64,000 nt of DNA from Magnetospirillum sp. XM-1 (GTDB lineage Bacteria; Pseudomonadota; Alphaproteobacteria; Rhodospirillales; Magnetospirillaceae): positions 4,430,001 to 4,494,000 of the forward strand of contig NZ_LN997848.1 of the NCBI RefSeq assembly GCF_001511835.1, read 5' to 3'. The notes beneath the pieces are model-generated. The model saw only the letters and a list, made by a program, of their open reading frames with translations, was not told the origin of the DNA and did no database searches. Positions within the stretch are counted from its first letter, which is position 1. Every line of letters starts with the position of its first letter. The translations under genes and the position numbers were made by a program. Positions 1 through 64,000 of this stretch are shown here, one piece after another.

Positions 1-117
1 CTGATTTCCTATGGCGGCACCGCCATGCTGTCGCTGCTGCTGGGCTGGGGGCTGGTGATGAGCGCCTATATCCACCGCGACATCCCCATCTCGCGGCGCG
101 GCATGGGCGAGGATTGA
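1..117 (+). CDS. rodA: RodA/MrdB (SEDS peptidoglycan glycosyltransferase), C-terminal fragment
   Basis: Only the last 38 codons are in the window, ending at TGA 115-117. The residues LISYGGTAMLSLLLGWGLVM match the last transmembrane helix of the SEDS family (FtsW/RodA/SpoVE), where a YGG(T/S) motif precedes the final helix. The tail SAYIHRDIPI resembles RodA (I/T-H-R-D) rather than FtsW. RodA polymerises glycan strands for cell elongation in the inner membrane with a class B PBP. A strong hairpin terminator follows 25 bases later, so this is the last gene of its operon. FtsW cannot be fully excluded from a fragment. Confidence 0.75.
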   Translation: MISYGGTAMLSLLLGWGLVMSAYIHRDIPISRRGMGED

Positions 118-141
118 ACCTCGGCCGCCTCAGGCAAAACA

Positions 142-172
142 AAAGCCCCGGGCCAAGGCCGCGGGGCTTTTT
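142..172. terminator. Rho-independent terminator, bidirectional
   Basis: Stem AAAGCCCCG/CGGGGCTTT with an inner GGCC/GGCC pairing, followed by TTTTT on the plus strand and preceded by AAAA (T run on the minus strand). It lies between the convergent rodA end and the small minus-strand gene and can serve both. Confidence 0.85.
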
Positions 173-184
173 CGTCGGGACCGG

Positions 185-415
185 TCAGACGTCGCGTTCG
201 GGATCGATATCAAAGCGGCGTTTGCCGTACTTGCCGGTGAAGGACGGGCCGTCGTCGATCTCCACGTGGTCGCGGCCGAACGTGGCCTGGCGCATCAGAC
301 GCTCCTGCAGCTCGATCATATGCTGCCAGTACTGCATCATCTGGTTGGCCGAGTTCATCCAGCCTTCCATCATGGCCCGCTGCATCTCGACCATGTTCTT
401 GTAGGGATCGGTCAT
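185..415 (-). CDS. Small Met-rich helical protein of unknown function (76 aa)
   Basis: I do not recognise a family. The start at 415 (MTDPYKNMVEMQRAMM) is preceded by a strong ribosome binding site (GAGGAGG, 7 bases upstream), which argues against the longer frame from 460. Residues 5-45 should form an amphipathic helix rich in Met, Gln and Trp, reminiscent of phasin-like or coat proteins. The C-terminal 30 residues are charged and Asp-rich. It is the last gene of the minus-strand run from 8446, 135 bases after the STAS gene, so it may belong to the same transcript. A granule- or membrane-associated role is speculation. Confidence 0.6.
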   Translation of the reverse strand: MTDPYKNMVEMQRAMMEGWMNSANQMMQYWQHMIELQERLMRQATFGRDHVEIDDGPSFTGKYGKRRFDIDPERDV

Positions 416-550
416 TATCTTGCCCTCCTCGGCCGACGGCCCTGGCCGGTTCTTATTCATACGAACCGGTTAGGGTCATATCTGCCGCCTATGGTAGCGC
501 AGACCAGGAAGACATGCCAGCCACCCCGATGCAGGTCCGATATCGCCGGA

Positions 551-880
551 TTACAGGGCAGCCAGTGCGGCGGCCCGGTCGGCGTAGATGGACAGGATCT
601 TGGCGAAGCCGGAAACGTCGAAGACCTCGCGGATATGGGGCTTCATGGAGCACAGGGCGAACTTCCGCGTGCCGCGCGTCATCTTGGCGCCGACCAGAAC
701 CACCCGCAGCCCGGCGCTGGAGATGTAGTCCAGCTCGCCGAAATCGATCAGAATCTTCGGCGCGCCGGCATTGACCACCGCCAGAACACGGCCTTCGAAG
801 GCCTTGGCCGTCGAGCTGTCCACCCTGGCGAGGGGAATCAGCACGGTGGCGTCGCCAGCCTGTTCTTCACGAATTTCCAT
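551..880 (-). CDS. STAS-domain anti-sigma factor antagonist (RsbV/SpoIIAA-like)
   Basis: A 109-residue single STAS domain. The signature YISSAGLRVVL (about residues 53-63) carries the conserved Ser that is phosphorylated by RsbW-type kinases and dephosphorylated by PP2C phosphatases in partner-switching systems. The start is ATG 880 with GGAGAG 9 bases upstream; TTG 883 is a possible alternative. It lies 14 bases downstream of the gene encoding a fused PP2C phosphatase plus HATPase kinase, so that protein is the obvious partner. When unphosphorylated it should bind a target; no sigma factor is in the window, so the output is unknown. Confidence 0.9.
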   Translation of the reverse strand: MEIREEQAGDATVLIPLARVDSSTAKAFEGRVLAVVNAGAPKILIDFGELDYISSAGLRVVLVGAKMTRGTRKFALCSMKPHIREVFDVSGFAKILSIYADRAAALAAL

Positions 881-894
881 CAACCCAAACTCTC

Positions 895-3600
895 CTATGC
901 CGAAATCGTTTTGCGCAGGGTCGTGGTGTTGTGTCCACCCTCGTGCGCGTACTCTGTCCCGTCCATGAATTCCTTCACCAGGAACACCCCCAAACCGCCG
1001 ATGGGGCGATCCTCGACGTCCAGGTCGAGATCGGGGATGGGCGCCTCGGTGAAGGGATCGTACTCCTTGGCGTCGTCGATGATGCGGGTCACGAATTGGC
1101 GGCCATCGTAGATGAACTCCACCTGGATTTCATGAGCATCCTCGTCATCGTATCCATAGGAAATAATGTTGGTGATCAATTCGTCCAGGCAGACGTTGAG
1201 ATTGAAGGCCAGCTTTTCCGAAAGGCCGTGCTTCTCGATGAACATGTCGACCAGTTCGGCCAGACGCTCCAGCTCGGCGACATCGTTGGCGATGACCATG
1301 GCCACCCGGTCGGGGTCCATGTCGACGGGAGCGGGGACAGGAACGGGAGCGGGAGCGGGCGCCGCCGGCGCCGCCGCAGAATCCTGTCCGGGCTTGGCCG
1401 TGGCCCCGCCATCCATTTCGTAGCCTCCCGTCGCCGGGAATCCGGTCAGCATCAGCCGTGGCCGGGCTTCCATGGGCGCATCCGGGTCCATGGAAGCCTG
1501 ATCGAAGCGCAACGTCAACATGGTGATGTCGTCGAATTGTGGCGCGTTGCCGACGAAGCCTTCGACGGAACGCAGCACCCCTGCTATGACCGCCTCGGGG
1601 GCGCTGTCCTCGATCCGGCCCAGCTCGGCGATCAGCCGCGGCTCGTCATAGAGGGCGTCGACGGAATCCTGGGCCTCGGTGACGCCGTCGGTATAGAGGT
1701 GCAGCACCTCGCCGGGGGCGAGCATGAAGCTGCCGGTCTCGTATTCCAGGTCCTCCAGCACGCCGAGCGCCACGCCGGAAACGTTGCGGATGGCCTCCAC
1801 GTTGCCGGTGCTGCGCACGATCATGGGCGGCGGATGGCCGGCATTGCAGAACCCGACCTCGCCGGTGCGGGTGTCCAGCACGCCGTAGAAGCAGGTGGCG
1901 AACAGGGTCTGGGGATTGTCGCGGGCCAGCATGGTGTTGACGAAGGCCAGGCATTCGCCGGGGCTGCTGGACAGCGGCGCCACCGCCTTGACCAGCGAGC
2001 GGGTGATGGCGATGAACATGGCCGCCGGCACGCCCTTGCCCGAGGCGTCGCCGATGACGAAGCCCAGGTGGTGGCGGTCGATGAGGAAGAAGTCGTAGAA
2101 ATCGCCTCCCACCTCCTTGGCGGGCACCATGGAGGCGTGGATCTGGAACTCGGCCCGGTCGGGGAAGGGCGGGAACACCTGGGGCAGCGACGACAGCTGC
2201 AATTCGCGGGCGAAGTCCAGCTCCTGGCGCAGCGCCGCCAGCTGGTCGCGGGTGCGCAGGGCCTCGCGCAGGATTTCCACGTCGCGGGTGCGTTCGGCGA
2301 TCAGGGATTCCAGGCGCTCGTGCTGCTCGCGGATACGCGACGACATGGTCTGGAAGGCCACGGCCAGCACTTCCAGCTCGCCCTTGGAGCCGTCGCCCGC
2401 CTCGTCGCCCGAAGCCGTGCGGTTGGACAGCGCCTCGATCTGGCGCAGATCGTCCAGCACCGCCTCGCGGGCGTCTTGCTCCAGCATCTCGGACAGACGC
2501 AGCATCTGCAGGCGGATGAACAGTTCCTGGCGGCGGCGCTGACGTTCGCGCCGCTCTTCCAAGAGGTCGATCTTGATGGCGTTCTCGCGGAAGACGCCCA
2601 CCGTGCTGGCGATGCGGCCGATCTCGTCGTTCTCGTGCCGCACGTCCAGCATCACCGAGGTGTCGCCCCGAGACAGGGCGTTCAGCACGGCGATGGCCTG
2701 GTCGAGGGGATCGAAGGAGCGCCGCAGATAGACCGAGAACACCGCCAGGACGAAGACCAGGAACAGTCCCACCGCCCCGATGGCGATCATGCGGATTTCA
2801 TGCTGGCGCGCCTGGGTGCTGGTGGAATCGCGCACGCTGACCAGGGCACCGATCACGCGGCCCTCGCCATCGGCCAGCGGGAACACCACCACGGAATAGA
2901 AGCGCGAGCCGTCGCGCCAGCTTTCCAGCCGGCTCTTGCGCACCGAGATCTTGGACTCGAACACCTTCCACAGCAGGTCGTTGGTGCCGTCGGTCATGCT
3001 TCCGGCGCGGTCGACCAGGAAGACGTCGGACCCGGTGGAGGCCTTGAACTCCTCCAGCGGCGGCCTGAGGTCGGAGACGATGGTCGCCACACCCACCACC
3101 GCCCCGTCCAGCCCCGCCAGCGGCAGGGTGATGGCGGCGATGAACTGCTTGTCGCTGTTCTGGGTGATGCCGGTGCGCGCCTTGCCGCTTTCGGCGATCA
3201 GCCGCACCGTGCCGGCATCCACCAGCGGGTTCTCCAGCAACGAGCCCTGGGAGGTGTAGAGCAGGTCGCCGTCCAGGCCGACGATCTCGACGCGGCCCAC
3301 GCCCCGGCGGGTCAGCCCGGTGACGGTGGGGGCCATGACCTCGCGGGTCTCGCTGGGGCTCTTGCGGGCGATGGCGGCGATCATTTCCTGGTTGGCCGCC
3401 AGCAGCGGCGCGGCGGCCTCCAGGCGCTGGACGGTGTTCTCCACCAGCTTGTCCCAGAAGATCTGCTGGCCGTTCAAGGTGGCCTGGACGTAGCGCTCGT
3501 CGGCCAGCTCCTCGTTCTTCACGCCAGCGAAGAACAGGCCCGCCACCAGCAGGGAATAGGTGACGGTGACGATCAGCGTTACGCGGGTACGGAGCAGCAT
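895..3600 (-). CDS. Membrane sensor with HAMP, SpoIIE-type PP2C phosphatase and RsbW-like HATPase
   Basis: 901 residues. TM helix 8-26, periplasmic sensor about 27-270 (Cache-like, two lobes), TM helix 271-292, HAMP about 293-345, coiled coil 345-465, PP2C/SpoIIE phosphatase 465-700 with metal-binding Asp in EVGGDFYDFF and GDASGKGVPAA, an Ala/Pro linker 735-762, then an RsbW-type HATPase 765-895 with N-box LDELITNIISYGY and G2-like GGLGVFLVKEF. In classical partner switching the phosphatase (RsbU) and kinase (RsbW) are separate proteins; here both activities toward a STAS protein sit in one chain under a periplasmic sensor. The gene overlaps the upstream formyltransferase-like gene by 22 bases and precedes the STAS gene, so they are probably translationally coupled. 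Confidence 0.93.
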   Translation of the reverse strand: MLLRTRVTLIVTVTYSLLVAGLFFAGVKNEELADERYVQATLNGQQIFWDKLVENTVQRLEAAAPLLAANQEMIAAIARKSPSETREVMAPTVTGLTRRGVGRVEIVGLDGDLLYTSQGSLLENPLVDAGTVRLIAESGKARTGITQNSDKQFIAAITLPLAGLDGAVVGVATIVSDLRPPLEEFKASTGSDVFLVDRAGSMTDGTNDLLWKVFESKISVRKSRLESWRDGSRFYSVVVFPLADGEGRVIGALVSVRDSTSTQARQHEIRMIAIGAVGLFLVFVLAVFSVYLRRSFDPLDQAIAVLNALSRGDTSVMLDVRHENDEIGRIASTVGVFRENAIKIDLLEERRERQRRRQELFIRLQMLRLSEMLEQDAREAVLDDLRQIEALSNRTASGDEAGDGSKGELEVLAVAFQTMSSRIREQHERLESLIAERTRDVEILREALRTRDQLAALRQELDFARELQLSSLPQVFPPFPDRAEFQIHASMVPAKEVGGDFYDFFLIDRHHLGFVIGDASGKGVPAAMFIAITRSLVKAVAPLSSSPGECLAFVNTMLARDNPQTLFATCFYGVLDTRTGEVGFCNAGHPPPMIVRSTGNVEAIRNVSGVALGVLEDLEYETGSFMLAPGEVLHLYTDGVTEAQDSVDALYDEPRLIAELGRIEDSAPEAVIAGVLRSVEGFVGNAPQFDDITMLTLRFDQASMDPDAPMEARPRLMLTGFPATGGYEMDGGATAKPGQDSAAAPAAPAPAPVPVPAPVDMDPDRVAMVIANDVAELERLAELVDMFIEKHGLSEKLAFNLNVCLDELITNIISYGYDDEDAHEIQVEFIYDGRQFVTRIIDDAKEYDPFTEAPIPDLDLDVEDRPIGGLGVFLVKEFMDGTEYAHEGGHNTTTLRKTISA

Positions 3601-4478
3601 GCGTCCCCCCGCCCGTTGGCCACCGCATTGGCCACCGCACTGGGCATGACCATGTCCGGCGGCAGGAAGCCCGACAGAATTTCAAGATATTCGGCCGGCT
3701 CGAACAGTTTCAGCCCCTTGGCCCTGAAGGCGGCGAAGGGCTCGGCGCCGGGCAGCGAGCCGTACTGGCGCAGGCTGAAATCCTGGGGCGCGTATTCCGG
3801 CTCGAGCCCCCGGCGCAGCCGCGCCAGCATGGCGAGGAACAGGTCCAGCCCCGGGCGGTAGGTGTTGACCACATGCCAGAGCAGCGAGCGGTCGCGGTTG
3901 ACGGGCAGGTAGCCGATGCCGACGATGGGGCCGGTGTCGATGCCCTTGTCCACGCGATGCAGCGTGCAGCCGATTGACTCCGAACCGTCCAGCATGCAGC
4001 GGAACGGCGCGAACAGCCCGGCATAGCGCGGCAGGGCGCCGGGATGGACGTTATAGGTGCCCAGGCGCGGGATTTCATAGGTGTTGGGCTTGAAGATCAG
4101 CGAGAAGCGCGCCGAGATGGTCAGGTCGGGCGCGAAGGCGCGGATGCGGGCCTCGCCCTCGGGGCCGTTCAGGTCGGAGATGCTTTCGATGGTGATGCCG
4201 TAGCGGGCGGCGAGGCCGGCGAAGGTCAGGAGCGGCGCGCCTTTCGCCTCGGCCCGGTCGATGAGCGGGAACAAGATGTCCACGGGCAGGTCGCGCTCGT
4301 AGAACTTGATCTCCGCCAGTTCGGGGACGGTGTTCTCCACGGGCCGCGTCTTCTCGCTCATCAGCACCGTCACCGTGTCGCCGGCCAGATGCGGCAGCAA
4401 GGTGTTGAGAATCAGCGCTCCGGCCAAGTCCATCTTGGTGCAGACGAGAATGCGGAGCGGCGGCTGGGCGGGAATCAA
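3579..4478 (-). CDS. Formyltransferase-family protein (Fmt-like catalytic domain), substrate unknown
   Basis: 299 residues from TTG 4478, which overlaps the TGA of the upstream gene (TTGA) and has AAGGAG 9 bases upstream. The central segment YNVHPGALPRYAGLFAPF (about residues 157-174) and a later DKGIDTGPIV carry the Asn-His...Asp catalytic set of the 10-formyltetrahydrofolate-dependent formyltransferases (Fmt, PurN, sugar-nucleotide formyltransferases). The C-terminal tRNA-binding OB domain of true Fmt is missing, so this is unlikely to be the housekeeping methionyl-tRNA formyltransferase. It is embedded between a periplasmic binding protein and a sensor phosphatase, so it may modify a small molecule related to the signal. 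The substrate cannot be read from the sequence. Confidence 0.82.
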   Translation of the reverse strand: MIPAQPPLRILVCTKMDLAGALILNTLLPHLAGDTVTVLMSEKTRPVENTVPELAEIKFYERDLPVDILFPLIDRAEAKGAPLLTFAGLAARYGITIESISDLNGPEGEARIRAFAPDLTISARFSLIFKPNTYEIPRLGTYNVHPGALPRYAGLFAPFRCMLDGSESIGCTLHRVDKGIDTGPIVGIGYLPVNRDRSLLWHVVNTYRPGLDLFLAMLARLRRGLEPEYAPQDFSLRQYGSLPGAEPFAAFRAKGLKLFEPAEYLEILSGFLPPDMVMPSAVANAVANGRGDACCSVPA

Positions 4479-5500
4479 GGCTTGTTCTCCTTGGCCTCGG
4501 CGCGTTCGATGATCTCGGCCAGCCCCATCAGCTTCATGGGGGGAAACAGGCCGATCTGCCGCACCACCGGCATGTTGATCAGCACCGACAGCCGCTTGGG
4601 CGCATCGATGGGAATGTCCTTGGGCGCGATCTTGCGGACCAGGATCTGCTCCGCCTTGTAGGCGGTCAGCTGGCCGACCGTGTAATAGCGGTAGACGCCG
4701 CCGATCATGGCCTTGGAGGTCACCACCGGGTTCTCCGCCGCGGCGAAGGTGGGGATGGCGTGGTCCAGCGCCGCCTGGGTCAGGATGTCGCGGTTGATGT
4801 TGAGGAAGGTGTCCGGCGGGATATAAAGGAAATCCACCCGCGCCGCCTTGATCTCCGCCACCTTGGCCGGAATGCTGGCCGGCAGGGGCTTGCCGCCCTC
4901 CACGTCCACCGGCAGCGCCACCACGTCGAAGCCGGTGGCCTTGCCGATGCCTTCCAGCTGATCCGCCGCCACCTGGGAGTTGCGCTCCAGCGGATTGTAG
5001 ATCATGCCCAGCCGCTTGATGGGCCGGTAGGACTGGATCAGGTTGACCTGGGTCTCCATGGGCACCAGGTAGAGCGTGCCGGTGATGTTGCGCTCCGACG
5101 ACCCCAGGCTGGGGACCACGCCGCCCACCGGCTGCGACACCACGGCGAACACCGCCGGAATGTCGGTGATGTGGCGCGCCGGGTCGATGGCGTCGAAGCG
5201 GCCCAGCATCTCCTCGCTGACCGTGGTGCCCCAGGTGAACACCAGATCCACCTTCAGCGCCTTGGCCTCGTCGACGAACTCCGCCAGCTTGGCCTTGTCC
5301 TGGCCGGCGTCGCGGATGATCAGCTCGACCGGAATGCCCTGGTTGGCGAAGTAGTCCTTGAACCCCTGGGCGGCATCCTCCCAGCCCCGCCACAACGCCA
5401 TGTAGATACGGAACGGCTTGGCCGCCGGCTCGGCCGCCCAGGCGCCGCCCGACAGAAGCAGGGCGCCCAACGCCAGGAACAGGGCGAGAAGCCGTCTCAT
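4475..5500 (-). CDS. ABC transporter substrate-binding-like periplasmic protein (ABC_sub_bind family)
   Basis: 341 residues. An N-terminal signal peptide (MRRLLALFLALGALLLSGG, cleavage near AWA) precedes a two-lobed type I periplasmic binding fold resembling the ABC_sub_bind family (TrpX-like): segments such as DLVFTWGTTVSEE, NITGTLYLVPME and GMIYNPLERNS fit the family pattern. The start ATG 5500 overlaps the stop of the MFS gene (ATGA). No permease or ATPase gene is nearby, which is unusual for a transport component and suggests that it delivers ligand to the neighbouring membrane sensors instead, as LuxP does for LuxQ. That role is inference. Confidence 0.85.
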   Translation of the reverse strand: MRRLLALFLALGALLLSGGAWAAEPAAKPFRIYMALWRGWEDAAQGFKDYFANQGIPVELIIRDAGQDKAKLAEFVDEAKALKVDLVFTWGTTVSEEMLGRFDAIDPARHITDIPAVFAVVSQPVGGVVPSLGSSERNITGTLYLVPMETQVNLIQSYRPIKRLGMIYNPLERNSQVAADQLEGIGKATGFDVVALPVDVEGGKPLPASIPAKVAEIKAARVDFLYIPPDTFLNINRDILTQAALDHAIPTFAAAENPVVTSKAMIGGVYRYYTVGQLTAYKAEQILVRKIAPKDIPIDAPKRLSVLINMPVVRQIGLFPPMKLMGLAEIIERAEAKENKP

Positions 5501-7590
5501 TCTTCCCACTCCGCCTCGATGTGGGGACCGGCGTGATAGGCGAACGACAGCAGGGCGAACACCGTCGCCATGGCCAGAACCACCCAGCCCAACGCCACCA
5601 CCGCGCCCTCGTACCCGCAGACGGGGATCAGGGCCGCCGCCAGCAAAGGCCCGGCGAAACTGCCGATACGCTCGGCCAGGCGCAGGAAGGCCAGCACGTT
5701 GGTCTGGCCGATGGCCCGGCACTCGGTCCAGCACAGGTCGGGGATCATCGCCAGCTGCGGCGAGGCCGACAGGCCGTGCGACACGCCCAGCAGCAAAATC
5801 GCCATCTGCATGGCCATCACCGGCTCGCCCCAGAAGGACGGCAGCAACAGGCCGGCCCCGCCGATCAGGCCGCCCACCGCCACCAGGCCGGCCCGCCAGC
5901 CCACCCGGTCGGCGAAGCGCGCCACCAGCGGCGACAGCACCACCACAGACACCGGATAGGCCATCATCATCCGCGCCATGTCGCCCAGGTCGAGGGAGGC
6001 GTACTTGGACAAGGTGAGCGGCACCAGGAAGAACAGGAAACCGGTCAGCGCGATCTTGGACGGAATGGCCGCGAAGGCCACCAGCGCCGAGAAGCGCCAG
6101 TTGCGCAGCAGGCGCAGGAAGTCCCGCTTGCGGGGGCTGGGCCCCTCGGCCACGGGCTGGGCGCTGTCCAGCAGGCGCCAGATCAGGATGGCGGTGACCA
6201 CGGTCAGCGCCGCCGCCACCAGGAAGGTGACGCGGTAGCCCATCCGCTCGGCCAGCACGCCGCCGATGCCGGTGCCGCACACGCTGGCGGTCAGCACCGC
6301 GCCCACATAGACCCCCAGGCCCTGGGTGCGGTTCTGCTGCTTGGACACCTGGGCGATGTAGCCCTGGCAGGCCATGGTGATGAAGGCGTAGCCCAGCGCC
6401 GTGGCCAGACGCCAGAGGATCAGGTCGTAGACCGACATGGCCAGCCCGGACATGACGAAGCCGATGGTGGCCGGCACCAGGCCGATCAGGAACACCCGGC
6501 GCGCCCCCAGGCGGTTGGCCATCAGGGAGGCCGACGGCGAGGCCAGCGCGATCACCAGCATGAACACCGCGATGGGCAGCCCCATGACCATTTCCGGGGA
6601 GAGGCCCGGAATGGGGGCGTAGAGGTCGCGGATGTAAAGCGGCATGAACGAGCGCGAGATTTCCTCGGCGAACACGAACAGGAACAGCGGCAGGCGGATG
6701 TCGGTGGCCTGATGCTCGTTGATGACCTCGGGCTGGCCGTTACGGGCGAAGCGGAACAGGAACCGCACCCGGGATTCGATGTCCCTCACCTTCTCGACCA
6801 CACCCTGGTCGAAATGGGCGGCCTTGACCTCGTCGATATAGGCCTCGAGCCGGCGGAACAGCTGGTCGGCCAGCCGGATGGCGCTGTTGAAGCCATGGAC
6901 GAAGCGCCCCACCTCGTCGTCGGAGGTGATGCCGGCCGAGCAGCTGAAGTCGCCGCGCCGCACCCGGTCCATCACCACGCCCACCACCCGCATGGGCCCC
7001 GTGATGTTGAAGGTCACCACGAACAGCAGGATCTCCACCGCCACCAGCAGCGCCACCAGGGTGACGACGCCCAGGTCGATGAGGATTTCCTGCAGCCGCC
7101 CCTGCACATAATCCTGGTCCATGCCCACATGGACATGCCCGATGCGGCTGCCCTTGATGGTCAGGGGCTGGACCATGTCGATGAAGGCGCCCAGGACGAG
7201 TTTGCGCGGATGGTCGATCTCGGTGGTGAAATCCGCGCCGCCATAGACGGAGTCCAGGGCCGAACGCTCGGCGCCCTCGGCGAACAGCACCTTGCCACCG
7301 CGATCGGTGATCGCCAGATAGCGCAGTTCCGGGTTGGCGGCCAGGACGGGGGCGAAGAACTGGTCCACCCCCTGCAGCTGATCGAGCGGAATGCCGTAGC
7401 CCACCGCCCGCTCCACCGAGGCTTCGAGGTCGCGGCCGATGGCCTCGGCCTTCTTGTCCATCTCGGGAACCAGGCCGCGGCTGAACTCGTCGGTGGCCTC
7501 GTGGGCGATCCAGCCCACCGGCGGCACCAGCACCAGGATCACCAGCAGCAGCAGGCGGAGAAACAGCGGGCGGGTCCGGTCGAGGATCAT
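5497..7590 (-). CDS. Sensor-HAMP-MFS transporter fusion protein
   Basis: 697 residues. Residues 1-190 look like the input half of a receptor: TM 9-28, a periplasmic domain 29-168 (LRYLAITDRGGKVLFAEG and IGHVHVGMDQDYV are Cache/PAS-like), TM 171-194, then a HAMP-like segment 195-245 (ITGPMRVVGVVMDRVRRGDF). Residues 298-690 are a 12-helix major facilitator permease, with a family-typical MANRLGARRVFLIG loop after helix 2. So an extracytoplasmic sensor with a HAMP relay is joined to a transporter instead of a kinase or chemotaxis domain. It lies 10 bases downstream of another Cache-like sensor gene and overlaps the binding-protein gene by 4 bases. Confidence 0.88.
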   Translation of the reverse strand: MILDRTRPLFLRLLLLVILVLVPPVGWIAHEATDEFSRGLVPEMDKKAEAIGRDLEASVERAVGYGIPLDQLQGVDQFFAPVLAANPELRYLAITDRGGKVLFAEGAERSALDSVYGGADFTTEIDHPRKLVLGAFIDMVQPLTIKGSRIGHVHVGMDQDYVQGRLQEILIDLGVVTLVALLVAVEILLFVVTFNITGPMRVVGVVMDRVRRGDFSCSAGITSDDEVGRFVHGFNSAIRLADQLFRRLEAYIDEVKAAHFDQGVVEKVRDIESRVRFLFRFARNGQPEVINEHQATDIRLPLFLFVFAEEISRSFMPLYIRDLYAPIPGLSPEMVMGLPIAVFMLVIALASPSASLMANRLGARRVFLIGLVPATIGFVMSGLAMSVYDLILWRLATALGYAFITMACQGYIAQVSKQQNRTQGLGVYVGAVLTASVCGTGIGGVLAERMGYRVTFLVAAALTVVTAILIWRLLDSAQPVAEGPSPRKRDFLRLLRNWRFSALVAFAAIPSKIALTGFLFFLVPLTLSKYASLDLGDMARMMMAYPVSVVVLSPLVARFADRVGWRAGLVAVGGLIGGAGLLLPSFWGEPVMAMQMAILLLGVSHGLSASPQLAMIPDLCWTECRAIGQTNVLAFLRLAERIGSFAGPLLAAALIPVCGYEGAVVALGWVVLAMATVFALLSFAYHAGPHIEAEWEE

Positions 7591-7600
7591 GGCCGCCCCC

Positions 7601-8446
7601 TCACATCAGCCGGTCGAGACGGCCGACTTCGTCGGTGGCGTCCTTGACATGGTCGATGGTCTCGCGGGTCTTGCCCACGAACTCGGCGAAACGCTCCTCG
7701 AAGGAATCGCCGCCCGCGTCGGGAACGGCGAGGCCGCCCACGGACAGCACGTCGCCCATGGCCTTTTCCATGCTGCCCAGCTTACGCCCCACCCCGCCGA
7801 ACAGGGCGTAAAGCCCGATGACCGCCACGGCCGAGGCCGCCAGCAACGCGATGGCGATGCTTTTCAGCAGCTGGCTCAACAGGCCGGAAACACCCTTTTC
7901 AACATAGGCGATGGGATAGCGCAGCACGACGCCGCCTTCGACCTTGCCCAGATTGTTGACCAGGGGAAGGCCGACGATCAGGTTGTCCTCGTCCACCACG
8001 CTGAACGATTGCTGCATGCCGCTGCGAATAGCCTCGGCCAGGGGTTCCGACACCCGGGTGCCGATGGCGCCGCGATCGGTGTCGAACAGCACTTCGCCCC
8101 GGTAGTCGTAGACTTCTACCGCCAGAATCTGGGCGTCGCGGGATTTCTCGCGCTCGATGATCTCCTGCACCTGGCGGAGCTGGCGCAATGCAAACCCCAG
8201 GTTGAGGCTGTCCTCCACCCTTTTCTTGATGGTGAACACCACGAAGGAATAGCGGGACTGCACCTGGGCGGAATAGACGCTTTCGAACTTGTAGTAGGCG
8301 AAGAAGGCGGTTACCAGCAAGGTGGAAAACAGGATGGAAACCAGGGCCAGCGACACCTTGCGGGCCAGCGACCAGCGCACGGGGCGAGCCGGTGGAAGGC
8401 AGACGCCGGTGCCGCCTGCGATGCTGGATTGCCCCATTAATTCCAA
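7601..8446 (-). CDS. Membrane-anchored periplasmic sensor protein with HAMP-like tail and no output domain
   Basis: 281 residues if translation starts at TTG 8446 (AAGGA 9 bases upstream); ATG 8437 is the alternative. TM helix about 28-50, periplasmic domain 51-200 (ILAVEVYDYRGEVLFDTD and IVGLPLVNNLGKVEGGVVLRY are Cache-like), TM helix about 205-228, then a 50-residue helical cytoplasmic tail and nothing more. It is the first gene of the operon and resembles the N-terminal sensor half of the next protein. It may form mixed receptors with the downstream sensor proteins. No family name assigned. Confidence 0.75.
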   Translation of the reverse strand: MELMGQSSIAGGTGVCLPPARPVRWSLARKVSLALVSILFSTLLVTAFFAYYKFESVYSAQVQSRYSFVVFTIKKRVEDSLNLGFALRQLRQVQEIIEREKSRDAQILAVEVYDYRGEVLFDTDRGAIGTRVSEPLAEAIRSGMQQSFSVVDEDNLIVGLPLVNNLGKVEGGVVLRYPIAYVEKGVSGLLSQLLKSIAIALLAASAVAVIGLYALFGGVGRKLGSMEKAMGDVLSVGGLAVPDAGGDSFEERFAEFVGKTRETIDHVKDATDEVGRLDRLM

Positions 8447-8626
8447 GACCCGTTATCCTTCCCACCGGGCGACGGTTGAACCAAGCGGCCGAAGCGACTA
8501 GAAGCAGGTTCCGTTTATAAGATATTTACTGAAGCCGTCCAAGTGCGTGGAGGCCTGAATTCCCAGGAATATCGGAGAATCTTCATCCCCTGTCCAATCA
8601 TGTGGACCTTTGAGCAAAAGATTCCA

Positions 8627-9481
8627 ATGACTTCACAACACGGACATACAGTGTTCACCTCATTCGATGCTATACCAGCGACATATCCGGTGGGAATTTT
8701 CGACTCCGGGGTGGGGGGGCTGACCATTGCCGCAGCCATTCGACGCACCATGCCCGACGAAAAGCTGCTCTATCTGGGCGACGTGGCCCGCCAGCCCTAT
8801 GGCACCAAATCGCCGCGAACCGTGACACGCTATGCGGTCCAGGCTTCTGAATTTCTGGTTGAGAAGGGCATCAAGGCGCTGGTGGTGGCCTGCAACACCG
8901 CCTCGGCGGTGGCGCTGGGCGCCATTTCAGAGCGCTTTCCCGGCCTGCCGGTCCTCGGCGTGGTCGAAGCGGGCGCCGACGGCGCGGCGCGGGCCTCGGC
9001 CCGGGGACGCATCGTGGTCGCCGCCACGGAAGGGACCTGCCGCTCCGAAGCCTACGAGCGCGCCATCGCCCAGCGCCGCCAGGACGCCCGGGTCCGTTGC
9101 ATCCCCTGCCCGCTGTTCGTCGCCCTGGCCGAGGAGGGGCTGACCGACGGCCCCATCGTCGAGAGCGTAGCACGCCACTACCTGGGCTCGCTGTTCGACG
9201 GCAGCGAGGGGGGCGACTGCCTGGTCCTGGGCTGCACCCATTTCCCGCTGCTGGCTCCGGTCCTGGCGCGCCTCGCCGGGCCAGGCGTCACCCTGGTGGA
9301 TTGCGCCGAGGCGACCTCGTCCATGCTGGTCCGGCTTCTGAAAGGGCGCGAAGCCCCGAAGGGCGGCGGCGGCGGCCTGCAGTTGATTTCAACCGACGCG
9401 CCGGAGCGCTTCGCCCGCATGGTGGGCAAGCTGTTCCCCGCCATGGGGCCGTCGCCGGCGGTGGAACTGGCGGACCTTTAA
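8627..9481 (+). CDS. murI: Glutamate racemase MurI
   Basis: Interconverts L- and D-glutamate for peptidoglycan. With the start at ATG 8627 the protein has 284 residues, the usual family length (about 260-290). The N-terminal GIFDSGVGGLT contains the conserved Asp and Ser. The two catalytic cysteines are at about 89 (VVACNTASA) and 203 (LGCTHFPLL). ATG 8600 and 8543 are in frame but would add sequence with no family counterpart; GTG 8651 is also possible. It is transcribed divergently from the sensor operon, and the 180 bases upstream are AT-rich compared with the surroundings. Confidence 0.96.
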   Translation: MTSQHGHTVFTSFDAIPATYPVGIFDSGVGGLTIAAAIRRTMPDEKLLYLGDVARQPYGTKSPRTVTRYAVQASEFLVEKGIKALVVACNTASAVALGAISERFPGLPVLGVVEAGADGAARASARGRIVVAATEGTCRSEAYERAIAQRRQDARVRCIPCPLFVALAEEGLTDGPIVESVARHYLGSLFDGSEGGDCLVLGCTHFPLLAPVLARLAGPGVTLVDCAEATSSMLVRLLKGREAPKGGGGGLQLISTDAPERFARMVGKLFPAMGPSPAVELADL

Positions 9482-9492
9482 AAAGCTCCGGG

Positions 9493-9690
9493 CTATTCCA
9501 CCGGAACCAGGTCGTCGATCATGGGCCCCGCCAGACGCAGCGCCATGGCGCACACCGACTGCTCGCCGCATTGGACCGAGCAGGAGCGGACGCTGTCGAT
9601 AAGGCGCAGGCATTCCGAGTACTTGCCCTCGCCATAAAGGCGACGGGCCTCGGACAACATGGCGATGCAACGATAGGATTGTCCGGTCAC
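9493..9690 (-). CDS. Small cysteine-containing protein, function unknown (65 aa)
   Basis: I chose GTG 9690 because GGCGGAGGGG lies just upstream. The protein has five cysteines (about 8, 27, 36, 40, 46), including the cluster SCSVQCGEQSVC, and no signal peptide or TM segment. It begins 16 bases after the end of the neighbouring 63-residue gene, so the two form a small operon. The convergent murI ends 11 bases away. The Cys pattern could bind a metal or a cluster, but no family is recognised. Confidence 0.55.
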   Translation of the reverse strand: MTGQSYRCIAMLSEARRLYGEGKYSECLRLIDSVRSCSVQCGEQSVCAMALRLAGPMIDDLVPVE

Positions 9691-9706
9691 GGTCCCCTCC
9701 GCCGGA

Positions 9707-9898
9707 TCAGGCGGCGCAGTCGCCCGCCGCCTGGGCATAGAGCTCATCCACCAGAATTCGGGCGACACCCGGGGTCAGGCTCGAATCGCGCGCCAGCAGC
9801 ACCGCCCGCGCCGCGTCGCGCTCCTCGGCACAATCCAGGCCCAACCGCCGAGCGGCCGCGATGGCGCCGCCGATGATCTCGATGAGTGAACCGCTCAT
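9707..9898 (-). CDS. Small hypothetical protein (63 aa)
   Basis: Start at ATG 9898 with GGCAGGAC immediately upstream. The sequence MSGSLIEIIGGAIAAARRLG begins a probably all-helical soluble protein, with a single CAEE cysteine in the middle and another near the end. I do not recognise it. It is the first gene of a two-gene operon divergent from the TonB locus, so it may be co-regulated with metal or cofactor uptake; this is inference from position only. Confidence 0.5.
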   Translation of the reverse strand: MSGSLIEIIGGAIAAARRLGLDCAEERDAARAVLLARDSSLTPGVARILVDELYAQAAGDCAA

Positions 9899-10211
9899 GT
9901 CCTGCCCCGAATGCCGACCGTTGGAATTTATCCATTTCATGATGGAACCCATTGATGTCGCAGGCCAGAGACGAAGCGAAAGAACTTGTGAGTCCATGTA
10001 ACGAAGCCCGACCTTTTCCCACGGGGCCGGCTCGCAGGCATTCCGGACCGCCACATTGACGATGGTCAATTATAAATATCGAATATTATGGCGGTTTAAT
10101 TACTTACCTCCTGCAAATCGGCCGCAGCCGAGGGAATCTTCGTTGACTTTGCAAAAGACCACGCCTACACCGATGGCGTCGTCTTGACATTGATTTGGAG
10201 CGGCCGGGCTG
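9899..10211. promoter_or_regulatory. Divergent intergenic region between the small-gene pair and the TonB locus
   Basis: No gene seen in 313 bases. An AT-rich island at 10066-10110 contains the palindrome AATAT-CGA-ATATT (10075-10087), a possible repressor site shared by both directions. On the plus strand, TTGACT (10143-10148), a 17-base spacer and TACACC (10166-10171) form a plausible sigma-70 promoter 40 bases before the DUF2946 gene. Confidence 0.45.
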
Positions 10212-10640
10212 ATGAGCGGCGGCGTCTTGAGCCGAAGCGGTTGGTTACGAGGGATACGGGCCCGGGGGGCCGGTATCGTTCGCCTGCTGCTGTTGGCGTT
10301 CGCCCTGCAACTGGCCGTGCCGCTGTTCAACGTGGGCGGCATCGCCGCCCTGGCCGGCGAAGCGGCCTTCCAGGCCGACCTGCAATCCTCGCTCTGCCAT
10401 GACGGCAAGGTCGACGCCGCGCCGGATGATGTTCCGGTTCCTTCGGCACAGACCAAGCACTGCGTCTTCTGCCTGCCCATGGCCGGCGATCCGGCGACGG
10501 CGGGCTTCGCCGCGCAGCCCCCCATTCCCGCCTCCACCGAAATCACCGCCGCCCATGTGGCCGATGATCAGGTGCCCCAGGCCGCGCGTCCGGCCTTCGC
10601 CCGCTCCCGCGCCCCTCCGTCCACGCCTCGCACCGTCTGA
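10212..10640 (+). CDS. DUF2946-like small secreted protein, first gene of the TonB locus
   Basis: 142 residues. An N-terminal hydrophobic segment (IVRLLLLAFALQLAVPLF, about 22-39) acts as signal or anchor. The mature part contains LCHDGK and later KHCVFCLPM, the His/Cys-x2-Cys arrangement typical of DUF2946 proteins, which are often encoded beside copper-related TonB receptors. The C-terminal 50 residues are Pro/Ala-rich and low in information. GGAG lies 11 bases before ATG 10212. The TonB receptor gene follows after 48 bases. A role in periplasmic metal handling is inference from the motif and context. Confidence 0.7.
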   Translation: MSGGVLSRSGWLRGIRARGAGIVRLLLLAFALQLAVPLFNVGGIAALAGEAAFQADLQSSLCHDGKVDAAPDDVPVPSAQTKHCVFCLPMAGDPATAGFAAQPPIPASTEITAAHVADDQVPQAARPAFARSRAPPSTPRTV

Positions 10641-10688
10641 GCCATCCTGCCCCACCTGGGGCATTTTCACGGTTTTCGAGGATCGACC

Positions 10689-12794
10689 ATGCCTGCCCTG
10701 ATCTCCCGCCGCGCCATGCTGTGCGCAGGCACCGCCCTTTGCTCCATTCTTGCCATGGCGTCCGGCCCGGCCTATTCCGCCGACGACGCCACCGACATGC
10801 CGGAAATGACCATCACCGGCACGCGCGAAGGCCGGCTGAAATCCGAAACCCCGGCGGCGGTCACCGTGATCGGCAAGGACGTCATCGATGACGTGAAGCC
10901 CGGCCACCCCATGGAGCTGATGACCAAGGTTCCCGGTGCGGCCATCATGATCACCAACGGCGAAGGCCACACCACCGGCATCCGCCAGCCCATCGGCACC
11001 GGCCAGGTCTATCTCTACCTGGAAGACGGCATCCCCACCCGCGCCCCGGGCTTCTTCAATCACAACGCCCTGTTCGAGGTGAACCTGCCCCAGTCGGGCG
11101 GCATCGAAATCACCCGCGGCCCCGGCTCGGCGCTGCAGGGCTCGGACGCCATCGGCGCAGTGTTCAACACCTTGTCCAACCCGCCCTCCGCCGGCCCCGA
11201 GGTCAAGATCACCGCCGAGGGCGGCTCCTACGGCTGGGCGCGTGTGCTGGCCACCGCCAGCAACACCTACGGCGACACAGGCATCCGCGGCGACGTCAAC
11301 GGCACCCACACCGACGGCTGGCGCCGCCACACCCTCTATGACCGCCAGAGCGCCACCTTCCGCGTCGATCAGGTGCTGGGCGACGGCGTCAACGTCCGCT
11401 CGGTGCTGACCGGCTCCAACGTCGACATGGAAACCGGCGCCGGCGCGCGATTGATCAAGTCCGACTACCTGAACAATCCCACCGAAAACTACCACTCCAT
11501 CGCCTGGCGCCGGGTGAAGTCCATGCGCGGATCGGTGTCGTTCGACAAGGATTTCGGTTCCTCGCTGCTCAGCGTGACGCCCTTCGTCCGCTCCAACATC
11601 ATGGACATGAACCCGTCCTATTCGCTGTCCAGCGATCCCAGCATCCAGCTGTCGGGCCATTCCTCCCTGGGCATGCAGGTCAAGTACCGCCAGGATTTCG
11701 AACCCTGGCGCACCCGGCTGATCTTCGGCTCCGACTTCGACTACACCAAGGGTTTCCGCGACGAGGAACGCATCAACGTCACCAAGGTGGGCAGTTATTT
11801 CAAGTCCTACACCCACGGCCCCAAGATCTATAACTACGACATCGATTACGTGCAGATCTCGCCCTATGTCCATGCCGAGACCTCGCCGCTCGAACACCTT
11901 CGCCTGGAAGCCGGCCTGCGCCTCGACACCGTCAGCTTCGACTACCACAACCACATGAATTCGGGCGCTTTCTCGACGACGATCACCGGCGGCGCAACCA
12001 AGACCTTCTATCGTCCGAACGACACGACGCGCTATTTCAGCCACCTGAGCCCCAGCTTCGGCGCCACCTATTCCATCGACCCCATGGCCAACCTCTTCGG
12101 ACGCTACAAGCACTCGTTCCGCACCCCGGGCGAAGGCGACCTGTTCCGCTCCGGCCTCAACCAGGACAGCGTCCACCTCAAGCCGGTGACGGTGAACACC
12201 TACGAGATCGGCGTGAAGGGACCTGACAAGGGCAAGTTCACCTACGAGATCGCCGCCTTCACCATGCTGAAGCAGAACGACATCCTGTCGTCCAAGGCGG
12301 CGGACGGCACGCCCAGCCAGACCAGCAACGGCAAGACCAGCCACAAGGGCATCGAGCTGGGCGCCGCCTGGCAGGTCCTGCCCGAATGGAAGATCGAGGG
12401 CAACACCTCGTATGCCGTGCATAAGTACCGCCGCTGGGTTCTGTCGACGACCGAGGCCTATAGCGGCATGGAAATTCCCTCGGCGCCCCGCGTGGTCTCC
12501 AACGCGCAGCTGACCTGGACGCCCAACTTCGCCGAAGGCCTGCGGCTCTCGGGCGAATGGACCCATCTGGGGGCCTACAAGATGGATGATGCCAACACCA
12601 ATACCTATCGCGGCCATCATCTGTTCAACCTGCACGCCGCCTATACGGTGACCGAGAATTTCGAGGTGTTCGGCCGCATGATGAACATCATGGACGAGCG
12701 CTGGGCGACGCAGGCTCAGTTCGTCAGCAGCCGCGAGGAGTTCTCGCCGGGCCTGCCCCGTACCCTCTACGGCGGCGCGACTGTGAGGTTCTGA
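10689..12794 (+). CDS. TonB-dependent outer membrane receptor
   Basis: 701 residues with a signal peptide (cleavage near AYSA, about residue 30), a TonB box-like PEMTITGTREG, a complete plug domain (about 45-165, including VYLYLEDGIPTRAPGF and IEITRGPGSALQGSDAIGAV) and a 22-strand-type barrel ending in the aromatic-terminated strand YGGATVRF. It imports a ligand across the outer membrane with energy from TonB/ExbB/ExbD. The next five genes supply a partner protein and a dedicated TonB complex. The ligand is unknown; the DUF2946 and CxCC neighbours favour a metal, possibly copper. RBS GAGG is present 9 bases upstream of ATG. Confidence 0.95.
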   Translation: MPALISRRAMLCAGTALCSILAMASGPAYSADDATDMPEMTITGTREGRLKSETPAAVTVIGKDVIDDVKPGHPMELMTKVPGAAIMITNGEGHTTGIRQPIGTGQVYLYLEDGIPTRAPGFFNHNALFEVNLPQSGGIEITRGPGSALQGSDAIGAVFNTLSNPPSAGPEVKITAEGGSYGWARVLATASNTYGDTGIRGDVNGTHTDGWRRHTLYDRQSATFRVDQVLGDGVNVRSVLTGSNVDMETGAGARLIKSDYLNNPTENYHSIAWRRVKSMRGSVSFDKDFGSSLLSVTPFVRSNIMDMNPSYSLSSDPSIQLSGHSSLGMQVKYRQDFEPWRTRLIFGSDFDYTKGFRDEERINVTKVGSYFKSYTHGPKIYNYDIDYVQISPYVHAETSPLEHLRLEAGLRLDTVSFDYHNHMNSGAFSTTITGGATKTFYRPNDTTRYFSHLSPSFGATYSIDPMANLFGRYKHSFRTPGEGDLFRSGLNQDSVHLKPVTVNTYEIGVKGPDKGKFTYEIAAFTMLKQNDILSSKAADGTPSQTSNGKTSHKGIELGAAWQVLPEWKIEGNTSYAVHKYRRWVLSTTEAYSGMEIPSAPRVVSNAQLTWTPNFAEGLRLSGEWTHLGAYKMDDANTNTYRGHHLFNLHAAYTVTENFEVFGRMMNIMDERWATQAQFVSSREEFSPGLPRTLYGGATVRF

Positions 12795-12796
12795 TC

Positions 12797-14023
12797 ATGT
12801 CCCTGCTCCGGCCGCTGGTTCTGGCCAGCCTCCTCCTTTTCGCCGCCCCATCCTGGGCGGCGGAGCACCAGCACCAGCACGGCGGCGGCCAGGACGCGAA
12901 ACGGTCGGGCTGCGCACCGGAGAACACCGCGCTCGCCTGCGCCCAGGTGGCCAGCCCGGCCTTCCTGGCCGACGGCAGCCTGGCGCTGGCCTGGGCGGCG
13001 GGCGGGCGGGTGATGCTCGCCCGCTCCACCGATCTCGGCGCCAGTTTCCAGCCGGCGGTCGCCGTCAACGGCGGGCCCGAGGCCGTGGACGTGTCGGGCG
13101 ATTCCCGCCCGGCCGTCGCCGCCGATTCCAAGGGCCGCGTCTTCGTCGCCTGGTCGGTGCGCAAGGACTCGGCCTATAACGGCACCTTGTTCCTTGCCCG
13201 CTCGACCGATGGCGGCGCCAGCTTCATGCCGCCCCGCCACGTGGCCTCCGATCCGTCCAGCCAACGCTTCACCGTGCTGCGCACCGACGCCCGCGACCGC
13301 CTGTACATGGCCTGGATCGACAAGCGGGAGGGCACGGCGGCCAAGAAAGCCGGCCAGGCCTATCGCGGCGCCGCCCTGGCCGTGGCGTGGTCCGACGACG
13401 GCGCCGAGACCTTCGCCTTCGAAGGAATCGCCCAGTCCAATTCCTGCGAATGCTGCCGCATCGCCTTTGATTTCGACAAGACCGGGCGACCGCTGGTCAT
13501 GTGGCGTCACGTCTTCGAGCCCAATATCCGCGACCATGCCCTGATGGTGTTCGCCGACCGCGACAAGCCCGGTTCCATCCGCAAGGTGGCCGAGGACAAT
13601 TGGCGCGTCGATGCCTGCCCCCATCACGGCCCGGCTTTGGCCGCAGCGGCGGACGGCTCGGTCCATGCCGCCTGGTATACCGCCGGCACTGCGCGCAAGG
13701 GGGTGTTCTACGCCCGGGCCGCCGGACCGGACGCGGCCTTCTCCGAGCCGCGCCCCCTGGGCAATCCCGCCACCACCGTCTCGCACCCGCAGGTGCTGGC
13801 GCTGAAAGGGCGGCTGTGGATGGCCTGGAAGGAATTCGACGGCGAGACCACCACGGTCCAGGCCCAGGTCTCGGACGATTCCGGCCGCACATGGTCGCAG
13901 CCCAAAGGCCTGGCCCGAACGACGGATGCCTCGGACCGTCCGATCCTGTTAGGCAACGGCGCACAGGCCTTCCTGTCCTGGATGACCGCCGCCGAGGGCT
14001 GGCGGCTGGTCGCGGTGGAGTAG
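12797..14023 (+). CDS. Secreted BNR-repeat (sialidase-like fold) protein with Cys/His metal-type motifs
   Basis: 408 residues, beginning 2 bases after the receptor gene. A signal peptide (cleavage after SWA, about 22) is followed by HQHQH. The body has repeated Asp-box/BNR motifs such as STDLGASF, STDGGASF, SDDGAETF and SDDSGRTW, predicting a beta propeller as in sialidases. However, a SCECCRI motif (about 216-222) and DACPHHGP are not sialidase catalytic residues and look like metal ligands. A periplasmic or surface metal-binding partner for the receptor is more likely than glycosidase activity. That function is inference; the fold call rests on the repeated Asp boxes. Confidence 0.8.
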   Translation: MSLLRPLVLASLLLFAAPSWAAEHQHQHGGGQDAKRSGCAPENTALACAQVASPAFLADGSLALAWAAGGRVMLARSTDLGASFQPAVAVNGGPEAVDVSGDSRPAVAADSKGRVFVAWSVRKDSAYNGTLFLARSTDGGASFMPPRHVASDPSSQRFTVLRTDARDRLYMAWIDKREGTAAKKAGQAYRGAALAVAWSDDGAETFAFEGIAQSNSCECCRIAFDFDKTGRPLVMWRHVFEPNIRDHALMVFADRDKPGSIRKVAEDNWRVDACPHHGPALAAAADGSVHAAWYTAGTARKGVFYARAAGPDAAFSEPRPLGNPATTVSHPQVLALKGRLWMAWKEFDGETTTVQAQVSDDSGRTWSQPKGLARTTDASDRPILLGNGAQAFLSWMTAAEGWRLVAVE

Positions 14024-14026
14024 CCC

Positions 14027-14671
14027 ATGTACGCGGCGCGGCGCCAATCCTCATCCAAGCGTCTGGCCGGTCTGGCCGGGGTGGTGGCGCTGCACGCCGC
14101 CGCCATCTACGCCCTGGCCAACGGGTTGGGGCATTGCGCCGTCGAGATCCTGAAGGCGCCGCTGGAGGCCAAGGTCGTCGCCGAACTGATCAAGCCGCCG
14201 GAACCGCCCAAGGTCGAACCGCCGCCGCCGCCCAAGGCGGTGAAGCCGCCGCCGCCCGCCTATGTGCCGCCGCCCAAGACGCGGGTTCAGGCGCCACCGC
14301 CCGCCGCCATCACCGCCGTCACCCAGGAGGCCCCCGTGGCACCGCCGCCGCCGGTGGTCATCGCCCCGGTGGCCGCCGAGCCGCCGCCCGTCAAGGTGCA
14401 GCCCGCCCTGGACCAGGGCCGGCCGTGCAAGCCGCCGCAATACCCGCCCGCCGCCCGCCGGGCCGAGGAAACCGGGGCGGTGGTGCTGAAATTCCTGATC
14501 GACACCGACGGTTCGGTGATGGAAAGCGTCGTCGAAGCCACCAGCGGCTTCGAGCGCCTGGACGAAGCCGCGCGCCAGGCCCTGGCGCTGTGCCGCTTCA
14601 AGCCCGGGACAACCGACGGCCGCCCCGAACGCTCGTGGGCCCGCATCCGCTATGTCTGGAAACTGCAATGA
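14027..14671 (+). CDS. tonB: TonB energy transducer
   Basis: 214 residues. N-terminal TM helix about 13-33 carries the conserved His (H23) needed for coupling to ExbB/ExbD. A long Pro-rich periplasmic spacer (about 56-130, PPPP and KPPPPA runs) is followed by a TonB C-terminal domain (YPPAARRAEETGAVVLKFLI onward, ending RYVWKLQ). It transmits the inner-membrane proton gradient to outer membrane receptors. It lies 3 bases after the BNR gene and overlaps exbB by 4 bases (ATGA), so it is clearly part of this operon. Confidence 0.94.
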   Translation: MYAARRQSSSKRLAGLAGVVALHAAAIYALANGLGHCAVEILKAPLEAKVVAELIKPPEPPKVEPPPPPKAVKPPPPAYVPPPKTRVQAPPPAAITAVTQEAPVAPPPPVVIAPVAAEPPPVKVQPALDQGRPCKPPQYPPAARRAEETGAVVLKFLIDTDGSVMESVVEATSGFERLDEAARQALALCRFKPGTTDGRPERSWARIRYVWKLQ

Positions 14672-15468
14672 CCGGAAACAAGACCATGCTCCGTATCGCC
14701 CTTGCCGCCGTGGCCCTCCTGCTGCTGGCCGACCCGGTCCTCGCCGGCCATGTGGAAGACGGGCACGCCGTCGCCAAGCAGGTGGTGGACAATCCTTATG
14801 GCCTTGACGCCCTGTGGGCCCAGGGCGACTTCGTCTCCAAGGGCACCCTGATCATCCTGGCCCTGATGTCCATGGCGTCGTGGTACATCCTGGTGGTCAA
14901 GCTGGTGGAGCAGTCGCGCATGATGCGCCACGCCAAGGCCGCCGCCGCAGGGTTCTGGAAGGCGGCTTCCGTGGCCGACGGCGCCAAGGCGCTGGCCGAG
15001 GACAGCCCCTTCCGCTTCGTAGCCGCCTCCGGCATCGAGGCCGCCCAGCACCACGAAGGCTCGCTGACCGAAAAGATCGACCTGCACACCTGGGTGACCA
15101 TGTCCATCCAGCGTTCGGTGGGCGAGATCGTCTCCGACCTCCAGGGCGGGCTGGCCATTCTGGCCACCGTGGGCTCCACCGCCCCCTTCGTTGGGCTGTT
15201 CGGCACCGTCTGGGGCATCTACCACGCGCTGACCGCCATCGGCATCGCCGGCCAGGCGGCCATCGACAAGGTGGCCGGCCCGGTGGGCGAGGCGCTGATC
15301 ATGACCGCCTTCGGCCTGGCCGTGGCGGTGCCCGCCGTGCTGGGCTACAACCTGCTGGTCCGCCGCAACAAACTGGTGGCCGAGAAGGTCCGCGCCTTCG
15401 CCGCCGACCTGCACGCCGTGCTGCTGGCCGGAGCCAACGGCAACGCCAGCCTTCGGGTGGTGCGCTGA
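14668..15468 (+). CDS. exbB: ExbB proton channel (MotA/TolQ/ExbB family)
   Basis: 266 residues. An N-terminal signal-like helix (MLRIALAAVALLLLADPVLA) marks the long form of ExbB. TM1 is at about 52-75 (LIILALMSMASWYILVVKLV); the conserved TM2-TM3 region contains ILATVGSTAPFVGLFGTVWG and IMTAFGLAVAVPAVLGYN. ATG 14668 overlaps the TonB stop, and its own TGA shares a base with the exbD ATG, so the genes are translationally coupled. It forms the proton-driven motor with the two ExbD proteins and TonB. Confidence 0.95.
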   Translation: MTGNKTMLRIALAAVALLLLADPVLAGHVEDGHAVAKQVVDNPYGLDALWAQGDFVSKGTLIILALMSMASWYILVVKLVEQSRMMRHAKAAAAGFWKAASVADGAKALAEDSPFRFVAASGIEAAQHHEGSLTEKIDLHTWVTMSIQRSVGEIVSDLQGGLAILATVGSTAPFVGLFGTVWGIYHALTAIGIAGQAAIDKVAGPVGEALIMTAFGLAVAVPAVLGYNLLVRRNKLVAEKVRAFAADLHAVLLAGANGNASLRVVR

Positions 15469-15899
15469 TGGCCATTTCCTTCGGCCCGGCCGGAGACGAC
15501 GGCGACGAGGACGGCGTGATGTCGTCCATCAACACCACGCCCCTGGTGGACGTGATGCTGGTGCTGCTGATCATCTTCCTCATCACTATTCCGGTGGTGA
15601 CCCACACCGTGCCGCTGCAACTGCCCAAGGAAGCCAACCAGCCCACCATCACCCAGCCGGGCAACGTCACCATCGCCGTGGACCATCATGGCAAGGTGTG
15701 GTGGAACGAGGAGAGCCTTGCCGGCCGCCCCGATCTCGCCGCCCGCCTGGACACCGCCGCCGCAAGGACGCCGCAGCCGGAAATCCACATCAGGGGTGAC
15801 AAGGATGCCGCCTACGAGCATGTGGGCCGCGTGCTGGCCGCCGCGCAAAGGGCCGGGATCACCAAGGTCAGCTTCATCACCGAACCGCCGCCGCGCTGA
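15468..15899 (+). CDS. exbD: ExbD biopolymer transport protein (first copy)
   Basis: 143 residues. The single TM helix contains the proton-carrying Asp in TPLVDVMLVLLIIF (D28), preceded by the usual SSINTTPL, and is followed by a small periplasmic domain. Start ATG 15468 shares its A with the exbB stop (TGATG). Works in complex with ExbB and TonB. Confidence 0.94.
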   Translation: MAISFGPAGDDGDEDGVMSSINTTPLVDVMLVLLIIFLITIPVVTHTVPLQLPKEANQPTITQPGNVTIAVDHHGKVWWNEESLAGRPDLAARLDTAAARTPQPEIHIRGDKDAAYEHVGRVLAAAQRAGITKVSFITEPPPR

Positions 15900-15910
15900 A
15901 GGCCCGCCCC

Positions 15911-16327
15911 ATGTTCCAAGACGAGCCCGACGACCCCGACGTAATGATCGACATCAACACCACGCCCTTGATCGACGTGATGCTGGTGCTCCTGATCATG
16001 CTGATCATCACCATTCCGCTGCAGACCCATTCGGTGCGGCTCGACATGCCCCAGGGGCCGCCGCCGCCGGCCACGACCCTGCCCGAGGTGGTGCGCATCG
16101 ACATCGACGCCCAGGGCCGGATCGGCTGGAACGGCGAATTGGTGGCCGACCGCGCCGACCTGGAAACCCGGCTGCGCCAGGCCGCCACCGCCGCCAATCC
16201 GCCGGAGGTCCATGTCCGTCCCGACAAGGCCGTCGCTTATTTCCATGTGGCGGGCGTGATGGCGAGCGCCCAGCACCAGGGCGTCACCAAGCTGGGCGTG
16301 GTTGGGGCGGAACAGTTCCTGGATTAG
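15911..16327 (+). CDS. exbD: ExbD biopolymer transport protein (second copy)
   Basis: 138 residues, 11 bases after the first exbD. The TM helix has TPLIDVMLVLLIML with the Asp at 22. It resembles the first copy in the helix but differs clearly in the periplasmic part, so this is an old duplication. Tandem exbD genes after exbB occur in many Gram-negative Ton loci and may give a mixed ExbD dimer. This is the last gene of the locus. Confidence 0.94.
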   Translation: MFQDEPDDPDVMIDINTTPLIDVMLVLLIMLIITIPLQTHSVRLDMPQGPPPPATTLPEVVRIDIDAQGRIGWNGELVADRADLETRLRQAATAANPPEVHVRPDKAVAYFHVAGVMASAQHQGVTKLGVVGAEQFLD

Positions 16328-16395
16328 CTTTGTGTTTGTCCCTCGCCGGGCGCGGCCCTCCGGCCGCTTGGCCGCCGCCTCAACGGCGGCTGATC

Positions 16396-16425
16396 GCGGC
16401 ATACGCCAGAGTTGGCGTACGCCGC
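16396..16425. terminator. Hairpin between convergent exbD and tauE genes
   Basis: GCGGC-A-TACGCCA / TGGCGTA-C-GCCGC around a GAGT loop; 12 paired bases with one mismatch. No U-tract follows, so termination may be weak or Rho-assisted. The rest of the 100-base gap holds only GC-rich minor hairpins. Confidence 0.5.
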
Positions 16426-16426
16426 T

Positions 16427-17332
16427 CTAATCCAGAGAGAACGGATCCTCGGGCGGCAGGACCAGGGTCCCGGTCATCTCGGCGCACACCGCCAGAACGA
16501 TCAGGGCCAGCAGCAGGCGCAGCTTCTCGCCGCCCAGCTTCGCCCCCAGGCGCGAGCCGAACTGCGCGCCCACCGCGCCGCCCACCAGCAGGATCAGGGC
16601 CAGCGGCAGGTCCACCGAATGGGTGGTCATCGCCTGCAGCAAGGTGACGTTGGCGGTGACGAAGATCATCTGGAACAGCGAGGTGCCCACCACCACGGCG
16701 GTGGGCATGCCCAGGATGTAGATCATCATGGGCACCAGGATGAAGCCGCCCCCCACCCCCATCAGGGCGGCCAGCAGGCCGCCGAAAGCGCCGACGCCCA
16801 GCGGCAGCAGGGCGCTGATGTAAAGTCCGGACCGGGGAAAGCGGGTCCGAAACGGCAGACCGTGCCACGCATGATGGACGTGACGCTTGCCGACGGGACG
16901 TCCCGCCGCTCCCGCCCGCATGGCCAGCAGGGTCTCGACCAGCATCAGGAAACCCACCGAGCCCAGGAAGCCCACATAGGACAGGCTGATCACCAGATCG
17001 ATCTGCCCCAACCGCTTCAGCAGGGCGAACAGCCAGACGCCGATGGCCGAGCCGACGAAACCGCCGGCCAGCAGGAACAGCGCCATCTTGACGTCCACGT
17101 TGCGCCGCCGCCAATGGGCGAACACCCCCGACACCGACGACCCCAGGACCTGATTGGCCCCCGACGCCACCGCCACCGCCGGCGGAATGCCCAGCATGAT
17201 CAGCAGCGGGGTCAGCAGAAAGCCTCCCCCCACCCCGAAGACCCCGGACAGCACACCGATGCCTCCGCCTACCGCCAGCAGGCTGAAGACGCCGACCGAT
17301 TGCTCGGCGATGGGCAGGTAGATACTGGGCAC
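16427..17332 (-). CDS. TauE/SafE family sulfite exporter-like membrane protein
   Basis: 301 residues, about 8 TM helices in two homologous halves. Each half has the family's Gly-rich motif: GVFGVGGGFLLTPLL near residues 31-45 and AALMGVGGGFILVPMM near 190-205. This family moves sulfite, sulfoacetate or other small anions across the inner membrane. The cytoplasmic loop between the halves (about 140-165) is basic and His-containing. It is a single gene, convergent with the Ton locus. The substrate cannot be told. Confidence 0.9.
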   Translation of the reverse strand: MPSIYLPIAEQSVGVFSLLAVGGGIGVLSGVFGVGGGFLLTPLLIMLGIPPAVAVASGANQVLGSSVSGVFAHWRRRNVDVKMALFLLAGGFVGSAIGVWLFALLKRLGQIDLVISLSYVGFLGSVGFLMLVETLLAMRAGAAGRPVGKRHVHHAWHGLPFRTRFPRSGLYISALLPLGVGAFGGLLAALMGVGGGFILVPMMIYILGMPTAVVVGTSLFQMIFVTANVTLLQAMTTHSVDLPLALILLVGGAVGAQFGSRLGAKLGGEKLRLLLALIVLAVCAEMTGTLVLPPEDPFSLD

Positions 17333-17483
17333 CGTGTCATCTCCTTGAGAGGATCGGCAATACTAACCTGTGAAGATGACGTGGAGATGACGACGCCCCC
17401 CGGAATATCATGCTTCTTGCGCATACGTGGGCTGCTGCCGCCCCCAGGCCGAACGGGCAGGTAGACAGTCACCCCCCTATCGG

Positions 17484-17508
17484 AGCATATATCCCCTCGG
17501 TATATGCT
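17484..17508. promoter_or_regulatory. Inverted repeat upstream of the chemoreceptor gene
   Basis: AGCATATA / TATATGCT with a 9-base spacer, perfect 8-base arms, ending 19 bases before the start codon. It could be an operator over the promoter or a hairpin in the leader that affects ribosome access. Confidence 0.5.
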
Positions 17509-17527
17509 GGCGGGGACGGGTGTGTAA

Positions 17528-20488
17528 ATGCGTGTAAACGAGCCGATCACCAATACCGAGATCGAACTCCCCGAAGGCACCATCCTGGTGTCCAAGACCG
17601 ATCTGGGCGGCCGCATCACCTTCGTCAACCAGGCCTTCGTGGAGATCAGCGGCTTTTCGGAAGAGGAGCTGATCGGCGCCCCCCACAATCTGGTGCGCCA
17701 CCCCCATATGCCGGCCGTGGCCTTCGCCGATCTGTGGGCGACCATCAAGTCCGGCAAGCCGTGGGAAGGCATCGTCAAGAACCGCGCCAAAAACGGCGAC
17801 CATTACTGGGTCCGCGCCAACGCCACCCCCGAGATGGAAGACGGCGAGATCACCGGCTACATCTCCATCCGCACCGCGCCGTCGCGCGCCCAGGTCGAGG
17901 CCGCCGAGCACCTTTACGAACAGGTCCGCACCGGCAAGGCCCGCAACGTCAGGATCCAGGAAGGCCAGGTGGTCAGCACCACGCTCGGCGCCCGCCTGGG
18001 CCGCACGTTGAATTCCATCTCCGGCCGCCTTGCGGTGATCGTCACGGTGATGGTGCTGGTGATGGGAATGGTCGCCTGGTTCACCCTGGACGGCATGGGT
18101 GATTCCAACGAGGCGCTGAAGAGCGTCTACGAACAGCGCACCGTGCCGGCCGGCCAGTTCGTCGAGATCGTCGACCGCATGCGCGAAAACATGCTGCTGG
18201 CCCAGCAGATGCAGATCGACCTGAATGCCGGACAGCCCGAAGCCGTGGCCCGACGGGTGCTGCGCATCCGCGCCAATGCCGAGCACATCAACGCCGTGTG
18301 GAAGGCCTACCGCGCCAATCCGCTGGCCGGCGAAGAGGCCGACCTGGCCAGGGACTTCGAGACCCGGGACGCCGACTTTGTCCAGCAGGGGCTCAAGACG
18401 GCCATCGATCTGGCGGAAAAGGGCGACGTGGCGGCACTCAACCGCCACAACGCCACCACCCTGTTTCCGTTGTTCGAGCAGGCGCACGAGGTGCAGAAGG
18501 ATCTCCTGACCCTGCAACTGCGCCAGGCGGCCGAGCTTTACGAGGGGGCGCGCGGCGACTTCACCCACCATATGCGCCTGGGCGTGTCGGCTCTGATCGT
18601 GGGGACAATCCTGGCGACCTTCATGGCGGTGTTCCTGATCCGCTATCTCCGCCGGCCCATCGCCACCCTGGAATACCATTTCGACGCCATCGCCCGGGGT
18701 GACTTCACCCACGAGATCAAGGCCGAGGAGGTCCGCGAGTTCCAGCGTTCCAGCGCCCTGCTCCGCGCCATGGAGGCCAAGCTGGCCTACAGCGTCCAGG
18801 AACGCGGCGAAAACGCCCGCAAGGCGCAGGAAAAGCTGCGCAGCGAGATGCTCAATCTCACCGAGCTGCTGGAAGGCGAGGTGGAGAACACCGTCTCGGA
18901 AATCTCCACCCAGGCGGAGCGCCTGAAGGAAGGCGCCGTCAATCTGCTCTCCACCGCCGAGGAGGTTCGCGGCAAGTCGGAAACGGTGGCCCGCGCCATC
19001 GAGATCACCAGCGGCAACGTCCAGACCGTGGCCGGCGCCACCGAGGAACTGGAAGCCTCGTCGCGCGAGATCACCGCCCGCATCCAGCGCAGCTCCGAAC
19101 ATGGCGAGGCCGCCCGCCAAAGGGTGGACGACGCCAGCGCCAGCGTCAGCACCCTGACCGAAGCCACGGCGCGCATCGGCGACGTGGTCAGCCTGATTCA
19201 GACCATCGCCGGCCAGACCCGCATGCTGGCGCTCAACGCCACCATCGAGGCGGCCCGGGCCGGTGACGCCGGCAAGGGCTTCGCCGTGGTGGCCTCCGAG
19301 GTCAAGGGCCTGGCCGAGCAGACCGAGGACGCCATCGGCCGCGTCAACGCCCAGGCCCGCGACATCGAGACCACGACCCAGCAGGCGGTCGCCACCGTCC
19401 AGGCGGTGGCCGACACCATCCGCGACATGGAAGAGGTGGCCGGCCAGATCGCCGCCTCGGCCGACGAACAGCGCGCCGCCACCGGCGAGATCATGTCCAG
19501 CGCCGTGCAGGCCGCCGACCATACCCGCGACGTGGCCGAAGCCGCCGCCGACGTGCTGAGGGCGTCGGAACAGTCCGGCCTGACCGCCCGCAAGGTCAGC
19601 GAGCTGTCCATGCTGGTCAACCACGACATCGGCGCCTTGCAGCGCCGCCTCAACGTCATCCTGCGCACCTCCTACGGCGGCAACCGCCGCGCCGTCGAGC
19701 GCATCCCCGCCTCGCTGGAATTCACCGCCAATTTCGCCGGCCAGACCCTCTCGGGCCATACCGGCGACATCTCGGTGATGGGCGCCCTGCTGGTGGTGGG
19801 CAACGCGCCCAAGCTGGAAGGCGAAGTGGGCACCATCACCTTCCCCGGCATCGGCGACATTCCCACCAAGGCCATCCTGGGCAGCAAGCTCGGCATCCAG
19901 TGCCAATACCTGAAGGTGACCTCGGAGCAGAAAAGGAAACTGACCGAAGCCATCGAGGCCGCCCAGGTCAAGGACACCCCCTTCATCGACGCGGCCCGCA
20001 AGGCCGCCGCCGACGTCGCCCAGGCCTTCCAGCAGGCGATCGATTCCGGCCGCATCAGCCTGGCCGACCTGTTCGAAAGCGAATACACCCCCATCCCCGA
20101 CACCGATCCCCAGCAGATGCTGGCCCGGCACTCCGCCCTTACCGATCAGGTGATGCCCGGCATCATCGAGCCGGTGCTGGCGTCGAACCCGCGCGGGGTG
20201 TTCTGCTGCGCCGCCGACCGCAACGGCTACATCGCCACCCACAACAAGATCTATTCCCAGCCGCAGCGCCCGGGCGACACGGTGTGGAACACCGCCAATT
20301 GCCGTAACCGCCGCATGTTCGACGACCGCACCGGCATCCTGGCGGCCCGCAACACCAAGGAATACCTGGCCCAGACCTATGCCCGCGACATGGGCGGCGG
20401 CAATTTCGTGGTGCTGAAGGAAATCGACTGCCCGATCCATGTGGGCACGCGCCATTGGGGCGCCATCCGCTACGGCATCAAGCTCTGA
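17528..20488 (+). CDS. Methyl-accepting chemotaxis protein with PAS, HAMP, MCP signalling, PilZ and C-terminal domains
   Basis: 986 residues. Aer-like PAS domain about 10-120 ([17 protein letters not shown], then [11 protein letters not shown]), TM 168-187, four-helix periplasmic domain, TM 350-372, HAMP to about 430, MCP signalling domain with the hairpin region [20 protein letters not shown] (568 on), a PilZ-like domain about 716-810 ([14 protein letters not shown] supplies the RxxxR of c-di-GMP binding; the D/NxSxxG part appears as GDISVMGA), then a C-terminal domain about 830-986 with [16 protein letters not shown] and [13 protein letters not shown], seen after the signalling domain in some alphaproteobacterial receptors. 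It likely couples redox or energy sensing and c-di-GMP to taxis. Single gene; no cheA/cheW nearby. Confidence 0.92.
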
Positions 20489-22394
20489 GCGGAACCACCA
20501 CGGCGAATTCGGCGCCTCCGCCCTGGCGGGGGCGGCAGAACGCGCTGCCACCATGCATCTCGGCGATGGCCTTGACCAGATGCAGGCCGATGCCGGTGCC
20601 GGGAATGCCCTTGGCGGCCGAGCCGCGATAGTACTTCTCGAACACCCGTTCGGCCTCGGATTCGGGAACGCCCGGCCCCCGGTCGGCCACCCGCAGTTCC
20701 AGCCGCCCCTCGGCCCCCCGGGCCAGGATCTCCAGCTTCTGGTCGGCCGGCCCGTAGCGCCTGGCGTTGTCGATCAGGGCGTCGAGGGCGATTCCCAGCA
20801 ATTCGGCGTCGGCGACGCAGTATTCGGGCAGATCGGAGACGCTGACGGTGATGTCGGCCCGGCCGGGCTCGCGGTTGCGTTCCACCACCCGCTCCAGCAG
20901 GTCGGCGGGCGCCATGGGCCGCAACCGCATGGCCAGCGCCGTGTCGCGCTCCCCCGCCAGGCAGGTCTCGATCAGCTTGACCAGCCGGCGCACCGCCCGG
21001 CGGATGGTGAGGAAGCGCTCCGACACCTCGGGACGTACCCGGCCCAGGTCCAGTTCCACCACCTGGACCGCGCTGTCGATGATGGCCAGCGGGGTCTTGA
21101 ACTCGTGGGCGACCATGTCGAAGAACGTGCGCAGGCGCTGGCGGCTGACCTGCTCGCCCACCAATGCCGCCTCGGCCTGCAGGCGGGCCTGCTGGATCAG
21201 GCGAAGCCGATAGGCCAGGGCGGCACACAGCAGGGCGACGTGCAGGATGCTGGCGCCGATATCCATGCTGCGCCCCAGGTCGGCGGGAACCAGGGGCGTC
21301 ATCCGCGCGCTCACCTCGACGGCCCAGGCCACCACCACCGGCAGGAAGGCCAGCATGTAGATGCGGATCACTACGTCGTCCCGCCGCCGCATGGCCTGGC
21401 GCACGCCCAGGATCATGCCGGCCATGCCGCCCGCCGTGGCCAGCGCCTGGGTCGGCAGCACCACCAGATGGAAGGACGGGTGCAGCACCAGGGCCAGCCC
21501 GGCAAGGATCAGACCGGCGCCCCCCATGAACAGGCGGTGCATCAGGGGAAACACCCGGCCGAGGTCGAGGATGCGGTCCCACAGGATCAGCAAGGTGGCG
21601 CCGCCGCCGAGCAGGCCGATGCCGCTCAGCAGATAGTTGGCGTCCCGCCCGGCCGAGGAGAAGATCAGGGGGACGAGGCCGGTATGGACCATTCCCCGGC
21701 AGAAGATGGTGGCCACATAGGCGGCATAGGCCAGGATCAGCCCGTCCCGCAGCCAGGCCCCGAACAGGGCCGACACCACCACCACGACCAGCAGCGCCCC
21801 CATGTGCAGGCCGTAGACCGCCGAACGCCGGGCCTCCTCCTGGATCAGGGCCGCCGGCCGCCACAGGGCCGCCTGCTCCACCCGGATCTTGTGGTTGGAG
21901 GCCAGCCGCAGATGGATGGTCACCGGCCGGCCCTCGGGCAGGGTCAGGCGGGCGGCGTGCAATCCGGTCGACAGGTCAAGCTCGCCATTGGGAATGCGGC
22001 GGCCCAGCCGCGTCTCGCTCACACCGCCGCCGCCGCTGTCCGAGACATAGACCCGCACGTCGTCCATGTCCGGCTCGCCGAAGGCCAGAATCCACTCGGC
22101 CGGCTGGCCCACCTCGCGCAGCGCCTGAAAGCGCAGCCACAGAACCCCGGTGGTGATGGGAGGGATTTCGGGCGAGAACGCCTTTCCGGCCATGTCGGCC
22201 AGCGTGGCGGAACCGTCATCCTGGGCAAAGGCCGTCATCCGGCCGTCGAGGGAATAGGACGGAGCGGCGCCGCTCAGCGCCACTACCGGCGGCGCGGCAT
22301 CGGCGAGGCCCGCGCCGGGAACCATCAGCAACAGCATCGCCAGGGCGGCAAACAGCCACCCCATCCCTTGGCGTCTTTCCTGCCGGCCGGTCAT
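20478..22394 (-). CDS. 7TMR-DISM sensor histidine kinase (orphan)
   Basis: 638 residues from ATG 22394 (GGAG 9 bases upstream; ATG 22430 and 22364 are alternatives). Signal peptide 1-30, an extracytoplasmic DISMED2-like beta domain about 35-185, seven TM helices about 190-395, then a HisKA dimerisation helix with phospho-His 430 in [10 protein letters not shown] and a HATPase domain with VADRGPGVP and [10 protein letters not shown]. The family senses carbohydrates or other ligands outside the inner membrane. It closely resembles the kinase at 37173-39647, but no response regulator lies next to this copy. It converges on the chemoreceptor gene with an 11-base overlap. Confidence 0.92.
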
Positions 22395-22484
22395 CCCGTT
22401 CCGCTCCGCGTCCCAAACGGACAGGACCATAACATTCGGAATTATTGCGCCACAATCTCTCGAACGTGCAGAGTGCCGGACAGG

Positions 22485-22514
22485 AAAAAGGGCCCGGAGG
22501 AAACCTCCGGACCC
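22485..22514 (-). terminator. Rho-independent terminator of rplM-rpsI
   Basis: GGGTCCGGAGG / CCTCCGGGCCC stem with a TTT loop and TTTTT on the minus strand, 31 bases after the rpsI stop codon. Confidence 0.9.
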
Positions 22515-22545
22515 TTGATCTTTGCTGGCTTTCGCCAAACCCAGA

Positions 22546-23016
22546 TTAACGCTTGGAGAACTGGGTCGAACGACGGGCCTTGTGCTTGCCGTACTTCTTA
22601 CGCTCGACCACGCGGGGATCGCGGGTGAGGAAGCCGCCGGCCTTCAGCGCCGGGCGCAGGCCCGGATCGAAGAAGGTCAGCGCGCGGCTGATGCCGTGGC
22701 GGAGCGCGCCGGCCTGACCGGACAGGCCACCGCCGTTGACGGTGCAGTGCACGTCGAACTGGTTCTCGACGCGGGCGGCCTCGAACGGCTGGTTGATGAT
22801 CATGCGCAGCACCGGACGGGCGAAGTACACCGGCAGTTCGCGACCGTTGACGATGATCTTGCCGGAACCGGGCTTCACCCACACGCGGGCGACGGCGTTC
22901 TTGCGCTTGCCGGTGGCATAGGCGCGGCCCTGGGCGTCAACCTTGCGCTCGTGCACAGGCTGGGCCTGGACCGGCGAGGCGGCCTTCAGGTCGGCCAAGC
23001 TGGAGAGATCGGCCAT
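22546..23016 (-). CDS. rpsI: 30S ribosomal protein S9
   Basis: 156 residues. Contains [18 protein letters not shown] and the invariant C-terminus [17 protein letters not shown] that reaches the P-site tRNA. An N-terminal extension of about 25 residues before the conserved core is common in Alphaproteobacteria. It follows rplM by 4 bases, the universal L13-S9 pair. Confidence 0.99.
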
Positions 23017-23020
23017 GGGA

Positions 23021-23479
23021 CTACCTCTTGTTCTTCGGGTTCATGGACGCGACGTCCACCACCTCGGGGGCCTGGGCCTCGTGCGGGTGGGCGGGGCCGG
23101 CATAGACGCGCAGGTTCTTCATCTGCTGACGGCCGAGCGGACCACGGGTGATCATGCGCTCCACGGCCTTCTCGATGACCCGCTCGGGGAAGCGGCCGGA
23201 CAGCAGCTGACCCATGGTACGGTCCTTGATGCCGCCGGGATGGCCGGTATGCCAGTAGAAGCGCTTGTCGGCGAGCTTGTTGCCGGTCAGCTTGACCTTC
23301 TCGGCATTGACGATAATCACGTTATCGCCCATGTCCACGTGCGGGGTGTAGGTCGGCAGATGCTTCCCGCGCAGGCGCATCGAAACGATGCTGGCCAGGC
23401 GGCCGAGCACGACGCCGTCCGCGTCGATCACGACCCACTTCTTCTCAACTTCGGACGGTTTGGCGTTAAAGGTCTTCAT
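23021..23479 (-). CDS. rplM: 50S ribosomal protein L13
   Basis: 152 residues from ATG 23479 ([20 protein letters not shown] is the canonical N-terminus; the frame open to 23572 has no family support). Signature regions [19 protein letters not shown], the TGHPGGIK segment and the C-terminal [11 protein letters not shown] are present. First gene of the L13-S9 operon; its promoter lies in the AT-rich gap to katG. Confidence 0.98.
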
Positions 23480-26004
<2,525 letters not shown>

Positions 26005-26014
26005 GCCCGACGGT

Positions 26015-26046
26015 TCCGGCGGATGGGCCATCGCTCGTCCGCCGGA
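26015..26046. terminator. Hairpin between katG and a convergent histidine kinase gene
   Basis: TCCGGCGGA / TCCGCCGGA, perfect 9-base arms with a 14-base loop, no clear T run. Confidence 0.55.
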
Positions 26047-26059
26047 TGCCGAACGGAGT

Positions 26060-27790
26060 CTAGACCCTGGGAACCACCACCCCGAAGCACGAGCCCTTTC
26101 CGAGGGTCGAGCGCAGTTCCAGGGTATGGCCGAGAAGGACGGCCATGCGCCGCACCACCCCTAGGCCGAGGCCGAGCCCCCGGCTGCCGCCCCGCTCGGC
26201 GGGGTTGTCGAGGCGGACGAAATCGTCGAACACCGCCTGCATCTTGTCGGCGGGAATGCCGATGCCGGTATCGAGAACCTGGATCACCGCCCGCCCGCCC
26301 CGGCGGCGGCAGCCGATCAGCACCCGTCCGCTTTCGGTATAGCGGACGGCGTTGACCAGCAGGTTGCGCAGCAGCCGCTCCAGCAGCACCGGATCGCTTT
26401 CCACCTGCAGCGAGGTGGGCACCGCCCCGATGGCCAGGCCCTTGCGGCTCGCCTCGGGCTCGATCTGGTCCACCAGCCCGGCCAGCAGGGGCATCAGACG
26501 GAAGGAGCTGACATTGGGCTTGATCTTGCCGGCCTCCAGCGCCGAGACGTCCAGCAGGGTGGCCAGCAGGGAATTGGTCGCCTCGATGCTCTGGCGCAGG
26601 CGGTCGACCACCTTCAGCTTGCGCGGATCGTCCTCCACCTGCCCGGCCAGCACCTCGGCGAACATGCCGGCGGCCTGCAGCGGCTGGCGCAGGTCATGGG
26701 ACGCGGCGGCCAGGAACCGGGTCTTGCTCTCGTTGGCGAGGCGCGCCTCGTCGGCGCGCTGCTCCGCCTCGGCGGTGCGGGCGTGCACCGTCTCTTCCAG
26801 CGAGGCGATGACCCGCTCCTCGCGGCCGAGGGCGCGGAAGGTGGTCGCCGCCATGCCGCCCAGGCCCAGCAACACCACCACCATGGACGTGGCGATGATC
26901 AGCGCGGTCTGCCGCCAGGGGGCGAGGATGTCGTCCACCGCCATGCCGGCGCTGACCAGAACGTCGAATTCGGTGAGCTTGCGGTACGAGACCACCCGTT
27001 CCACCTGATCCGCCGGCGAACTGATGCGGATGGTCCCCACCTTCTGCTCGGCGGCCGCCGCGACGACGGGGTTGTTGGGGGTCGGCCGCCCCACGTAATT
27101 CTCGGGGTTGGGCTGGCGCAGCATCACCCGGCCGCCGGTATTGGCCCCGATATAGGCGGACGGCCCCAGGCCCAGGGTGTTGTGGAAATCGGTGAAGAAA
27201 TTGGCGTAGACGCCCACGATCACCAGACCGCCGAAGCCGCCGTCCGGGGCGCCGAGACGCCGGCTGACCGTGAAGACCGGCGCCAGGCTGTAGGATCCCA
27301 GTACCATCGGCCCGATCACCCGCTCGGCGCCGTCGCGATGGGCGATGAAATAGTCCCGGCCGGCATAATTGACCGCTCCGCCGGCCCGGGGCGGCCGCGA
27401 CGCGGCGGCCACGTCGCCCCTGGAATCCACCACCAGCATGGTGCCCCGCTGGACCAGCCCGGCCTCCAGGCTGGCCAGTTCGCGCACGATCTCGGCCCTG
27501 GACAGTCTTCCGGCCAGGAAGGCTTCGGCCGATGGCGCCAGGCGCGCCAGGGTGGCGTCGGTGCTGCTGAGGGTTCGCGTCAGGCTGTCGTCGAGAAGGC
27601 GCGCGGCGCCGGAGGTGGCCGACGCCGCCTTCTCGAAGGCGGCGACGCGCAATTCCACCAGCAGGGATGCCGCGCCGCCCACCAGCACCGCCACCATGAC
27701 GGCCATCAGCAGGCGCAAACGGCGGCGCAGCTCTCCCGGCGTGCGCCGGCTGGGGGGGGGGGTGACGGCTGCGGCGGAGTCGGGATTCAC
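26060..27790 (-). CDS. Cache-domain sensor histidine kinase (hybrid-kinase-type core)
   Basis: 576 residues. TM about 26-46, a double-Cache periplasmic domain about 47-300 (NYAGRDYFIAHRDG and IGPMVLGSYSLAPVFTVSRR are typical), TM about 303-325, a coiled coil, HisKA with phospho-His 365 in AASHDLRQPLQA, and a HATPase domain with LDTGIGIPADKM and RGLGLGLGVVRRM. No receiver domain is present. The RQPLQA-type H-box is that of kinases that normally signal to LuxR-family or hybrid partners. No response regulator adjoins it, so it is an orphan. Ligands are probably small organic acids or amino acids, by family analogy only. Confidence 0.9.
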   Translation of the reverse strand: MNPDSAAAVTPPPSRRTPGELRRRLRLLMAVMVAVLVGGAASLLVELRVAAFEKAASATSGAARLLDDSLTRTLSSTDATLARLAPSAEAFLAGRLSRAEIVRELASLEAGLVQRGTMLVVDSRGDVAAASRPPRAGGAVNYAGRDYFIAHRDGAERVIGPMVLGSYSLAPVFTVSRRLGAPDGGFGGLVIVGVYANFFTDFHNTLGLGPSAYIGANTGGRVMLRQPNPENYVGRPTPNNPVVAAAAEQKVGTIRISSPADQVERVVSYRKLTEFDVLVSAGMAVDDILAPWRQTALIIATSMVVVLLGLGGMAATTFRALGREERVIASLEETVHARTAEAEQRADEARLANESKTRFLAAASHDLRQPLQAAGMFAEVLAGQVEDDPRKLKVVDRLRQSIEATNSLLATLLDVSALEAGKIKPNVSSFRLMPLLAGLVDQIEPEASRKGLAIGAVPTSLQVESDPVLLERLLRNLLVNAVRYTESGRVLIGCRRRGGRAVIQVLDTGIGIPADKMQAVFDDFVRLDNPAERGGSRGLGLGLGVVRRMAVLLGHTLELRSTLGKGSCFGVVVPRV

Positions 27791-27866
27791 CCAGGCGGGT
27801 TCCTTGACGAAATGTAACGTCGGGCAGCTTATACCGAAAGCCCAGGAGCCGGAAGCCAGATGATGA

Positions 27867-29747
27867 CTATGCCTGGGCCGCCTCCAATTCCTCCTGGGCG
27901 GTCAGCCACGCCATCTCGGCGTCCTCCACCTTGCGGGCGAGGTCGGCTTCCAGGCGGCGCAGCTCGGTGACCTTGGCCGGCGGCCCCTGGTAGAGCTTGG
28001 GGTCGGCCAGCTTGTCGGCCAGGGCCTTCTGCTCGGCATGCAGCTTTTCCAGCGTCTTCTCCGCCGCCTGCGCCACCTTGCGCAGCGGCGCCAGCTGGGC
28101 GCGCAGGTCGGCGGCGGCCTTGCGGTCGGCCTTGCGCTGGTTGCCCTCGCCCCCCTTGTCGGGCCGGGCCCCCCTCCGGTCCTCGCGCGCCTGCTCCAGC
28201 AGCAGCTTGCGATAGGCGGCCAGATCGCCGTCGAAGGGCCGCACCTTGCCGTCGCCCACCAGCCACAGGCTGTCGGCGGCCAGTTCGATCAGATGGGGGT
28301 CGTGGCTGATCAGGATCACCGCCCCGTCATAGGCGTTGAGCGCCGCCACCAGCGCCTCGCGGGCGTCGATGTCCAGGTGGTTGGTGGGCTCGTCCAGGAT
28401 CATCAGATGGGGGGCCTCGCGGCTCATCAGGGCGAACAGCAGCCGCGACTTCTCGCCGCCCGACAGGGACGCGACCTTGACGTCGGCGCGATCCTGCTCG
28501 AAGCCGAAGCGGCCCAGCTGGGCGCGCACCTTTGCCTCGGGGGCGTCCTTCATCACCACGGCCATGTGCTCGAAAGGAGTCTCGTCCAGGCGCAATTCTT
28601 CGGTCTGGTGCTGGGCGAAATAGCCGATCTTCAGCTTCTGCGGCTTGGAGAGCTTGCCGTCGAGCAGGTCGAGGCGGCCCGACAGGATCTTGGCGAGCGT
28701 CGACTTGCCGTTACCGTTGGCGCCCAGCAGCGCGATGCGGTCGTCCATGTCGATGCGGATGTCGAGGCCGCGCAGCACCACCTTGTCGCCATACCCGGCG
28801 ATTCCCTTGTCGATGGCGACGATGGGGGGCGACAGCGGCTCGGGGTCGGGGAAGTCGAAGGACATGGCGCGGTCCTCGACCACCGGGACCACCATCTCCA
28901 TGCGCTCGAGCATCTTGACGCGGCTTTGCGCCTGGGCCGCCTTGGTGGCCTTGGCCTTGAAGCGGTCGATGAACGACTGGATCTTGCGCCGCTGCTCCAT
29001 CTGCTTGGTGTAGGCCTTGGCCTGCAGCTCCATGCGGGCGCGCCGCGTCGCCTCGAAGCGGTCGTAATTGCCGCCATAGACGTTCAGCTTCGCACCTTCC
29101 AGATGGACGATGCGGTTGGCCACCTCGTTCAGCAGCTCGCGGTCGTGGCTGATCACCACCAGGGTGCCGGGATAGGCGGCCAGATGGCTTTGCAGCCACA
29201 AGGTCGCCTCCAGATCCAGGTGGTTGGTGGGCTCGTCCAGCAAAAGCAGGTCGGGAACCGTGAACAGCGAGGCCGCCAGCGCCACGCGCATGCGCCAGCC
29301 GCCCGAGAAATCAGACACCGGCCTTTGCTGCGCCTCCGCGTCGAAGCCCAGGCCCGACAGGATGGCGGCGGCCCGCGCCGGGGCGGAATGGGCGTCGATG
29401 GCCACCAGCCGCTCGTGGATCTCGGCGATACGGTGGCCGTCATGGCAGGTTTCCGCCTCCTCGAACAAGGCGGTACGCTCGGTATCGGCGGCCAGCACGC
29501 AGTCGATCAGGCTGATGTCGCCCTCGGGCGCTTCCTGGGCCAGACGGCCGAGGCGGGCGCGCGGGCGTAAGGAGATTTCACCCGAATCGGGATGAAGGTC
29601 GCCGGCGATCAGCTTGAACAGGGTGGTCTTGCCCGTGCCGTTGCGGCCCACCAGGCCGACCCGCGCCCCGGCCGGGATATGAACCGTGGCGGTCTCGAAG
29701 ATGGTCCGGCCGCCGTAGCGGAAGGTAAGGTCGTTGATGTGCAGCAT
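27867..29747 (-). CDS. ABC-F family ATPase (Uup/YheS-like ribosome-associated)
   Basis: 626 residues from ATG 29747 (MLHINDLTFRYGG); the longer open frame runs into the ndk region and has no homology there. Two ABC modules without membrane domains: Walker A GRNGTGKTT and GANGNGKST, signatures FSGGWRMRVALA and LSGGEKSRL, both followed by LDEPTNHLD. The interdomain linker (about 240-300) is the ABC-F P-site tRNA-interacting motif region, and the C-terminal 100 residues are a coiled coil. ABC-F proteins act on stalled ribosomes or confer antibiotic protection; YheS-type is most likely here because of the N-terminal HINDLTFRYG start. Confidence 0.93.
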   Translation of the reverse strand: MLHINDLTFRYGGRTIFETATVHIPAGARVGLVGRNGTGKTTLFKLIAGDLHPDSGEISLRPRARLGRLAQEAPEGDISLIDCVLAADTERTALFEEAETCHDGHRIAEIHERLVAIDAHSAPARAAAILSGLGFDAEAQQRPVSDFSGGWRMRVALAASLFTVPDLLLLDEPTNHLDLEATLWLQSHLAAYPGTLVVISHDRELLNEVANRIVHLEGAKLNVYGGNYDRFEATRRARMELQAKAYTKQMEQRRKIQSFIDRFKAKATKAAQAQSRVKMLERMEMVVPVVEDRAMSFDFPDPEPLSPPIVAIDKGIAGYGDKVVLRGLDIRIDMDDRIALLGANGNGKSTLAKILSGRLDLLDGKLSKPQKLKIGYFAQHQTEELRLDETPFEHMAVVMKDAPEAKVRAQLGRFGFEQDRADVKVASLSGGEKSRLLFALMSREAPHLMILDEPTNHLDIDAREALVAALNAYDGAVILISHDPHLIELAADSLWLVGDGKVRPFDGDLAAYRKLLLEQAREDRRGARPDKGGEGNQRKADRKAAADLRAQLAPLRKVAQAAEKTLEKLHAEQKALADKLADPKLYQGPPAKVTELRRLEADLARKVEDAEMAWLTAQEELEAAQA

Positions 29748-29931
29748 GGGTGCGTGAAATAGCACGCCCGCGCGCGTGCGGCAAAGGCGCGCTTTCTTGA
29801 GACCGTTGCTCTCCTCATTCTTTGGAGTTATAACCCGCCGTCCCCGGATGCGCCCGGCCGCCCGGGGACGTGCGCGGCCGCCCAAACCCGACCCCGGCGC
29901 GGCGCGAGCAACCGCCGAAAGGAATTCACCA

Positions 29932-30354
29932 ATGGCTACCGAACGTACCCTGTCGATCATCAAGCCCGACGCCACCCGCCGCAACCTCACCGGCAAGATC
30001 AATGCCCGCTTCGAGGAAGCCGGCCTGCGCATCGTCGCTCAGAAGCGCGTGCAGCTGACCAAGGCCCAGGCCGGTCAGTTCTACTCGGTCCACGCCGAGC
30101 GCTCGTTCTTCGGCGAACTGGTCGATTTCATGATCTCCGGCCCGGTGGTCGTGCAGGTCCTGGAAGGTGAAGGCGCCGTCGCCCGCAACCGCGAGATCAT
30201 GGGCGCCACCAACCCGGCCAACGCCGCGCCGGGCACCATCCGCGCCGACTTCGCCGAATCGGTGGAAGCCAATTCGGTGCATGGTTCGGATTCGGCCGAG
30301 AACGCCGCCATCGAGATCGCCTTCTTCTTCTCCGGCTGCGAGATCGTCGGCTGA
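29932..30354 (+). CDS. ndk: Nucleoside diphosphate kinase
   Basis: 140 residues. [14 protein letters not shown] at the N-terminus, the catalytic His in [13 protein letters not shown] (about residue 117) and the family length all match. It transfers phosphate from NTPs to NDPs through phospho-His. ATG 29932 has GAAAGGA 9 bases upstream. Single gene with a strong terminator, divergent from the ABC-F gene. Confidence 0.98.
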
Positions 30355-30388
30355 TTCGTTCAGCCTGACGCGCCGATCCGGCAAGACG

Positions 30389-30425
30389 AGCCCCCGGGAG
30401 GGATCCTTCCCGGGGGCTTATTTTA
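30389..30425 (+). terminator. Rho-independent terminator of ndk
   Basis: AGCCCCCGGGA / TCCCGGGGGCT stem, followed by TATTTTAT, 34 bases after the ndk stop. Confidence 0.9.
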
Positions 30426-30460
30426 TCCCCAAGGTTGCGCGCATTGCATACAATTGCGGG

Positions 30461-30472
30461 AATAATATTATT
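30461..30472. promoter_or_regulatory. Palindrome in the promoter region of the XRE regulator gene
   Basis: AATAATATTATT is a perfect 12-base palindrome about 110 bases before the regulator start, in a strongly AT-rich stretch (30426-30515). It could be an autoregulatory operator, or just an AT-rich promoter. Confidence 0.35.
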
Positions 30473-30572
30473 TCATAATCTGCTCTTTGGCATTTTTAGA
30501 TAATTTTGCCACTTGCGCGACTTGTATGCACGGTCCCAAATAGAGGAATTACAACCTCAGCGGATGCATGCA

Positions 30573-31037
30573 ATGCAAGTCACACGTCAATCAACCCGGG
30601 GACGGACGCCGGGGGGACATCCCAACCCCATCGATGTGCATGTGGGCAGCCGCCTGCGCTTGCGCCGCACCCTGCTCGGCCTCAGCCAGGAAGACCTGGG
30701 CGATGCGCTGGGCCTGACCTTCCAGCAGATTCAGAAATACGAGCGCGGCGCCAACCGCATCGGGGCCTCGCGCCTGTTCGACCTGGCCCGCGCCCTGGAA
30801 GTGCCGGTGGAGTATTTCTACGACGAGATGCCCTACGAGGTGATGGCCGCCAGCCCCCGGCACATGGCCCACGCCACGGAGGAACCGCCGGAACAGCGGA
30901 TCGATCCCATGAACAAGCGCGAGACCCTCGACCTGGTCCGCACCTATTACCGCATCGGCGACCCCAATGTGCGCAAGCGGGTCTACGAACTGGCCCGTGC
31001 CCTGGCGATCCACACGGGAAGCCGGCGCCAGGATTGA
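30573..31037 (+). CDS. XRE-family helix-turn-helix transcriptional regulator
   Basis: 154 residues from ATG 30573; ATG 30564 is an alternative. The Cro/CI HTH lies at about 22-78 (VGSRLRLRRTLLGLSQEDLG, then QQIQKYERGANRI and FDLARALEVPVEYFY). This is the alphaproteobacterial form with a short helical C-terminal region (DLVRTYYRIGDPNVRKRVYE) and no ligand domain. Such proteins regulate cell-cycle, envelope or virulence genes in relatives; the target here is unknown. Upstream DNA is AT-rich with a palindrome. Confidence 0.9.
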   Translation: MQVTRQSTRGRTPGGHPNPIDVHVGSRLRLRRTLLGLSQEDLGDALGLTFQQIQKYERGANRIGASRLFDLARALEVPVEYFYDEMPYEVMAASPRHMAHATEEPPEQRIDPMNKRETLDLVRTYYRIGDPNVRKRVYELARALAIHTGSRRQD

Positions 31038-31065
31038 GGACGCGGTGACGGCACGGGCTTCGCCG

Positions 31066-32739
31066 TCACGCCCCGTAATACCGATAGCCGCCGCGTCCGG
31101 CCGCCTTGGCCCCGTACATGGCCATGTCCGCGTGCCGCAGCAGCATGGACGGCGTTTCCCCATGATCGGGGAACGAGGCGATGCCGATGCTGGCCGACAG
31201 GTGCTGCGGCGGATCGGTGATGGTGTAGGGCCGGTTCAGGGCGGCGAGAATCTTGTCCGCCACGTTGCCGGCGTCGTCGGGCTGCGGCAGGTCGAACAGC
31301 AGGACGATGAATTCGTCGCCCCCCTGGCGGATGACCACATCGGCCCCCCGGACCGCGCCGCGCAGGCGCCGCGCCGCCTCCTTCAGGATCATGTCGCCCA
31401 CTTCGTGGCCTTGGGTGTCGTTGATCTCCTTGAACTGGTCGAGATCGATGAACAGCACCGCCAGCCCCCGCCCCGACCGCTTGGCTCCGGCGATGCCGTG
31501 GGCGATGAACTGATCCAGCACGCTGCGGCTGAACAGGCCGGTAAGAGCGTCGTGGGTCGCCATGTACTCGATCCGCTCGCGGGTGATGCGGTTGCGCCGG
31601 CTCCGCTCGCGGTTGAGCCAATGATAGGTGGCCGCCCCGGCCAGGATGATGACCAGCGCCCCCAACGATCCCGACAGCCCGAACAGCGCCAGACGGTCGG
31701 CGGCGACGGTGGCCACCAGCGGCACCGGGGCCAGGATGGTCAGCGCCAGGTCGTCGTCGGCCAGGATGGTCGAGTTCCGCAGATACGGCACGCCCTCACG
31801 CCCCCACCGGTGCAACGCCGGATGATCGGCCGAGCCCCAGGGAGCAAGGGGGAGTTCCGCGAATTCCGAACGCTTGTAGCGGCCCATGCGCTCGGCCGGT
31901 GAAAGCCCCACCACCGCCGCCCCCGGCAGGGTCCGCATTTCCAGCGCCTTGTCCTGGGCCAGGATCACCACGCCGTAATTGTCGCTGAGAAAGGCGTTGG
32001 CCTGGTTGACCCAGGACGACAGGTAGGGAATGTCGATCTTGATGGCCATGACCCCCAGCACCCGGCCGCCGTCGCGAACCGGGGCGGAAAAGAACAGGCC
32101 TGGAATATTGGTGACGCGGCCCAGGGCGAACTGATGGCCGAGGCGCCCGGCGACAGCCTCGGTGAAATAGGTCCGGTCGCGATAGTTGATGCCGACGAAA
32201 CTGTCGGCGCGCCCGCCATTGCTGGCGGCGATGGCGTCGCCCGCCGGGTTGATCAGCCAGATGACGCTGATGGCTCCGATATCCTCGGCCGCCCCGGCCA
32301 GGGAGCGGTTGAGCTCCGCGAGACGCGGGTCGGCGGTCAGGATGTCCTGCCGCCGGGCCATCGGCATGGACGCCAGGTCGGGCCGGTCGCCGAACCGCTT
32401 CAGGGCGTCGAGGACGGCGCGGTCGCGGCCCAATGCCGCCGGAATTCCATGAAAGACCGACAGGGTCCGCTGCAGCCCCTGGGTCATGTCCTCGCTGCTC
32501 TGGCGCAGGTCACCCTGCGCATGTTCGAGGGATTGCAGGGCTCGCCAGGCGGTGTACTCCCCGGCCACCACCCAGCAGACGCCCAGCCAGAACAGAATGG
32601 CCGCGAAGCAAAGGACGGCGAAATGCCGGGCGAGTCCCGGTTCGGCGGCAAAACCGGCCAAATCTCCAGCGCTTGCCGCCCGCTCTCGGCCGACATGGCT
32701 GTTCTGGTAATCGGCAAGCGGGACTTGGGTCTCCATCAT
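31066..32739 (-). CDS. Diguanylate cyclase with periplasmic Cache sensor
   Basis: 557 residues from ATG 32739 (the frame is open further upstream without support). TM about 40-62, double-Cache domain about 65-340 (INYRDRTYFTEAVAGR, FFSAPVRDGGRVLGVMAI), TM about 350-372, GGDEF domain 390-555. The active-site motif is intact (GGDEF at 473-477) and an RGAD inhibitory I-site lies five residues before it, so this should be a feedback-inhibited c-di-GMP synthase. It is divergent from the histidine kinase at 32922, which has a similar sensor. c-di-GMP from here could feed the PilZ receptor at 17528. Confidence 0.94.
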   Translation of the reverse strand: MMETQVPLADYQNSHVGRERAASAGDLAGFAAEPGLARHFAVLCFAAILFWLGVCWVVAGEYTAWRALQSLEHAQGDLRQSSEDMTQGLQRTLSVFHGIPAALGRDRAVLDALKRFGDRPDLASMPMARRQDILTADPRLAELNRSLAGAAEDIGAISVIWLINPAGDAIAASNGGRADSFVGINYRDRTYFTEAVAGRLGHQFALGRVTNIPGLFFSAPVRDGGRVLGVMAIKIDIPYLSSWVNQANAFLSDNYGVVILAQDKALEMRTLPGAAVVGLSPAERMGRYKRSEFAELPLAPWGSADHPALHRWGREGVPYLRNSTILADDDLALTILAPVPLVATVAADRLALFGLSGSLGALVIILAGAATYHWLNRERSRRNRITRERIEYMATHDALTGLFSRSVLDQFIAHGIAGAKRSGRGLAVLFIDLDQFKEINDTQGHEVGDMILKEAARRLRGAVRGADVVIRQGGDEFIVLLFDLPQPDDAGNVADKILAALNRPYTITDPPQHLSASIGIASFPDHGETPSMLLRHADMAMYGAKAAGRGGYRYYGA

Positions 32740-32921
32740 ATGCCGTCCACATATGGCCGCGAGCGCCCGGGAATAAAGTTCAATCCTTCGCGCATCTTTC
32801 GATGCTACGCATTTTCCCAGACCCTGGAAACGGGAAAGAGCGTATCGCCCCGGGTTGGTTTGCATAGGCCAGCCGCTCCACCTGGGGTACACTGCCTTAC
32901 CGACATGCCCCGGGGGAAGGA

Positions 32922-34970
32922 ATGAGGACAGCTCCGCGACAATCGCTTCTCGCCGGCATGCAGCCGCTGGGAATGTGGAGCGTTTCCATCGGACTGGTCC
33001 TGGTTCTGGTCGGCCTGATGGGTTTTCAGGTGCAGGCCAGTTACCGGCGGACCATCGAGGTGGCCCGCGCCAACCTCGCCGATACCGCCCGCGTCACGGA
33101 AGAGCAGGTGCGCGGCAGCCTGCGCGTGGTCCGCCTGATGCTGCGCGCCATCGCCGAAGCCCCCCGCAACGACCCCAACACGCTTCGACGCTTCATGGCG
33201 ACCCGCGCCAAGGTGGTCCCCGAGATCCGCCAGGCCTTCATCGTCAACGCCGCCGGCATCGTCACGATCTCCACCCTGCCCCAGATCGAGGGCCGGGACA
33301 CCTCGCCTCGCCCGTTCTTCACAGGGGCGCGCGACATTCCCCCGGGGCAGGACATCTATGTGTCCAAGCCCCTGCCCATCGGCATGGACGGCAATCTGGT
33401 GATCATGGTGTCCATGCCGCTGAGCGGGGCGGACGGGCAATTCGACGGAATCGTCACGGTATCGCTGGAGCTGGCGTATTTTCAGGGCCTGCTGAGATCG
33501 GTGCATCGCGGCGAGGTGGGGGCCGGCGCCCTGCTGGTCACCCCTGATGGCGACATCATCGACCGCGACCCCGAGCCCGAGCTCTACGTGGGCAAGAACA
33601 TCGCCAAGGGCGGCGCCTTCGCCATGCACCGCGAGGCCGGCGGGAAGGAGAACACCTTCCTCCACGTCACGGTCACCGACGGCAAGGAGAAGCTTTCCGC
33701 CGTCCGCACCCTGCAGGAACCGGCGCTGCCCGCCCTGGTGGTGATCGTCGGCCGCCCGCTCGACGGAGTCCTCGCCCCCTGGCGAAGCGAAGCGCTGACC
33801 ATCGCGGGGGTGATCGGCCTGCTGGCCGTCGCCATTTTCGGCCTGACCGCCCTGGCCGGGCGGCATCTGGTCGCGCTGAAGGCCAGCGAGGAGCGCTATC
33901 GCGGGCTGATCGAAACCCAGAACGATCTGGTGGTCCGGTTCGCCCTCGACGAGCGGCTGGTGTTCGCCAACGAGGCCTTCGCCCGCGCCCATGGCCAGGC
34001 CCCGGTTACCGTCATCGGCCAGTCCTGGCGGAGTTTCGTCCACGAAAGCGACCACGACGCCACCGCCCAGGCCATCAACGACGTCCTCCAGCCCCCCGAT
34101 TTCCGCGCCACGGTGGAGAGCCGCATGAAGACGGCGGGCGGCCTGCGCTGGGTATCCTGGGAAGGCGCCGCCATCCGCGACATGTCCGGCCATATCATCG
34201 AAGTCCAGGCGGTGGGCCGCGACATCACCGATTGGGTCGAGAACCGCGAGCGTCAGTCCGCCCTGGTGCGCGATCTGGACAAATCCAACCGGGAACTCGA
34301 GCAATTCGCCTATGTGGCGTCCCATGACCTGCGCGAGCCGCTGCGCATGATCACCAGCTATCTCGGCCTGATCCAGCGGCGCTACGAAGCCGCCCTGGAC
34401 GAGGATGGACGCCAGTTCCTGGATTTCGCCCGCGACGGGGCGGCGCGCATGGACCGCATGGTGCTCGACCTGCTGGAATTCTCCCGCGTCGGCCGCGTCC
34501 GCGATCCCCTGACCCGCATCGATCTGGCCGATGTCATCGCCATCGCGGCGAAGAACCTTGAACTTCCCATCAAGGAGAGCGGCGCCACGCTGGCGGTTCC
34601 CCAGGGCCTGCCGGCGGTCACCGGATCGGGTGGCGAACTGGTCCGCCTGTTCCAGAACCTGATCGCCAACGCCGTGAAGTACCGCCATCCCGATCGCCCC
34701 CCGGCGGTGGCGGTGTGGGCGGAGCGCGACGCGTCCGGCTGGGTCTGCACCGTCGCCGACAACGGCATCGGCATCGCGCCGGAGTATTTCGACCGGATCT
34801 TCGACATCTTCCAGCGCCTGCACGCCCGCACCGAGTACGAGGGCACCGGCATCGGGCTGGCGCTGTGCCGCAAGATCGTCGAGCACCACGGCGGGCGCAT
34901 CTGGGTGGAATCCGAACCGGGCCAGGGCTCGCGTTTCCGCTTCACCCTGCCCGACAGGGACGAGGCCTGA
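32922..34970 (+). CDS. Cache-PAS sensor histidine kinase (phytochrome-kinase-like core)
   Basis: 682 residues. TM about 18-36, double-Cache domain about 40-275 (FIVNAAGIVTISTLPQIEGRD, split as usual), TM about 287-308, PAS about 320-440 (ERYRGLIETQNDLVVRFALD), HisKA with phospho-His 468 in YVASHDLREPLRMI, HATPase with VADNGIGIAPEYFDRIF and EGTGIGLALCRKIVE. The H-box and FDRIFDIFQRLHAR segment are those of the cyanobacterial phytochrome-type kinases. No response regulator is adjacent. GGGGAAGG lies 6 bases before the start. Confidence 0.92.
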   Translation: MRTAPRQSLLAGMQPLGMWSVSIGLVLVLVGLMGFQVQASYRRTIEVARANLADTARVTEEQVRGSLRVVRLMLRAIAEAPRNDPNTLRRFMATRAKVVPEIRQAFIVNAAGIVTISTLPQIEGRDTSPRPFFTGARDIPPGQDIYVSKPLPIGMDGNLVIMVSMPLSGADGQFDGIVTVSLELAYFQGLLRSVHRGEVGAGALLVTPDGDIIDRDPEPELYVGKNIAKGGAFAMHREAGGKENTFLHVTVTDGKEKLSAVRTLQEPALPALVVIVGRPLDGVLAPWRSEALTIAGVIGLLAVAIFGLTALAGRHLVALKASEERYRGLIETQNDLVVRFALDERLVFANEAFARAHGQAPVTVIGQSWRSFVHESDHDATAQAINDVLQPPDFRATVESRMKTAGGLRWVSWEGAAIRDMSGHIIEVQAVGRDITDWVENRERQSALVRDLDKSNRELEQFAYVASHDLREPLRMITSYLGLIQRRYEAALDEDGRQFLDFARDGAARMDRMVLDLLEFSRVGRVRDPLTRIDLADVIAIAAKNLELPIKESGATLAVPQGLPAVTGSGGELVRLFQNLIANAVKYRHPDRPPAVAVWAERDASGWVCTVADNGIGIAPEYFDRIFDIFQRLHARTEYEGTGIGLALCRKIVEHHGGRIWVESEPGQGSRFRFTLPDRDEA

Positions 34971-34992
34971 CCGCTGCCGGCAGCCGGCGCCG

Positions 34993-35781
34993 TCAGGCCC
35001 GGGACTGAACGACGATGCTCGCCACCGCCTCGGCGATGCGCCGCGGCCTTTCGTCGATTCCCGCCAGCTTCACCTCTCCGGGGCGGGGGTCGATCTCGGC
35101 GATCTTGTTGCCCGTTTCCACCGGCACTCCGTCATGGGTCAGTCCACGGACGATGCCGTCAAAGGGCGCCTCGACCGCCGTGGCGCCGATACGGGCCACC
35201 ACGTCGCCCGCCCTGACCCGCTGGCCGATGGCGGCCTCGGCCCGCAGGATGCCGGCGACGGGAGCGTAGCGGAAACGCGAGCGGGCCTGCCCCAGCACGG
35301 CCCTGGGCTCGCCCGCCAGCTTCAAGGTGGAGCCGTGGCGCACCACCCTGCCCAACTGATCCCACGAGGTCTCCACCGCCACGTCCACGTTGACCCCGAC
35401 GGTGCAGCCCGGCCCCATGCCCACCACCAGCGGCGCCAGGCCCCGCTGAGGCTCGGGAACCTGCTGCTTGTTCATGCGGGCGTCCACCAGCACCGACCAG
35501 GGACGGCCGGCCACGGCCTGGCCGAACTCCATGGCGAGCAGGGGAATCTGGCCACAGGTCCAGGCGTCGGCGATGTCCTGCGGGTTTTCGATGCGGCGGG
35601 CCTGAATGCCCTCGAACTCCACCGCGCCCAGAAAGTAGGCGTCCGAGAAGGCCATCCGCCGACGGATGGCGATGGGCGGCCGAGACGATTGCAGCGCCAC
35701 CCGGCATCCTTCCCGCGCCAGATACACGGCGATGGCCGAGGCGATCTCGCCGGCGCCGCGGATCAGGACCTCACTGCCCAC
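34993..35781 (-). CDS. YqeB/EF2563-family protein (selenium-dependent molybdenum hydroxylase system)
   Basis: 262 residues. The N-terminal LIRGAGEIASAIAVYLAREG is a Rossmann-like nucleotide motif, followed by PPIAIRRRMAFSDAYFLG and EFEGIQARRI, a VDARMNKQ segment, a GMGPGCTVGVNVDVAVET core and the C-terminal IGATAVEAPFDGIVRGLTHD and AEIDPR, which together match the EF2563/YqeB family. In Firmicutes these genes sit with selD and xanthine dehydrogenase-type hydroxylases. Here there are no molybdenum or selenium genes near, and it is last in a kinase-regulator-TetR operon, overlapping tetR by 11 bases. Function in this host is unknown. Confidence 0.75.
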   Translation of the reverse strand: MGSEVLIRGAGEIASAIAVYLAREGCRVALQSSRPPIAIRRRMAFSDAYFLGAVEFEGIQARRIENPQDIADAWTCGQIPLLAMEFGQAVAGRPWSVLVDARMNKQQVPEPQRGLAPLVVGMGPGCTVGVNVDVAVETSWDQLGRVVRHGSTLKLAGEPRAVLGQARSRFRYAPVAGILRAEAAIGQRVRAGDVVARIGATAVEAPFDGIVRGLTHDGVPVETGNKIAEIDPRPGEVKLAGIDERPRRIAEAVASIVVQSRA

Positions 35782-36379
35782 GGGCGCCCATCAATCCGCC
35801 CAGCACCTGATCGGAATAGATGGCGATGACCTGTTCCTTGCTCAGGCGGCCATGGGGCCGGAACCAGGTGCATACGCCGGTCAGCATGCTGAGGATGCCA
35901 TAGGCGGCCACATGGGCGTCGCCGCAGCGGAACAGGCCGGCCGCCTCGCCCTGGTCCAGGATGTCGATCAGCCGGCGCTCGTAGCGCCGCCGCAGGGTGA
36001 CGATCTCTTCGTAGTGATTGGGCTCGAGCGAACGCAGCTCCGAGGCGCCGATGAACACCTCGCGCTTGCGCACGATGTGATAGGTGACGTGGAAGGCCAC
36101 GAACGCCCGCAGACGCTCTTCCGCCCCCTGCCCCTCCACCGCCGCCATGGCGGCGTCGAACTGCAGGAACAGCTCGTCCATATGGGCGCGGATCAGGTCG
36201 TAGAGCAGGTCTTCCTTGGTGCTGATGTGATTGTACAGCGAGCCCACCTGGATGCCGACCTCGGCCGCCAGCTGGCGCAGGCTCATGGCCTCGAAACCAT
36301 GCTCGTAGATCAGCTTCAGACCCGCCTTGCGGATGGCCTCCATGGTGCGGGGGCCGTGGGAACCGATGGTGCGGGCCAT
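35771..36379 (-). CDS. TetR/AcrR-family transcriptional regulator
   Basis: 202 residues. HTH about 14-58 (RKAGLKLIYEHGFEAMSLRQ, then VGIQVGSLYNHISTKEDLL). The C-terminal ligand domain has a TetR_C-type helical pattern. RBS AGGGA sits 5 bases before ATG 36379. It follows the response regulator by 8 bases and overlaps the YqeB-like gene, so it is part of the same operon. Its DNA targets are unknown; the YqeB-like gene is one likely target. Confidence 0.92.
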   Translation of the reverse strand: MARTIGSHGPRTMEAIRKAGLKLIYEHGFEAMSLRQLAAEVGIQVGSLYNHISTKEDLLYDLIRAHMDELFLQFDAAMAAVEGQGAEERLRAFVAFHVTYHIVRKREVFIGASELRSLEPNHYEEIVTLRRRYERRLIDILDQGEAAGLFRCGDAHVAAYGILSMLTGVCTWFRPHGRLSKEQVIAIYSDQVLGGLMGARGQ

Positions 36380-36387
36380 GCTTGTCC

Positions 36388-37110
36388 CTAAGAGGCCTGG
36401 CGGGCGCGGGCCTCGACCGGCGCGGCGAAGACGTAGCCCACGGAACGGACGGCGCGCACCGGCAGGTTCTCGCCGGTGGCGGCGTTGACCTTGCGGCGCA
36501 GCCGGGCCATCACCGCGTCGATGCTGCGGTCGTCATAGCCGCCGATGCTCTTGCCCAGCGCGGCGGCGATGTCGTCGCGCGCCACCGAGGCGCCCGGCTC
36601 CTGGGTCAGGGTCTGCAGCACCCGGTACTCGGCGTTGGTCAGCGGCACCCGCTGGCCCGACGGGGTGATCAGCGACCAGCTGGCGGCGTCGAAGCCCCAG
36701 GTCTGGTTCCCATCCTCGCGGCTTTCGCGCTTTTCCTCGGCGGCGGGCTCGTTCAGGCGCCGCGTCAGGCTGTGGATCACCGCCTCCAGCTCCCGGAACT
36801 GCACCGGCTTGACCAGATAGGCGTCGGCACCGGCGGTCAGGCCCAGGACCCGGTCGTCCAGCTGCCCGCGAGCGGTCAGCATGATGATGCCCACCTTGCT
36901 GGCCGAGCGCAGCCGGGCGGCGATGGAAAAGCCGTCCTCGCCCGGAAGGTTGACGTCGAGCACCAGCAGGTCCGGCACGAAATCCGGCAGAAGGGCGTCC
37001 ATTTCCGCCCCCGACCCCGCACGCTGGACATTCATGCCCACCAGGGACAGATAGCGGCAGATCGACCCGCACAGATCAGGATCGTCCTCGACGACCATTA
37101 CCTTGATCAT
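36388..37110 (-). CDS. OmpR/PhoB-family response regulator
   Basis: 240 residues. Receiver domain 1-115 with acidic pocket EDD (8-10), phospho-Asp 52 (LVLDVNLPGEDGF), T79 and K101 (LVKPVQ). Winged-helix DNA-binding domain about 140-232, with RSIDAVMARLRRKV as the recognition helix and AVRSVGYVF as the wing. It begins 62 bases after the 7TMR kinase gene and is its likely partner. Confidence 0.96.
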   Translation of the reverse strand: MIKVMVVEDDPDLCGSICRYLSLVGMNVQRAGSGAEMDALLPDFVPDLLVLDVNLPGEDGFSIAARLRSASKVGIIMLTARGQLDDRVLGLTAGADAYLVKPVQFRELEAVIHSLTRRLNEPAAEEKRESREDGNQTWGFDAASWSLITPSGQRVPLTNAEYRVLQTLTQEPGASVARDDIAAALGKSIGGYDDRSIDAVMARLRRKVNAATGENLPVRAVRSVGYVFAAPVEARARQAS

Positions 37111-37172
37111 AGATTTTCCCCTGCGGACACAAACTCCCTAAGCAATATCACCATACTTTACACGTTACTGAA

Positions 37173-39647
37173 TTAGCGCTTAGGTATTACTCCGCTTAGA
37201 CGTATCTCATTGCCGGCGGACAACCAAATATCGAATACGGTTCCCCGGCCCCTTTCGCTGTCCACGGAAATGGCTGCCCCGTGCAGGTCCATGATCCGCT
37301 TGACGATGTAAAGCCCCAGACCGGCGCCGCGTATGCGGTCGGACTTGGTGGAGCGGTAGAATTTCTCGAAGATCCGCGACTGCTCCTCCACGGCGATTCC
37401 CGGTCCCTGGTCGGCGATCCGGACCCGGACCGCGTCGTCTTCTACGGTGACCTCGATGGTCACCGGGGAGCCGCCTGGCGAGAACTTTAGCGCATTGTCG
37501 ATCAGATTGGAAAACGCGATCCGCAATAGAGTCCAATCGGCCATCACGTCGGCCCGGCCCGGCGCATGCAGGACAAGATCGCGCTCACCGGCGAAGGGCC
37601 GCTTGTCGTCGCAGATGTCGGCCAGCATGCGGGCCACGTCGAGCCGGTCGGCATGCACCTGCAAGGAAGACGAATCGATCCGGTCGTCCGCCAGGCAGAC
37701 GTCGATGAGTTCCGACATGCGCCGCACGGCCCGGCGGATCTTCGCCACCTCCTCCTCCGCCTCCCCGTTGGCACCCAGATAGATGTTCAGCAATTGCGAC
37801 GCCGCCTCGATGATGGCCAGCGGAACCCTGAACTCGTGCGAGACCATCGCCAGGAAGTTGCGCTGCTCGCGCAGGGCCTGGCGCTCCGCCTCCAGCGCGG
37901 CCTCCGCCCGACGCCCGGTCAGCCGCAGGGCATCCTCGAGCTGCTTGCGGGTGGTGATGTCGTTCAGGCAGGCCAGCACGCAATCCCGGCCGCCATAGCT
38001 GAAACGCACCACCGACAGCAGGACCCAGCGCTGCATGCGCGGCATCCGCCGCAGGCGCAGTTCATGCCCGAGGACGGCGCCGCTCTGGTGGAGCTGGGCG
38101 ATCATCGGCCCCCGTTCCGACGGCTCGGCATAGAATTCCACGCTCATCATGCCGACCGCCTGGTCGGCCGGAACATTGAGAAGCTCGGCGGCCGGGCCGT
38201 TCAGGGAGATGATCTCTCCGTCGGGAAAGCTCGAGACCACCATGGGAAACGGCGCGGCTTCGAGAATGGCGCGTACCTGCCGTTCGCGGTCGGTGACACG
38301 GTCCTCGGCGGCCCGGCGCTCGGCGATTTCGCGCGCCAGGGTGGCGTTGGATTCAGCCAGCTCCCTGGTACGCAGGCTGACCCGCTCCTCCAGCGCCCGT
38401 TCGATCTGATAGGCGGCCTCCAACTGCTGCTGGCCGGCACGGCGGCGGTCGGCCTCGATTCCGGCGCTGTACCACACCAGCCCGCAGCCGATGAGCAGCA
38501 TGTGGGTGCTGGCCGCGAAATGGGCGACCAGATCCATCTCGATGGGCGTGGTGACAAGGCCGAGGACGCGGGCCACCACGAACATGTTGACCATGATGGG
38601 AAACAGGAAGGCCACCATGTACCACCGGGCGACGCCATCGCCGGCCAGCGACCGCCTCATGGCGAGAAAGGCCGTGATGAAGAACGACACCAGGACCAGC
38701 GACTGGACCACCGGCGCCGCCAGCCAATACAAGCCGAGCGGCACCGACACCGCCGCCCACTGGCAGCCCCGGCCGGTCCAGGTGTAGATCCGCTCCATCC
38801 TGGGAAAGTGATGCTCGAAATCCAGGACCTGCGACGCGAAGACCATGCCGCCGCCGATGGCCAGACAGGCCGAGATCCCCAGCATCTGGTCGGCCACCAG
38901 GGGAAAGGCGGGAACGATCATCTGGGACGCGAAGCCGCCGATCGCCAGATACATCAGTTCCAACGGAATTGCATAGGCAAGAAATCCGAGATGAAGCCGG
39001 TCCCGCCCCACCGCGAACTGCACCAGCGCGAACAGGATGATGATGATCGTCGCGCCATGGGCCAGACCGTGGGCCAGGTCCCGATGGGCGGCGCTGAGGG
39101 CGAATCCCTCGGGTGACAGAAGGCGCGCCGTGACGTTCACGGAACTCGTGGACTTGATCCGCAGGTAGACCCGATGGGGCAAGTCGTCGTCCAGACGGAT
39201 GGGGAAGACGAAGGTGCGATAAGGCAAGGGACGGGCATCGAAACGGACGCGGTCGCCGGCGGCGAAGGCGCGCAATACCCCCCGCTCGTCCTCGATGAAC
39301 AGGCCGACCTGATCCAGATAGGGGGGCTCGACCTCCAGCAGCCAATGGGAGGGCGCGTCGGCGCCGCGCCGAATCTCCGTCCTCAGCCACCATACGGCGC
39401 CGTCATAGCCGGCGGCAAGGTCGCCCGGCAGCGGCTTGAACCCCACGGCCGCCTCGGATTTGGTCACATCGTCGATATCGAGCTCGGCGGAGGGGTCCCG
39501 CAGCGCCGACCAGTGGCCGGATATCGGCTCCACCCTGGTTTCGGCGGAAAGATTCAGACCGGCGACGGCCCGTCCCCCCGCGAACACCATCGATCCAAGC
39601 GCCACGAACAAAACGAGCGTTACTTGCGCCACCCATCTCCAATGCAT
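37173..39647 (-). CDS. 7TMR-DISM sensor histidine kinase with PAS domain
   Basis: 824 residues. Signal peptide about 1-30, an extracytoplasmic DISMED2-like domain about 35-190 (AVWWLRTEIRRGAD and LDQVGLFIEDERG), seven TM helices about 200-410, coiled coil, PAS about 460-580, HisKA with phospho-His 604 in AMVSHEFRVPLAII, HATPase with IADQGPGIAVEEQ and GAGLGLYIVKRIMD. It is a paralogue of the kinase at 20478-22394 with a PAS insertion. Partnered by the response regulator just downstream. Its start is only 63-120 bases from the divergent outer membrane barrel gene. Confidence 0.94.
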   Translation of the reverse strand: MHWRWVAQVTLVLFVALGSMVFAGGRAVAGLNLSAETRVEPISGHWSALRDPSAELDIDDVTKSEAAVGFKPLPGDLAAGYDGAVWWLRTEIRRGADAPSHWLLEVEPPYLDQVGLFIEDERGVLRAFAAGDRVRFDARPLPYRTFVFPIRLDDDLPHRVYLRIKSTSSVNVTARLLSPEGFALSAAHRDLAHGLAHGATIIIILFALVQFAVGRDRLHLGFLAYAIPLELMYLAIGGFASQMIVPAFPLVADQMLGISACLAIGGGMVFASQVLDFEHHFPRMERIYTWTGRGCQWAAVSVPLGLYWLAAPVVQSLVLVSFFITAFLAMRRSLAGDGVARWYMVAFLFPIMVNMFVVARVLGLVTTPIEMDLVAHFAASTHMLLIGCGLVWYSAGIEADRRRAGQQQLEAAYQIERALEERVSLRTRELAESNATLAREIAERRAAEDRVTDRERQVRAILEAAPFPMVVSSFPDGEIISLNGPAAELLNVPADQAVGMMSVEFYAEPSERGPMIAQLHQSGAVLGHELRLRRMPRMQRWVLLSVVRFSYGGRDCVLACLNDITTRKQLEDALRLTGRRAEAALEAERQALREQRNFLAMVSHEFRVPLAIIEAASQLLNIYLGANGEAEEEVAKIRRAVRRMSELIDVCLADDRIDSSSLQVHADRLDVARMLADICDDKRPFAGERDLVLHAPGRADVMADWTLLRIAFSNLIDNALKFSPGGSPVTIEVTVEDDAVRVRIADQGPGIAVEEQSRIFEKFYRSTKSDRIRGAGLGLYIVKRIMDLHGAAISVDSERGRGTVFDIWLSAGNEIRLSGVIPKR

Positions 39648-39767
39648 GGCTCAGTTGTCTCCCCCCGCTCAGCCATATGCAAGCGGTACACCGAAGACGG
39701 CGGGAGTGCAATGCTTGTGGCTGGATTGGCTTGCCTTTCCCATGCCGATCCGATTACCTCTACCGTC

Positions 39768-41717
39768 ATGAGAAGGGGGCGTAATCATAATCGAAGCCTG
39801 TTGCGCAAGCTGCCGGTCCTGGCGGCGCTGATGGCGATTGGCGAGCAGTCGGAGGCGGGCGAGCCGCCCAAGCTGCTGCCCGATCAGTCCTTCGTCGACA
39901 CCCGCTACATGCCGCGCCATGCCGGACAGGACGTCCCGCCCCTCATGCTGCTGACCGACCTGCCGGTGGCCGAGCCGCTGATGCCGGCCAAGACCGCCTG
40001 GCCCGTCGAATTTTTCGCCCAGCGCCGGGCCGTGGCGGCGGCGGCATCGAACAATGCCGTGCTGACCGGCGGTTTCCAGGGCAACGGCAACGTCTCGACC
40101 GAAGCCGGCCTGGCCAATACCGAGATCGGCGACGGCTCGGTCTGGGGCGGCCTGCGCCACGACCACGTCAAGCCCTACGAGGACGGAGCCGGCCAGCGGG
40201 TCAATTACGGCTATGACCGCGTCAACAGCCAACTGGCCGCCAGCTGGCGCCCCGCCCCGCAAAGCCGCCTGTCCGGCTTCGTCATGCGCGACGCCTTCTC
40301 CAATCACCGCATTCCCAATTACGGCATCGACGCCACCCGCCTGGACCGCTATCTCGCCACCACGGTGTTCGAGCACAAGCCGGTGGAGTCCAAGCTGGAC
40401 CGCATCGAGACCGGCATCGTCTTCGACGCACTCAGCTACGACGCCGACAACACCTCGCTGCGCGACCGGGGCAGCCTGGGCCTCAAGTACAACGGCCTGT
40501 GGGCCACCACCCGCGGCCTGGCCCGCGGCGAGTTCACCACCGGGGCCTTCCGCAACACGGTGACCGCCGATTTCGGCCTGTTGAAGTACAATATCGACAT
40601 CGACGCCCTGTATCCGGCCCAGGGTCAGGCGGTCCACCGCATGCCCGACGTCCAGACCCTGCAGGCCGGCCTGACCTGGGCCACCGCCACCCGGCTGTCG
40701 CCCCAGGATTCGCTGGCCGCCGCCCTTCGCCTCGACGCCATCCATTCCGACGCCAACGACCGCAGCCAGATGCCGCCGGTGTCAGGCAGCGGCGCCACGT
40801 CCTTCCAGGTCACGCCGCAGCAATTGTGGAACAGCTATTACGGCAACAACAACAAGTCCAGCCCGTCCAACCTCAACCTCAGCGGTCGCGTCCTGCTGGC
40901 CCACGACACCGAGGATAAGACCGGGCGGCTGCACATGGATTTGCGGCGCGCCGTGCGCAGCCCCGACGCCGGCGAGCGCTTCTACGCCAGTTCCGGCCCC
41001 GCCGCCCTCACCCAGGTGGGCAACCCCCAGCTCGATCCCGAGGCCCATCACCGCCTGGAATTCGGGGTGCGACAGGATTTCGGCGGCTTCAAGGGCAATT
41101 TCGCGCCGGGCAATCCGGCGGGATCGTGGCGGGTGGCGGCCACCGGCTACGGCGACCGGGTGGTGGACTTCATCACCGCCGACCGCGCCCATGGCCAGCC
41201 CGGCATCCTGAAAAGCGACGGCGCCATCGTCTACCGCAACGTCGAGGCCTATCTGGCCGGCGCCGCCCTGGAGGGCTGGTGGCAGATGTCCGAATCCTGG
41301 TCGGCGCGGGCCAGGCTGTCATGGACCCGGGGCGAGAATCTCACCGATTCCCGCCCGCTCTACCAGATTGCCCCGCTGGACGGCGAGATGGTGGTCGAGC
41401 ATCGGCGCGAGCTGGCCCCGGATACCGTGGGATCGGTGGGGGCGCGGCTCAGCTTCGCCGCCAGCCAGAACCGCATCGACGCCTACACCTCGTCCGGCTC
41501 GGGCCAGGACACGGCTGGCGCGACGGCCGGCTGGGCCCTGCTCGACCTGTTCGCCGGAGCGGCGCTGGGCAGCCGGGCGGCCATCACCGCCGGCATCGCC
41601 AACCTGCTGGACAAGCACTATCACCTGCACGTCAACCCGCTGCCGCAAAGTCCCACCACCAAACTGCAGTGGGCTCCGGGTCGCAGCGCCTTCGTCCAGG
41701 CGTCGGTCAGCTTCTGA
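39768..41717 (+). CDS. OprC/NosA-like TonB-receptor-type beta barrel lacking a recognisable plug domain
   Basis: 649 residues from ATG 39768; ATG 39711 (GGGAG 4 bases upstream) is an equally possible start. After a signal-like N-terminus (LLRKLPVLAALMAI) there are only about 60 residues before barrel strands begin. The last 250 residues match TonB-dependent copper receptors closely in pattern: NPQLDPEAHHRLEFGVRQDF, GDRVVDFITADRAHGQPGIL, GAIVYRNVEAYLAGAAL, IANLLDKHYHLHVNP and a terminal SAFVQASVSF. But the plug hallmarks (TonB box, RG...G.R, LDG, GPxS/T.LYG) are absent. It may be a porin-like remnant or a real plugless channel. It is divergent from the two-component operon. Confidence 0.8.
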   Translation: MRRGRNHNRSLLRKLPVLAALMAIGEQSEAGEPPKLLPDQSFVDTRYMPRHAGQDVPPLMLLTDLPVAEPLMPAKTAWPVEFFAQRRAVAAAASNNAVLTGGFQGNGNVSTEAGLANTEIGDGSVWGGLRHDHVKPYEDGAGQRVNYGYDRVNSQLAASWRPAPQSRLSGFVMRDAFSNHRIPNYGIDATRLDRYLATTVFEHKPVESKLDRIETGIVFDALSYDADNTSLRDRGSLGLKYNGLWATTRGLARGEFTTGAFRNTVTADFGLLKYNIDIDALYPAQGQAVHRMPDVQTLQAGLTWATATRLSPQDSLAAALRLDAIHSDANDRSQMPPVSGSGATSFQVTPQQLWNSYYGNNNKSSPSNLNLSGRVLLAHDTEDKTGRLHMDLRRAVRSPDAGERFYASSGPAALTQVGNPQLDPEAHHRLEFGVRQDFGGFKGNFAPGNPAGSWRVAATGYGDRVVDFITADRAHGQPGILKSDGAIVYRNVEAYLAGAALEGWWQMSESWSARARLSWTRGENLTDSRPLYQIAPLDGEMVVEHRRELAPDTVGSVGARLSFAASQNRIDAYTSSGSGQDTAGATAGWALLDLFAGAALGSRAAITAGIANLLDKHYHLHVNPLPQSPTTKLQWAPGRSAFVQASVSF

Positions 41718-41719
41718 AG

Positions 41720-41741
41720 GCCGAGCTCATGGTAGCTCGGC
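41720..41741. terminator. Hairpin after the plugless barrel gene
   Basis: GCCGAGCT-CATGGT-AGCTCGGC, perfect 8-base arms, starting 3 bases after the stop codon; no T run. The rest of the gap to 41857 holds GC-rich sequence with no gene. Confidence 0.5.
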
Positions 41742-41856
41742 TAGGCCCAAGGGGCCGCGCGGCTTGTGCCGCGGGAGCCAAGGCCGCCCTCCAGCTTTGC
41801 TAGACATGCACGCCGTTGCGTGCCGGCCGCCCGGCGATTGAGGGCATGAAACAAAG

Positions 41857-42969
41857 TCACGCCGTCGGCGTGGCGGCGTCCAGCAGCATGGCGCGGAACA
41901 GGGCCAGGAGGGACAGGTCGATCTCGCCGCCCATGCGCTCGGTCATCAAGGTCAGCGCATCTTCCGGCGACATGGGCTCCTTGTAGACCCGGCGGTCGGT
42001 CAGTGCCCCGAAGATGTCGACGATGGAGGCCATGCGGGCCAACTCGTTCAACTGCGAGCCCTTGAGCTGGCCGGGATAGCCGTTGCCGTCCAGCTTCTCG
42101 TGGTGCTGGGCGGCGATGGTCAGCACGCCCTTGGGCAGGCTTTCGCACAGCTTCAGGTAATCCACCGATTTCGGCACATGGCTGCGCATCACCTGCAATT
42201 CGCCGTCGTCGAGGCGGCCGGGCTTGTTCAGCACCTCGTGCGGGATGGTCATCTTGCCGATGTCGTGCAGCAATCCGCCGCTGGCCAGCAGGCTGAGGTC
42301 GTCGCCCTTGAGCCCGATGGTATGGCCGAACAGCGACAACAGCGTCGCCACCCGCAGCGAGTGGACGTAGGAGTAGTTGTCGTGGCCCTTGACCCCGTTG
42401 AGGATCACCTTGAAATCGTGGTTGCTGACCGCGTCGACCAGCGGGCCGCAAGCCTCGTTGATCTCCTGGTAGACCAGGGGTTCGCCCTTGTCGATCAGGT
42501 CCGAGATGTTGTTGAAGCTGTCCACCGTGCGGCGCAGCGATTCCTTGTAGTGCGGCGCCAAATTCTCCCAGCCCGCCTCCACCGATTTATTGACCAGCCC
42601 CGAGATGGTCTTGATCAGGGTCGAACGGCGATAGGGCTTTTCCAGACAGGCGTCGGTGTCATAGGCGGCGCTGCCCAGCTGCTGGATGGGGCGGGCCAGC
42701 GTGCGGATGATGGGCACCCCTTTCAACAGCCTGCGGGCGGTCGCGATGGGATCACCCCCCAGGCGAGGCAGCGCCTTTTCGTCCAGCAGCACCACGCAGG
42801 GCGGCGATCCCGACAGGCTCTCCATGGCCTGGTCGAACTGCTCGAACGCCGCCACCTGATAGAACGACGTCAGGGCGGCGGCCACCTGCTGGCGATGGCC
42901 GGCATGGGCGTCCACCACCGCCACCAGAATCTTGCGGGAATGCTCCGCGGCCGGCATGGGCATGGCCAT
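41857..42969 (-). CDS. HD-GYP domain response-regulator-like protein (c-di-GMP phosphodiesterase)
   Basis: 370 residues. Receiver-like domain about 13-125 with candidate phospho-Asp 63 (VVLLDEK) and Lys 111 (LEKPYR). A linker leads to an HD-GYP domain about 180-365 with H203, HD at 235-236 (LLHDIGKMTIP), HHEKLDGNGYPG (GYP at 297-299) and DIFGALTDRRVYK. The key residues are intact, so c-di-GMP hydrolysis is likely. ATG 42969 overlaps the TGA of the upstream gene (TGATG), meaning translational coupling. The diguanylate cyclase at 31066 would be the opposing enzyme. Confidence 0.93.
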   Translation of the reverse strand: MAMPMPAAEHSRKILVAVVDAHAGHRQQVAAALTSFYQVAAFEQFDQAMESLSGSPPCVVLLDEKALPRLGGDPIATARRLLKGVPIIRTLARPIQQLGSAAYDTDACLEKPYRRSTLIKTISGLVNKSVEAGWENLAPHYKESLRRTVDSFNNISDLIDKGEPLVYQEINEACGPLVDAVSNHDFKVILNGVKGHDNYSYVHSLRVATLLSLFGHTIGLKGDDLSLLASGGLLHDIGKMTIPHEVLNKPGRLDDGELQVMRSHVPKSVDYLKLCESLPKGVLTIAAQHHEKLDGNGYPGQLKGSQLNELARMASIVDIFGALTDRRVYKEPMSPEDALTLMTERMGGEIDLSLLALFRAMLLDAATPTA

Positions 42970-43703
42970 CACGCGCCCCCTCCCTGCCGGGCCGCCGTGG
43001 CCGGCTGGCCGAGATCGAAGCCGCGCAGGGTATGCTGCAGCGTCTCGCGGATGCGGTCGGTCTGCTCGGCGCTGGGCCGAGCACCGGTCGGACTGGGCTT
43101 GCTCATGGCCTGGACCCAGACCCACTGGCCGGGAGGCGTGTCGAGAAAGCGCAGCAGCCGGCGCAACGCATGGGCCAGCACCTGGGCCGCGCGGCTTTCG
43201 GCATAGAAGGTGTCCCACACCAGATTGTGTCCATGGACCACCAGCAGGCTTTGCAGAATGGCGCGGCTGTGGCGGTCGTATTCGGCGTACTTGTCGCCGC
43301 ACGCCGCCTCCAGCACCTCGAAGTAATTGCCGAGGAAGGGCCGGGGATAAGCCGGCGGCTCCCCCGACAGCAAGGTCTCGAACGGGCGCACCATCAGGCG
43401 GCGAAACGGATTGTCGCGGCTGGACGCCTTGCCCCGCCCCGGCTGGAATCTCAGGCGGCAGGCCTTTTCCAGGGAATCGAAGGCCACGTCCAGTTCATAG
43501 GTGCCGCGCCCCACCAGCTTCAGGATCTTGATCGCGTCCTCGACACGCACCAATCCGTCACGGGCGGTTTCGCGCAACAGGCGTTCCAGGACGCCGGACA
43601 CCACGGCGGCGGCCCCGTAGCAACCGCGGCCGTCACTGCCGCAGGATGCCCCGCCCCCTTCTGTTTCCGTTGAAATTCTTCGGCCGCCGCCTGAACTATT
43701 CAT
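42969..43703 (-). CDS. Uncharacterised protein translationally coupled to an HD-GYP gene
   Basis: 244 residues, not recognised. The first 30 residues are Gly/Ser-rich and may be disordered; ATG 43703 may therefore be too far upstream. The core (about 35-205) is predicted helical, with SGVLERLLRETARDGLVRVE, GRGTYELDVAFDSLEKACR and SRAILQSLLVVHGHNLVWDT. No TM segment, signal peptide or enzyme motif is visible. The stop codon overlaps the HD-GYP start, so it may be a sensor or regulator of that phosphodiesterase. That is inference from gene order alone. Confidence 0.75.
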   Translation of the reverse strand: MNSSGGGRRISTETEGGGASCGSDGRGCYGAAAVVSGVLERLLRETARDGLVRVEDAIKILKLVGRGTYELDVAFDSLEKACRLRFQPGRGKASSRDNPFRRLMVRPFETLLSGEPPAYPRPFLGNYFEVLEAACGDKYAEYDRHSRAILQSLLVVHGHNLVWDTFYAESRAAQVLAHALRRLLRFLDTPPGQWVWVQAMSKPSPTGARPSAEQTDRIRETLQHTLRGFDLGQPATAARQGGGA

Positions 43704-43922
43704 GACCCCATCTCATGTCATGCGAAAATCCCATATCTTGAGTATGGGAATATTAGTGGGGATACACAACATTCAGAGGGTGACGAACCTTAACCGAATC
43801 TTGCATATTCCAGGACCGACATTGACGATCCGCCGAGATACAGGATTCACCCTACCACCGAAGCCTATAAAGGACCTCCGCGCACCCTGTTCGCATATGC
43901 CATTTACTTCCTTTGTATGAAT

Positions 43923-43954
43923 AAAAAAGGCCCCCGTCCCAGGGGACAGGGGCC
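43923..43954 (-). terminator. Rho-independent terminator of phaB
   Basis: GGCCCCTGTCCC / GGGACGGGGGCC stem with TTTTTT on the minus strand, 30 bases after the phaB stop. The gap 43704-43922 upstream of the unknown gene is AT-rich promoter-type sequence. Confidence 0.9.
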
Positions 43955-43983
43955 TCGTCCATTCGCCCGAAGGCGAAAACGGA

Positions 43984-44706
43984 TCAGTACATGTGCTGGC
44001 CGCCGTTGACCGACAGGGTCGAGCCGGTGATGAAATCGGCCTCGTCGGCGATCAGGAACATGACGCAGCGCGCGATGTCCTCGGCGCGGCCCAGACGGCC
44101 CACCGGGATCTTGGCGATGATCTTCTCCAGCACCGCCGGCGGCACGGCGCGGACCATGTCGGTGTCCACATAGCCCGGCGCGATGGCGTTGACGGTGATG
44201 TTCTTGGCGGCGCCTTCCTGGGCCAGGGCCTTGGTGAAGCCGTGGATGCCGGACTTGGCGGCGGCGTAGTTCACCTGGCCGTACTGGCCGGCCTGGCCGT
44301 TGATGGAGCCGATGTTGACGATGCGGCCGAAGCCCCGCTCGCGCATGGAATCGATGGTGAGGCGCGCCATGTTGAAGCACGAGGTCAGGTTGGTGTGGAT
44401 CACGTCTTCCCACATCTGATAGCTCATGCGATGCAGGGTGGCGTCACGGGTGATGCCGGCGTTGTTGACGATAATCTCCACCGGGCCGTGCTCGGCGACG
44501 ATCTTGGCGATGGCGGCCTCGCAGGCGGGGTAGCTGCCGACGTCCCACTTCATGGCGGGAATGCCGGTCTCGGCGGTGAACTTGGCGGCCGCCTCGTCAT
44601 TTCCGCCGTAATTGGCCACCACCTTGTAGCCGGCCTTCTTCAGGGTCACCGAAATCTCGCGGCCGATGCCGCGGGTACCGCCGGTCACAATTGCTAAACG
44701 ACCCAT
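43984..44706 (-). CDS. phaB: Acetoacetyl-CoA reductase (NADPH) PhaB
   Basis: 240 residues, a short-chain dehydrogenase. Nucleotide motif VTGGTRGIG (8-15), NNAG (81-84), catalytic Ser near 134 (NIGSINGQ), Tyr147 and Lys151 (YAAAK). The segment NIGSINGQAGQYGQVNYAAA is characteristic of PhaB. It reduces acetoacetyl-CoA to (R)-3-hydroxybutyryl-CoA, the PHB monomer. GAGGAGAAGTCC sits just upstream. It follows phaA but with a hairpin between them. Confidence 0.97.
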   Translation of the reverse strand: MGRLAIVTGGTRGIGREISVTLKKAGYKVVANYGGNDEAAAKFTAETGIPAMKWDVGSYPACEAAIAKIVAEHGPVEIIVNNAGITRDATLHRMSYQMWEDVIHTNLTSCFNMARLTIDSMRERGFGRIVNIGSINGQAGQYGQVNYAAAKSGIHGFTKALAQEGAAKNITVNAIAPGYVDTDMVRAVPPAVLEKIIAKIPVGRLGRAEDIARCVMFLIADEADFITGSTLSVNGGQHMY

Positions 44707-44799
44707 GGACTTCTCCTCTATTACTGTGTCTCCGCTCGGATCTTTGAAGCCGGATTGGCCCGGCGCGTCCGATCTTGTATTTCCGTCCTGTGAAAAGCC

Positions 44800-44833
44800 G
44801 GGGAGCCGCCGGGCGGGCGCGGCTCCCCTTTTT
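44800..44833. terminator. Hairpin between phaA and phaB
   Basis: GGGGAGCCGC / GCGGCTCCCC perfect 10-base arms with a 9-base loop; TTTTT on the plus-strand side and GGCTTTT on the minus-strand side. It ends phaA transcription partly or fully, so phaB may also have its own promoter in 44707-44790. Confidence 0.75.
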
Positions 44834-44849
44834 CTAAAAACCTAAGGGA

Positions 44850-46022
<1,173 letters not shown>

Positions 46023-46087
46023 GAGCTTGGAGTCTCCTAAGGTGGGTATGGGGCCGCTCAAAGGCAGAACTGCTTGGGGGAGGGGGA

Positions 46088-46108
46088 TTTCTGGCATCGT
46101 TCCAGAAA
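46088..46108. other. Hairpin between phaC and phaA
   Basis: TTTCTGG-CATCGTT-CCAGAAA, perfect 7-base arms, flanked by G-rich and C-rich tracts that extend the pairing imperfectly. It may be a phaC terminator or an element in the phaA leader. Confidence 0.4.
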
Positions 46109-46159
46109 CATGTCTCCCCCCGCTGTCATAGCGCTTCGGTTACCCCTTATGCAACCAGT

Positions 46160-47260
46160 CTAATTGCCTGCCCTGCGGTGCAGCCAGCGCATGAGCGGCC
46201 CATAGACCTCGGTCTTGGCGCGTGGTCCGGTCAACATGCCAACATGTCCACCGGCCAACCGCATCAGCTTGGCACTTGGGATGCGTTCCCACAATGGTAA
46301 AGCTGAGACCGGCGGCACAATCCTGTCCCGCTTGGGGATCATCACCAGGGTGGGAACCGTAACACTCTCGGGGTTGACAGGACTGCCTTCGATACACCAG
46401 CGCCCCTGGGCGGGATCATTTTCCCCGTACCAGCCGAACAGGCATTCGCGCGCCACCGGACCGGCCAGCGGCACGCCGTCATTGGCCCAATCCTCCAGCG
46501 CGACAAAGTCGCGGGCGGCGGCGCTTTTGCCATTCAGGCGGGCGAAGGCGGTGAACTTGCGCACGGCGAGGCCGGGGTCCAGTCCGGCGAACATGGCCTG
46601 GAGCATGTCCACCGGCACTTCGCCCACTCCGTCGATCAGGGTTCCCATGGGCTGGGCCAGGGCCTTCATCAGCACGGAATTGGCCTCGCGCCCCACCACG
46701 AAGTCGAAGGGGGTGGCCAGCAGCACCAGGGCCGACACCGCGTCGGGCCGCCGCTGGGCCAGGGCCAGGGCCAGCAGGCCGCCCATGCAATAGCCCACCG
46801 CCGCCGCTTTTTTCCCTGTCAGGCGCACCACCTCGTCCAGCGCCGCTTCCAGGCGGCCGGCGATGTAGTCGGTCAGGGTGAAGCTCCGCTCCGCCTCGCC
46901 CGGCGCGTCCCAATCCACCAGGAACGGGGCCAGTCCCTTGGCGGCGAGATAGCGCATCAGGCTGCGCTTTTGCGAAAGGTCCAGGATGTAGGCGCGGTTG
47001 ATCAGCGAGGGCACCACCAGCACCGGCGGGCCGTCGCATCCGGGCTGGCGGTAGTCGCGCAAGGACGTGGTGCCCTGGCGCCAGACTTCCGGGGCCGGGT
47101 CGAGGGCGCGGCGATAGGGGTGGTGGCGATAGGCCTCTATCCCCGCCAGGAAGGAATCATGGCGACGCGCCGATTCGGCGGCGACCTCCGCGTCAAGCCG
47201 GGTCCAGGCGTCGGGTCCGGCCTCCGCGAGGCTTTGCGTCAGGTTTCGGCCCGCCTCCAC
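46160..47260 (-). CDS. phaC: Poly(3-hydroxyalkanoate) synthase, short class III-like PhaC
   Basis: 366 residues if started at GTG 47260, which has a perfect GGAGG 9 bases upstream (TTG 47263 at 6 bases is possible; ATG 47323 and 47344 lack a binding site). The synthase box is GYCMGG with nucleophile Cys158; Asp312 (KRDRIVPP) and His339 (GGHVGM) complete the triad. VPSLINRAYILDL and LVDWDAPGEAERSFTLTDYI match PhaC. Class I synthases are near 580-600 residues, so this is class III-sized, the type that needs a PhaE partner. The start lies inside the upstream small gene. Confidence 0.88.
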   Translation of the reverse strand: MEAGRNLTQSLAEAGPDAWTRLDAEVAAESARRHDSFLAGIEAYRHHPYRRALDPAPEVWRQGTTSLRDYRQPGCDGPPVLVVPSLINRAYILDLSQKRSLMRYLAAKGLAPFLVDWDAPGEAERSFTLTDYIAGRLEAALDEVVRLTGKKAAAVGYCMGGLLALALAQRRPDAVSALVLLATPFDFVVGREANSVLMKALAQPMGTLIDGVGEVPVDMLQAMFAGLDPGLAVRKFTAFARLNGKSAAARDFVALEDWANDGVPLAGPVARECLFGWYGENDPAQGRWCIEGSPVNPESVTVPTLVMIPKRDRIVPPVSALPLWERIPSAKLMRLAGGHVGMLTGPRAKTEVYGPLMRWLHRRAGN

Positions 47261-47606
47261 CAAGGGCGGCCTCCAGCCGAGCGACCCGTCCTTCAAGTGC
47301 GGCAAGGCGGCGCGCGAGCTCATCAGGGTCGAGGCGTGGGTCATCAGATGCAGGGCCAACGGGCGGGGCCCCGTTCGCGGTGCTGGGCTGCTGGGTCCGC
47401 TCATCGGCTTTCGGCCCATTGTTGGGTTGATTGACCTTCAGCCCGGTGGCCTGGGCCACGGCTGCGGCGCTTTGAGTCATCAGGGCGACGCCGCGGGCGA
47501 CAGCCTCGGCCAGAGCGGGGTCGGCGGCCACGGCCGCCACCTGCTCCTGCCACAGGTCGAGATAGCGGCGCGCAAGCGCCTGGAAATCGGGCGGCGCATT
47601 CGACAT
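47193..47606 (-). CDS. Small coiled-coil protein overlapping phaC, candidate PhaE-like partner
   Basis: 137 residues from ATG 47606 (no clear ribosome binding site; ATG 47657 is an alternative). The N-terminus FQALARRYLDLWQEQVAAVA is an amphipathic helix like those of PhaE and synthase N-termini. A low-complexity middle is followed by a heptad coil (ELARRLAALEGRVARLEAAL) and a basic tail. Its 3' end overlaps phaC by about 68 bases. Full PhaE proteins are about 350 residues, so this would be a much shortened equivalent. The call rests on the partner-sized PhaC and the coil; a phasin-like role is the other option. Confidence 0.6.
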   Translation of the reverse strand: MSNAPPDFQALARRYLDLWQEQVAAVAADPALAEAVARGVALMTQSAAAVAQATGLKVNQPNNGPKADERTQQPSTANGAPPVGPASDDPRLDPDELARRLAALEGRVARLEAALGGGGPKPDAKPRGGRTRRLDPA

Positions 47607-47677
47607 GGGCGGATCATAGCCCAGCCCCCCGCCCTTGACCATATGGTGCGACGCCATATCGCATCAGCGAAAGAAAA

Positions 47678-47706
47678 TTGTTGCTAATCGACGCGACACG
47701 TAAAAT
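47678..47706 (+). promoter_or_regulatory. Candidate phaR promoter
   Basis: TTGTTG, 17-base spacer, TAAAAT: a sigma-70-type pair placing transcription start near 47713, about 60 bases before phaR. Confidence 0.5.
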
Positions 47707-47721
47707 TCTGTTACTACTGGT

Positions 47722-47743
47722 GCAATGCAGCGGGCAATGCAGC
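47722..47743. promoter_or_regulatory. Direct repeat, candidate PhaR operator
   Basis: GCAATGCAGC occurs twice with a 12-base period, just downstream of the predicted phaR transcription start. PhaR proteins bind TGC/GCA-rich DNA in Rhodobacter, Paracoccus and Sinorhizobium, so this fits negative autoregulation of phaR, and it may also act on the divergent phaC operon. Confidence 0.5.
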
Positions 47744-47773
47744 CCGCCCGACAGAATCGAGACGAAAACGCAG

Positions 47774-48337
47774 ATGTCAGAGTCCCAGACCTCCGCCAAG
47801 GCCCCGATCACGATCAAGAAGTACGCCAACCGTCGCCTGTACAACACGGCGACCAGCAGCTACGTCACCCTGGACCATCTGTCGCAGATGGTGAAGGACG
47901 GCGACGACTTCGTGGTCTACGACGCCAAGACGGGCGAGGATATCACCCGCTCTGTCCTGACCCAGATCATCGTCGAGGAAGAATCCAAGGGCGGACAGAA
48001 CCTGCTGCCCATCAGCTTCCTGCGCCAGTTGATCGGCTTCTACGGCGATTCGCTGGGCGGGCTGGTGCCGCGCTACCTGGAATATTCCATGCAGGCCTTC
48101 TCCCACAACGAGACCCAGATGCGCGACTACATGCGCAACGCGCTGGAAGGGATGTTTCCCTTCGGTCCGTTCGAGGAGATGGGTAAGAAGAACATGGCCT
48201 TCATGGAAAGCGCCATGAAGATGTTCAGCCCCTTCTACCCCCAGGGCGCCGACGGCTCGTCGCCCAAGGTCGAGGATCTGCAGGCCAGCGTGTCGGCCCT
48301 GCAAAAGCAGATCGACCAGTTGACCAAGAAGAAGTAG
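47774..48337 (+). CDS. phaR: Polyhydroxyalkanoate synthesis repressor PhaR
   Basis: 187 residues from ATG 47774. The N-terminal DNA/PHB-binding domain (TIKKYANRRLYNTATSSYVT, then DFVVYDAKTGEDITRSVLTQ) is diagnostic of PhaR. The C-terminal part is amphipathic and Met/Phe-rich with a short final coil, consistent with binding to PHB granules. PhaR represses phasin and synthesis genes until PHB appears. It is divergent from the phaC operon. Confidence 0.97.
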   Translation: MSESQTSAKAPITIKKYANRRLYNTATSSYVTLDHLSQMVKDGDDFVVYDAKTGEDITRSVLTQIIVEEESKGGQNLLPISFLRQLIGFYGDSLGGLVPRYLEYSMQAFSHNETQMRDYMRNALEGMFPFGPFEEMGKKNMAFMESAMKMFSPFYPQGADGSSPKVEDLQASVSALQKQIDQLTKKK

Positions 48338-48343
48338 GGCCCC

Positions 48344-48430
48344 TGCGGGCGAGACGCCCGCGCTCCGAACTCGATGCGGGCGAGACGCCCGCGCTCCGAA
48401 CTCGATGCGGGCGGGACGCCCGCGCTCCGG
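48344..48430 (+). repeat. Tandem 31-base palindromic repeat, 2.8 copies
   Basis: Copies begin at 48344, 48375 and 48406; the first two are identical (TGCGGGCGAGACGCCCGCGC then TCCGAACTCGA), the third has GGGACG instead of GAGACG and diverges after 48428. Each copy contains the self-complementary GCGGGCG/CGCCCGC. REP-like intergenic element of a type common in GC-rich genomes. Confidence 0.85.
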
Positions 48431-48460
48431 CCGGATGTGGAGCGCGGGCGTCCCGCCCGC
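48407..48460. terminator. Long hairpin formed by the last repeat copy and an inverted copy
   Basis: 48407-48428 and 48439-48460 are perfect 22-base inverted repeats with a 10-base loop, between the convergent phaR and M16 peptidase genes. Very stable; followed by TTGTTCT. Probably serves as a bidirectional 3' end structure. Confidence 0.7.
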
Positions 48461-48468
48461 TTGTTCTC

Positions 48469-49767
48469 CTACTGCGCCGGCTTCCCCACCGCCACGAAAG
48501 ACAACCCGTCCGCGTCGAGCAGACGCTTGGCGACTCGCCGCGCATCCTCCAGGCTGACCGCGTCGATCACTGCCGCCCGGCGGTCGAGGAAGTCGATGCC
48601 CAGGCGGTCCATCTGCATCTGAACCAGCAGGCCGGCGATGGCGGTGGTGGAATCCTGGGACAGCGGGAACGAGCCGTTGAGATAGGTCTTGGCGTCGGCC
48701 AGTTCCTTCTCGGTGGGCCCCTCGTCGTGCATGCGGCGGAACTCGGCCTTGATCAGGCCGACGCTTTCGGAAAAACGCGCGTTCAAGGTGGCCACCGAGC
48801 CGACGATCAGCCCGGAATGGGCATAGGGCGACAGGTAGGACGTGACGGAATAGGCCAGGCCGCGCTTTTCGCGCACCTCCTCGGTCAGCCGCGACGAAAA
48901 ACCGCCGCCGCCCAGGATGTAGTTCACCACGTAAGCCGCGTACCAGTCGGGATCGTCGCGCTTGAGGCCGGGCAGCGCGAACAGGGCGGTGGTCTGGGGA
49001 TTGTCCTTCGGGATCACCGCCAGCCCGGCGGGGGGCTTGGCCGCCACCTCGGCAATGTCGCCCAGGGGACCGGTGGCGGGCAGGCCGCCGAACACCTCGT
49101 CCAGGCGACGCGCCAGTTCGTCGGGCGCGATGTCGCCCACCACGCCGACCACCAGCCGGTCGCGGGTCAGCTGCGCCCGGACCAGGGCCCGCAGGTCGGC
49201 GATCTGGATGGCCTTGACCGTCTCGATGGTGCCGCGCGGCGAACGGGCATAGGCGTGGCCGGCGAAGGCGGCCTCGAACAGCCGGCGCGAGGCCTGGGCG
49301 CCGGGGTCCTGGCTTTCGCGCATCAGCCCGGCCAGCAACTGGCCGCGAATGCGCTCCACCGGCTCCTTGTCGAAGCGCGGCTGGGTAAGCGCCAGACGGA
49401 ACAGCTCGAAGGCGGTGTCCTTGTTCTCCGACAGGGTCTTCAGATGCCCGGCGAAGCTGTCGCGGCCGGCGTTGAAGCCCAGCGTGATGACCTTGTCCTC
49501 GAGGATCTGCTGGAAGGCCTGGGAATCGTAGGGCCCCGCCCCTTCGTCCAGCAGGGCGGCCATCATGCCGGCCAGACCGGACTTGGCCGCCGGGTCGTGG
49601 GCGGCGCCGCCCTTGAAGGCGACCTCCATGGCGATGATGGGATTGGAAGGATCACGGACCAGCCAGGCCTCGACACCCTTGGGGCTGGTCACCTTCTCGA
49701 CGGTGACGGCGCCGGCGGGCAGGGCGAACAGCAGCAGGCCGAGCAGAACGGCAACAGGACGCAGCAT
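48469..49767 (-). CDS. M16-family peptidase homologue lacking the zinc site
   Basis: 432 residues with a signal peptide (cleavage near GAVT, about 20). M16 fold: IIAMEVAFKGGAAHDPAAK, then LAGMMAALLDEGAG where the active protease has HxxEH, so the zinc ligands are missing. The second-half motif GGGGFSSRLTEEVREKRGLAYS is well conserved. Such inactive subunits pair with an active M16 partner, as in mitochondrial processing peptidase alpha/beta. The active partner gene ends 1 base upstream. Confidence 0.93.
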   Translation of the reverse strand: MLRPVAVLLGLLLFALPAGAVTVEKVTSPKGVEAWLVRDPSNPIIAMEVAFKGGAAHDPAAKSGLAGMMAALLDEGAGPYDSQAFQQILEDKVITLGFNAGRDSFAGHLKTLSENKDTAFELFRLALTQPRFDKEPVERIRGQLLAGLMRESQDPGAQASRRLFEAAFAGHAYARSPRGTIETVKAIQIADLRALVRAQLTRDRLVVGVVGDIAPDELARRLDEVFGGLPATGPLGDIAEVAAKPPAGLAVIPKDNPQTTALFALPGLKRDDPDWYAAYVVNYILGGGGFSSRLTEEVREKRGLAYSVTSYLSPYAHSGLIVGSVATLNARFSESVGLIKAEFRRMHDEGPTEKELADAKTYLNGSFPLSQDSTTAIAGLLVQMQMDRLGIDFLDRRAAVIDAVSLEDARRVAKRLLDADGLSFVAVGKPAQ

Positions 49768-49768
49768 C

Positions 49769-51175
49769 TCAATGCACTCCCTTGGCCGGAGCCGATGGCG
49801 GCATCACGGCGCGGACCTGGCCCGGCTTGGCGGCAGCCGGGTCGGGCAGCAGCAGCCCGGTCACCGAGGAGACCGGATTGAACACGGCCGCCGCGGCCTT
49901 GGCCACCTGTTCCGGCGTCACGGCAGCGATGCGATCGGGCCAGGCTTCCACCTCGTCCACCGTCACCCCGGAGGCCAGGGCCTGGCCCAGGGTCTGCGCC
50001 CCGGTGTGGAGCGAATCGCGGCCATAGGCGGCGCTGGCCCGCAGGCGGGCCTTGGAGCGTTCGACCTCGGCGGCGGAGAAGCCCTCCTTGACGATGCGGG
50101 CCAGTTCCTGCTCGATCAGCGCCTCCAACTTGTCCAGCGGCACGCCGGGACGCGGCGTCGCCGCCACGCGGAAGGTGGTGCGCCCCACCGCGACGGGATC
50201 GTAGGAGGTGCTGATGGCCGCCGCCGCCCCCTTCTCCACCACCAGCGAGCGGTAGAGCCTGGACGTGGCGCCGTCGCCCACCAGATCGGCCAGAACCTCC
50301 AGCGGATAGGCCTGATCGCGGTCCCCGGCGCCCAGGCTGGGGGCGAGGTAGAGACGGCTCCACGACGGCTGGGCGACACGGCCGTCCTTGAGCGTGATGC
50401 GACGCTCGGCCCGGTGGGGCGGTTCCTCGGTGCGGGCGCGCGGCGGCGTGTCGGCGCGGGGAATGACGCCGTAATACTTCTCCGCCAGGGGGCGCACCGT
50501 CTCGGCCGTCACGTCGCCGGCCACCACCAGGATGGCGTTGTTGGGGGCGTACCAGCGGCGATAGAAGGCCAGCGCGTCGTCGAGCGACAGCGCGGCGATC
50601 TCGTCGGGCCAGCCGATGACCGGGCGGCGATAGGGAGAATTGAGGTAGAGCGCCGCCTCCATCTGCTCGCCCAGCAGCGCGCCCGGATTGTTGTCGGTGC
50701 GCGAGCGCCGCTCTTCCAGCACCACGTCGCGCTCGGTGCGGAAATTGGCCTCGTCGAGGACCAGATTGCGCATGCGGTCGGCTTCCATGCGCATCACCAG
50801 TTCCAGCTTGTCGGCGGCGACGTTCTGGTAATAGCCGGTGTAGTCCGACGAGGTGAAGGCGTTGTCGCGGCCGCCGTTGCGCGCCACGATCTTGGAGAAC
50901 TCGCCGGGCGGCACGCTGGGCGTGCCCTTGAACATCAGGTGTTCCAGCAGATGGGCCAGCCCGCTCTTGCCCGCCTCCTCGTCGGCGGCGCCCACCTTGT
51001 ACCAGACCATGTGGCTGACGATGGGCACCCGGTGGTTGGAGATCACCACCACCTGCATGCCGTTGGAAAGGGTGAAGGTCGCCGGATCGAACACCCGGGC
51101 ATTGGCCGGAGAAGCGGCGGGGACAGCGACCAGCACGGCGGCCAGCACAAGCGCGCACAAACGGATGGGGCTCAT
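49769..51175 (-). CDS. M16-family zinc metallopeptidase, active subunit (PqqL/YmxG-like)
   Basis: 468 residues with a signal peptide (cleavage near ANA, about 26). The inverted zinc motif HLLEH (75-79) lies in KSGLAHLLEHLMFKGT, with the downstream acidic ligand in LEERRSRTDNNPG. The second domain carries the substrate-binding pattern but is less conserved. It probably degrades peptides in the periplasm as a heterodimer with the inactive partner immediately downstream. Confidence 0.95.
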   Translation of the reverse strand: MSPIRLCALVLAAVLVAVPAASPANARVFDPATFTLSNGMQVVVISNHRVPIVSHMVWYKVGAADEEAGKSGLAHLLEHLMFKGTPSVPPGEFSKIVARNGGRDNAFTSSDYTGYYQNVAADKLELVMRMEADRMRNLVLDEANFRTERDVVLEERRSRTDNNPGALLGEQMEAALYLNSPYRRPVIGWPDEIAALSLDDALAFYRRWYAPNNAILVVAGDVTAETVRPLAEKYYGVIPRADTPPRARTEEPPHRAERRITLKDGRVAQPSWSRLYLAPSLGAGDRDQAYPLEVLADLVGDGATSRLYRSLVVEKGAAAAISTSYDPVAVGRTTFRVAATPRPGVPLDKLEALIEQELARIVKEGFSAAEVERSKARLRASAAYGRDSLHTGAQTLGQALASGVTVDEVEAWPDRIAAVTPEQVAKAAAAVFNPVSSVTGLLLPDPAAAKPGQVRAVMPPSAPAKGVH

Positions 51176-51282
51176 CGGGCCTCCTGATGATCAGACGCGA
51201 CGGATATGGGACGGAACAGGATGCTTGGCAAGCAACCTGAACAAAACGTCATGCCGGGCACCCGGCCCGGTCACGGCGGGGG

Positions 51283-51855
51283 CTAGTTGAAGACGCCTTC
51301 CAGCCAGGCGCGCTTGCGGCGCTGGACCTGGGGTGTCTCGCCGTCGGACACCGACTTGCCGAGCGCCTGGTTCTCGCGCAGGCGCTGGGTCTCCTTGGCG
51401 GCGTCCACGGGGGTGCCGGGAGCCTCGGGCTTGCGCCAGAACATGATGCGCTCCTGGAAGCTCTTATCCGCGTCGACCAAGGCCTGGGATTCCTTGTTCA
51501 CCAGCACGCGGATGTCGGGCTGGATGGAATCGGCGCCCACCCGCTTCATCATGGCGACGTCGCCGGCGGTGCGGCCCTCGGTGGAAATGGGGGTGCCCAT
51601 GCGGCTGCCCGTCAGGATGTTGCGGGCCTGGTCGCGGGTCGTGCCCTCCTGCGGGCGGACGGCGCCCGGCTGCGGCGGCCGCAGGGTGAATTCCGGCGGC
51701 ATGGACAAGGGCGCGCGCTGCACCACCTGGAACTCGTCCGGCGGCTGCTTCTCGTAGCCGAGCGAACGCTTGACGTCGGTGCAGGCGGACATCGCCACCG
51801 TCGCGGCTAAGGCGGCCAGGGCAATCAGTCGGGCGGTGGTGCGGTTGGTCTTCAT
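51283..51855 (-). CDS. DUF3035-family lipoprotein
   Basis: 190 residues from ATG 51855. Signal peptide with lipobox ending VAMSAC (Cys at about 25), followed by the DUF3035 hallmark PPDEFQVVQRAPLSMPPEF and LRPPQPGA. The family is alphaproteobacterial and related in sequence to the BamF envelope lipoprotein. The mature C-terminal part is charged and helical. It begins 4 bases after lspA, whose product would process it. An outer membrane assembly role is possible but not shown. Confidence 0.88.
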   Translation of the reverse strand: MKTNRTTARLIALAALAATVAMSACTDVKRSLGYEKQPPDEFQVVQRAPLSMPPEFTLRPPQPGAVRPQEGTTRDQARNILTGSRMGTPISTEGRTAGDVAMMKRVGADSIQPDIRVLVNKESQALVDADKSFQERIMFWRKPEAPGTPVDAAKETQRLRENQALGKSVSDGETPQVQRRKRAWLEGVFN

Positions 51856-51859
51856 GGTC

Positions 51860-52378
51860 CTAATTCTTAGACGAATCGCGCGCGCCAAACAAGGAGTCCA
51901 CGACGAGAAAAACGGCGCCGACGGTAATGGCCGAATCCGCCACGTTGAAGGCCGGCCAGTGATAGCCCGCCACATGGACGTCCAGGAAGTCCGCCACCGC
52001 CCCGAAACGGGCGCGATCGATGACGTTGCCCAGCGCGCCCCCGATGATTCCGCCCAGCGCCACCTGGACCAGCAGGGTCTCGGCCTTGGCCAGCCAGAAG
52101 GTCATGGCGGCGCAGATCACCATGGCCAGGGCCGAGAGAATCAGCGCGTTCCATTCGCCGCTATTGTTGCCGATGCCGAAGCTGACGCCCCGGTTCCAGG
52201 CCATCACCAGATCGAAGACCGGCAGGACCTCGATCCGGGTGGCGGAATAGAACGGCGTACCCTCCACGCCTTCCGGGCGCATGACCTTCTCGATGATCCA
52301 GTACTTGGAGAGCTGGTCGAGAACGATGATCAGGGTGGCGACGGACAGGCCCCGGGGCAGCGCGTTGGAGAGAACCAC
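51860..52378 (-). CDS. lspA: Lipoprotein signal peptidase (signal peptidase II)
   Basis: 172 residues, four TM helices. Catalytic aspartates D121 (GGALGNVIDRARFG) and D148 (FNVADSAI); conserved AWNRGVSFGIG loop. Cleaves prolipoproteins after lipidation. Start is GTG 52378, directly abutting the ileS stop, the classical ileS-lspA order. Confidence 0.97.
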   Translation of the reverse strand: MVLSNALPRGLSVATLIIVLDQLSKYWIIEKVMRPEGVEGTPFYSATRIEVLPVFDLVMAWNRGVSFGIGNNSGEWNALILSALAMVICAAMTFWLAKAETLLVQVALGGIIGGALGNVIDRARFGAVADFLDVHVAGYHWPAFNVADSAITVGAVFLVVDSLFGARDSSKN

Positions 52379-55225
52379 TCAGCCCGCCTCCACCGCGTCG
52401 GAGCACCGGTGGCAGACGCCTTCGTGCTTGGCGGAACCCACCTCGTGCAGCACCTTCCAGCAGCGCTGGCATTTCTCGCCCTCGGCCGGATTGGGAGCGA
52501 CCGAGACGCCGGGCACCTCAGGCAACTGGAACTCGCCTTCGGCGGGCAGGCCGTCGATGACGCGGATGCCCGACGTGATGCAGATCTCCGCCATGTCGAG
52601 GCCGGCCAGCAGTTCGTGGATCTCCGACGACACGGTCAGGCGCGGGCTGGCCTGCAGGGAGGAGCCGATGCGCTTTTCGCGCCGCTCGATCTCCAGCGCC
52701 CCGGTGACCACCTTGCGCACGTCGCGGATCCTGGCCCACTTGGCGGCCAGGTCCTCGTCCCGCCAATCGGCCGGAATCGCGGGGAACAGCTCCAGATGCA
52801 CCGAGCCGTCGTCGGAGGGATGGCGGGCCAGCCACGCCTGCTCGGCGGTGAAGCACAGGAAGGGGGCCAGCCACTTGGTCAGGGTGTCGAGCACAATGTC
52901 CATCACCGTGCGCGCCGCGCGGCGGCGCACCGACGACTGGGCGTCGCAGTACAGCGCGTCCTTCCGGATGTCGAAGTAGAAGGCCGACAGGTCGACGGCG
53001 CAGAAATTGTGCAGCTCGGTGAACAGCCCGTGGAACTGGAAGCCGTCGCAGGCGGCGCGGAACTGACCGTCCAGCTCGGTCAGGCGGTGCAGCACCCAGC
53101 GCTCCAGCTCGGGCATCTCGGCCACCGGCAACGCCTCGGCATCCGTGAAGCCGTCCAGCGCGCCCAGCAGGTAGCGCAGCGTGTTGCGCAAGCGGCGGTA
53201 GATGTCCACCTGGGTCTTCAGGATCTCCGGCCCGATGCGCAGATCGTCGGAATAATCCGAGCCGACCACCCACAGACGCAGGATGTCGGCGCCCATGGAG
53301 CCCACCACTTCCTGCGGCGCCACCACGTTGCCCAACGACTTGCTCATCTTGCGGCCGTCCTCGTCCAGGACGAAGCCGTGGGTCAGCACCGCGTCATAGG
53401 GTGCGCGGCCGCGCGTGCCGCAGGATTCCAGCAAGCTTGAATGGAACCAGCCGCGATGCTGGTCCGAGCCTTCCAGATAGAGCGAGGCGGGCCAGGACAG
53501 GCGCGGCCATTCGTCGCCTTCCAGCACGAAGGCGTGGGTGCAGCCCGAATCGAACCACACGTCGAGAATGTCGGTGACCTTGTCGTAATCCTCGGCCTTG
53601 TATTCAGGCGCCAGGAAGCGCGACGGATCGGAGGTGAACCAGGCGTCCGAGCCCTCGGCCTTGAAGGCTTCGACGATGCGTTCCATCACCTTGGCGTCGC
53701 GCAAGGGCTGGCCCGACTTCTTGTCCACGAACACGGTGATGGGCACGCCCCAGGCGCGCTGGCGCGACACGCACCAGTCGGGACGATTCTCCACCATGGA
53801 GCCGATGCGGTTGCGGCCCTGGTCGGGCACGAAGCGGGTCTCGGCGATGGCCGAAAGCGCCTTGGCCCGCAGGCCCGTGCTCTCCATGGAGATGAACCAC
53901 TGGGGCGTGTTGCGGAAGATCAGCGGCGCCTTGGAACGCCAGGAATGGGGGTAGGAATGCTCCACCTTGCCGTGGGCCAGCAGATTGCCCGCCGCGGTCA
54001 TGGCCTCGATCACCGGCTTGGCGACGGGGGAGTAGTACTTGCCGTTCTTGCCCTGGTTCAGCACCTCCATCCCGGCGAAGATCGCCACATGGGGGAAGTA
54101 CTTGCCGTCAGGCTGCACGGTGTCGGGGATGGCGATGCCGTGTTCCTTGCCCAGATGCCAGTCGTCCTCGCCGTGGCCCGGCGCGATGTGGACGAAGCCG
54201 GTGCCGGTGTCGGTGGTGACGAACGAGCCGGCCAGCAGCGGCACCTCGAAATCATAGCCGCCCTTGGCCTGCTCGTGGAACTTCAGCGGGTGATGGCAGA
54301 CGGTGCCGGCGAGGTCAGAGCCTTTGAAGCGGGCCAGTTCCTTGAAGGCGCACTTGGAATCCTTGGCCACCTGCTCGGCCAGGTCGGCGCACAGCACCAG
54401 CTTCTCGCCGGGCTGGGCGAGGCCGGTCTCGCAGGATTCGACCTCGACCAGCACGTAGTCGAACTCGGCCCCATAGGCGATGGCGCGGTTGCCGGGCATG
54501 GTCCACGGCGTGGTGGTCCAGATCACCACCTTGGCGCCGTCCAACGTGGGGCAGCAGGCCTTGACCACCGGGAACTTGACCCAGATGGTGATGGAGGTGT
54601 GGTCGTGGTACTCCACCTCGGCCTCGGCCAGCGCGGTCTTCTCCACCACCGACCACAGCACCGGCTTGGCGCCCTTATAAAGGGAACCGTCCAGCAGGAA
54701 CTTGCCCAGCTCGGCGGCAATCACCGATTCGGCGTGGTTGGTCATGGTGGTGTAGGGATGGTCCCAGTCGCCGGTGATGCCGAGGCGCTTGAACTCTTCC
54801 TTCTGGATGGCGATCCACTTGGCGGCGAACTGGCGGCATTCCTCGCGGAAGGCGACGATGTCCACCTCGTCCTTGTCCTTGCCGGCTTCGCGGTACTTTT
54901 CCTCGATCTTCCACTCGATGGGCAGGCCGTGGCAGTCCCAGCCCGGCACGTAATCCGCATCCCTGCCCAGCATCTGCTGCGAGCGGGTGATCACGTCCTT
55001 CAGGATCTTGTTCAGGGCGTGGCCGATGTGCAGGTTGCCGTTGGCGTAGGGCGGGCCGTCGTGAAGAATGAACTTCTCCCGGCCCTTGGCGCTGGCGCGC
55101 AGGCGTCCGAACAGGTCGATCTTCTCCCAGCGGGCCAGCAGCTCGGGCTCCAGCTTGGGCAGTTCGCCCTTCATGGGGAAATCGGTCTTGGGCAGGAAGA
55201 CGGTATTCTTGTAATCGACGCTCAT
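52379..55225 (-). CDS. ileS: Isoleucyl-tRNA synthetase
   Basis: 948 residues. Class I motifs HIGH in PYANGNLHIGHALNKILKD and KMSKS in DGRKMSKSLGN, the editing domain in between, and a C-terminal zinc-finger-like Cys set (KCQRCWKVL and GVCHRCSD) typical of bacterial IleS. It lies between ribF and lspA, the conserved ribF-ileS-lspA order. Confidence 0.99.
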   Translation of the reverse strand: MSVDYKNTVFLPKTDFPMKGELPKLEPELLARWEKIDLFGRLRASAKGREKFILHDGPPYANGNLHIGHALNKILKDVITRSQQMLGRDADYVPGWDCHGLPIEWKIEEKYREAGKDKDEVDIVAFREECRQFAAKWIAIQKEEFKRLGITGDWDHPYTTMTNHAESVIAAELGKFLLDGSLYKGAKPVLWSVVEKTALAEAEVEYHDHTSITIWVKFPVVKACCPTLDGAKVVIWTTTPWTMPGNRAIAYGAEFDYVLVEVESCETGLAQPGEKLVLCADLAEQVAKDSKCAFKELARFKGSDLAGTVCHHPLKFHEQAKGGYDFEVPLLAGSFVTTDTGTGFVHIAPGHGEDDWHLGKEHGIAIPDTVQPDGKYFPHVAIFAGMEVLNQGKNGKYYSPVAKPVIEAMTAAGNLLAHGKVEHSYPHSWRSKAPLIFRNTPQWFISMESTGLRAKALSAIAETRFVPDQGRNRIGSMVENRPDWCVSRQRAWGVPITVFVDKKSGQPLRDAKVMERIVEAFKAEGSDAWFTSDPSRFLAPEYKAEDYDKVTDILDVWFDSGCTHAFVLEGDEWPRLSWPASLYLEGSDQHRGWFHSSLLESCGTRGRAPYDAVLTHGFVLDEDGRKMSKSLGNVVAPQEVVGSMGADILRLWVVGSDYSDDLRIGPEILKTQVDIYRRLRNTLRYLLGALDGFTDAEALPVAEMPELERWVLHRLTELDGQFRAACDGFQFHGLFTELHNFCAVDLSAFYFDIRKDALYCDAQSSVRRRAARTVMDIVLDTLTKWLAPFLCFTAEQAWLARHPSDDGSVHLELFPAIPADWRDEDLAAKWARIRDVRKVVTGALEIERREKRIGSSLQASPRLTVSSEIHELLAGLDMAEICITSGIRVIDGLPAEGEFQLPEVPGVSVAPNPAEGEKCQRCWKVLHEVGSAKHEGVCHRCSDAVEAG

Positions 55226-55234
55226 GATCGGCTC

Positions 55235-56224
55235 TCAGACATCAGGATCGACGGGCACCATGGGCCCGGCGGCGGCGGAAAACTTGCGGGCGGCCAGCAT
55301 CTTGCGGCCGGTCTCCACGTCGGCGGCGATCTGGCGGGTCAGTTCGTCCAGGCCGCCGAAGCGGCGTTCGGGACGGACATGCTCGACCAGCGCCACCCGC
55401 AGGTGGCGGCCGTAAAGGTCCTCGTCGAAGTCCAGCAGGTGGACTTCCAGCAATTCGTCGGTCTTGTCGAAGGTGGGCCGGCGGCCGAAATTGGCGACGC
55501 CGTCGTGCCAGACGGTGGCGCCGCCCTTGTCGATGCCGGCGCGCACCGCGTAGACCCCGCCGGCCGGGCGCTGATACTCGCCAAGCCGCAGGTTGGCTGT
55601 GGGAAAGCCCAGCAGGCGGCCACGGGCGTCGCCGTGCTCCACCCTTCCCTCCACCTCCCAGTAATGGCCCAGCAGGCGGGCGGCGGCGTCGGGGCGGCCG
55701 GCCACCAGATGGTCGCGCACGGCGGTCGACGAATAGGTCTCGCCGCTATCGGACATGGCGGGCGGCACCACGGTGACGCCGAAGCCCGATTCCTCGCCGC
55801 ATTTCTGCAAGAAGGCGCCGGTGCCCATGCGGCCCTTGCCGAAGACGTAGTCGTAGCCCACCACCACATGGCTGGCCTTGAGGCAGCCGACCAGCACGTC
55901 GCCGACGAATTCCAGCGCGGTCATGGCGGAGAAATCGCGGTCGAAATGCTGCTGGTAGAGGAAATCGGTGCCCAGCGCCTCGATCAGGCGGGCCTTGACG
56001 CGAAACGGCGTCAGGCGGAAGGGCGGCTGGTCGGGATTGAACAGCGAGCGCGGATGGGGCTCGAAGGTCATCACCGCATGGGCCACACCCAGTTCGGCGG
56101 CGATGCGCCGGGCGGTCAGGATGACGGACTGATGGCCGAGATGGACGCCGTCGAAATTGCCCAGCGCCACCACGCAACCGCGGTGGTCGGGGGACAGTTC
56201 GCCGCAATGCCGGATCAGGCGCAT
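55235..56224 (-). CDS. ribF: Bifunctional riboflavin kinase/FAD synthetase
   Basis: 329 residues. The FAD synthetase domain has GNFDGVHLGHQSVI (about 22-35) and YSSTAVRDHL; the riboflavin kinase domain has GRLLGFPTANL (PTAN motif) and HLLDFDEDLYG. Makes FMN and FAD. It starts 9 bases before ileS downstream. Confidence 0.98.
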   Translation of the reverse strand: MRLIRHCGELSPDHRGCVVALGNFDGVHLGHQSVILTARRIAAELGVAHAVMTFEPHPRSLFNPDQPPFRLTPFRVKARLIEALGTDFLYQQHFDRDFSAMTALEFVGDVLVGCLKASHVVVGYDYVFGKGRMGTGAFLQKCGEESGFGVTVVPPAMSDSGETYSSTAVRDHLVAGRPDAAARLLGHYWEVEGRVEHGDARGRLLGFPTANLRLGEYQRPAGGVYAVRAGIDKGGATVWHDGVANFGRRPTFDKTDELLEVHLLDFDEDLYGRHLRVALVEHVRPERRFGGLDELTRQIAADVETGRKMLAARKFSAAAGPMVPVDPDV

Positions 56225-56295
56225 CTTGAAGACTGGACCTCAGGAAAAAACCGAGGGCCAAGGGGTAGTGCAAAAGGCCTCGAAGCGCAAGACTT

Positions 56296-56323
56296 CCCCC
56301 TCTCCCGCCATGGAGAGAGGGGG
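56296..56323. terminator. Hairpin downstream of the MaoC hydratase gene
   Basis: CCCCCTCTC / GAGAGGGGG, perfect 9-base arms with a 10-base loop, in the 109-base gap before ribF. No strong T run. Confidence 0.5.
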
Positions 56324-56333
56324 TGCCTTGGCC

Positions 56334-56768
56334 TCAGCCCTTGGACGGGACCATCAGGGTGGCTTCGCCGTCCATGACGATCTTGCCGGCCACCGAGCAG
56401 GTGGTCTTGAAGGTGGCGAACTTCTTTTCCGGGGTCAGCGCGGTGACCTCGACGCGGGCGGTGACGGTGTCGCCGATGCGCACGGGGGCCTTGAACTTCA
56501 GCAGTTGCGAGACGTAGATGCAGCCCGGGCCGGGCAGCTTGGTGCCGAACACGGTGGAGACGAACGCCGCCGACAGCATGCCGTGGGCGATGCGGCCCTT
56601 GAACATGGTCTGGCTGGCGAATTCCTCGTTGATGTGGACCGGGTTGAAATCGCCCGACACGCCGGCGAAGGCGACGATGTCGGCCTCGGTCACGGTCTTG
56701 GCGAAGATGGCCGACTGGCCGACCGACAGTTCCTCGAAATACATTCCGTTCAGCGACTCGCCGCTCAT
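56334..56768 (-). CDS. MaoC-like (R)-specific enoyl-CoA hydratase (PhaJ-type)
   Basis: 144 residues from ATG 56768 (GGAG 7 bases upstream). A single hot-dog domain with the hydratase-2 motif SGDFNPVHINEEFA carrying the catalytic Asp and His, and MFKGRIAHGMLSAAFVS. PhaJ-type enzymes hydrate 2-enoyl-CoA to (R)-3-hydroxyacyl-CoA, which can feed PHA synthase. With a PHB block 9 kb away in the same window this role is attractive, but other MaoC substrates are possible. Confidence 0.85.
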   Translation of the reverse strand: MSGESLNGMYFEELSVGQSAIFAKTVTEADIVAFAGVSGDFNPVHINEEFASQTMFKGRIAHGMLSAAFVSTVFGTKLPGPGCIYVSQLLKFKAPVRIGDTVTARVEVTALTPEKKFATFKTTCSVAGKIVMDGEATLMVPSKG

Positions 56769-56937
56769 CCTTCGTCTCCACATTTATGGTTGTTGCTGCG
56801 ACGCAGCGCAAAGCGCCGGCGGAGTATAGACGGACGGGGGGCGATCCTCAACCGAGGGATTGGAGACGTTCAAGCCTTGCCTTGGACGCCCGCCTGTGGC
56901 CGAATGCCGGCCATCCAACGACCGAGCGTGGCCCGCC

Positions 56938-57213
56938 TTGACCTATCGCCTGATCCTCCTGCTTCCGCTGCTGCTGGGCGCCTGCGCCGCCGGCAACCCC
57001 TGGGTCAACCCGCAGATCCCCAAGGACCAGTGGGACCGCGACTATTCCGCCTGCCGCCGCACGGCCGACCGCGATTCCGGCTACCGCGACGACGGCCGCG
57101 ACGGCTACAGCCCGACGCGGGACTACGAGCGCGCCCAGGCCAAACGCATATACGACGCCAGCATCAACGCCTGCATGCGTTCGCTCGGCTATTTCCCCGC
57201 CCCCAAGAAGTAA
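56938..57213 (+). CDS. Small Arg/Asp/Tyr-rich lipoprotein
   Basis: 91 residues if started at TTG 56938; an upstream TTG at 56860 is possible, and no ATG or clear RBS is seen. LTYRLILLLPLLLGACAAG is a lipoprotein signal with lipobox LGAC. The mature part is strongly hydrophilic (WDRDYSACRRTADRDSGYRD) with two further cysteines. No family recognised. It is followed after 12 bases by another secreted protein gene. Confidence 0.65.
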   Translation: MTYRLILLLPLLLGACAAGNPWVNPQIPKDQWDRDYSACRRTADRDSGYRDDGRDGYSPTRDYERAQAKRIYDASINACMRSLGYFPAPKK

Positions 57214-57225
57214 GGATCCCAGCCC

Positions 57226-57669
57226 ATGCGCCGTGCCGCCCTGGCCCTTTGCTGCCTGCTCGCCGCCCCCGCCCTGGCCGAGGACCTGCCCAAGGGCCCC
57301 AAGGCGCCGCCGCCCGAGCCGCTGCCCGACGCCACCTGCGACACCACCAAGGCCGATTCCGGCGAATGGCTGCTGGGCCGCTGGGTCGCCCCCTACTCCA
57401 AGTGGGAATTCAAGCGGGACGCCCAGGGCCTGGCGTGGAAGCTGGAGCAGAAGCCCGACATCAACCGCGACCTGGGCTACAAGCAGGGAACGGTGATCGA
57501 GGGCAAGGTGGAGGCCATCAGCCCCTGCACCCTGAAGCTGACGGCCACCGAGAACGGCGAGACCACCTTCGCCTTCGAGGGCGTGCGCACCGAGGACGGC
57601 AAGATCTACGGCTACGCCCTCAACAAGGCGGGCCAGAACGCCCGCTGGACCCTCAGGCGGGAACGCTGA
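57226..57669 (+). CDS. Secreted protein of unknown function (147 aa)
   Basis: Signal peptide 1-18 (LALCCLLAAPALA). The mature protein has two cysteines (DATCDTTKAD and ISPCTLKL) that could form a disulfide, and a beta-rich pattern (GEWLLGRWVAPYSKWEFKRD, then TTFAFEGVRTEDGKIYGYAL). Resembles small lipocalin-like or DUF periplasmic proteins only in general form. Second gene of a two-gene unit; it overlaps the convergent thioesterase gene by 17 bases. Confidence 0.75.
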   Translation: MRRAALALCCLLAAPALAEDLPKGPKAPPPEPLPDATCDTTKADSGEWLLGRWVAPYSKWEFKRDAQGLAWKLEQKPDINRDLGYKQGTVIEGKVEAISPCTLKLTATENGETTFAFEGVRTEDGKIYGYALNKAGQNARWTLRRER

Positions 57670-58105
57670 TCATCATCTTCTCGATCCGCGCCCGCAAATC
57701 GTCGGGCAAGGGCGTCGAGCGCCGCGTTTCCTGATCGGCCAGCACCAGCACCGAATCGGCGACGGCCACGCAGCGATCGCCCACGAACACGCCCTGGCCC
57801 AGATGGAAGGACGAGCGGCCGATCTGGGTCACGCCGGTGCCGATGCGCACCTCGCCCGGCCAGTGGATCTCGCCCAGGAAGTCCAGCACCAGCCGGGCGA
57901 TGACCATGAAGGTGCCGGGCGGCGTCAGCGGCCGGCCCGGCTCCAGCAGGAATTGGGTGCGCCCCGTCTCGCAGAACACCGAGAACGCCACGTTGTTGAT
58001 GTGCCCCTGGGCGTCGGTGTCGCAATAGCGAAGCGTCTCGCGACACCAGTGGGGGTAGATGGCGGAATCCTTCAGGTCGGGCTTGGCGGTCATCTCGTCT
58101 CTCAT
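57653..58105 (-). CDS. Acyl-CoA thioesterase (4HBT hot-dog family)
   Basis: 150 residues (ATG 58105; ATG 58093 is possible). The motif RYCDTDAQGHINNVAFSVFCE contains the catalytic-type Asp of 4-hydroxybenzoyl-CoA thioesterase-like proteins, followed by FLGEIHWPGEVRIGTGV. Hydrolyses acyl-CoA. It begins 3 bases after the EamA transporter gene, so the two are one transcript. Confidence 0.88.
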   Translation of the reverse strand: MRDEMTAKPDLKDSAIYPHWCRETLRYCDTDAQGHINNVAFSVFCETGRTQFLLEPGRPLTPPGTFMVIARLVLDFLGEIHWPGEVRIGTGVTQIGRSSFHLGQGVFVGDRCVAVADSVLVLADQETRRSTPLPDDLRARIEKMMISVPA

Positions 58106-58108
58106 GAC

Positions 58109-59017
58109 TCAGGCTGGGCAGGTGCGCCGCCGCGACGGCAGCATGGAGAATATCACGGCGGCGATCACCACGGCACCGCCGCCCAGCTGCGCCGGATTGG
58201 GGGGCGTGCCGCCCAGCGTGGCGATGATGGCGGCGAAGACCGGCACCAGATTGAGGAACAGGGCGGTGCGCCCCGCGCCCAGGCGGGTGATGGCCATGCT
58301 CCAGAACAGATAGGCCAGCACAGAACCGGTCACCGCCATGGTCAGGAGCGCCGCCCCCGCCTTGGGCCCGGGAATGACGAAAACCGATCCCTCCAGCATT
58401 GCGGCGGCGGCCAGCACCAGGGCGCCGGCGGTCATCATCACGGTGGTGTTGGCCATCTGCGGGCCGGGCGGAGTCAGCTTGCGGGCCAGCACGTTGTAGG
58501 CCGCCCAGGCCAGATTGGCGCCCAGCATCTCCAGGTCGCCGAAGCCGAATTCCATGGCGCCGCCGGCCGCGCCGCCGCCCAGGATCACCATGGACACGCC
58601 GGCCAGCGCCACGGGAATGGCGGCGATCTGGCGGCCGGGCAATTGCTCGCCCAGGAACAGCGCCGCCAGCAGGGCGGTCAGCAGCGGATTGGTGGCCATG
58701 ATCAGCGCGCCGTTCACCGCCGAGGTGGTGCGCATGGCGTCGAAGAACAGCAGGTTGAAGCCGGCGATGCCCACCACGCCCACCAGGGCCAGCCGGCCGC
58801 CGTAACGCCGGGCCGTTCCCAGCATGGCGGAGAACTCGCCGCGCCAGGCGACGAGGGCCGCCATGATCAGCGCCGCCAGGACGAAGCGCCCGGCCGCCGC
58901 GCTCATGGGCGCCATGTCGGCCAGCACCGGTCCGGCCAGATTGAAATTGGCCCCCCAGAACAGGGCCGACAGGGCGGCAAGGGCATACAGCGCGGTCTGG
59001 CCCATGGGAGCCTCCAT
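58109..59017 (-). CDS. EamA-family (drug/metabolite transporter) exporter
   Basis: 302 residues with 10 TM helices in two EamA repeats: LFWGANFNLAGPVLADMAPM near the N-terminus and AAYNVLARKLTPPGPQMANT at the start of the second half. Typical substrates are amino acids or small metabolites. It is divergent from the LysR gene, its probable regulator, and shares a transcript with the thioesterase. Confidence 0.93.
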   Translation of the reverse strand: MEAPMGQTALYALAALSALFWGANFNLAGPVLADMAPMSAAAGRFVLAALIMAALVAWRGEFSAMLGTARRYGGRLALVGVVGIAGFNLLFFDAMRTTSAVNGALIMATNPLLTALLAALFLGEQLPGRQIAAIPVALAGVSMVILGGGAAGGAMEFGFGDLEMLGANLAWAAYNVLARKLTPPGPQMANTTVMMTAGALVLAAAAMLEGSVFVIPGPKAGAALLTMAVTGSVLAYLFWSMAITRLGAGRTALFLNLVPVFAAIIATLGGTPPNPAQLGGGAVVIAAVIFSMLPSRRRTCPA

Positions 59018-59021
59018 TGAG

Positions 59022-59035
59022 ATGGACTAATCCAT
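59022..59035. promoter_or_regulatory. Inverted repeat in the eamA/lysR intergenic region
   Basis: ATGGA-CTAA-TCCAT, perfect 5-base arms, immediately before the EamA start codon in a 92-base divergent gap. Candidate LysR-type regulator binding site. Confidence 0.4.
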
Positions 59036-59109
59036 GCCTCGACGATACGCTTTGGAAATACTTGGCTTCAAACGAGCTTTTCTCGCCTTCGGGTTAAGGA
59101 AAACTAACG

Positions 59110-60000
59110 ATGCGCCGCCGCCTGCCCCCGCTTCGCGCCCTGCATGCCTTCGAGGCGGCCGCCCGCCACCTGTCCTTTGCGCGGGCCGCCGACGAACTGG
59201 GGGTCACCCCGGCCGCCATCAGCCAGCAGATCAAGCAGCTGGAAGACATCCTGGGGGTGTCGCTGTTCCATCGCGGCGCCCGGCTGTCGCTCACCCGCGC
59301 CGCCGCCCTGGCCGCGCCGGAGTTCAACGACGCCTTCGACCGGTTGGCTACGGCGGTGGGGCGGCTGGCCCCTAACGGCCCGGCCCGGCCGCTGGTGGTC
59401 TCGGCGCCGCCCACCTTCGCGGCCCGCTGGCTGGTGCCGCGCCTGACCCGTTTCCAGGAAGCCCATCCCGCCATCGACCTGCACCTGTCGGCGACCACCC
59501 GGCTGGTGGACCTGGACCGCGAGGGGGTGGACGTGGCCATCCGCTACGGCCCCGGCCGCTATCCCGGCCTGCTGGTGGAGCGTCTGCGCCTGGAGGAGGT
59601 GGTGGCGGTGGCCGCGCCCCGCCTGGCGGCCAATCTGAGCGAATTGCCCGACCTGGCCCGCACCACCTTGCTGGTCAACGAATTCATGGGATGGGACTCC
59701 GACTTCCCCACCTGGCCGGGCTGGCTGGCCGAAATGGGGGTGGCCCCCGAAGAACAGCTGAAGCTGCGCCCCTTCGGCGACGCCTCGCTGGTGGTGGAAG
59801 CCGCCCTGGCCGGGCTGGGCGCCGCCCTGGTCTGGCGCACCCTGGTGGGAGACGAACTGGCCACCGGCCGGCTGGTGGCCCTGTTCCCGGGCCGCCCGCT
59901 GGCCAGCGCCTATCATCTGGTCTGCCAGCCCGACCGGGCCGAATCCCTAGCCATCCGCGCCTTCCGGGACTGGGTCAAGGCCGAGGTCGTCACCTCGTAG
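59110..60000 (+). CDS. LysR-family transcriptional regulator (GcvA-like)
   Basis: 296 residues. The winged HTH (MRRRLPPLRALHAFEAAARH, then ISQQIKQLEDILGVSLFHRG) is followed by a periplasmic-binding-protein-type effector domain (LVDLDREGVDVAIRYGPGRY is typical of GcvA). The start has TAAGGA 8 bases upstream. Divergent from the EamA transporter gene, which it likely controls. Confidence 0.95.
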   Translation: MRRRLPPLRALHAFEAAARHLSFARAADELGVTPAAISQQIKQLEDILGVSLFHRGARLSLTRAAALAAPEFNDAFDRLATAVGRLAPNGPARPLVVSAPPTFAARWLVPRLTRFQEAHPAIDLHLSATTRLVDLDREGVDVAIRYGPGRYPGLLVERLRLEEVVAVAAPRLAANLSELPDLARTTLLVNEFMGWDSDFPTWPGWLAEMGVAPEEQLKLRPFGDASLVVEAALAGLGAALVWRTLVGDELATGRLVALFPGRPLASAYHLVCQPDRAESLAIRAFRDWVKAEVVTS

Positions 60001-60015
60001 AGGACGAGAGGAGCG

Positions 60016-60933
60016 TCAGACGATCCCCGCCTTGGCGCGCGGATCATACCCATGACGCGGCCCCCACTTTTCCACCAGGGCGCGGAAATCGGCGTCTTCG
60101 GGCAGCACCACCGACAGGGTGACCAGCTGGTCGCCGCGGGTTCCATGGGGGCCGGCGATGCCCTTGCCCTTGAGGCGCAGCACCGCACCGCTGTTGGAGC
60201 CGGGCGGCACCGTCACCATCACCTTGCCGTCGATGGTGGGCACCGGCACCTTGCCGCCCAGCACCGCTTCTTGCACCGTCACCGGCAGGTCGAGCAGCAC
60301 GTCCAGCTCGCGGCGCTTGAAATGGGAATGCTCTTCCACCTTCAGCTCGATGAAGGCGTCGCCGGGGATCGCCCCGTCGTCGGCGCCGTGGCCCTGGCCC
60401 TTGAGCCTGAGCGTCTGGCCGTCGGTGCTGCCCGGCGGAATGCGCACCTCGACGGTGCGGCCCGACATCAGGGTCACCCGCTTGGTTCCCCCGGCGGCCG
60501 CGTCGAGGAAGGAAATGGTCAGGGTATGGCGGACGTCGCCGCCCCGGGTCTTAGCCCTGGCCTGGGCCTTGGCCTGATCCTGGCCCTTCTGCTTGCGGCG
60601 GAACAGCTCGGCCAGGATGTCGTCGACGTTCTCGCCGAAGCCGCCGAAGCCGCCCCCCGCCCCCGCGCCGGGACGAGCGCCCGAGCGAGAGCGCCACGCG
60701 CCACGCTTCGGCGTGCCGGAGGCGTCGATCTCGCCTGCGTCGAACTGGGCGCGCTTGGTGGTATCGGACAGGAAGTCGTAGGCCGCCGAGATGTCCTTGA
60801 ACCGCGATTCCGCCTTGGAATCGCCCGGGTTCAGGTCGGGGTGAAGCTCGCGCGCCAGGGCGCGGTAGGCCTTCTTGATCTCGTCGTCGGAAGCGGTGCG
60901 GGCCACGCCCAGCACCAGATAGGGATCCTTCAC
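60016..60933 (-). CDS. CbpA-type DnaJ co-chaperone (no zinc finger)
   Basis: 305 residues from GTG 60933; the open frame runs to 61431 but only this part is homologous. J domain 1-70 with HPD at 31-33 (ARELHPDLNPGD), a Gly-rich linker (GGGFGGFG), then the two C-terminal substrate-binding domains (IPPGSTDGQTLRLKGQGHG, VPPGSNSGAVLRLKGKGIAG). The Cys-rich zinc domain of DnaJ is absent. Stimulates DnaK. Confidence 0.95.
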   Translation of the reverse strand: MKDPYLVLGVARTASDDEIKKAYRALARELHPDLNPGDSKAESRFKDISAAYDFLSDTTKRAQFDAGEIDASGTPKRGAWRSRSGARPGAGAGGGFGGFGENVDDILAELFRRKQKGQDQAKAQARAKTRGGDVRHTLTISFLDAAAGGTKRVTLMSGRTVEVRIPPGSTDGQTLRLKGQGHGADDGAIPGDAFIELKVEEHSHFKRRELDVLLDLPVTVQEAVLGGKVPVPTIDGKVMVTVPPGSNSGAVLRLKGKGIAGPHGTRGDQLVTLSVVLPEDADFRALVEKWGPRHGYDPRAKAGIV

Positions 60934-61016
60934 CGCGTCATCATCCCGGCTGCAATGAAAAAAGGCGGCATCGCCAACCCGTGACCATGCCGCCCTTTCG
61001 GTTAAGGAACTATGAG

Positions 61017-61490
61017 TTAGTTCACCGCGCTCCACGAGCCGTCGGGCTGCTTGCAGGCGGTCCCCTGGACCACCTCCTCCTTGCCGTCGACGCTGATGGT
61101 GGACTTGAAGTCGCGGCAGATCCGGCCCTGGGCGTCCTTGCTTTCGCTCACCGGGGTGACCGTGCCGGACTTGCCCGAATCGGGATTGCTCCACGCCACC
61201 GTCTCGCCCACCGGGGCGGTGCTGGCCTTCTCCTCGGCCTTCATCACCTCTTCCTTGTCGGCCTTGTCCAGCGTCTTGCCCAGTTCCGAGCCGGCATAGG
61301 CGCCCAGCGCCGCGCCCAGCGAGGTCATCAGCACCCGGCCGATGCCGCCGCCGAACTGCGAGCCCAGCAGGCCGCCGCCCACGCCGCCCAGGATGACGCC
61401 GGTGGTCTGGCCGACCTTGGCATTCTCGCAAGCACCCAGCAGCGACACGGCGAGAAGGACGGAAACGATCTTGGGAGCGTGGCTGCGCAT
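61017..61490 (-). CDS. Glycine-zipper outer membrane lipoprotein (17 kDa surface antigen type)
   Basis: 157 residues from ATG 61490. Signal with lipobox LGAC (Cys about 21), then a glycine-zipper segment [20 protein letters not shown] and [15 protein letters not shown], and a C-terminal domain with a conserved Cys pair ([18 protein letters not shown]), as in rickettsial 17 kDa antigens and RT0821-like proteins. Likely anchored in the outer membrane; function unknown. Confidence 0.92.
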
Positions 61491-61590
61491 GGCTGTCTCA
61501 TTGAAAAGGGGGTATGCGAGGAAACGTCTACCATATGGCTCTGAATCTGGGCATTTTGAGGGCGATGCGTCAACACCTGCGGTAGAAGCG

Positions 61591-62178
61591 ATGTCAGCAC
61601 CCGAAGCCGATCCCCTGGTCCTGTTCCACAAATGGATGGAAGAGGCCGAGCGGTCCGAGCCCAACGACCCCAACGCCATGGCGTTGGCCACCGCCGACGC
61701 GCTGGGGCGGCCCAGCGTGCGCATGGTGCTGCTGAAGGGCGTCGATCCCGCCGGCTTCGTGTTCTACACCAACCTGGAAAGCCGCAAGGGCCAGGAACTG
61801 GCGGCCAATCCCCACGCCGCGCTGTGCATCCACTGGAAAAGCCTGCGCCGCCAGATCCGCGCCGAGGGCGACATCACCCCGGTTTCGGACGAAGAGGCCG
61901 ACGCCTATTTCGCCAGCCGGGCGCGGGCCAGCCAGATCGGCGCCTGGGCCTCCATCCAGTCGCGCCCGCTCAACGGCCGCTTCGAGCTGGAAAAGCGGGT
62001 GGGCGAGTTCGCCGCCAAGTTCGGCCTGGGCAAGGTGCCGCGCCCGCCCCACTGGTCCGGCTTCCGCCTGGCGCCCCGGCGCATCGAGTTCTGGCAGGAC
62101 CGGCCGTTCCGCCTGCACGACCGCTTCGACTATGTGCGCGACGGCGATGGCTGGCGTCTGGAGCATCTCTATCCATGA
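61591..62178 (+). CDS. pdxH: Pyridoxamine 5'-phosphate oxidase
   Basis: 195 residues from ATG 61591. FMN-binding split-barrel motifs: [42 protein letters not shown] and a C-terminal [20 protein letters not shown]. Oxidises pyridoxine/pyridoxamine phosphate to PLP. Overlaps the cation exporter gene by 4 bases. Confidence 0.97.
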
Positions 62179-63077
62179 GCACTTCGAGCGATCATGGCCG
62201 CCTGATGCGGCTGGCGACCTATGCCTCCACCGGCACCGCCGCGCTGCTGATCGCCGTCAAGCTGGTGGCCTGGGTCGCCACCGGCTCGGTGGCGCTGCTG
62301 TCCACCCTGATCGATTCCACCCTGGATCTGGCCGCCTCGGCGCTGAACCTGATGGCGGTGCGCCATGCATTGGTGCCGGCCGACGACGACCACCGCTTCG
62401 GCCACGGTAAGGCCGAGGCCCTGGCCGGATTGGGCCAGGCGGCCTTCGTGGTCGGCTCGGGGGCCTTCCTGCTGGCCGAGGCCGGCAGCCGCGTGGTCCA
62501 CCCCCAGCCCGTCAATCACGGCGAATGGGGCATCGCGGTGATGGTGTTCTCCATCCTGGCCACCCTGGCCCTGGTGTGGTTCCAGCGCATGGTGGCCAGA
62601 CGCACCAACTCGCTGGCCATTTCCGCCGATTCGCTGCACTACACCGGCGACCTGCTGATCAACGCCAGCGTCATCGTCTCGCTGCTGCTGGCGGCGGGCA
62701 CCGGCTGGCCGCTGGCCGATCCGCTGTTCGCCATCGGCATCGCCGGCTGGCTGATGATCAACGCCTGGCAGATCTTCCGCCTGTCGCTGGACACCCTGAT
62801 GGACAAGGAACTCCCCGAGGCCGACCGCGAGCGCATCCGCGCCATCGTCGCGGGCCATCCCGGCGTGCTGGACCATCACGACCTGCGCACCCGCACCTCG
62901 GGCCGCCAGGGCTTCATCCAGTTTCACCTGGAACTGCCGGGCGATCTTCCCCTGGTCGACGCGCACCGCATCTCGGACGACGTGGAAAAGGCCCTGCTGG
63001 CCGAATTCCCCGGCTTCGACGTGATCATCCACGAGGACCCGGCGGGAATCCGCGAAAGCCGGACGGAGTTCAAGTAG
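62175..63077 (+). CDS. Cation diffusion facilitator (FieF/YiiP-like)
   Basis: 300 residues, six TM helices plus a cytoplasmic ferredoxin-like domain. Transport-site residues fit FieF: D47 and D51 in [12 protein letters not shown], and His...Asp in [12 protein letters not shown] (DD-HD). A loop [12 protein letters not shown] after helix 2 is conserved. Exports Zn2+/Fe2+/Cd2+ by proton antiport. ATG 62175 overlaps the pdxH stop (ATGA). Confidence 0.95.
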
Positions 63078-63083
63078 AAGGGG

Positions 63084-63656
63084 TCAGGCGTGGCCGGCGT
63101 CGGACGACAGCAGGCCCATGTCGATGCCCAGCTTGTGGATGGCCTGCTCGTATTTGTGCTCGAGATCGCGGCTGAACAGCAGGGCCGGGTCGGCGGGCAC
63201 GGTCAGCCAGGCGTTCTCGCGGATTTCCGAATCCAGCTGTCCCGACCCCCAGCCGGCATAGCCCAGCGCCAGCAGGCTTTCACGCGGGCCGGTGCCGTCG
63301 GCCATGGCGCGCAGCACGTCCACCGTGGCGGTCAGCGCCACGTCGCCCTCGACGATCATGGTGTTCTCGTGCAGGTAGTCGGCGGAATGCAGCACGAAGC
63401 CGCGCCCGCTTTCCACCGGCCCGCCGAAATGAATGCGGATCTCGTCGCAGACCGGAGTGGGGGGAATGTCCAGCTGCTCCAGCAATTGCGGGAAGGTCAG
63501 CCCGCCGAACAGCTTGTTGACGACGATGCCCATGGCTCCATCGGCGTTATGGGCGCACAGATAGACGATGGCGCGCGCGAAGCGCGGGTCCTCCATCTGG
63601 GGCATGGCGATGAGAAGCTGGCCGGCCAGATAGCCGGAGGTCTGCTGTGTAGTCAT
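63084..63656 (-). CDS. YqgE/AlgH family protein (DUF179)
   Basis: 190 residues from ATG 63656 (MTTQQTSGYLAGQLLIAMPQ). Motifs YLCAHNADGAMGIVVNK and FGGPVESGRGFVLHS are diagnostic. The family's function is uncertain, despite the AlgH name. Convergent with the cation exporter gene, with a 6-base gap. Confidence 0.95.
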   Translation of the reverse strand: MTTQQTSGYLAGQLLIAMPQMEDPRFARAIVYLCAHNADGAMGIVVNKLFGGLTFPQLLEQLDIPPTPVCDEIRIHFGGPVESGRGFVLHSADYLHENTMIVEGDVALTATVDVLRAMADGTGPRESLLALGYAGWGSGQLDSEIRENAWLTVPADPALLFSRDLEHKYEQAIHKLGIDMGLLSSDAGHA

Positions 63657-63708
63657 ATCTCTCAGATATTCTGGAGACGCTCCAAACGCAAGCCCGCTCG
63701 TATCAGCC

Positions 63709-63732
63709 GGCTGCTCAATAAATCGAGCAGCC
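63709..63732. other. Hairpin in the algH leader region
   Basis: GGCTGCTC / GAGCAGCC with an 8-base AT-rich loop, 53 bases before the algH start. May be a leader structure or the end of a transcript from elsewhere. Confidence 0.4.
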
Positions 63733-63802
63733 TTTAAGTCCCTCAATCGCCGGGCGCTCCGCTTGGCTCTCGCGGTATAAGCCGCGGCGCGCCTTGCGCT
63801 TG

Positions 63803-63836
63803 CCGCAGTTCCGATGCCTTGTCATCGGAACTGCGG
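63803..63836 (-). terminator. Hairpin after the cytochrome c gene
   Basis: CCGCAGTTCCGATG / CATCGGAACTGCGG, perfect 14-base arms with a 6-base loop, starting 4 bases after the stop codon; no T run on the minus strand. Confidence 0.6.
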
Positions 63837-63840
63837 AACG

Positions 63841-64000
63841 TCAGTCCTGCAAGCTGGACAGGAAGGCCCAGAGGTTCTTCCAGTCCTCGGGCGTCTTGGC
63901 CTTCATGATCTCGATGTCGTCATGCTGGCGCTTGCCCGACAGGAAGCTGTCCACCTGGGTCTTGAGGTAGCCGATGTGCTGGGGCGCGATGGACGGCTTC
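63841..64000 (-). CDS. Cytochrome c family protein, C-terminal fragment
   Basis: The last 52 codons only, ending at TGA 63843-63841; the gene runs past the window edge. HIGYLKTQVDSFLSGKRQHD followed by IEIMKAKTPEDWKNLWAFLS and SLQD resembles the C-terminal helix region of class I cytochromes c (c553/c4 type), where YL..Q...F..G.R.. and a final helix with Trp/Tyr precede the end. The haem motif CxxCH is outside the window, so this is a moderate call. Confidence 0.6.
   Translation of the reverse strand, partial: KPSIAPQHIGYLKTQVDSFLSGKRQHDDIEIMKAKTPEDWKNLWAFLSSLQD

Follow-up and report, generated by a model that had tools for sequence, protein, structure and literature searches.

The window, a stretch of 64,000 nucleotides from Magnetospirillum sp. 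XM-1, carries on its minus strand a row of six genes (551-8446) that overlap by 4, 4 and 22 bases or are separated by gaps of 10 and 14 bases. An earlier, sequence-only reading had given the same six genes, overlaps and gaps; it is correct to the base, and a seventh small ORF (185-460) is added here. The operon is real, and no description of it was found in the open-access literature searched. All features named below lie on the minus strand. The row begins with an orphan single-Cache receptor (7601-8446; 281 a.a., TTG start), which has a TM-Cache-TM architecture followed by C-terminal helices and lacks an enzymatic output domain. It is followed by a 697 a.a. protein (5497-7590) in which an N-terminal TM-Cache-TM-HAMP part is fused to a DHA1-like MFS transporter, by a TrpX-like binding protein (SBP) of the ABC_sub_bind family (4475-5500; signal peptide judged by eye), and by a Formyl_trans_N formyltransferase (3579-4478; TTG start). 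The last two genes of the row encode a 901 a.a. protein (895-3600), composed of a dCache-HAMP-SpoIIE phosphatase and an RsbW-like HATPase, and an anti-anti-sigma-like STAS protein (551-880). The small conserved ORF 3' of the STAS gene is present in 10 of 10 host-family loci and has no protein family above cut-off in Pfam and NCBIfam profile searches; after it lies a terminator-like hairpin (144-160), of a kind found at chance frequency in the region. There are no sigma factor or cyclase genes among the operon genes of XM-1.

The Cache-HAMP-MFS transporter and the binding protein

Residues 291-689 of the MFS protein have a fold nearest to VMAT, NorA, VAChT and MdfA, with SotB also near; in the VIA-align comparison, lipid (SPNS2), sugar-phosphate and monocarboxylate transporters score 3 to 5 Z units lower. 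MFS_1 is matched by all 37 aligned relatives, and both invariant glycines are kept in a CGxxxGG stretch, which we take to be antiporter motif C. The protein shares the fold of DHA1 drug/amine antiporters (NorA, MdfA, SotB, VMAT), and proton-coupled export is predicted; unlike these antiporters, it carries an extra Cache-HAMP input domain. An amine cargo does not follow from a fold common to amine transporters, and none of the 25 NCBIfam families listed is matched above its cut-off. The HAMP and Cache parts of the XM-1 protein are below Pfam cut-offs, their assignment resting on relatives and on a model.

UhpC is a transporter-linked sensor. The XM-1 system resembles UhpC and the SLC5-STAC kinases in that a transporter domain stands together with signalling parts. 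In the SLC5-STAC histidine kinases, a kinase is linked to the transporter domain (PMC9100948). In XM-1, by contrast, receptor and HAMP precede the transporter and a kinase is not attached, and the transporter itself is therefore the likely output. A gene set conserved across many orders, containing a transporter with its own receptor and HAMP, would amount to control of export from outside the cell, of which no description was found in the literature searched.

LuxP-LuxQ and TorT-TorS are SBP-stimulated receptors. The XM-1 SBP is far below the TrpX equivalog cut-off (NF041285, 81.9 bits against 390), and a tryptophan specificity was rejected, although the solved structures closest to it are 6HNI, 3LKV and 3LFT. 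SBP-stimulated receptors are a theme of PMC9602780, and the likeness is that the XM-1 SBP apparently works with a receptor, either in place of a permease or in addition to one. It differs in that its partners are the Cache-HAMP-MFS fusion and the orphan Cache receptor, not a histidine kinase, and in that it belongs to PF04392.

The partner switch and the formyltransferase

Partner-switching systems include RsbU/V/W, SpoIIE/AA/AB, HsbR-HsbA, SypE-SypA and SiaA-SiaB-SiaC. Like these, the XM-1 operon encodes a PP2C phosphatase, an RsbW-like kinase and a STAS protein, in which the phosphoserine position is conserved. The phosphatase domain (PF07228, 170.7 bits against a cut-off of 25) contains GGDF at 498, GDASGKG at 517 and FDDITM at 689; the kinase domain (PF13581, 85.7 bits against 27.4) contains DELITNII at 806 and GGLG at 868. 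The STAS protein matches TIGR00377 (56.7 bits against 53.45), and its Ser55 aligns with the position in SpoIIAA that we take to be the phosphoserine site. The key motifs of the formyltransferase, phosphatase, kinase and STAS proteins are present. Phosphatase, kinase and STAS protein have the domain content of a partner-switching module, with STAS-kinase binding and reversible phosphorylation of the STAS protein predicted. In contrast to the systems named above, a single XM-1 polypeptide carries a dCache-HAMP sensor followed by phosphatase and kinase, the latter two joined by a Pro/Ala-rich linker, and the switch stands together with a Cache-MFS fusion, an SBP and a transferase. Among NCBIfam families, this polypeptide matches SiaA best, though well below the equivalog cut-off (NF038263, 70.2 bits against 700).

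The formyltransferase has PF00551 (59.1 bits against 26.1) as its sole Pfam domain above cut-off. A C-terminal tRNA-binding domain was not found, and the score against the Fmt equivalog is low (TIGR00460, 40.6 bits against 201.5). His145 and Asp181 occur in 29 of 29 aligned formyltransferase rows and Asn143 in 90% or more; this Asn-x-His and the Asp are presumably the catalytic residues of Formyl_trans_N. A profile of the operon formyltransferases gives 32 to 101 bits with the six other formyltransferases of the host and 365 bits with that of locus L088, which was not a seed. The operon formyltransferases could not be taken as one proven clade: in a tree with long outgroup branches, p-AU was 0.283, the bootstrap did not settle the matter and one outgroup row fell inside. 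In L088, a single ORF spans MFS to formyltransferase, and an SBP match is absent; the ORF was trimmed to 697 residues for the MFS tree.

Recurrence of the core

The core, consisting of the orphan Cache receptor, the Cache-HAMP-MFS fusion and the ABC_sub_bind protein, recurs in 48 clusters in Alpha- and Gammaproteobacteria. These were obtained at 65% MFS identity from 107 loci; clusters are counted because the loci hold repeats (L127 = L095, L139 = L102, L090 = L040), and the 48 clusters are not independent events. Of 46 non-host genomes with a match, 36 were taken with flanks, followed in later rounds by 17 of 24 and 3 of 4 new ones; L126 gave no usable match. The MFS tree omits L052, L130 and L135 (short contigs), and a second SBP alignment omits L045 and the divergent L072. 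Some MAGs bear the names Nocardia, Stygiobacter and Asaia and may be misbinned.

The SBP is present in 42 of the 48 clusters. A Cache receptor is a separate neighbour of the MFS gene in 42 clusters and fused to it in 5 more; the resulting 47/48 includes fusions, and in six-frame counts the CACHE profile also matches the Cache parts of MFS proteins. Longer MFS proteins with an N-terminal CACHE-profile match occur in L117, L146, L071, L073 and L145, so that the receptor is fused to the transporter in some lineages. The gene caller used for neighbourhood counts is approximate, and the counting profiles, built from module sequences, favour module-type relatives. Among adjacent module gene pairs of the 48 representatives, 157 of 167 are on the same strand, 119 have gaps of at most 30 bases and 71 overlap. 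Within the host family, a block including murI and the small ORF is kept in all 10 MFS-bearing loci, the formyltransferase being missing in two; an MFS match is absent from 3 of the 14 genomes searched. Magnetospirillum gryphiswaldense MSR-1 also carries the module. Over 16 formyltransferase-bearing loci, pairwise identity of the MFS correlates with that of the SBP (0.81), Cache receptor (0.77), PP2C protein (0.68) and formyltransferase (0.66), in pairs that are not independent.

As controls, 43 loci were used; together they account for each of the 45 places outside the module at which this SBP family occurs in 80 genomes of the host order. They contain no MFS, PP2C, STAS, HATPase, formyltransferase, GNAT or PanB-like gene, and one of them (L179) has a borderline CACHE match (31 bits against a cut-off of 30). 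The module clusters have PP2C in 27/48 (Fisher 4e-10), STAS in 20/48 (3e-7) and formyltransferase in 12/48 (3e-4), against zero in the controls, the Fisher values being descriptive. The proposal that the genes form one conserved unit is borne out by these counts: distant genomes again contain the row of six genes or its core, for the most part on one strand, the controls lack the partners, and a scattering of the genes in relatives with no co-occurrence was not seen. The lack of an ABC transporter beside the SBP had also been singled out. An ABC ATPase motif is indeed absent from positions 1-20000 of the window around the operon, and such motifs occur in 6 of 48 module representatives against 23 of 43 control loci. 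As a mark of the module this absence is weakened, and the binding protein appears less odd, because 20 of the 43 controls, some on short contigs, are also without the motif. Among the first 20 controls, taken from the best-scoring end and biased on this point, 17 had ABC ATPase motifs; partner counts remained at zero in the wider control, apart from the match in L179.

In slightly more than half of the lineages, the output is a partner switch formed by an RsbW-like kinase, a STAS protein and a PP2C phosphatase that carries a Cache sensor of its own (PP2C in 27, STAS in 20 and HATPase in 19 clusters; any switch gene in 28). No switch gene was found within 8 kb in 20 of the 48 clusters, and no transferase in 17, some of either on short contigs; switch and transferase are both non-essential for this reason. 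A ligand-triggered STAS switch, which the sequence-only reading had placed at the centre of the operon, is therefore not supported as its essence, and the conserved part is the core. Outputs differ between lineages (PP2C/STAS, type VI secretion neighbourhood, a cyclase-like gene, none seen), and so no single output is assigned and a common one was rejected. The core lies beside or inside type VI secretion genes in 6 of 48 clusters. The host genome has no TssC match, and in the host order TssC occurs in 12 of 150 genomes, namely 3 of 33 module genomes (G083, G009 and G030; MFS match of 1e-50 or better) and 9 of 117 others. Type VI secretion was thus rejected as the output in the host, is not supported as a general output at order level, and is kept as a lineage-specific association. 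Lineages with the core inside such a cluster offer a measurable output and could link competition sensing to a defined receptor.

The enzyme in the transferase slot, which is filled in 31 of the 48 clusters, is a formyltransferase, a PanB-like enzyme or a member of one of three GNAT families; two classes never occur in one locus among these 31. The class follows the MFS tree; with empty loci set aside, 6 changes are counted. The formyltransferase is an old member of the operon but a replaceable one, and the occurrence of formyl-, acetyl- and PanB-like transferases in the same position offers a direct route to the ligand. An earlier suggestion, that the ligand is a product of the formyltransferase or is modified by it, is plausible and gains support from this exchange in step with the MFS tree.

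Proposed mechanism and alternatives

The mechanism that we infer, which stands a roughly even chance of being right, is a receptor-gated DHA1/VMAT-like exporter, whose cargo would be made or modified by the adjacent transferase and which is accompanied in many lineages by a PP2C-kinase/STAS output. The SBP, the Cache domains or both would bind a small, probably amino-bearing compound on the outer side of the inner membrane; against this reading, PanB-like enzymes are not known to act on amines. The Cache receptor may pair with the transporter's Cache-HAMP part and set the activity of its MFS domain, which would export the compound or its formylated or acetylated form from the adjacent transferase. 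Through the dCache of the PP2C protein, the same ligand could shift phosphorylation of Ser55 in the STAS protein by the fused kinase and phosphatase, and the STAS protein would act on a target in another part of the cell. Some lineages instead have the core within a gene cluster for type VI secretion. For Magnetospirillum, an unstudied STAS switch gains a candidate input.

Acetyl and formyl transfer are ordinary routes to neutralise amines. The operon might accordingly serve detoxification, a toxic amine or antibiotic being sensed by SBP and Cache, inactivated by N-formylation or N-acetylation and pumped out by the MFS, with PP2C/STAS triggering a protective response. The nearness of the fold to NorA, MdfA, SotB and VMAT and the change of transferase class along with the transporter agree with this; yet several extracytoplasmic binding domains are more than is usual for efflux pumps, the core persists in genomes without transferase or switch, and its place within type VI secretion gene clusters would be unexpected. 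We regard this explanation as possible but rather unlikely. The MFS domain could also be a non-transporting sensor or membrane anchor that informs the PP2C protein of ligand status, with the ligand coming from the transferase. Fusion to receptor parts, co-occurrence with Cache receptors in 47 of 48 clusters and the precedent of transporter-like sensors (PMC9100948) speak for such a role. That all 37 aligned relatives match MFS_1, that the invariant glycines of CGxxxGG are kept and that 20 of 48 clusters have no nearby switch gene able to read the MFS make it doubtful. The sequence-only view that the transporter reports ligand status survives as one of two readings, and an exporter under receptor control is favoured because the MFS fold is antiporter-like.

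The receptor-gated exporter could be extended to a self-contained circuit for chemical communication, of a new kind, although we consider this unlikely. A transferase-made N-formyl, N-acetyl or hydroxymethyl signal would be exported by the MFS and read outside the cell by a dedicated SBP and Cache receptors, with feedback on the exporter, and the output would be the partner switch or, where the core is embedded in one, an operon for type VI secretion or peptide export. The enzyme in the transferase slot would then set the dialect of a system whose reading and exporting parts remain constant. Very improbable, and already contradicted by the data, is a chance neighbourhood of unrelated genes that share a transcript in Magnetospirillum and whose synteny near murI and the mre-rod genes reflects descent only. 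The block does adjoin murI in the Magnetospirillum group, and in L090 it lies beside rodA, PBP2-type, mreD and mreC genes. However, the 43 control loci lack the partners, save the one borderline match, and the same gene set, partly reordered, is found in distant genera and groups (Roseomonas, Tistlia, Azospirillum, Phreatobacter, Competibacteraceae and others). In Roseomonas, PP2C and HATPase are two genes, whereas in XM-1 they form one protein.

The operon and its conserved core

On the minus strand, Magnetospirillum sp. XM-1 carries genes for a CACHE protein (7601-8446), a Cache-HAMP-MFS fusion (MFS, 5497-7590), an ABC_sub_bind binding protein (SBP, PF04392; 4475-5500), a formyltransferase (FT, 3579-4478), a PP2C-kinase (SpoIIE plus HATPase, 895-3600) and a STAS protein (551-880). 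The strand, overlaps and gaps of these six genes, checked on the sequence, are exactly as the sequence-only reading gave them. Its idea of a signalling operon holds, but the weight it gives to a STAS switch is better placed on a core of CACHE, MFS fusion and SBP. Downstream of STAS, a gene of 91 codons (small91, 185-460) is kept in the family (Magnetospirillum group) and may belong to the operon transcript; its 91-aa product matches no family over the cut-off. A terminator-like hairpin (160-144) lies 3' of small91, and such hairpins occur in this region at chance frequency. Upstream, a murI-like gene (Asp_Glu_race domain) is divergent. The window comes from a host genome of 4.99 Mb with 9 SpoIIE, 7 Formyl_trans_N and 2 ABC_sub_bind places; judged by protein, Magnetospirillum sp. 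ME-1 is its closest named relative (FT 95%, MFS 96%).

These parts make up a conserved module. MFS was matched at 1e-10 in 47 of 150 genomes of the order and, at family level, in 11 of 14 (host counted). At 1e-60, the fusion profile was matched in 26/385 genomes of the class, with some matches confined to the transporter part, and at 1e-80 in 8/398 genomes of the phylum. Scanning named genomes gave 52 loci, including Roseomonas, Tistlia, Azospirillum, Phreatobacter, Geminicoccus, Competibacteraceae and Vibrio. Counting repeats, 107 loci have a clear MFS; at 65% MFS identity they group into 48 clusters, each with one representative. Within 8 kb, CACHE and SBP are each separate neighbors of MFS in 42 clusters, PP2C is present in 27, STAS in 20, HATPase in 19, and at least one of these three switch genes in 28. 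Of the 167 pairs of module genes that are immediate neighbors in the representatives, 157 share a strand, 119 are separated by at most 30 bases and 71 overlap. Full-text searching in a library of open-access papers found no description of the module, though one may exist elsewhere.

Control loci of the same binding-protein family

PF04392 at 1e-10 located 60 places in 80 genomes of the order, 15 in the module and 45 others; the latter form 43 control loci with flanks of up to 9 kb (some contigs are short). Controls and representatives were counted by one six-frame profile search. MFS, PP2C, STAS, HATPase, FT, GNAT and PanB-like matches were found in 0/43 controls, and CACHE in one (31 bits against a cut-off of 30), vs. 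48/48 representatives for MFS, 27 for PP2C, 20 for STAS, 20 for HATPase, 12 for FT, 15 for GNAT, 4 for PanB-like and 47 for CACHE, with profiles built on module sequences that partly miss unrelated members of the same families. The FT cut-off of 60 bits would still let through the top-scoring of the host's other formyltransferases (101 bits).

ABC ATPase motif pairs occur in 23/43 controls vs. 6/48 representatives; the first 20 controls, with such motifs in 17, thereby overstated this contrast. The remaining 20 of the 43 (L153-L195), about half of the order's other ABC_sub_bind genes, have no ABC ATPase motif nearby; roles outside ABC import may be common in this SBP family. The full control set strengthens the co-occurrence and weakens an SBP without ABC partner as a mark of the module.

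The transferase slot and a proposed mechanism

FT lies in or beside the operon, at 36-45% identity, in Roseomonas, Tistlia, Azospirillum, Phreatobacter, Geminicoccus and others. Loci lacking it often carry another enzyme in its place: GNAT1, GNAT2 (PF00583), GNAT3 (PF13302; one member scanned of each of these two) or a PanB-like enzyme (PF02548, 68.6 bits). None of three GNAT1 members scanned had a Pfam match; PF00583 occurs in five of nine homologues of the L102 protein, and two of the nine are labelled GNAT. The slot is filled in 31/48 clusters, and no locus holds two enzymes. The cluster that holds the window's relatives (16 loci representing 12 genomes) has FT in six, GNAT3 just downstream in five and neither in one (L081), a difference that may reflect a single replacement. 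Enzyme class changes 6 times on the MFS tree without empty loci and 14 times with them, compared to a shuffled mean of 28.1, on a quick tree with several long branches; the few changes indicate that the enzyme goes with the transporter. Such pairing would be expected if the transferase acts on what MFS handles. Many Magnetospirillum-group FT proteins have a Cys-rich tail at their end, which L072 and alignment rows P0118-P0120 lack (alignment A3).

Besides the 42 clusters with a separate CACHE gene, five have a longer MFS protein whose N-terminal part is matched by the CACHE profile; this fusion suggests that CACHE and MFS act jointly. The core would be a receptor-gated exporter, the transferase would make or modify its cargo, and the PP2C protein could relay ligand status to STAS. 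PP2C and kinase are one fused protein in the host and two separate neighboring genes in Roseomonas. A 971-aa PP2C protein is encoded in L138 (6634-9549) and L140 (14715-17630); in L138, residues 4-286 match the MFS-fusion profile. A second CACHE and a second, divergent MFS-like gene lie in or beside the operon in L101, L106, L132, L134, L136, L137 and L142.

Neighboring genes

The associations with neighbors, including type VI secretion (T6SS), were picked out post hoc, and some may arise by chance. In six clusters (L119, L146, L144, L100, L131, L145; Pfam for some genes), T6SS genes, with names such as ClpV and TssC assigned from context, stand next to the core or surround it. With L117 and L143 included, the core adjoins or sits within T6SS gene clusters at eight loci. 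Vibrio mediterranei L117 has, in order, a ClpV-like gene, MFS and SBP, one small SBP_bac_3 gene and an FHA gene, and in L143 the SBP gene overlaps a VgrG gene by 4 bases. Order-wide, module and T6SS are not linked (TssC in 3/33 module genomes vs. 9/117 others), and TssC has no match in the host genome. T6SS genes are upregulated in V. mediterranei co-cultures (PMC7374056); the main text lacks the word MFS, so this paper provides context only.

In L090, rodA-, PBP2-, mreD- and mreC-like genes (17471-21842, opposite strand) lie downstream of the block and murI upstream, a cell-wall neighborhood in this group. Seven Roseomonas-type operons (L109, L110, L111, L112, L115, L120, L123) are followed by genes for a repeat-rich protein, an HlyD protein and a peptidase C39-ABC exporter (Pfam in L110, clustering for the remaining six). 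Near the core, L063-L070 (possibly Thalassospira) have ABC transporter genes and a gene resembling diaminopropionate ammonia-lyase, whose L067 copy scores above the PRK08206 cut-off; L068 also has an NRPS-type gene. Class III cyclase-domain genes or relatives lie in or near the operon in L095, L101, L106 and L142 (Pfam in L101), where cAMP is a possible output.
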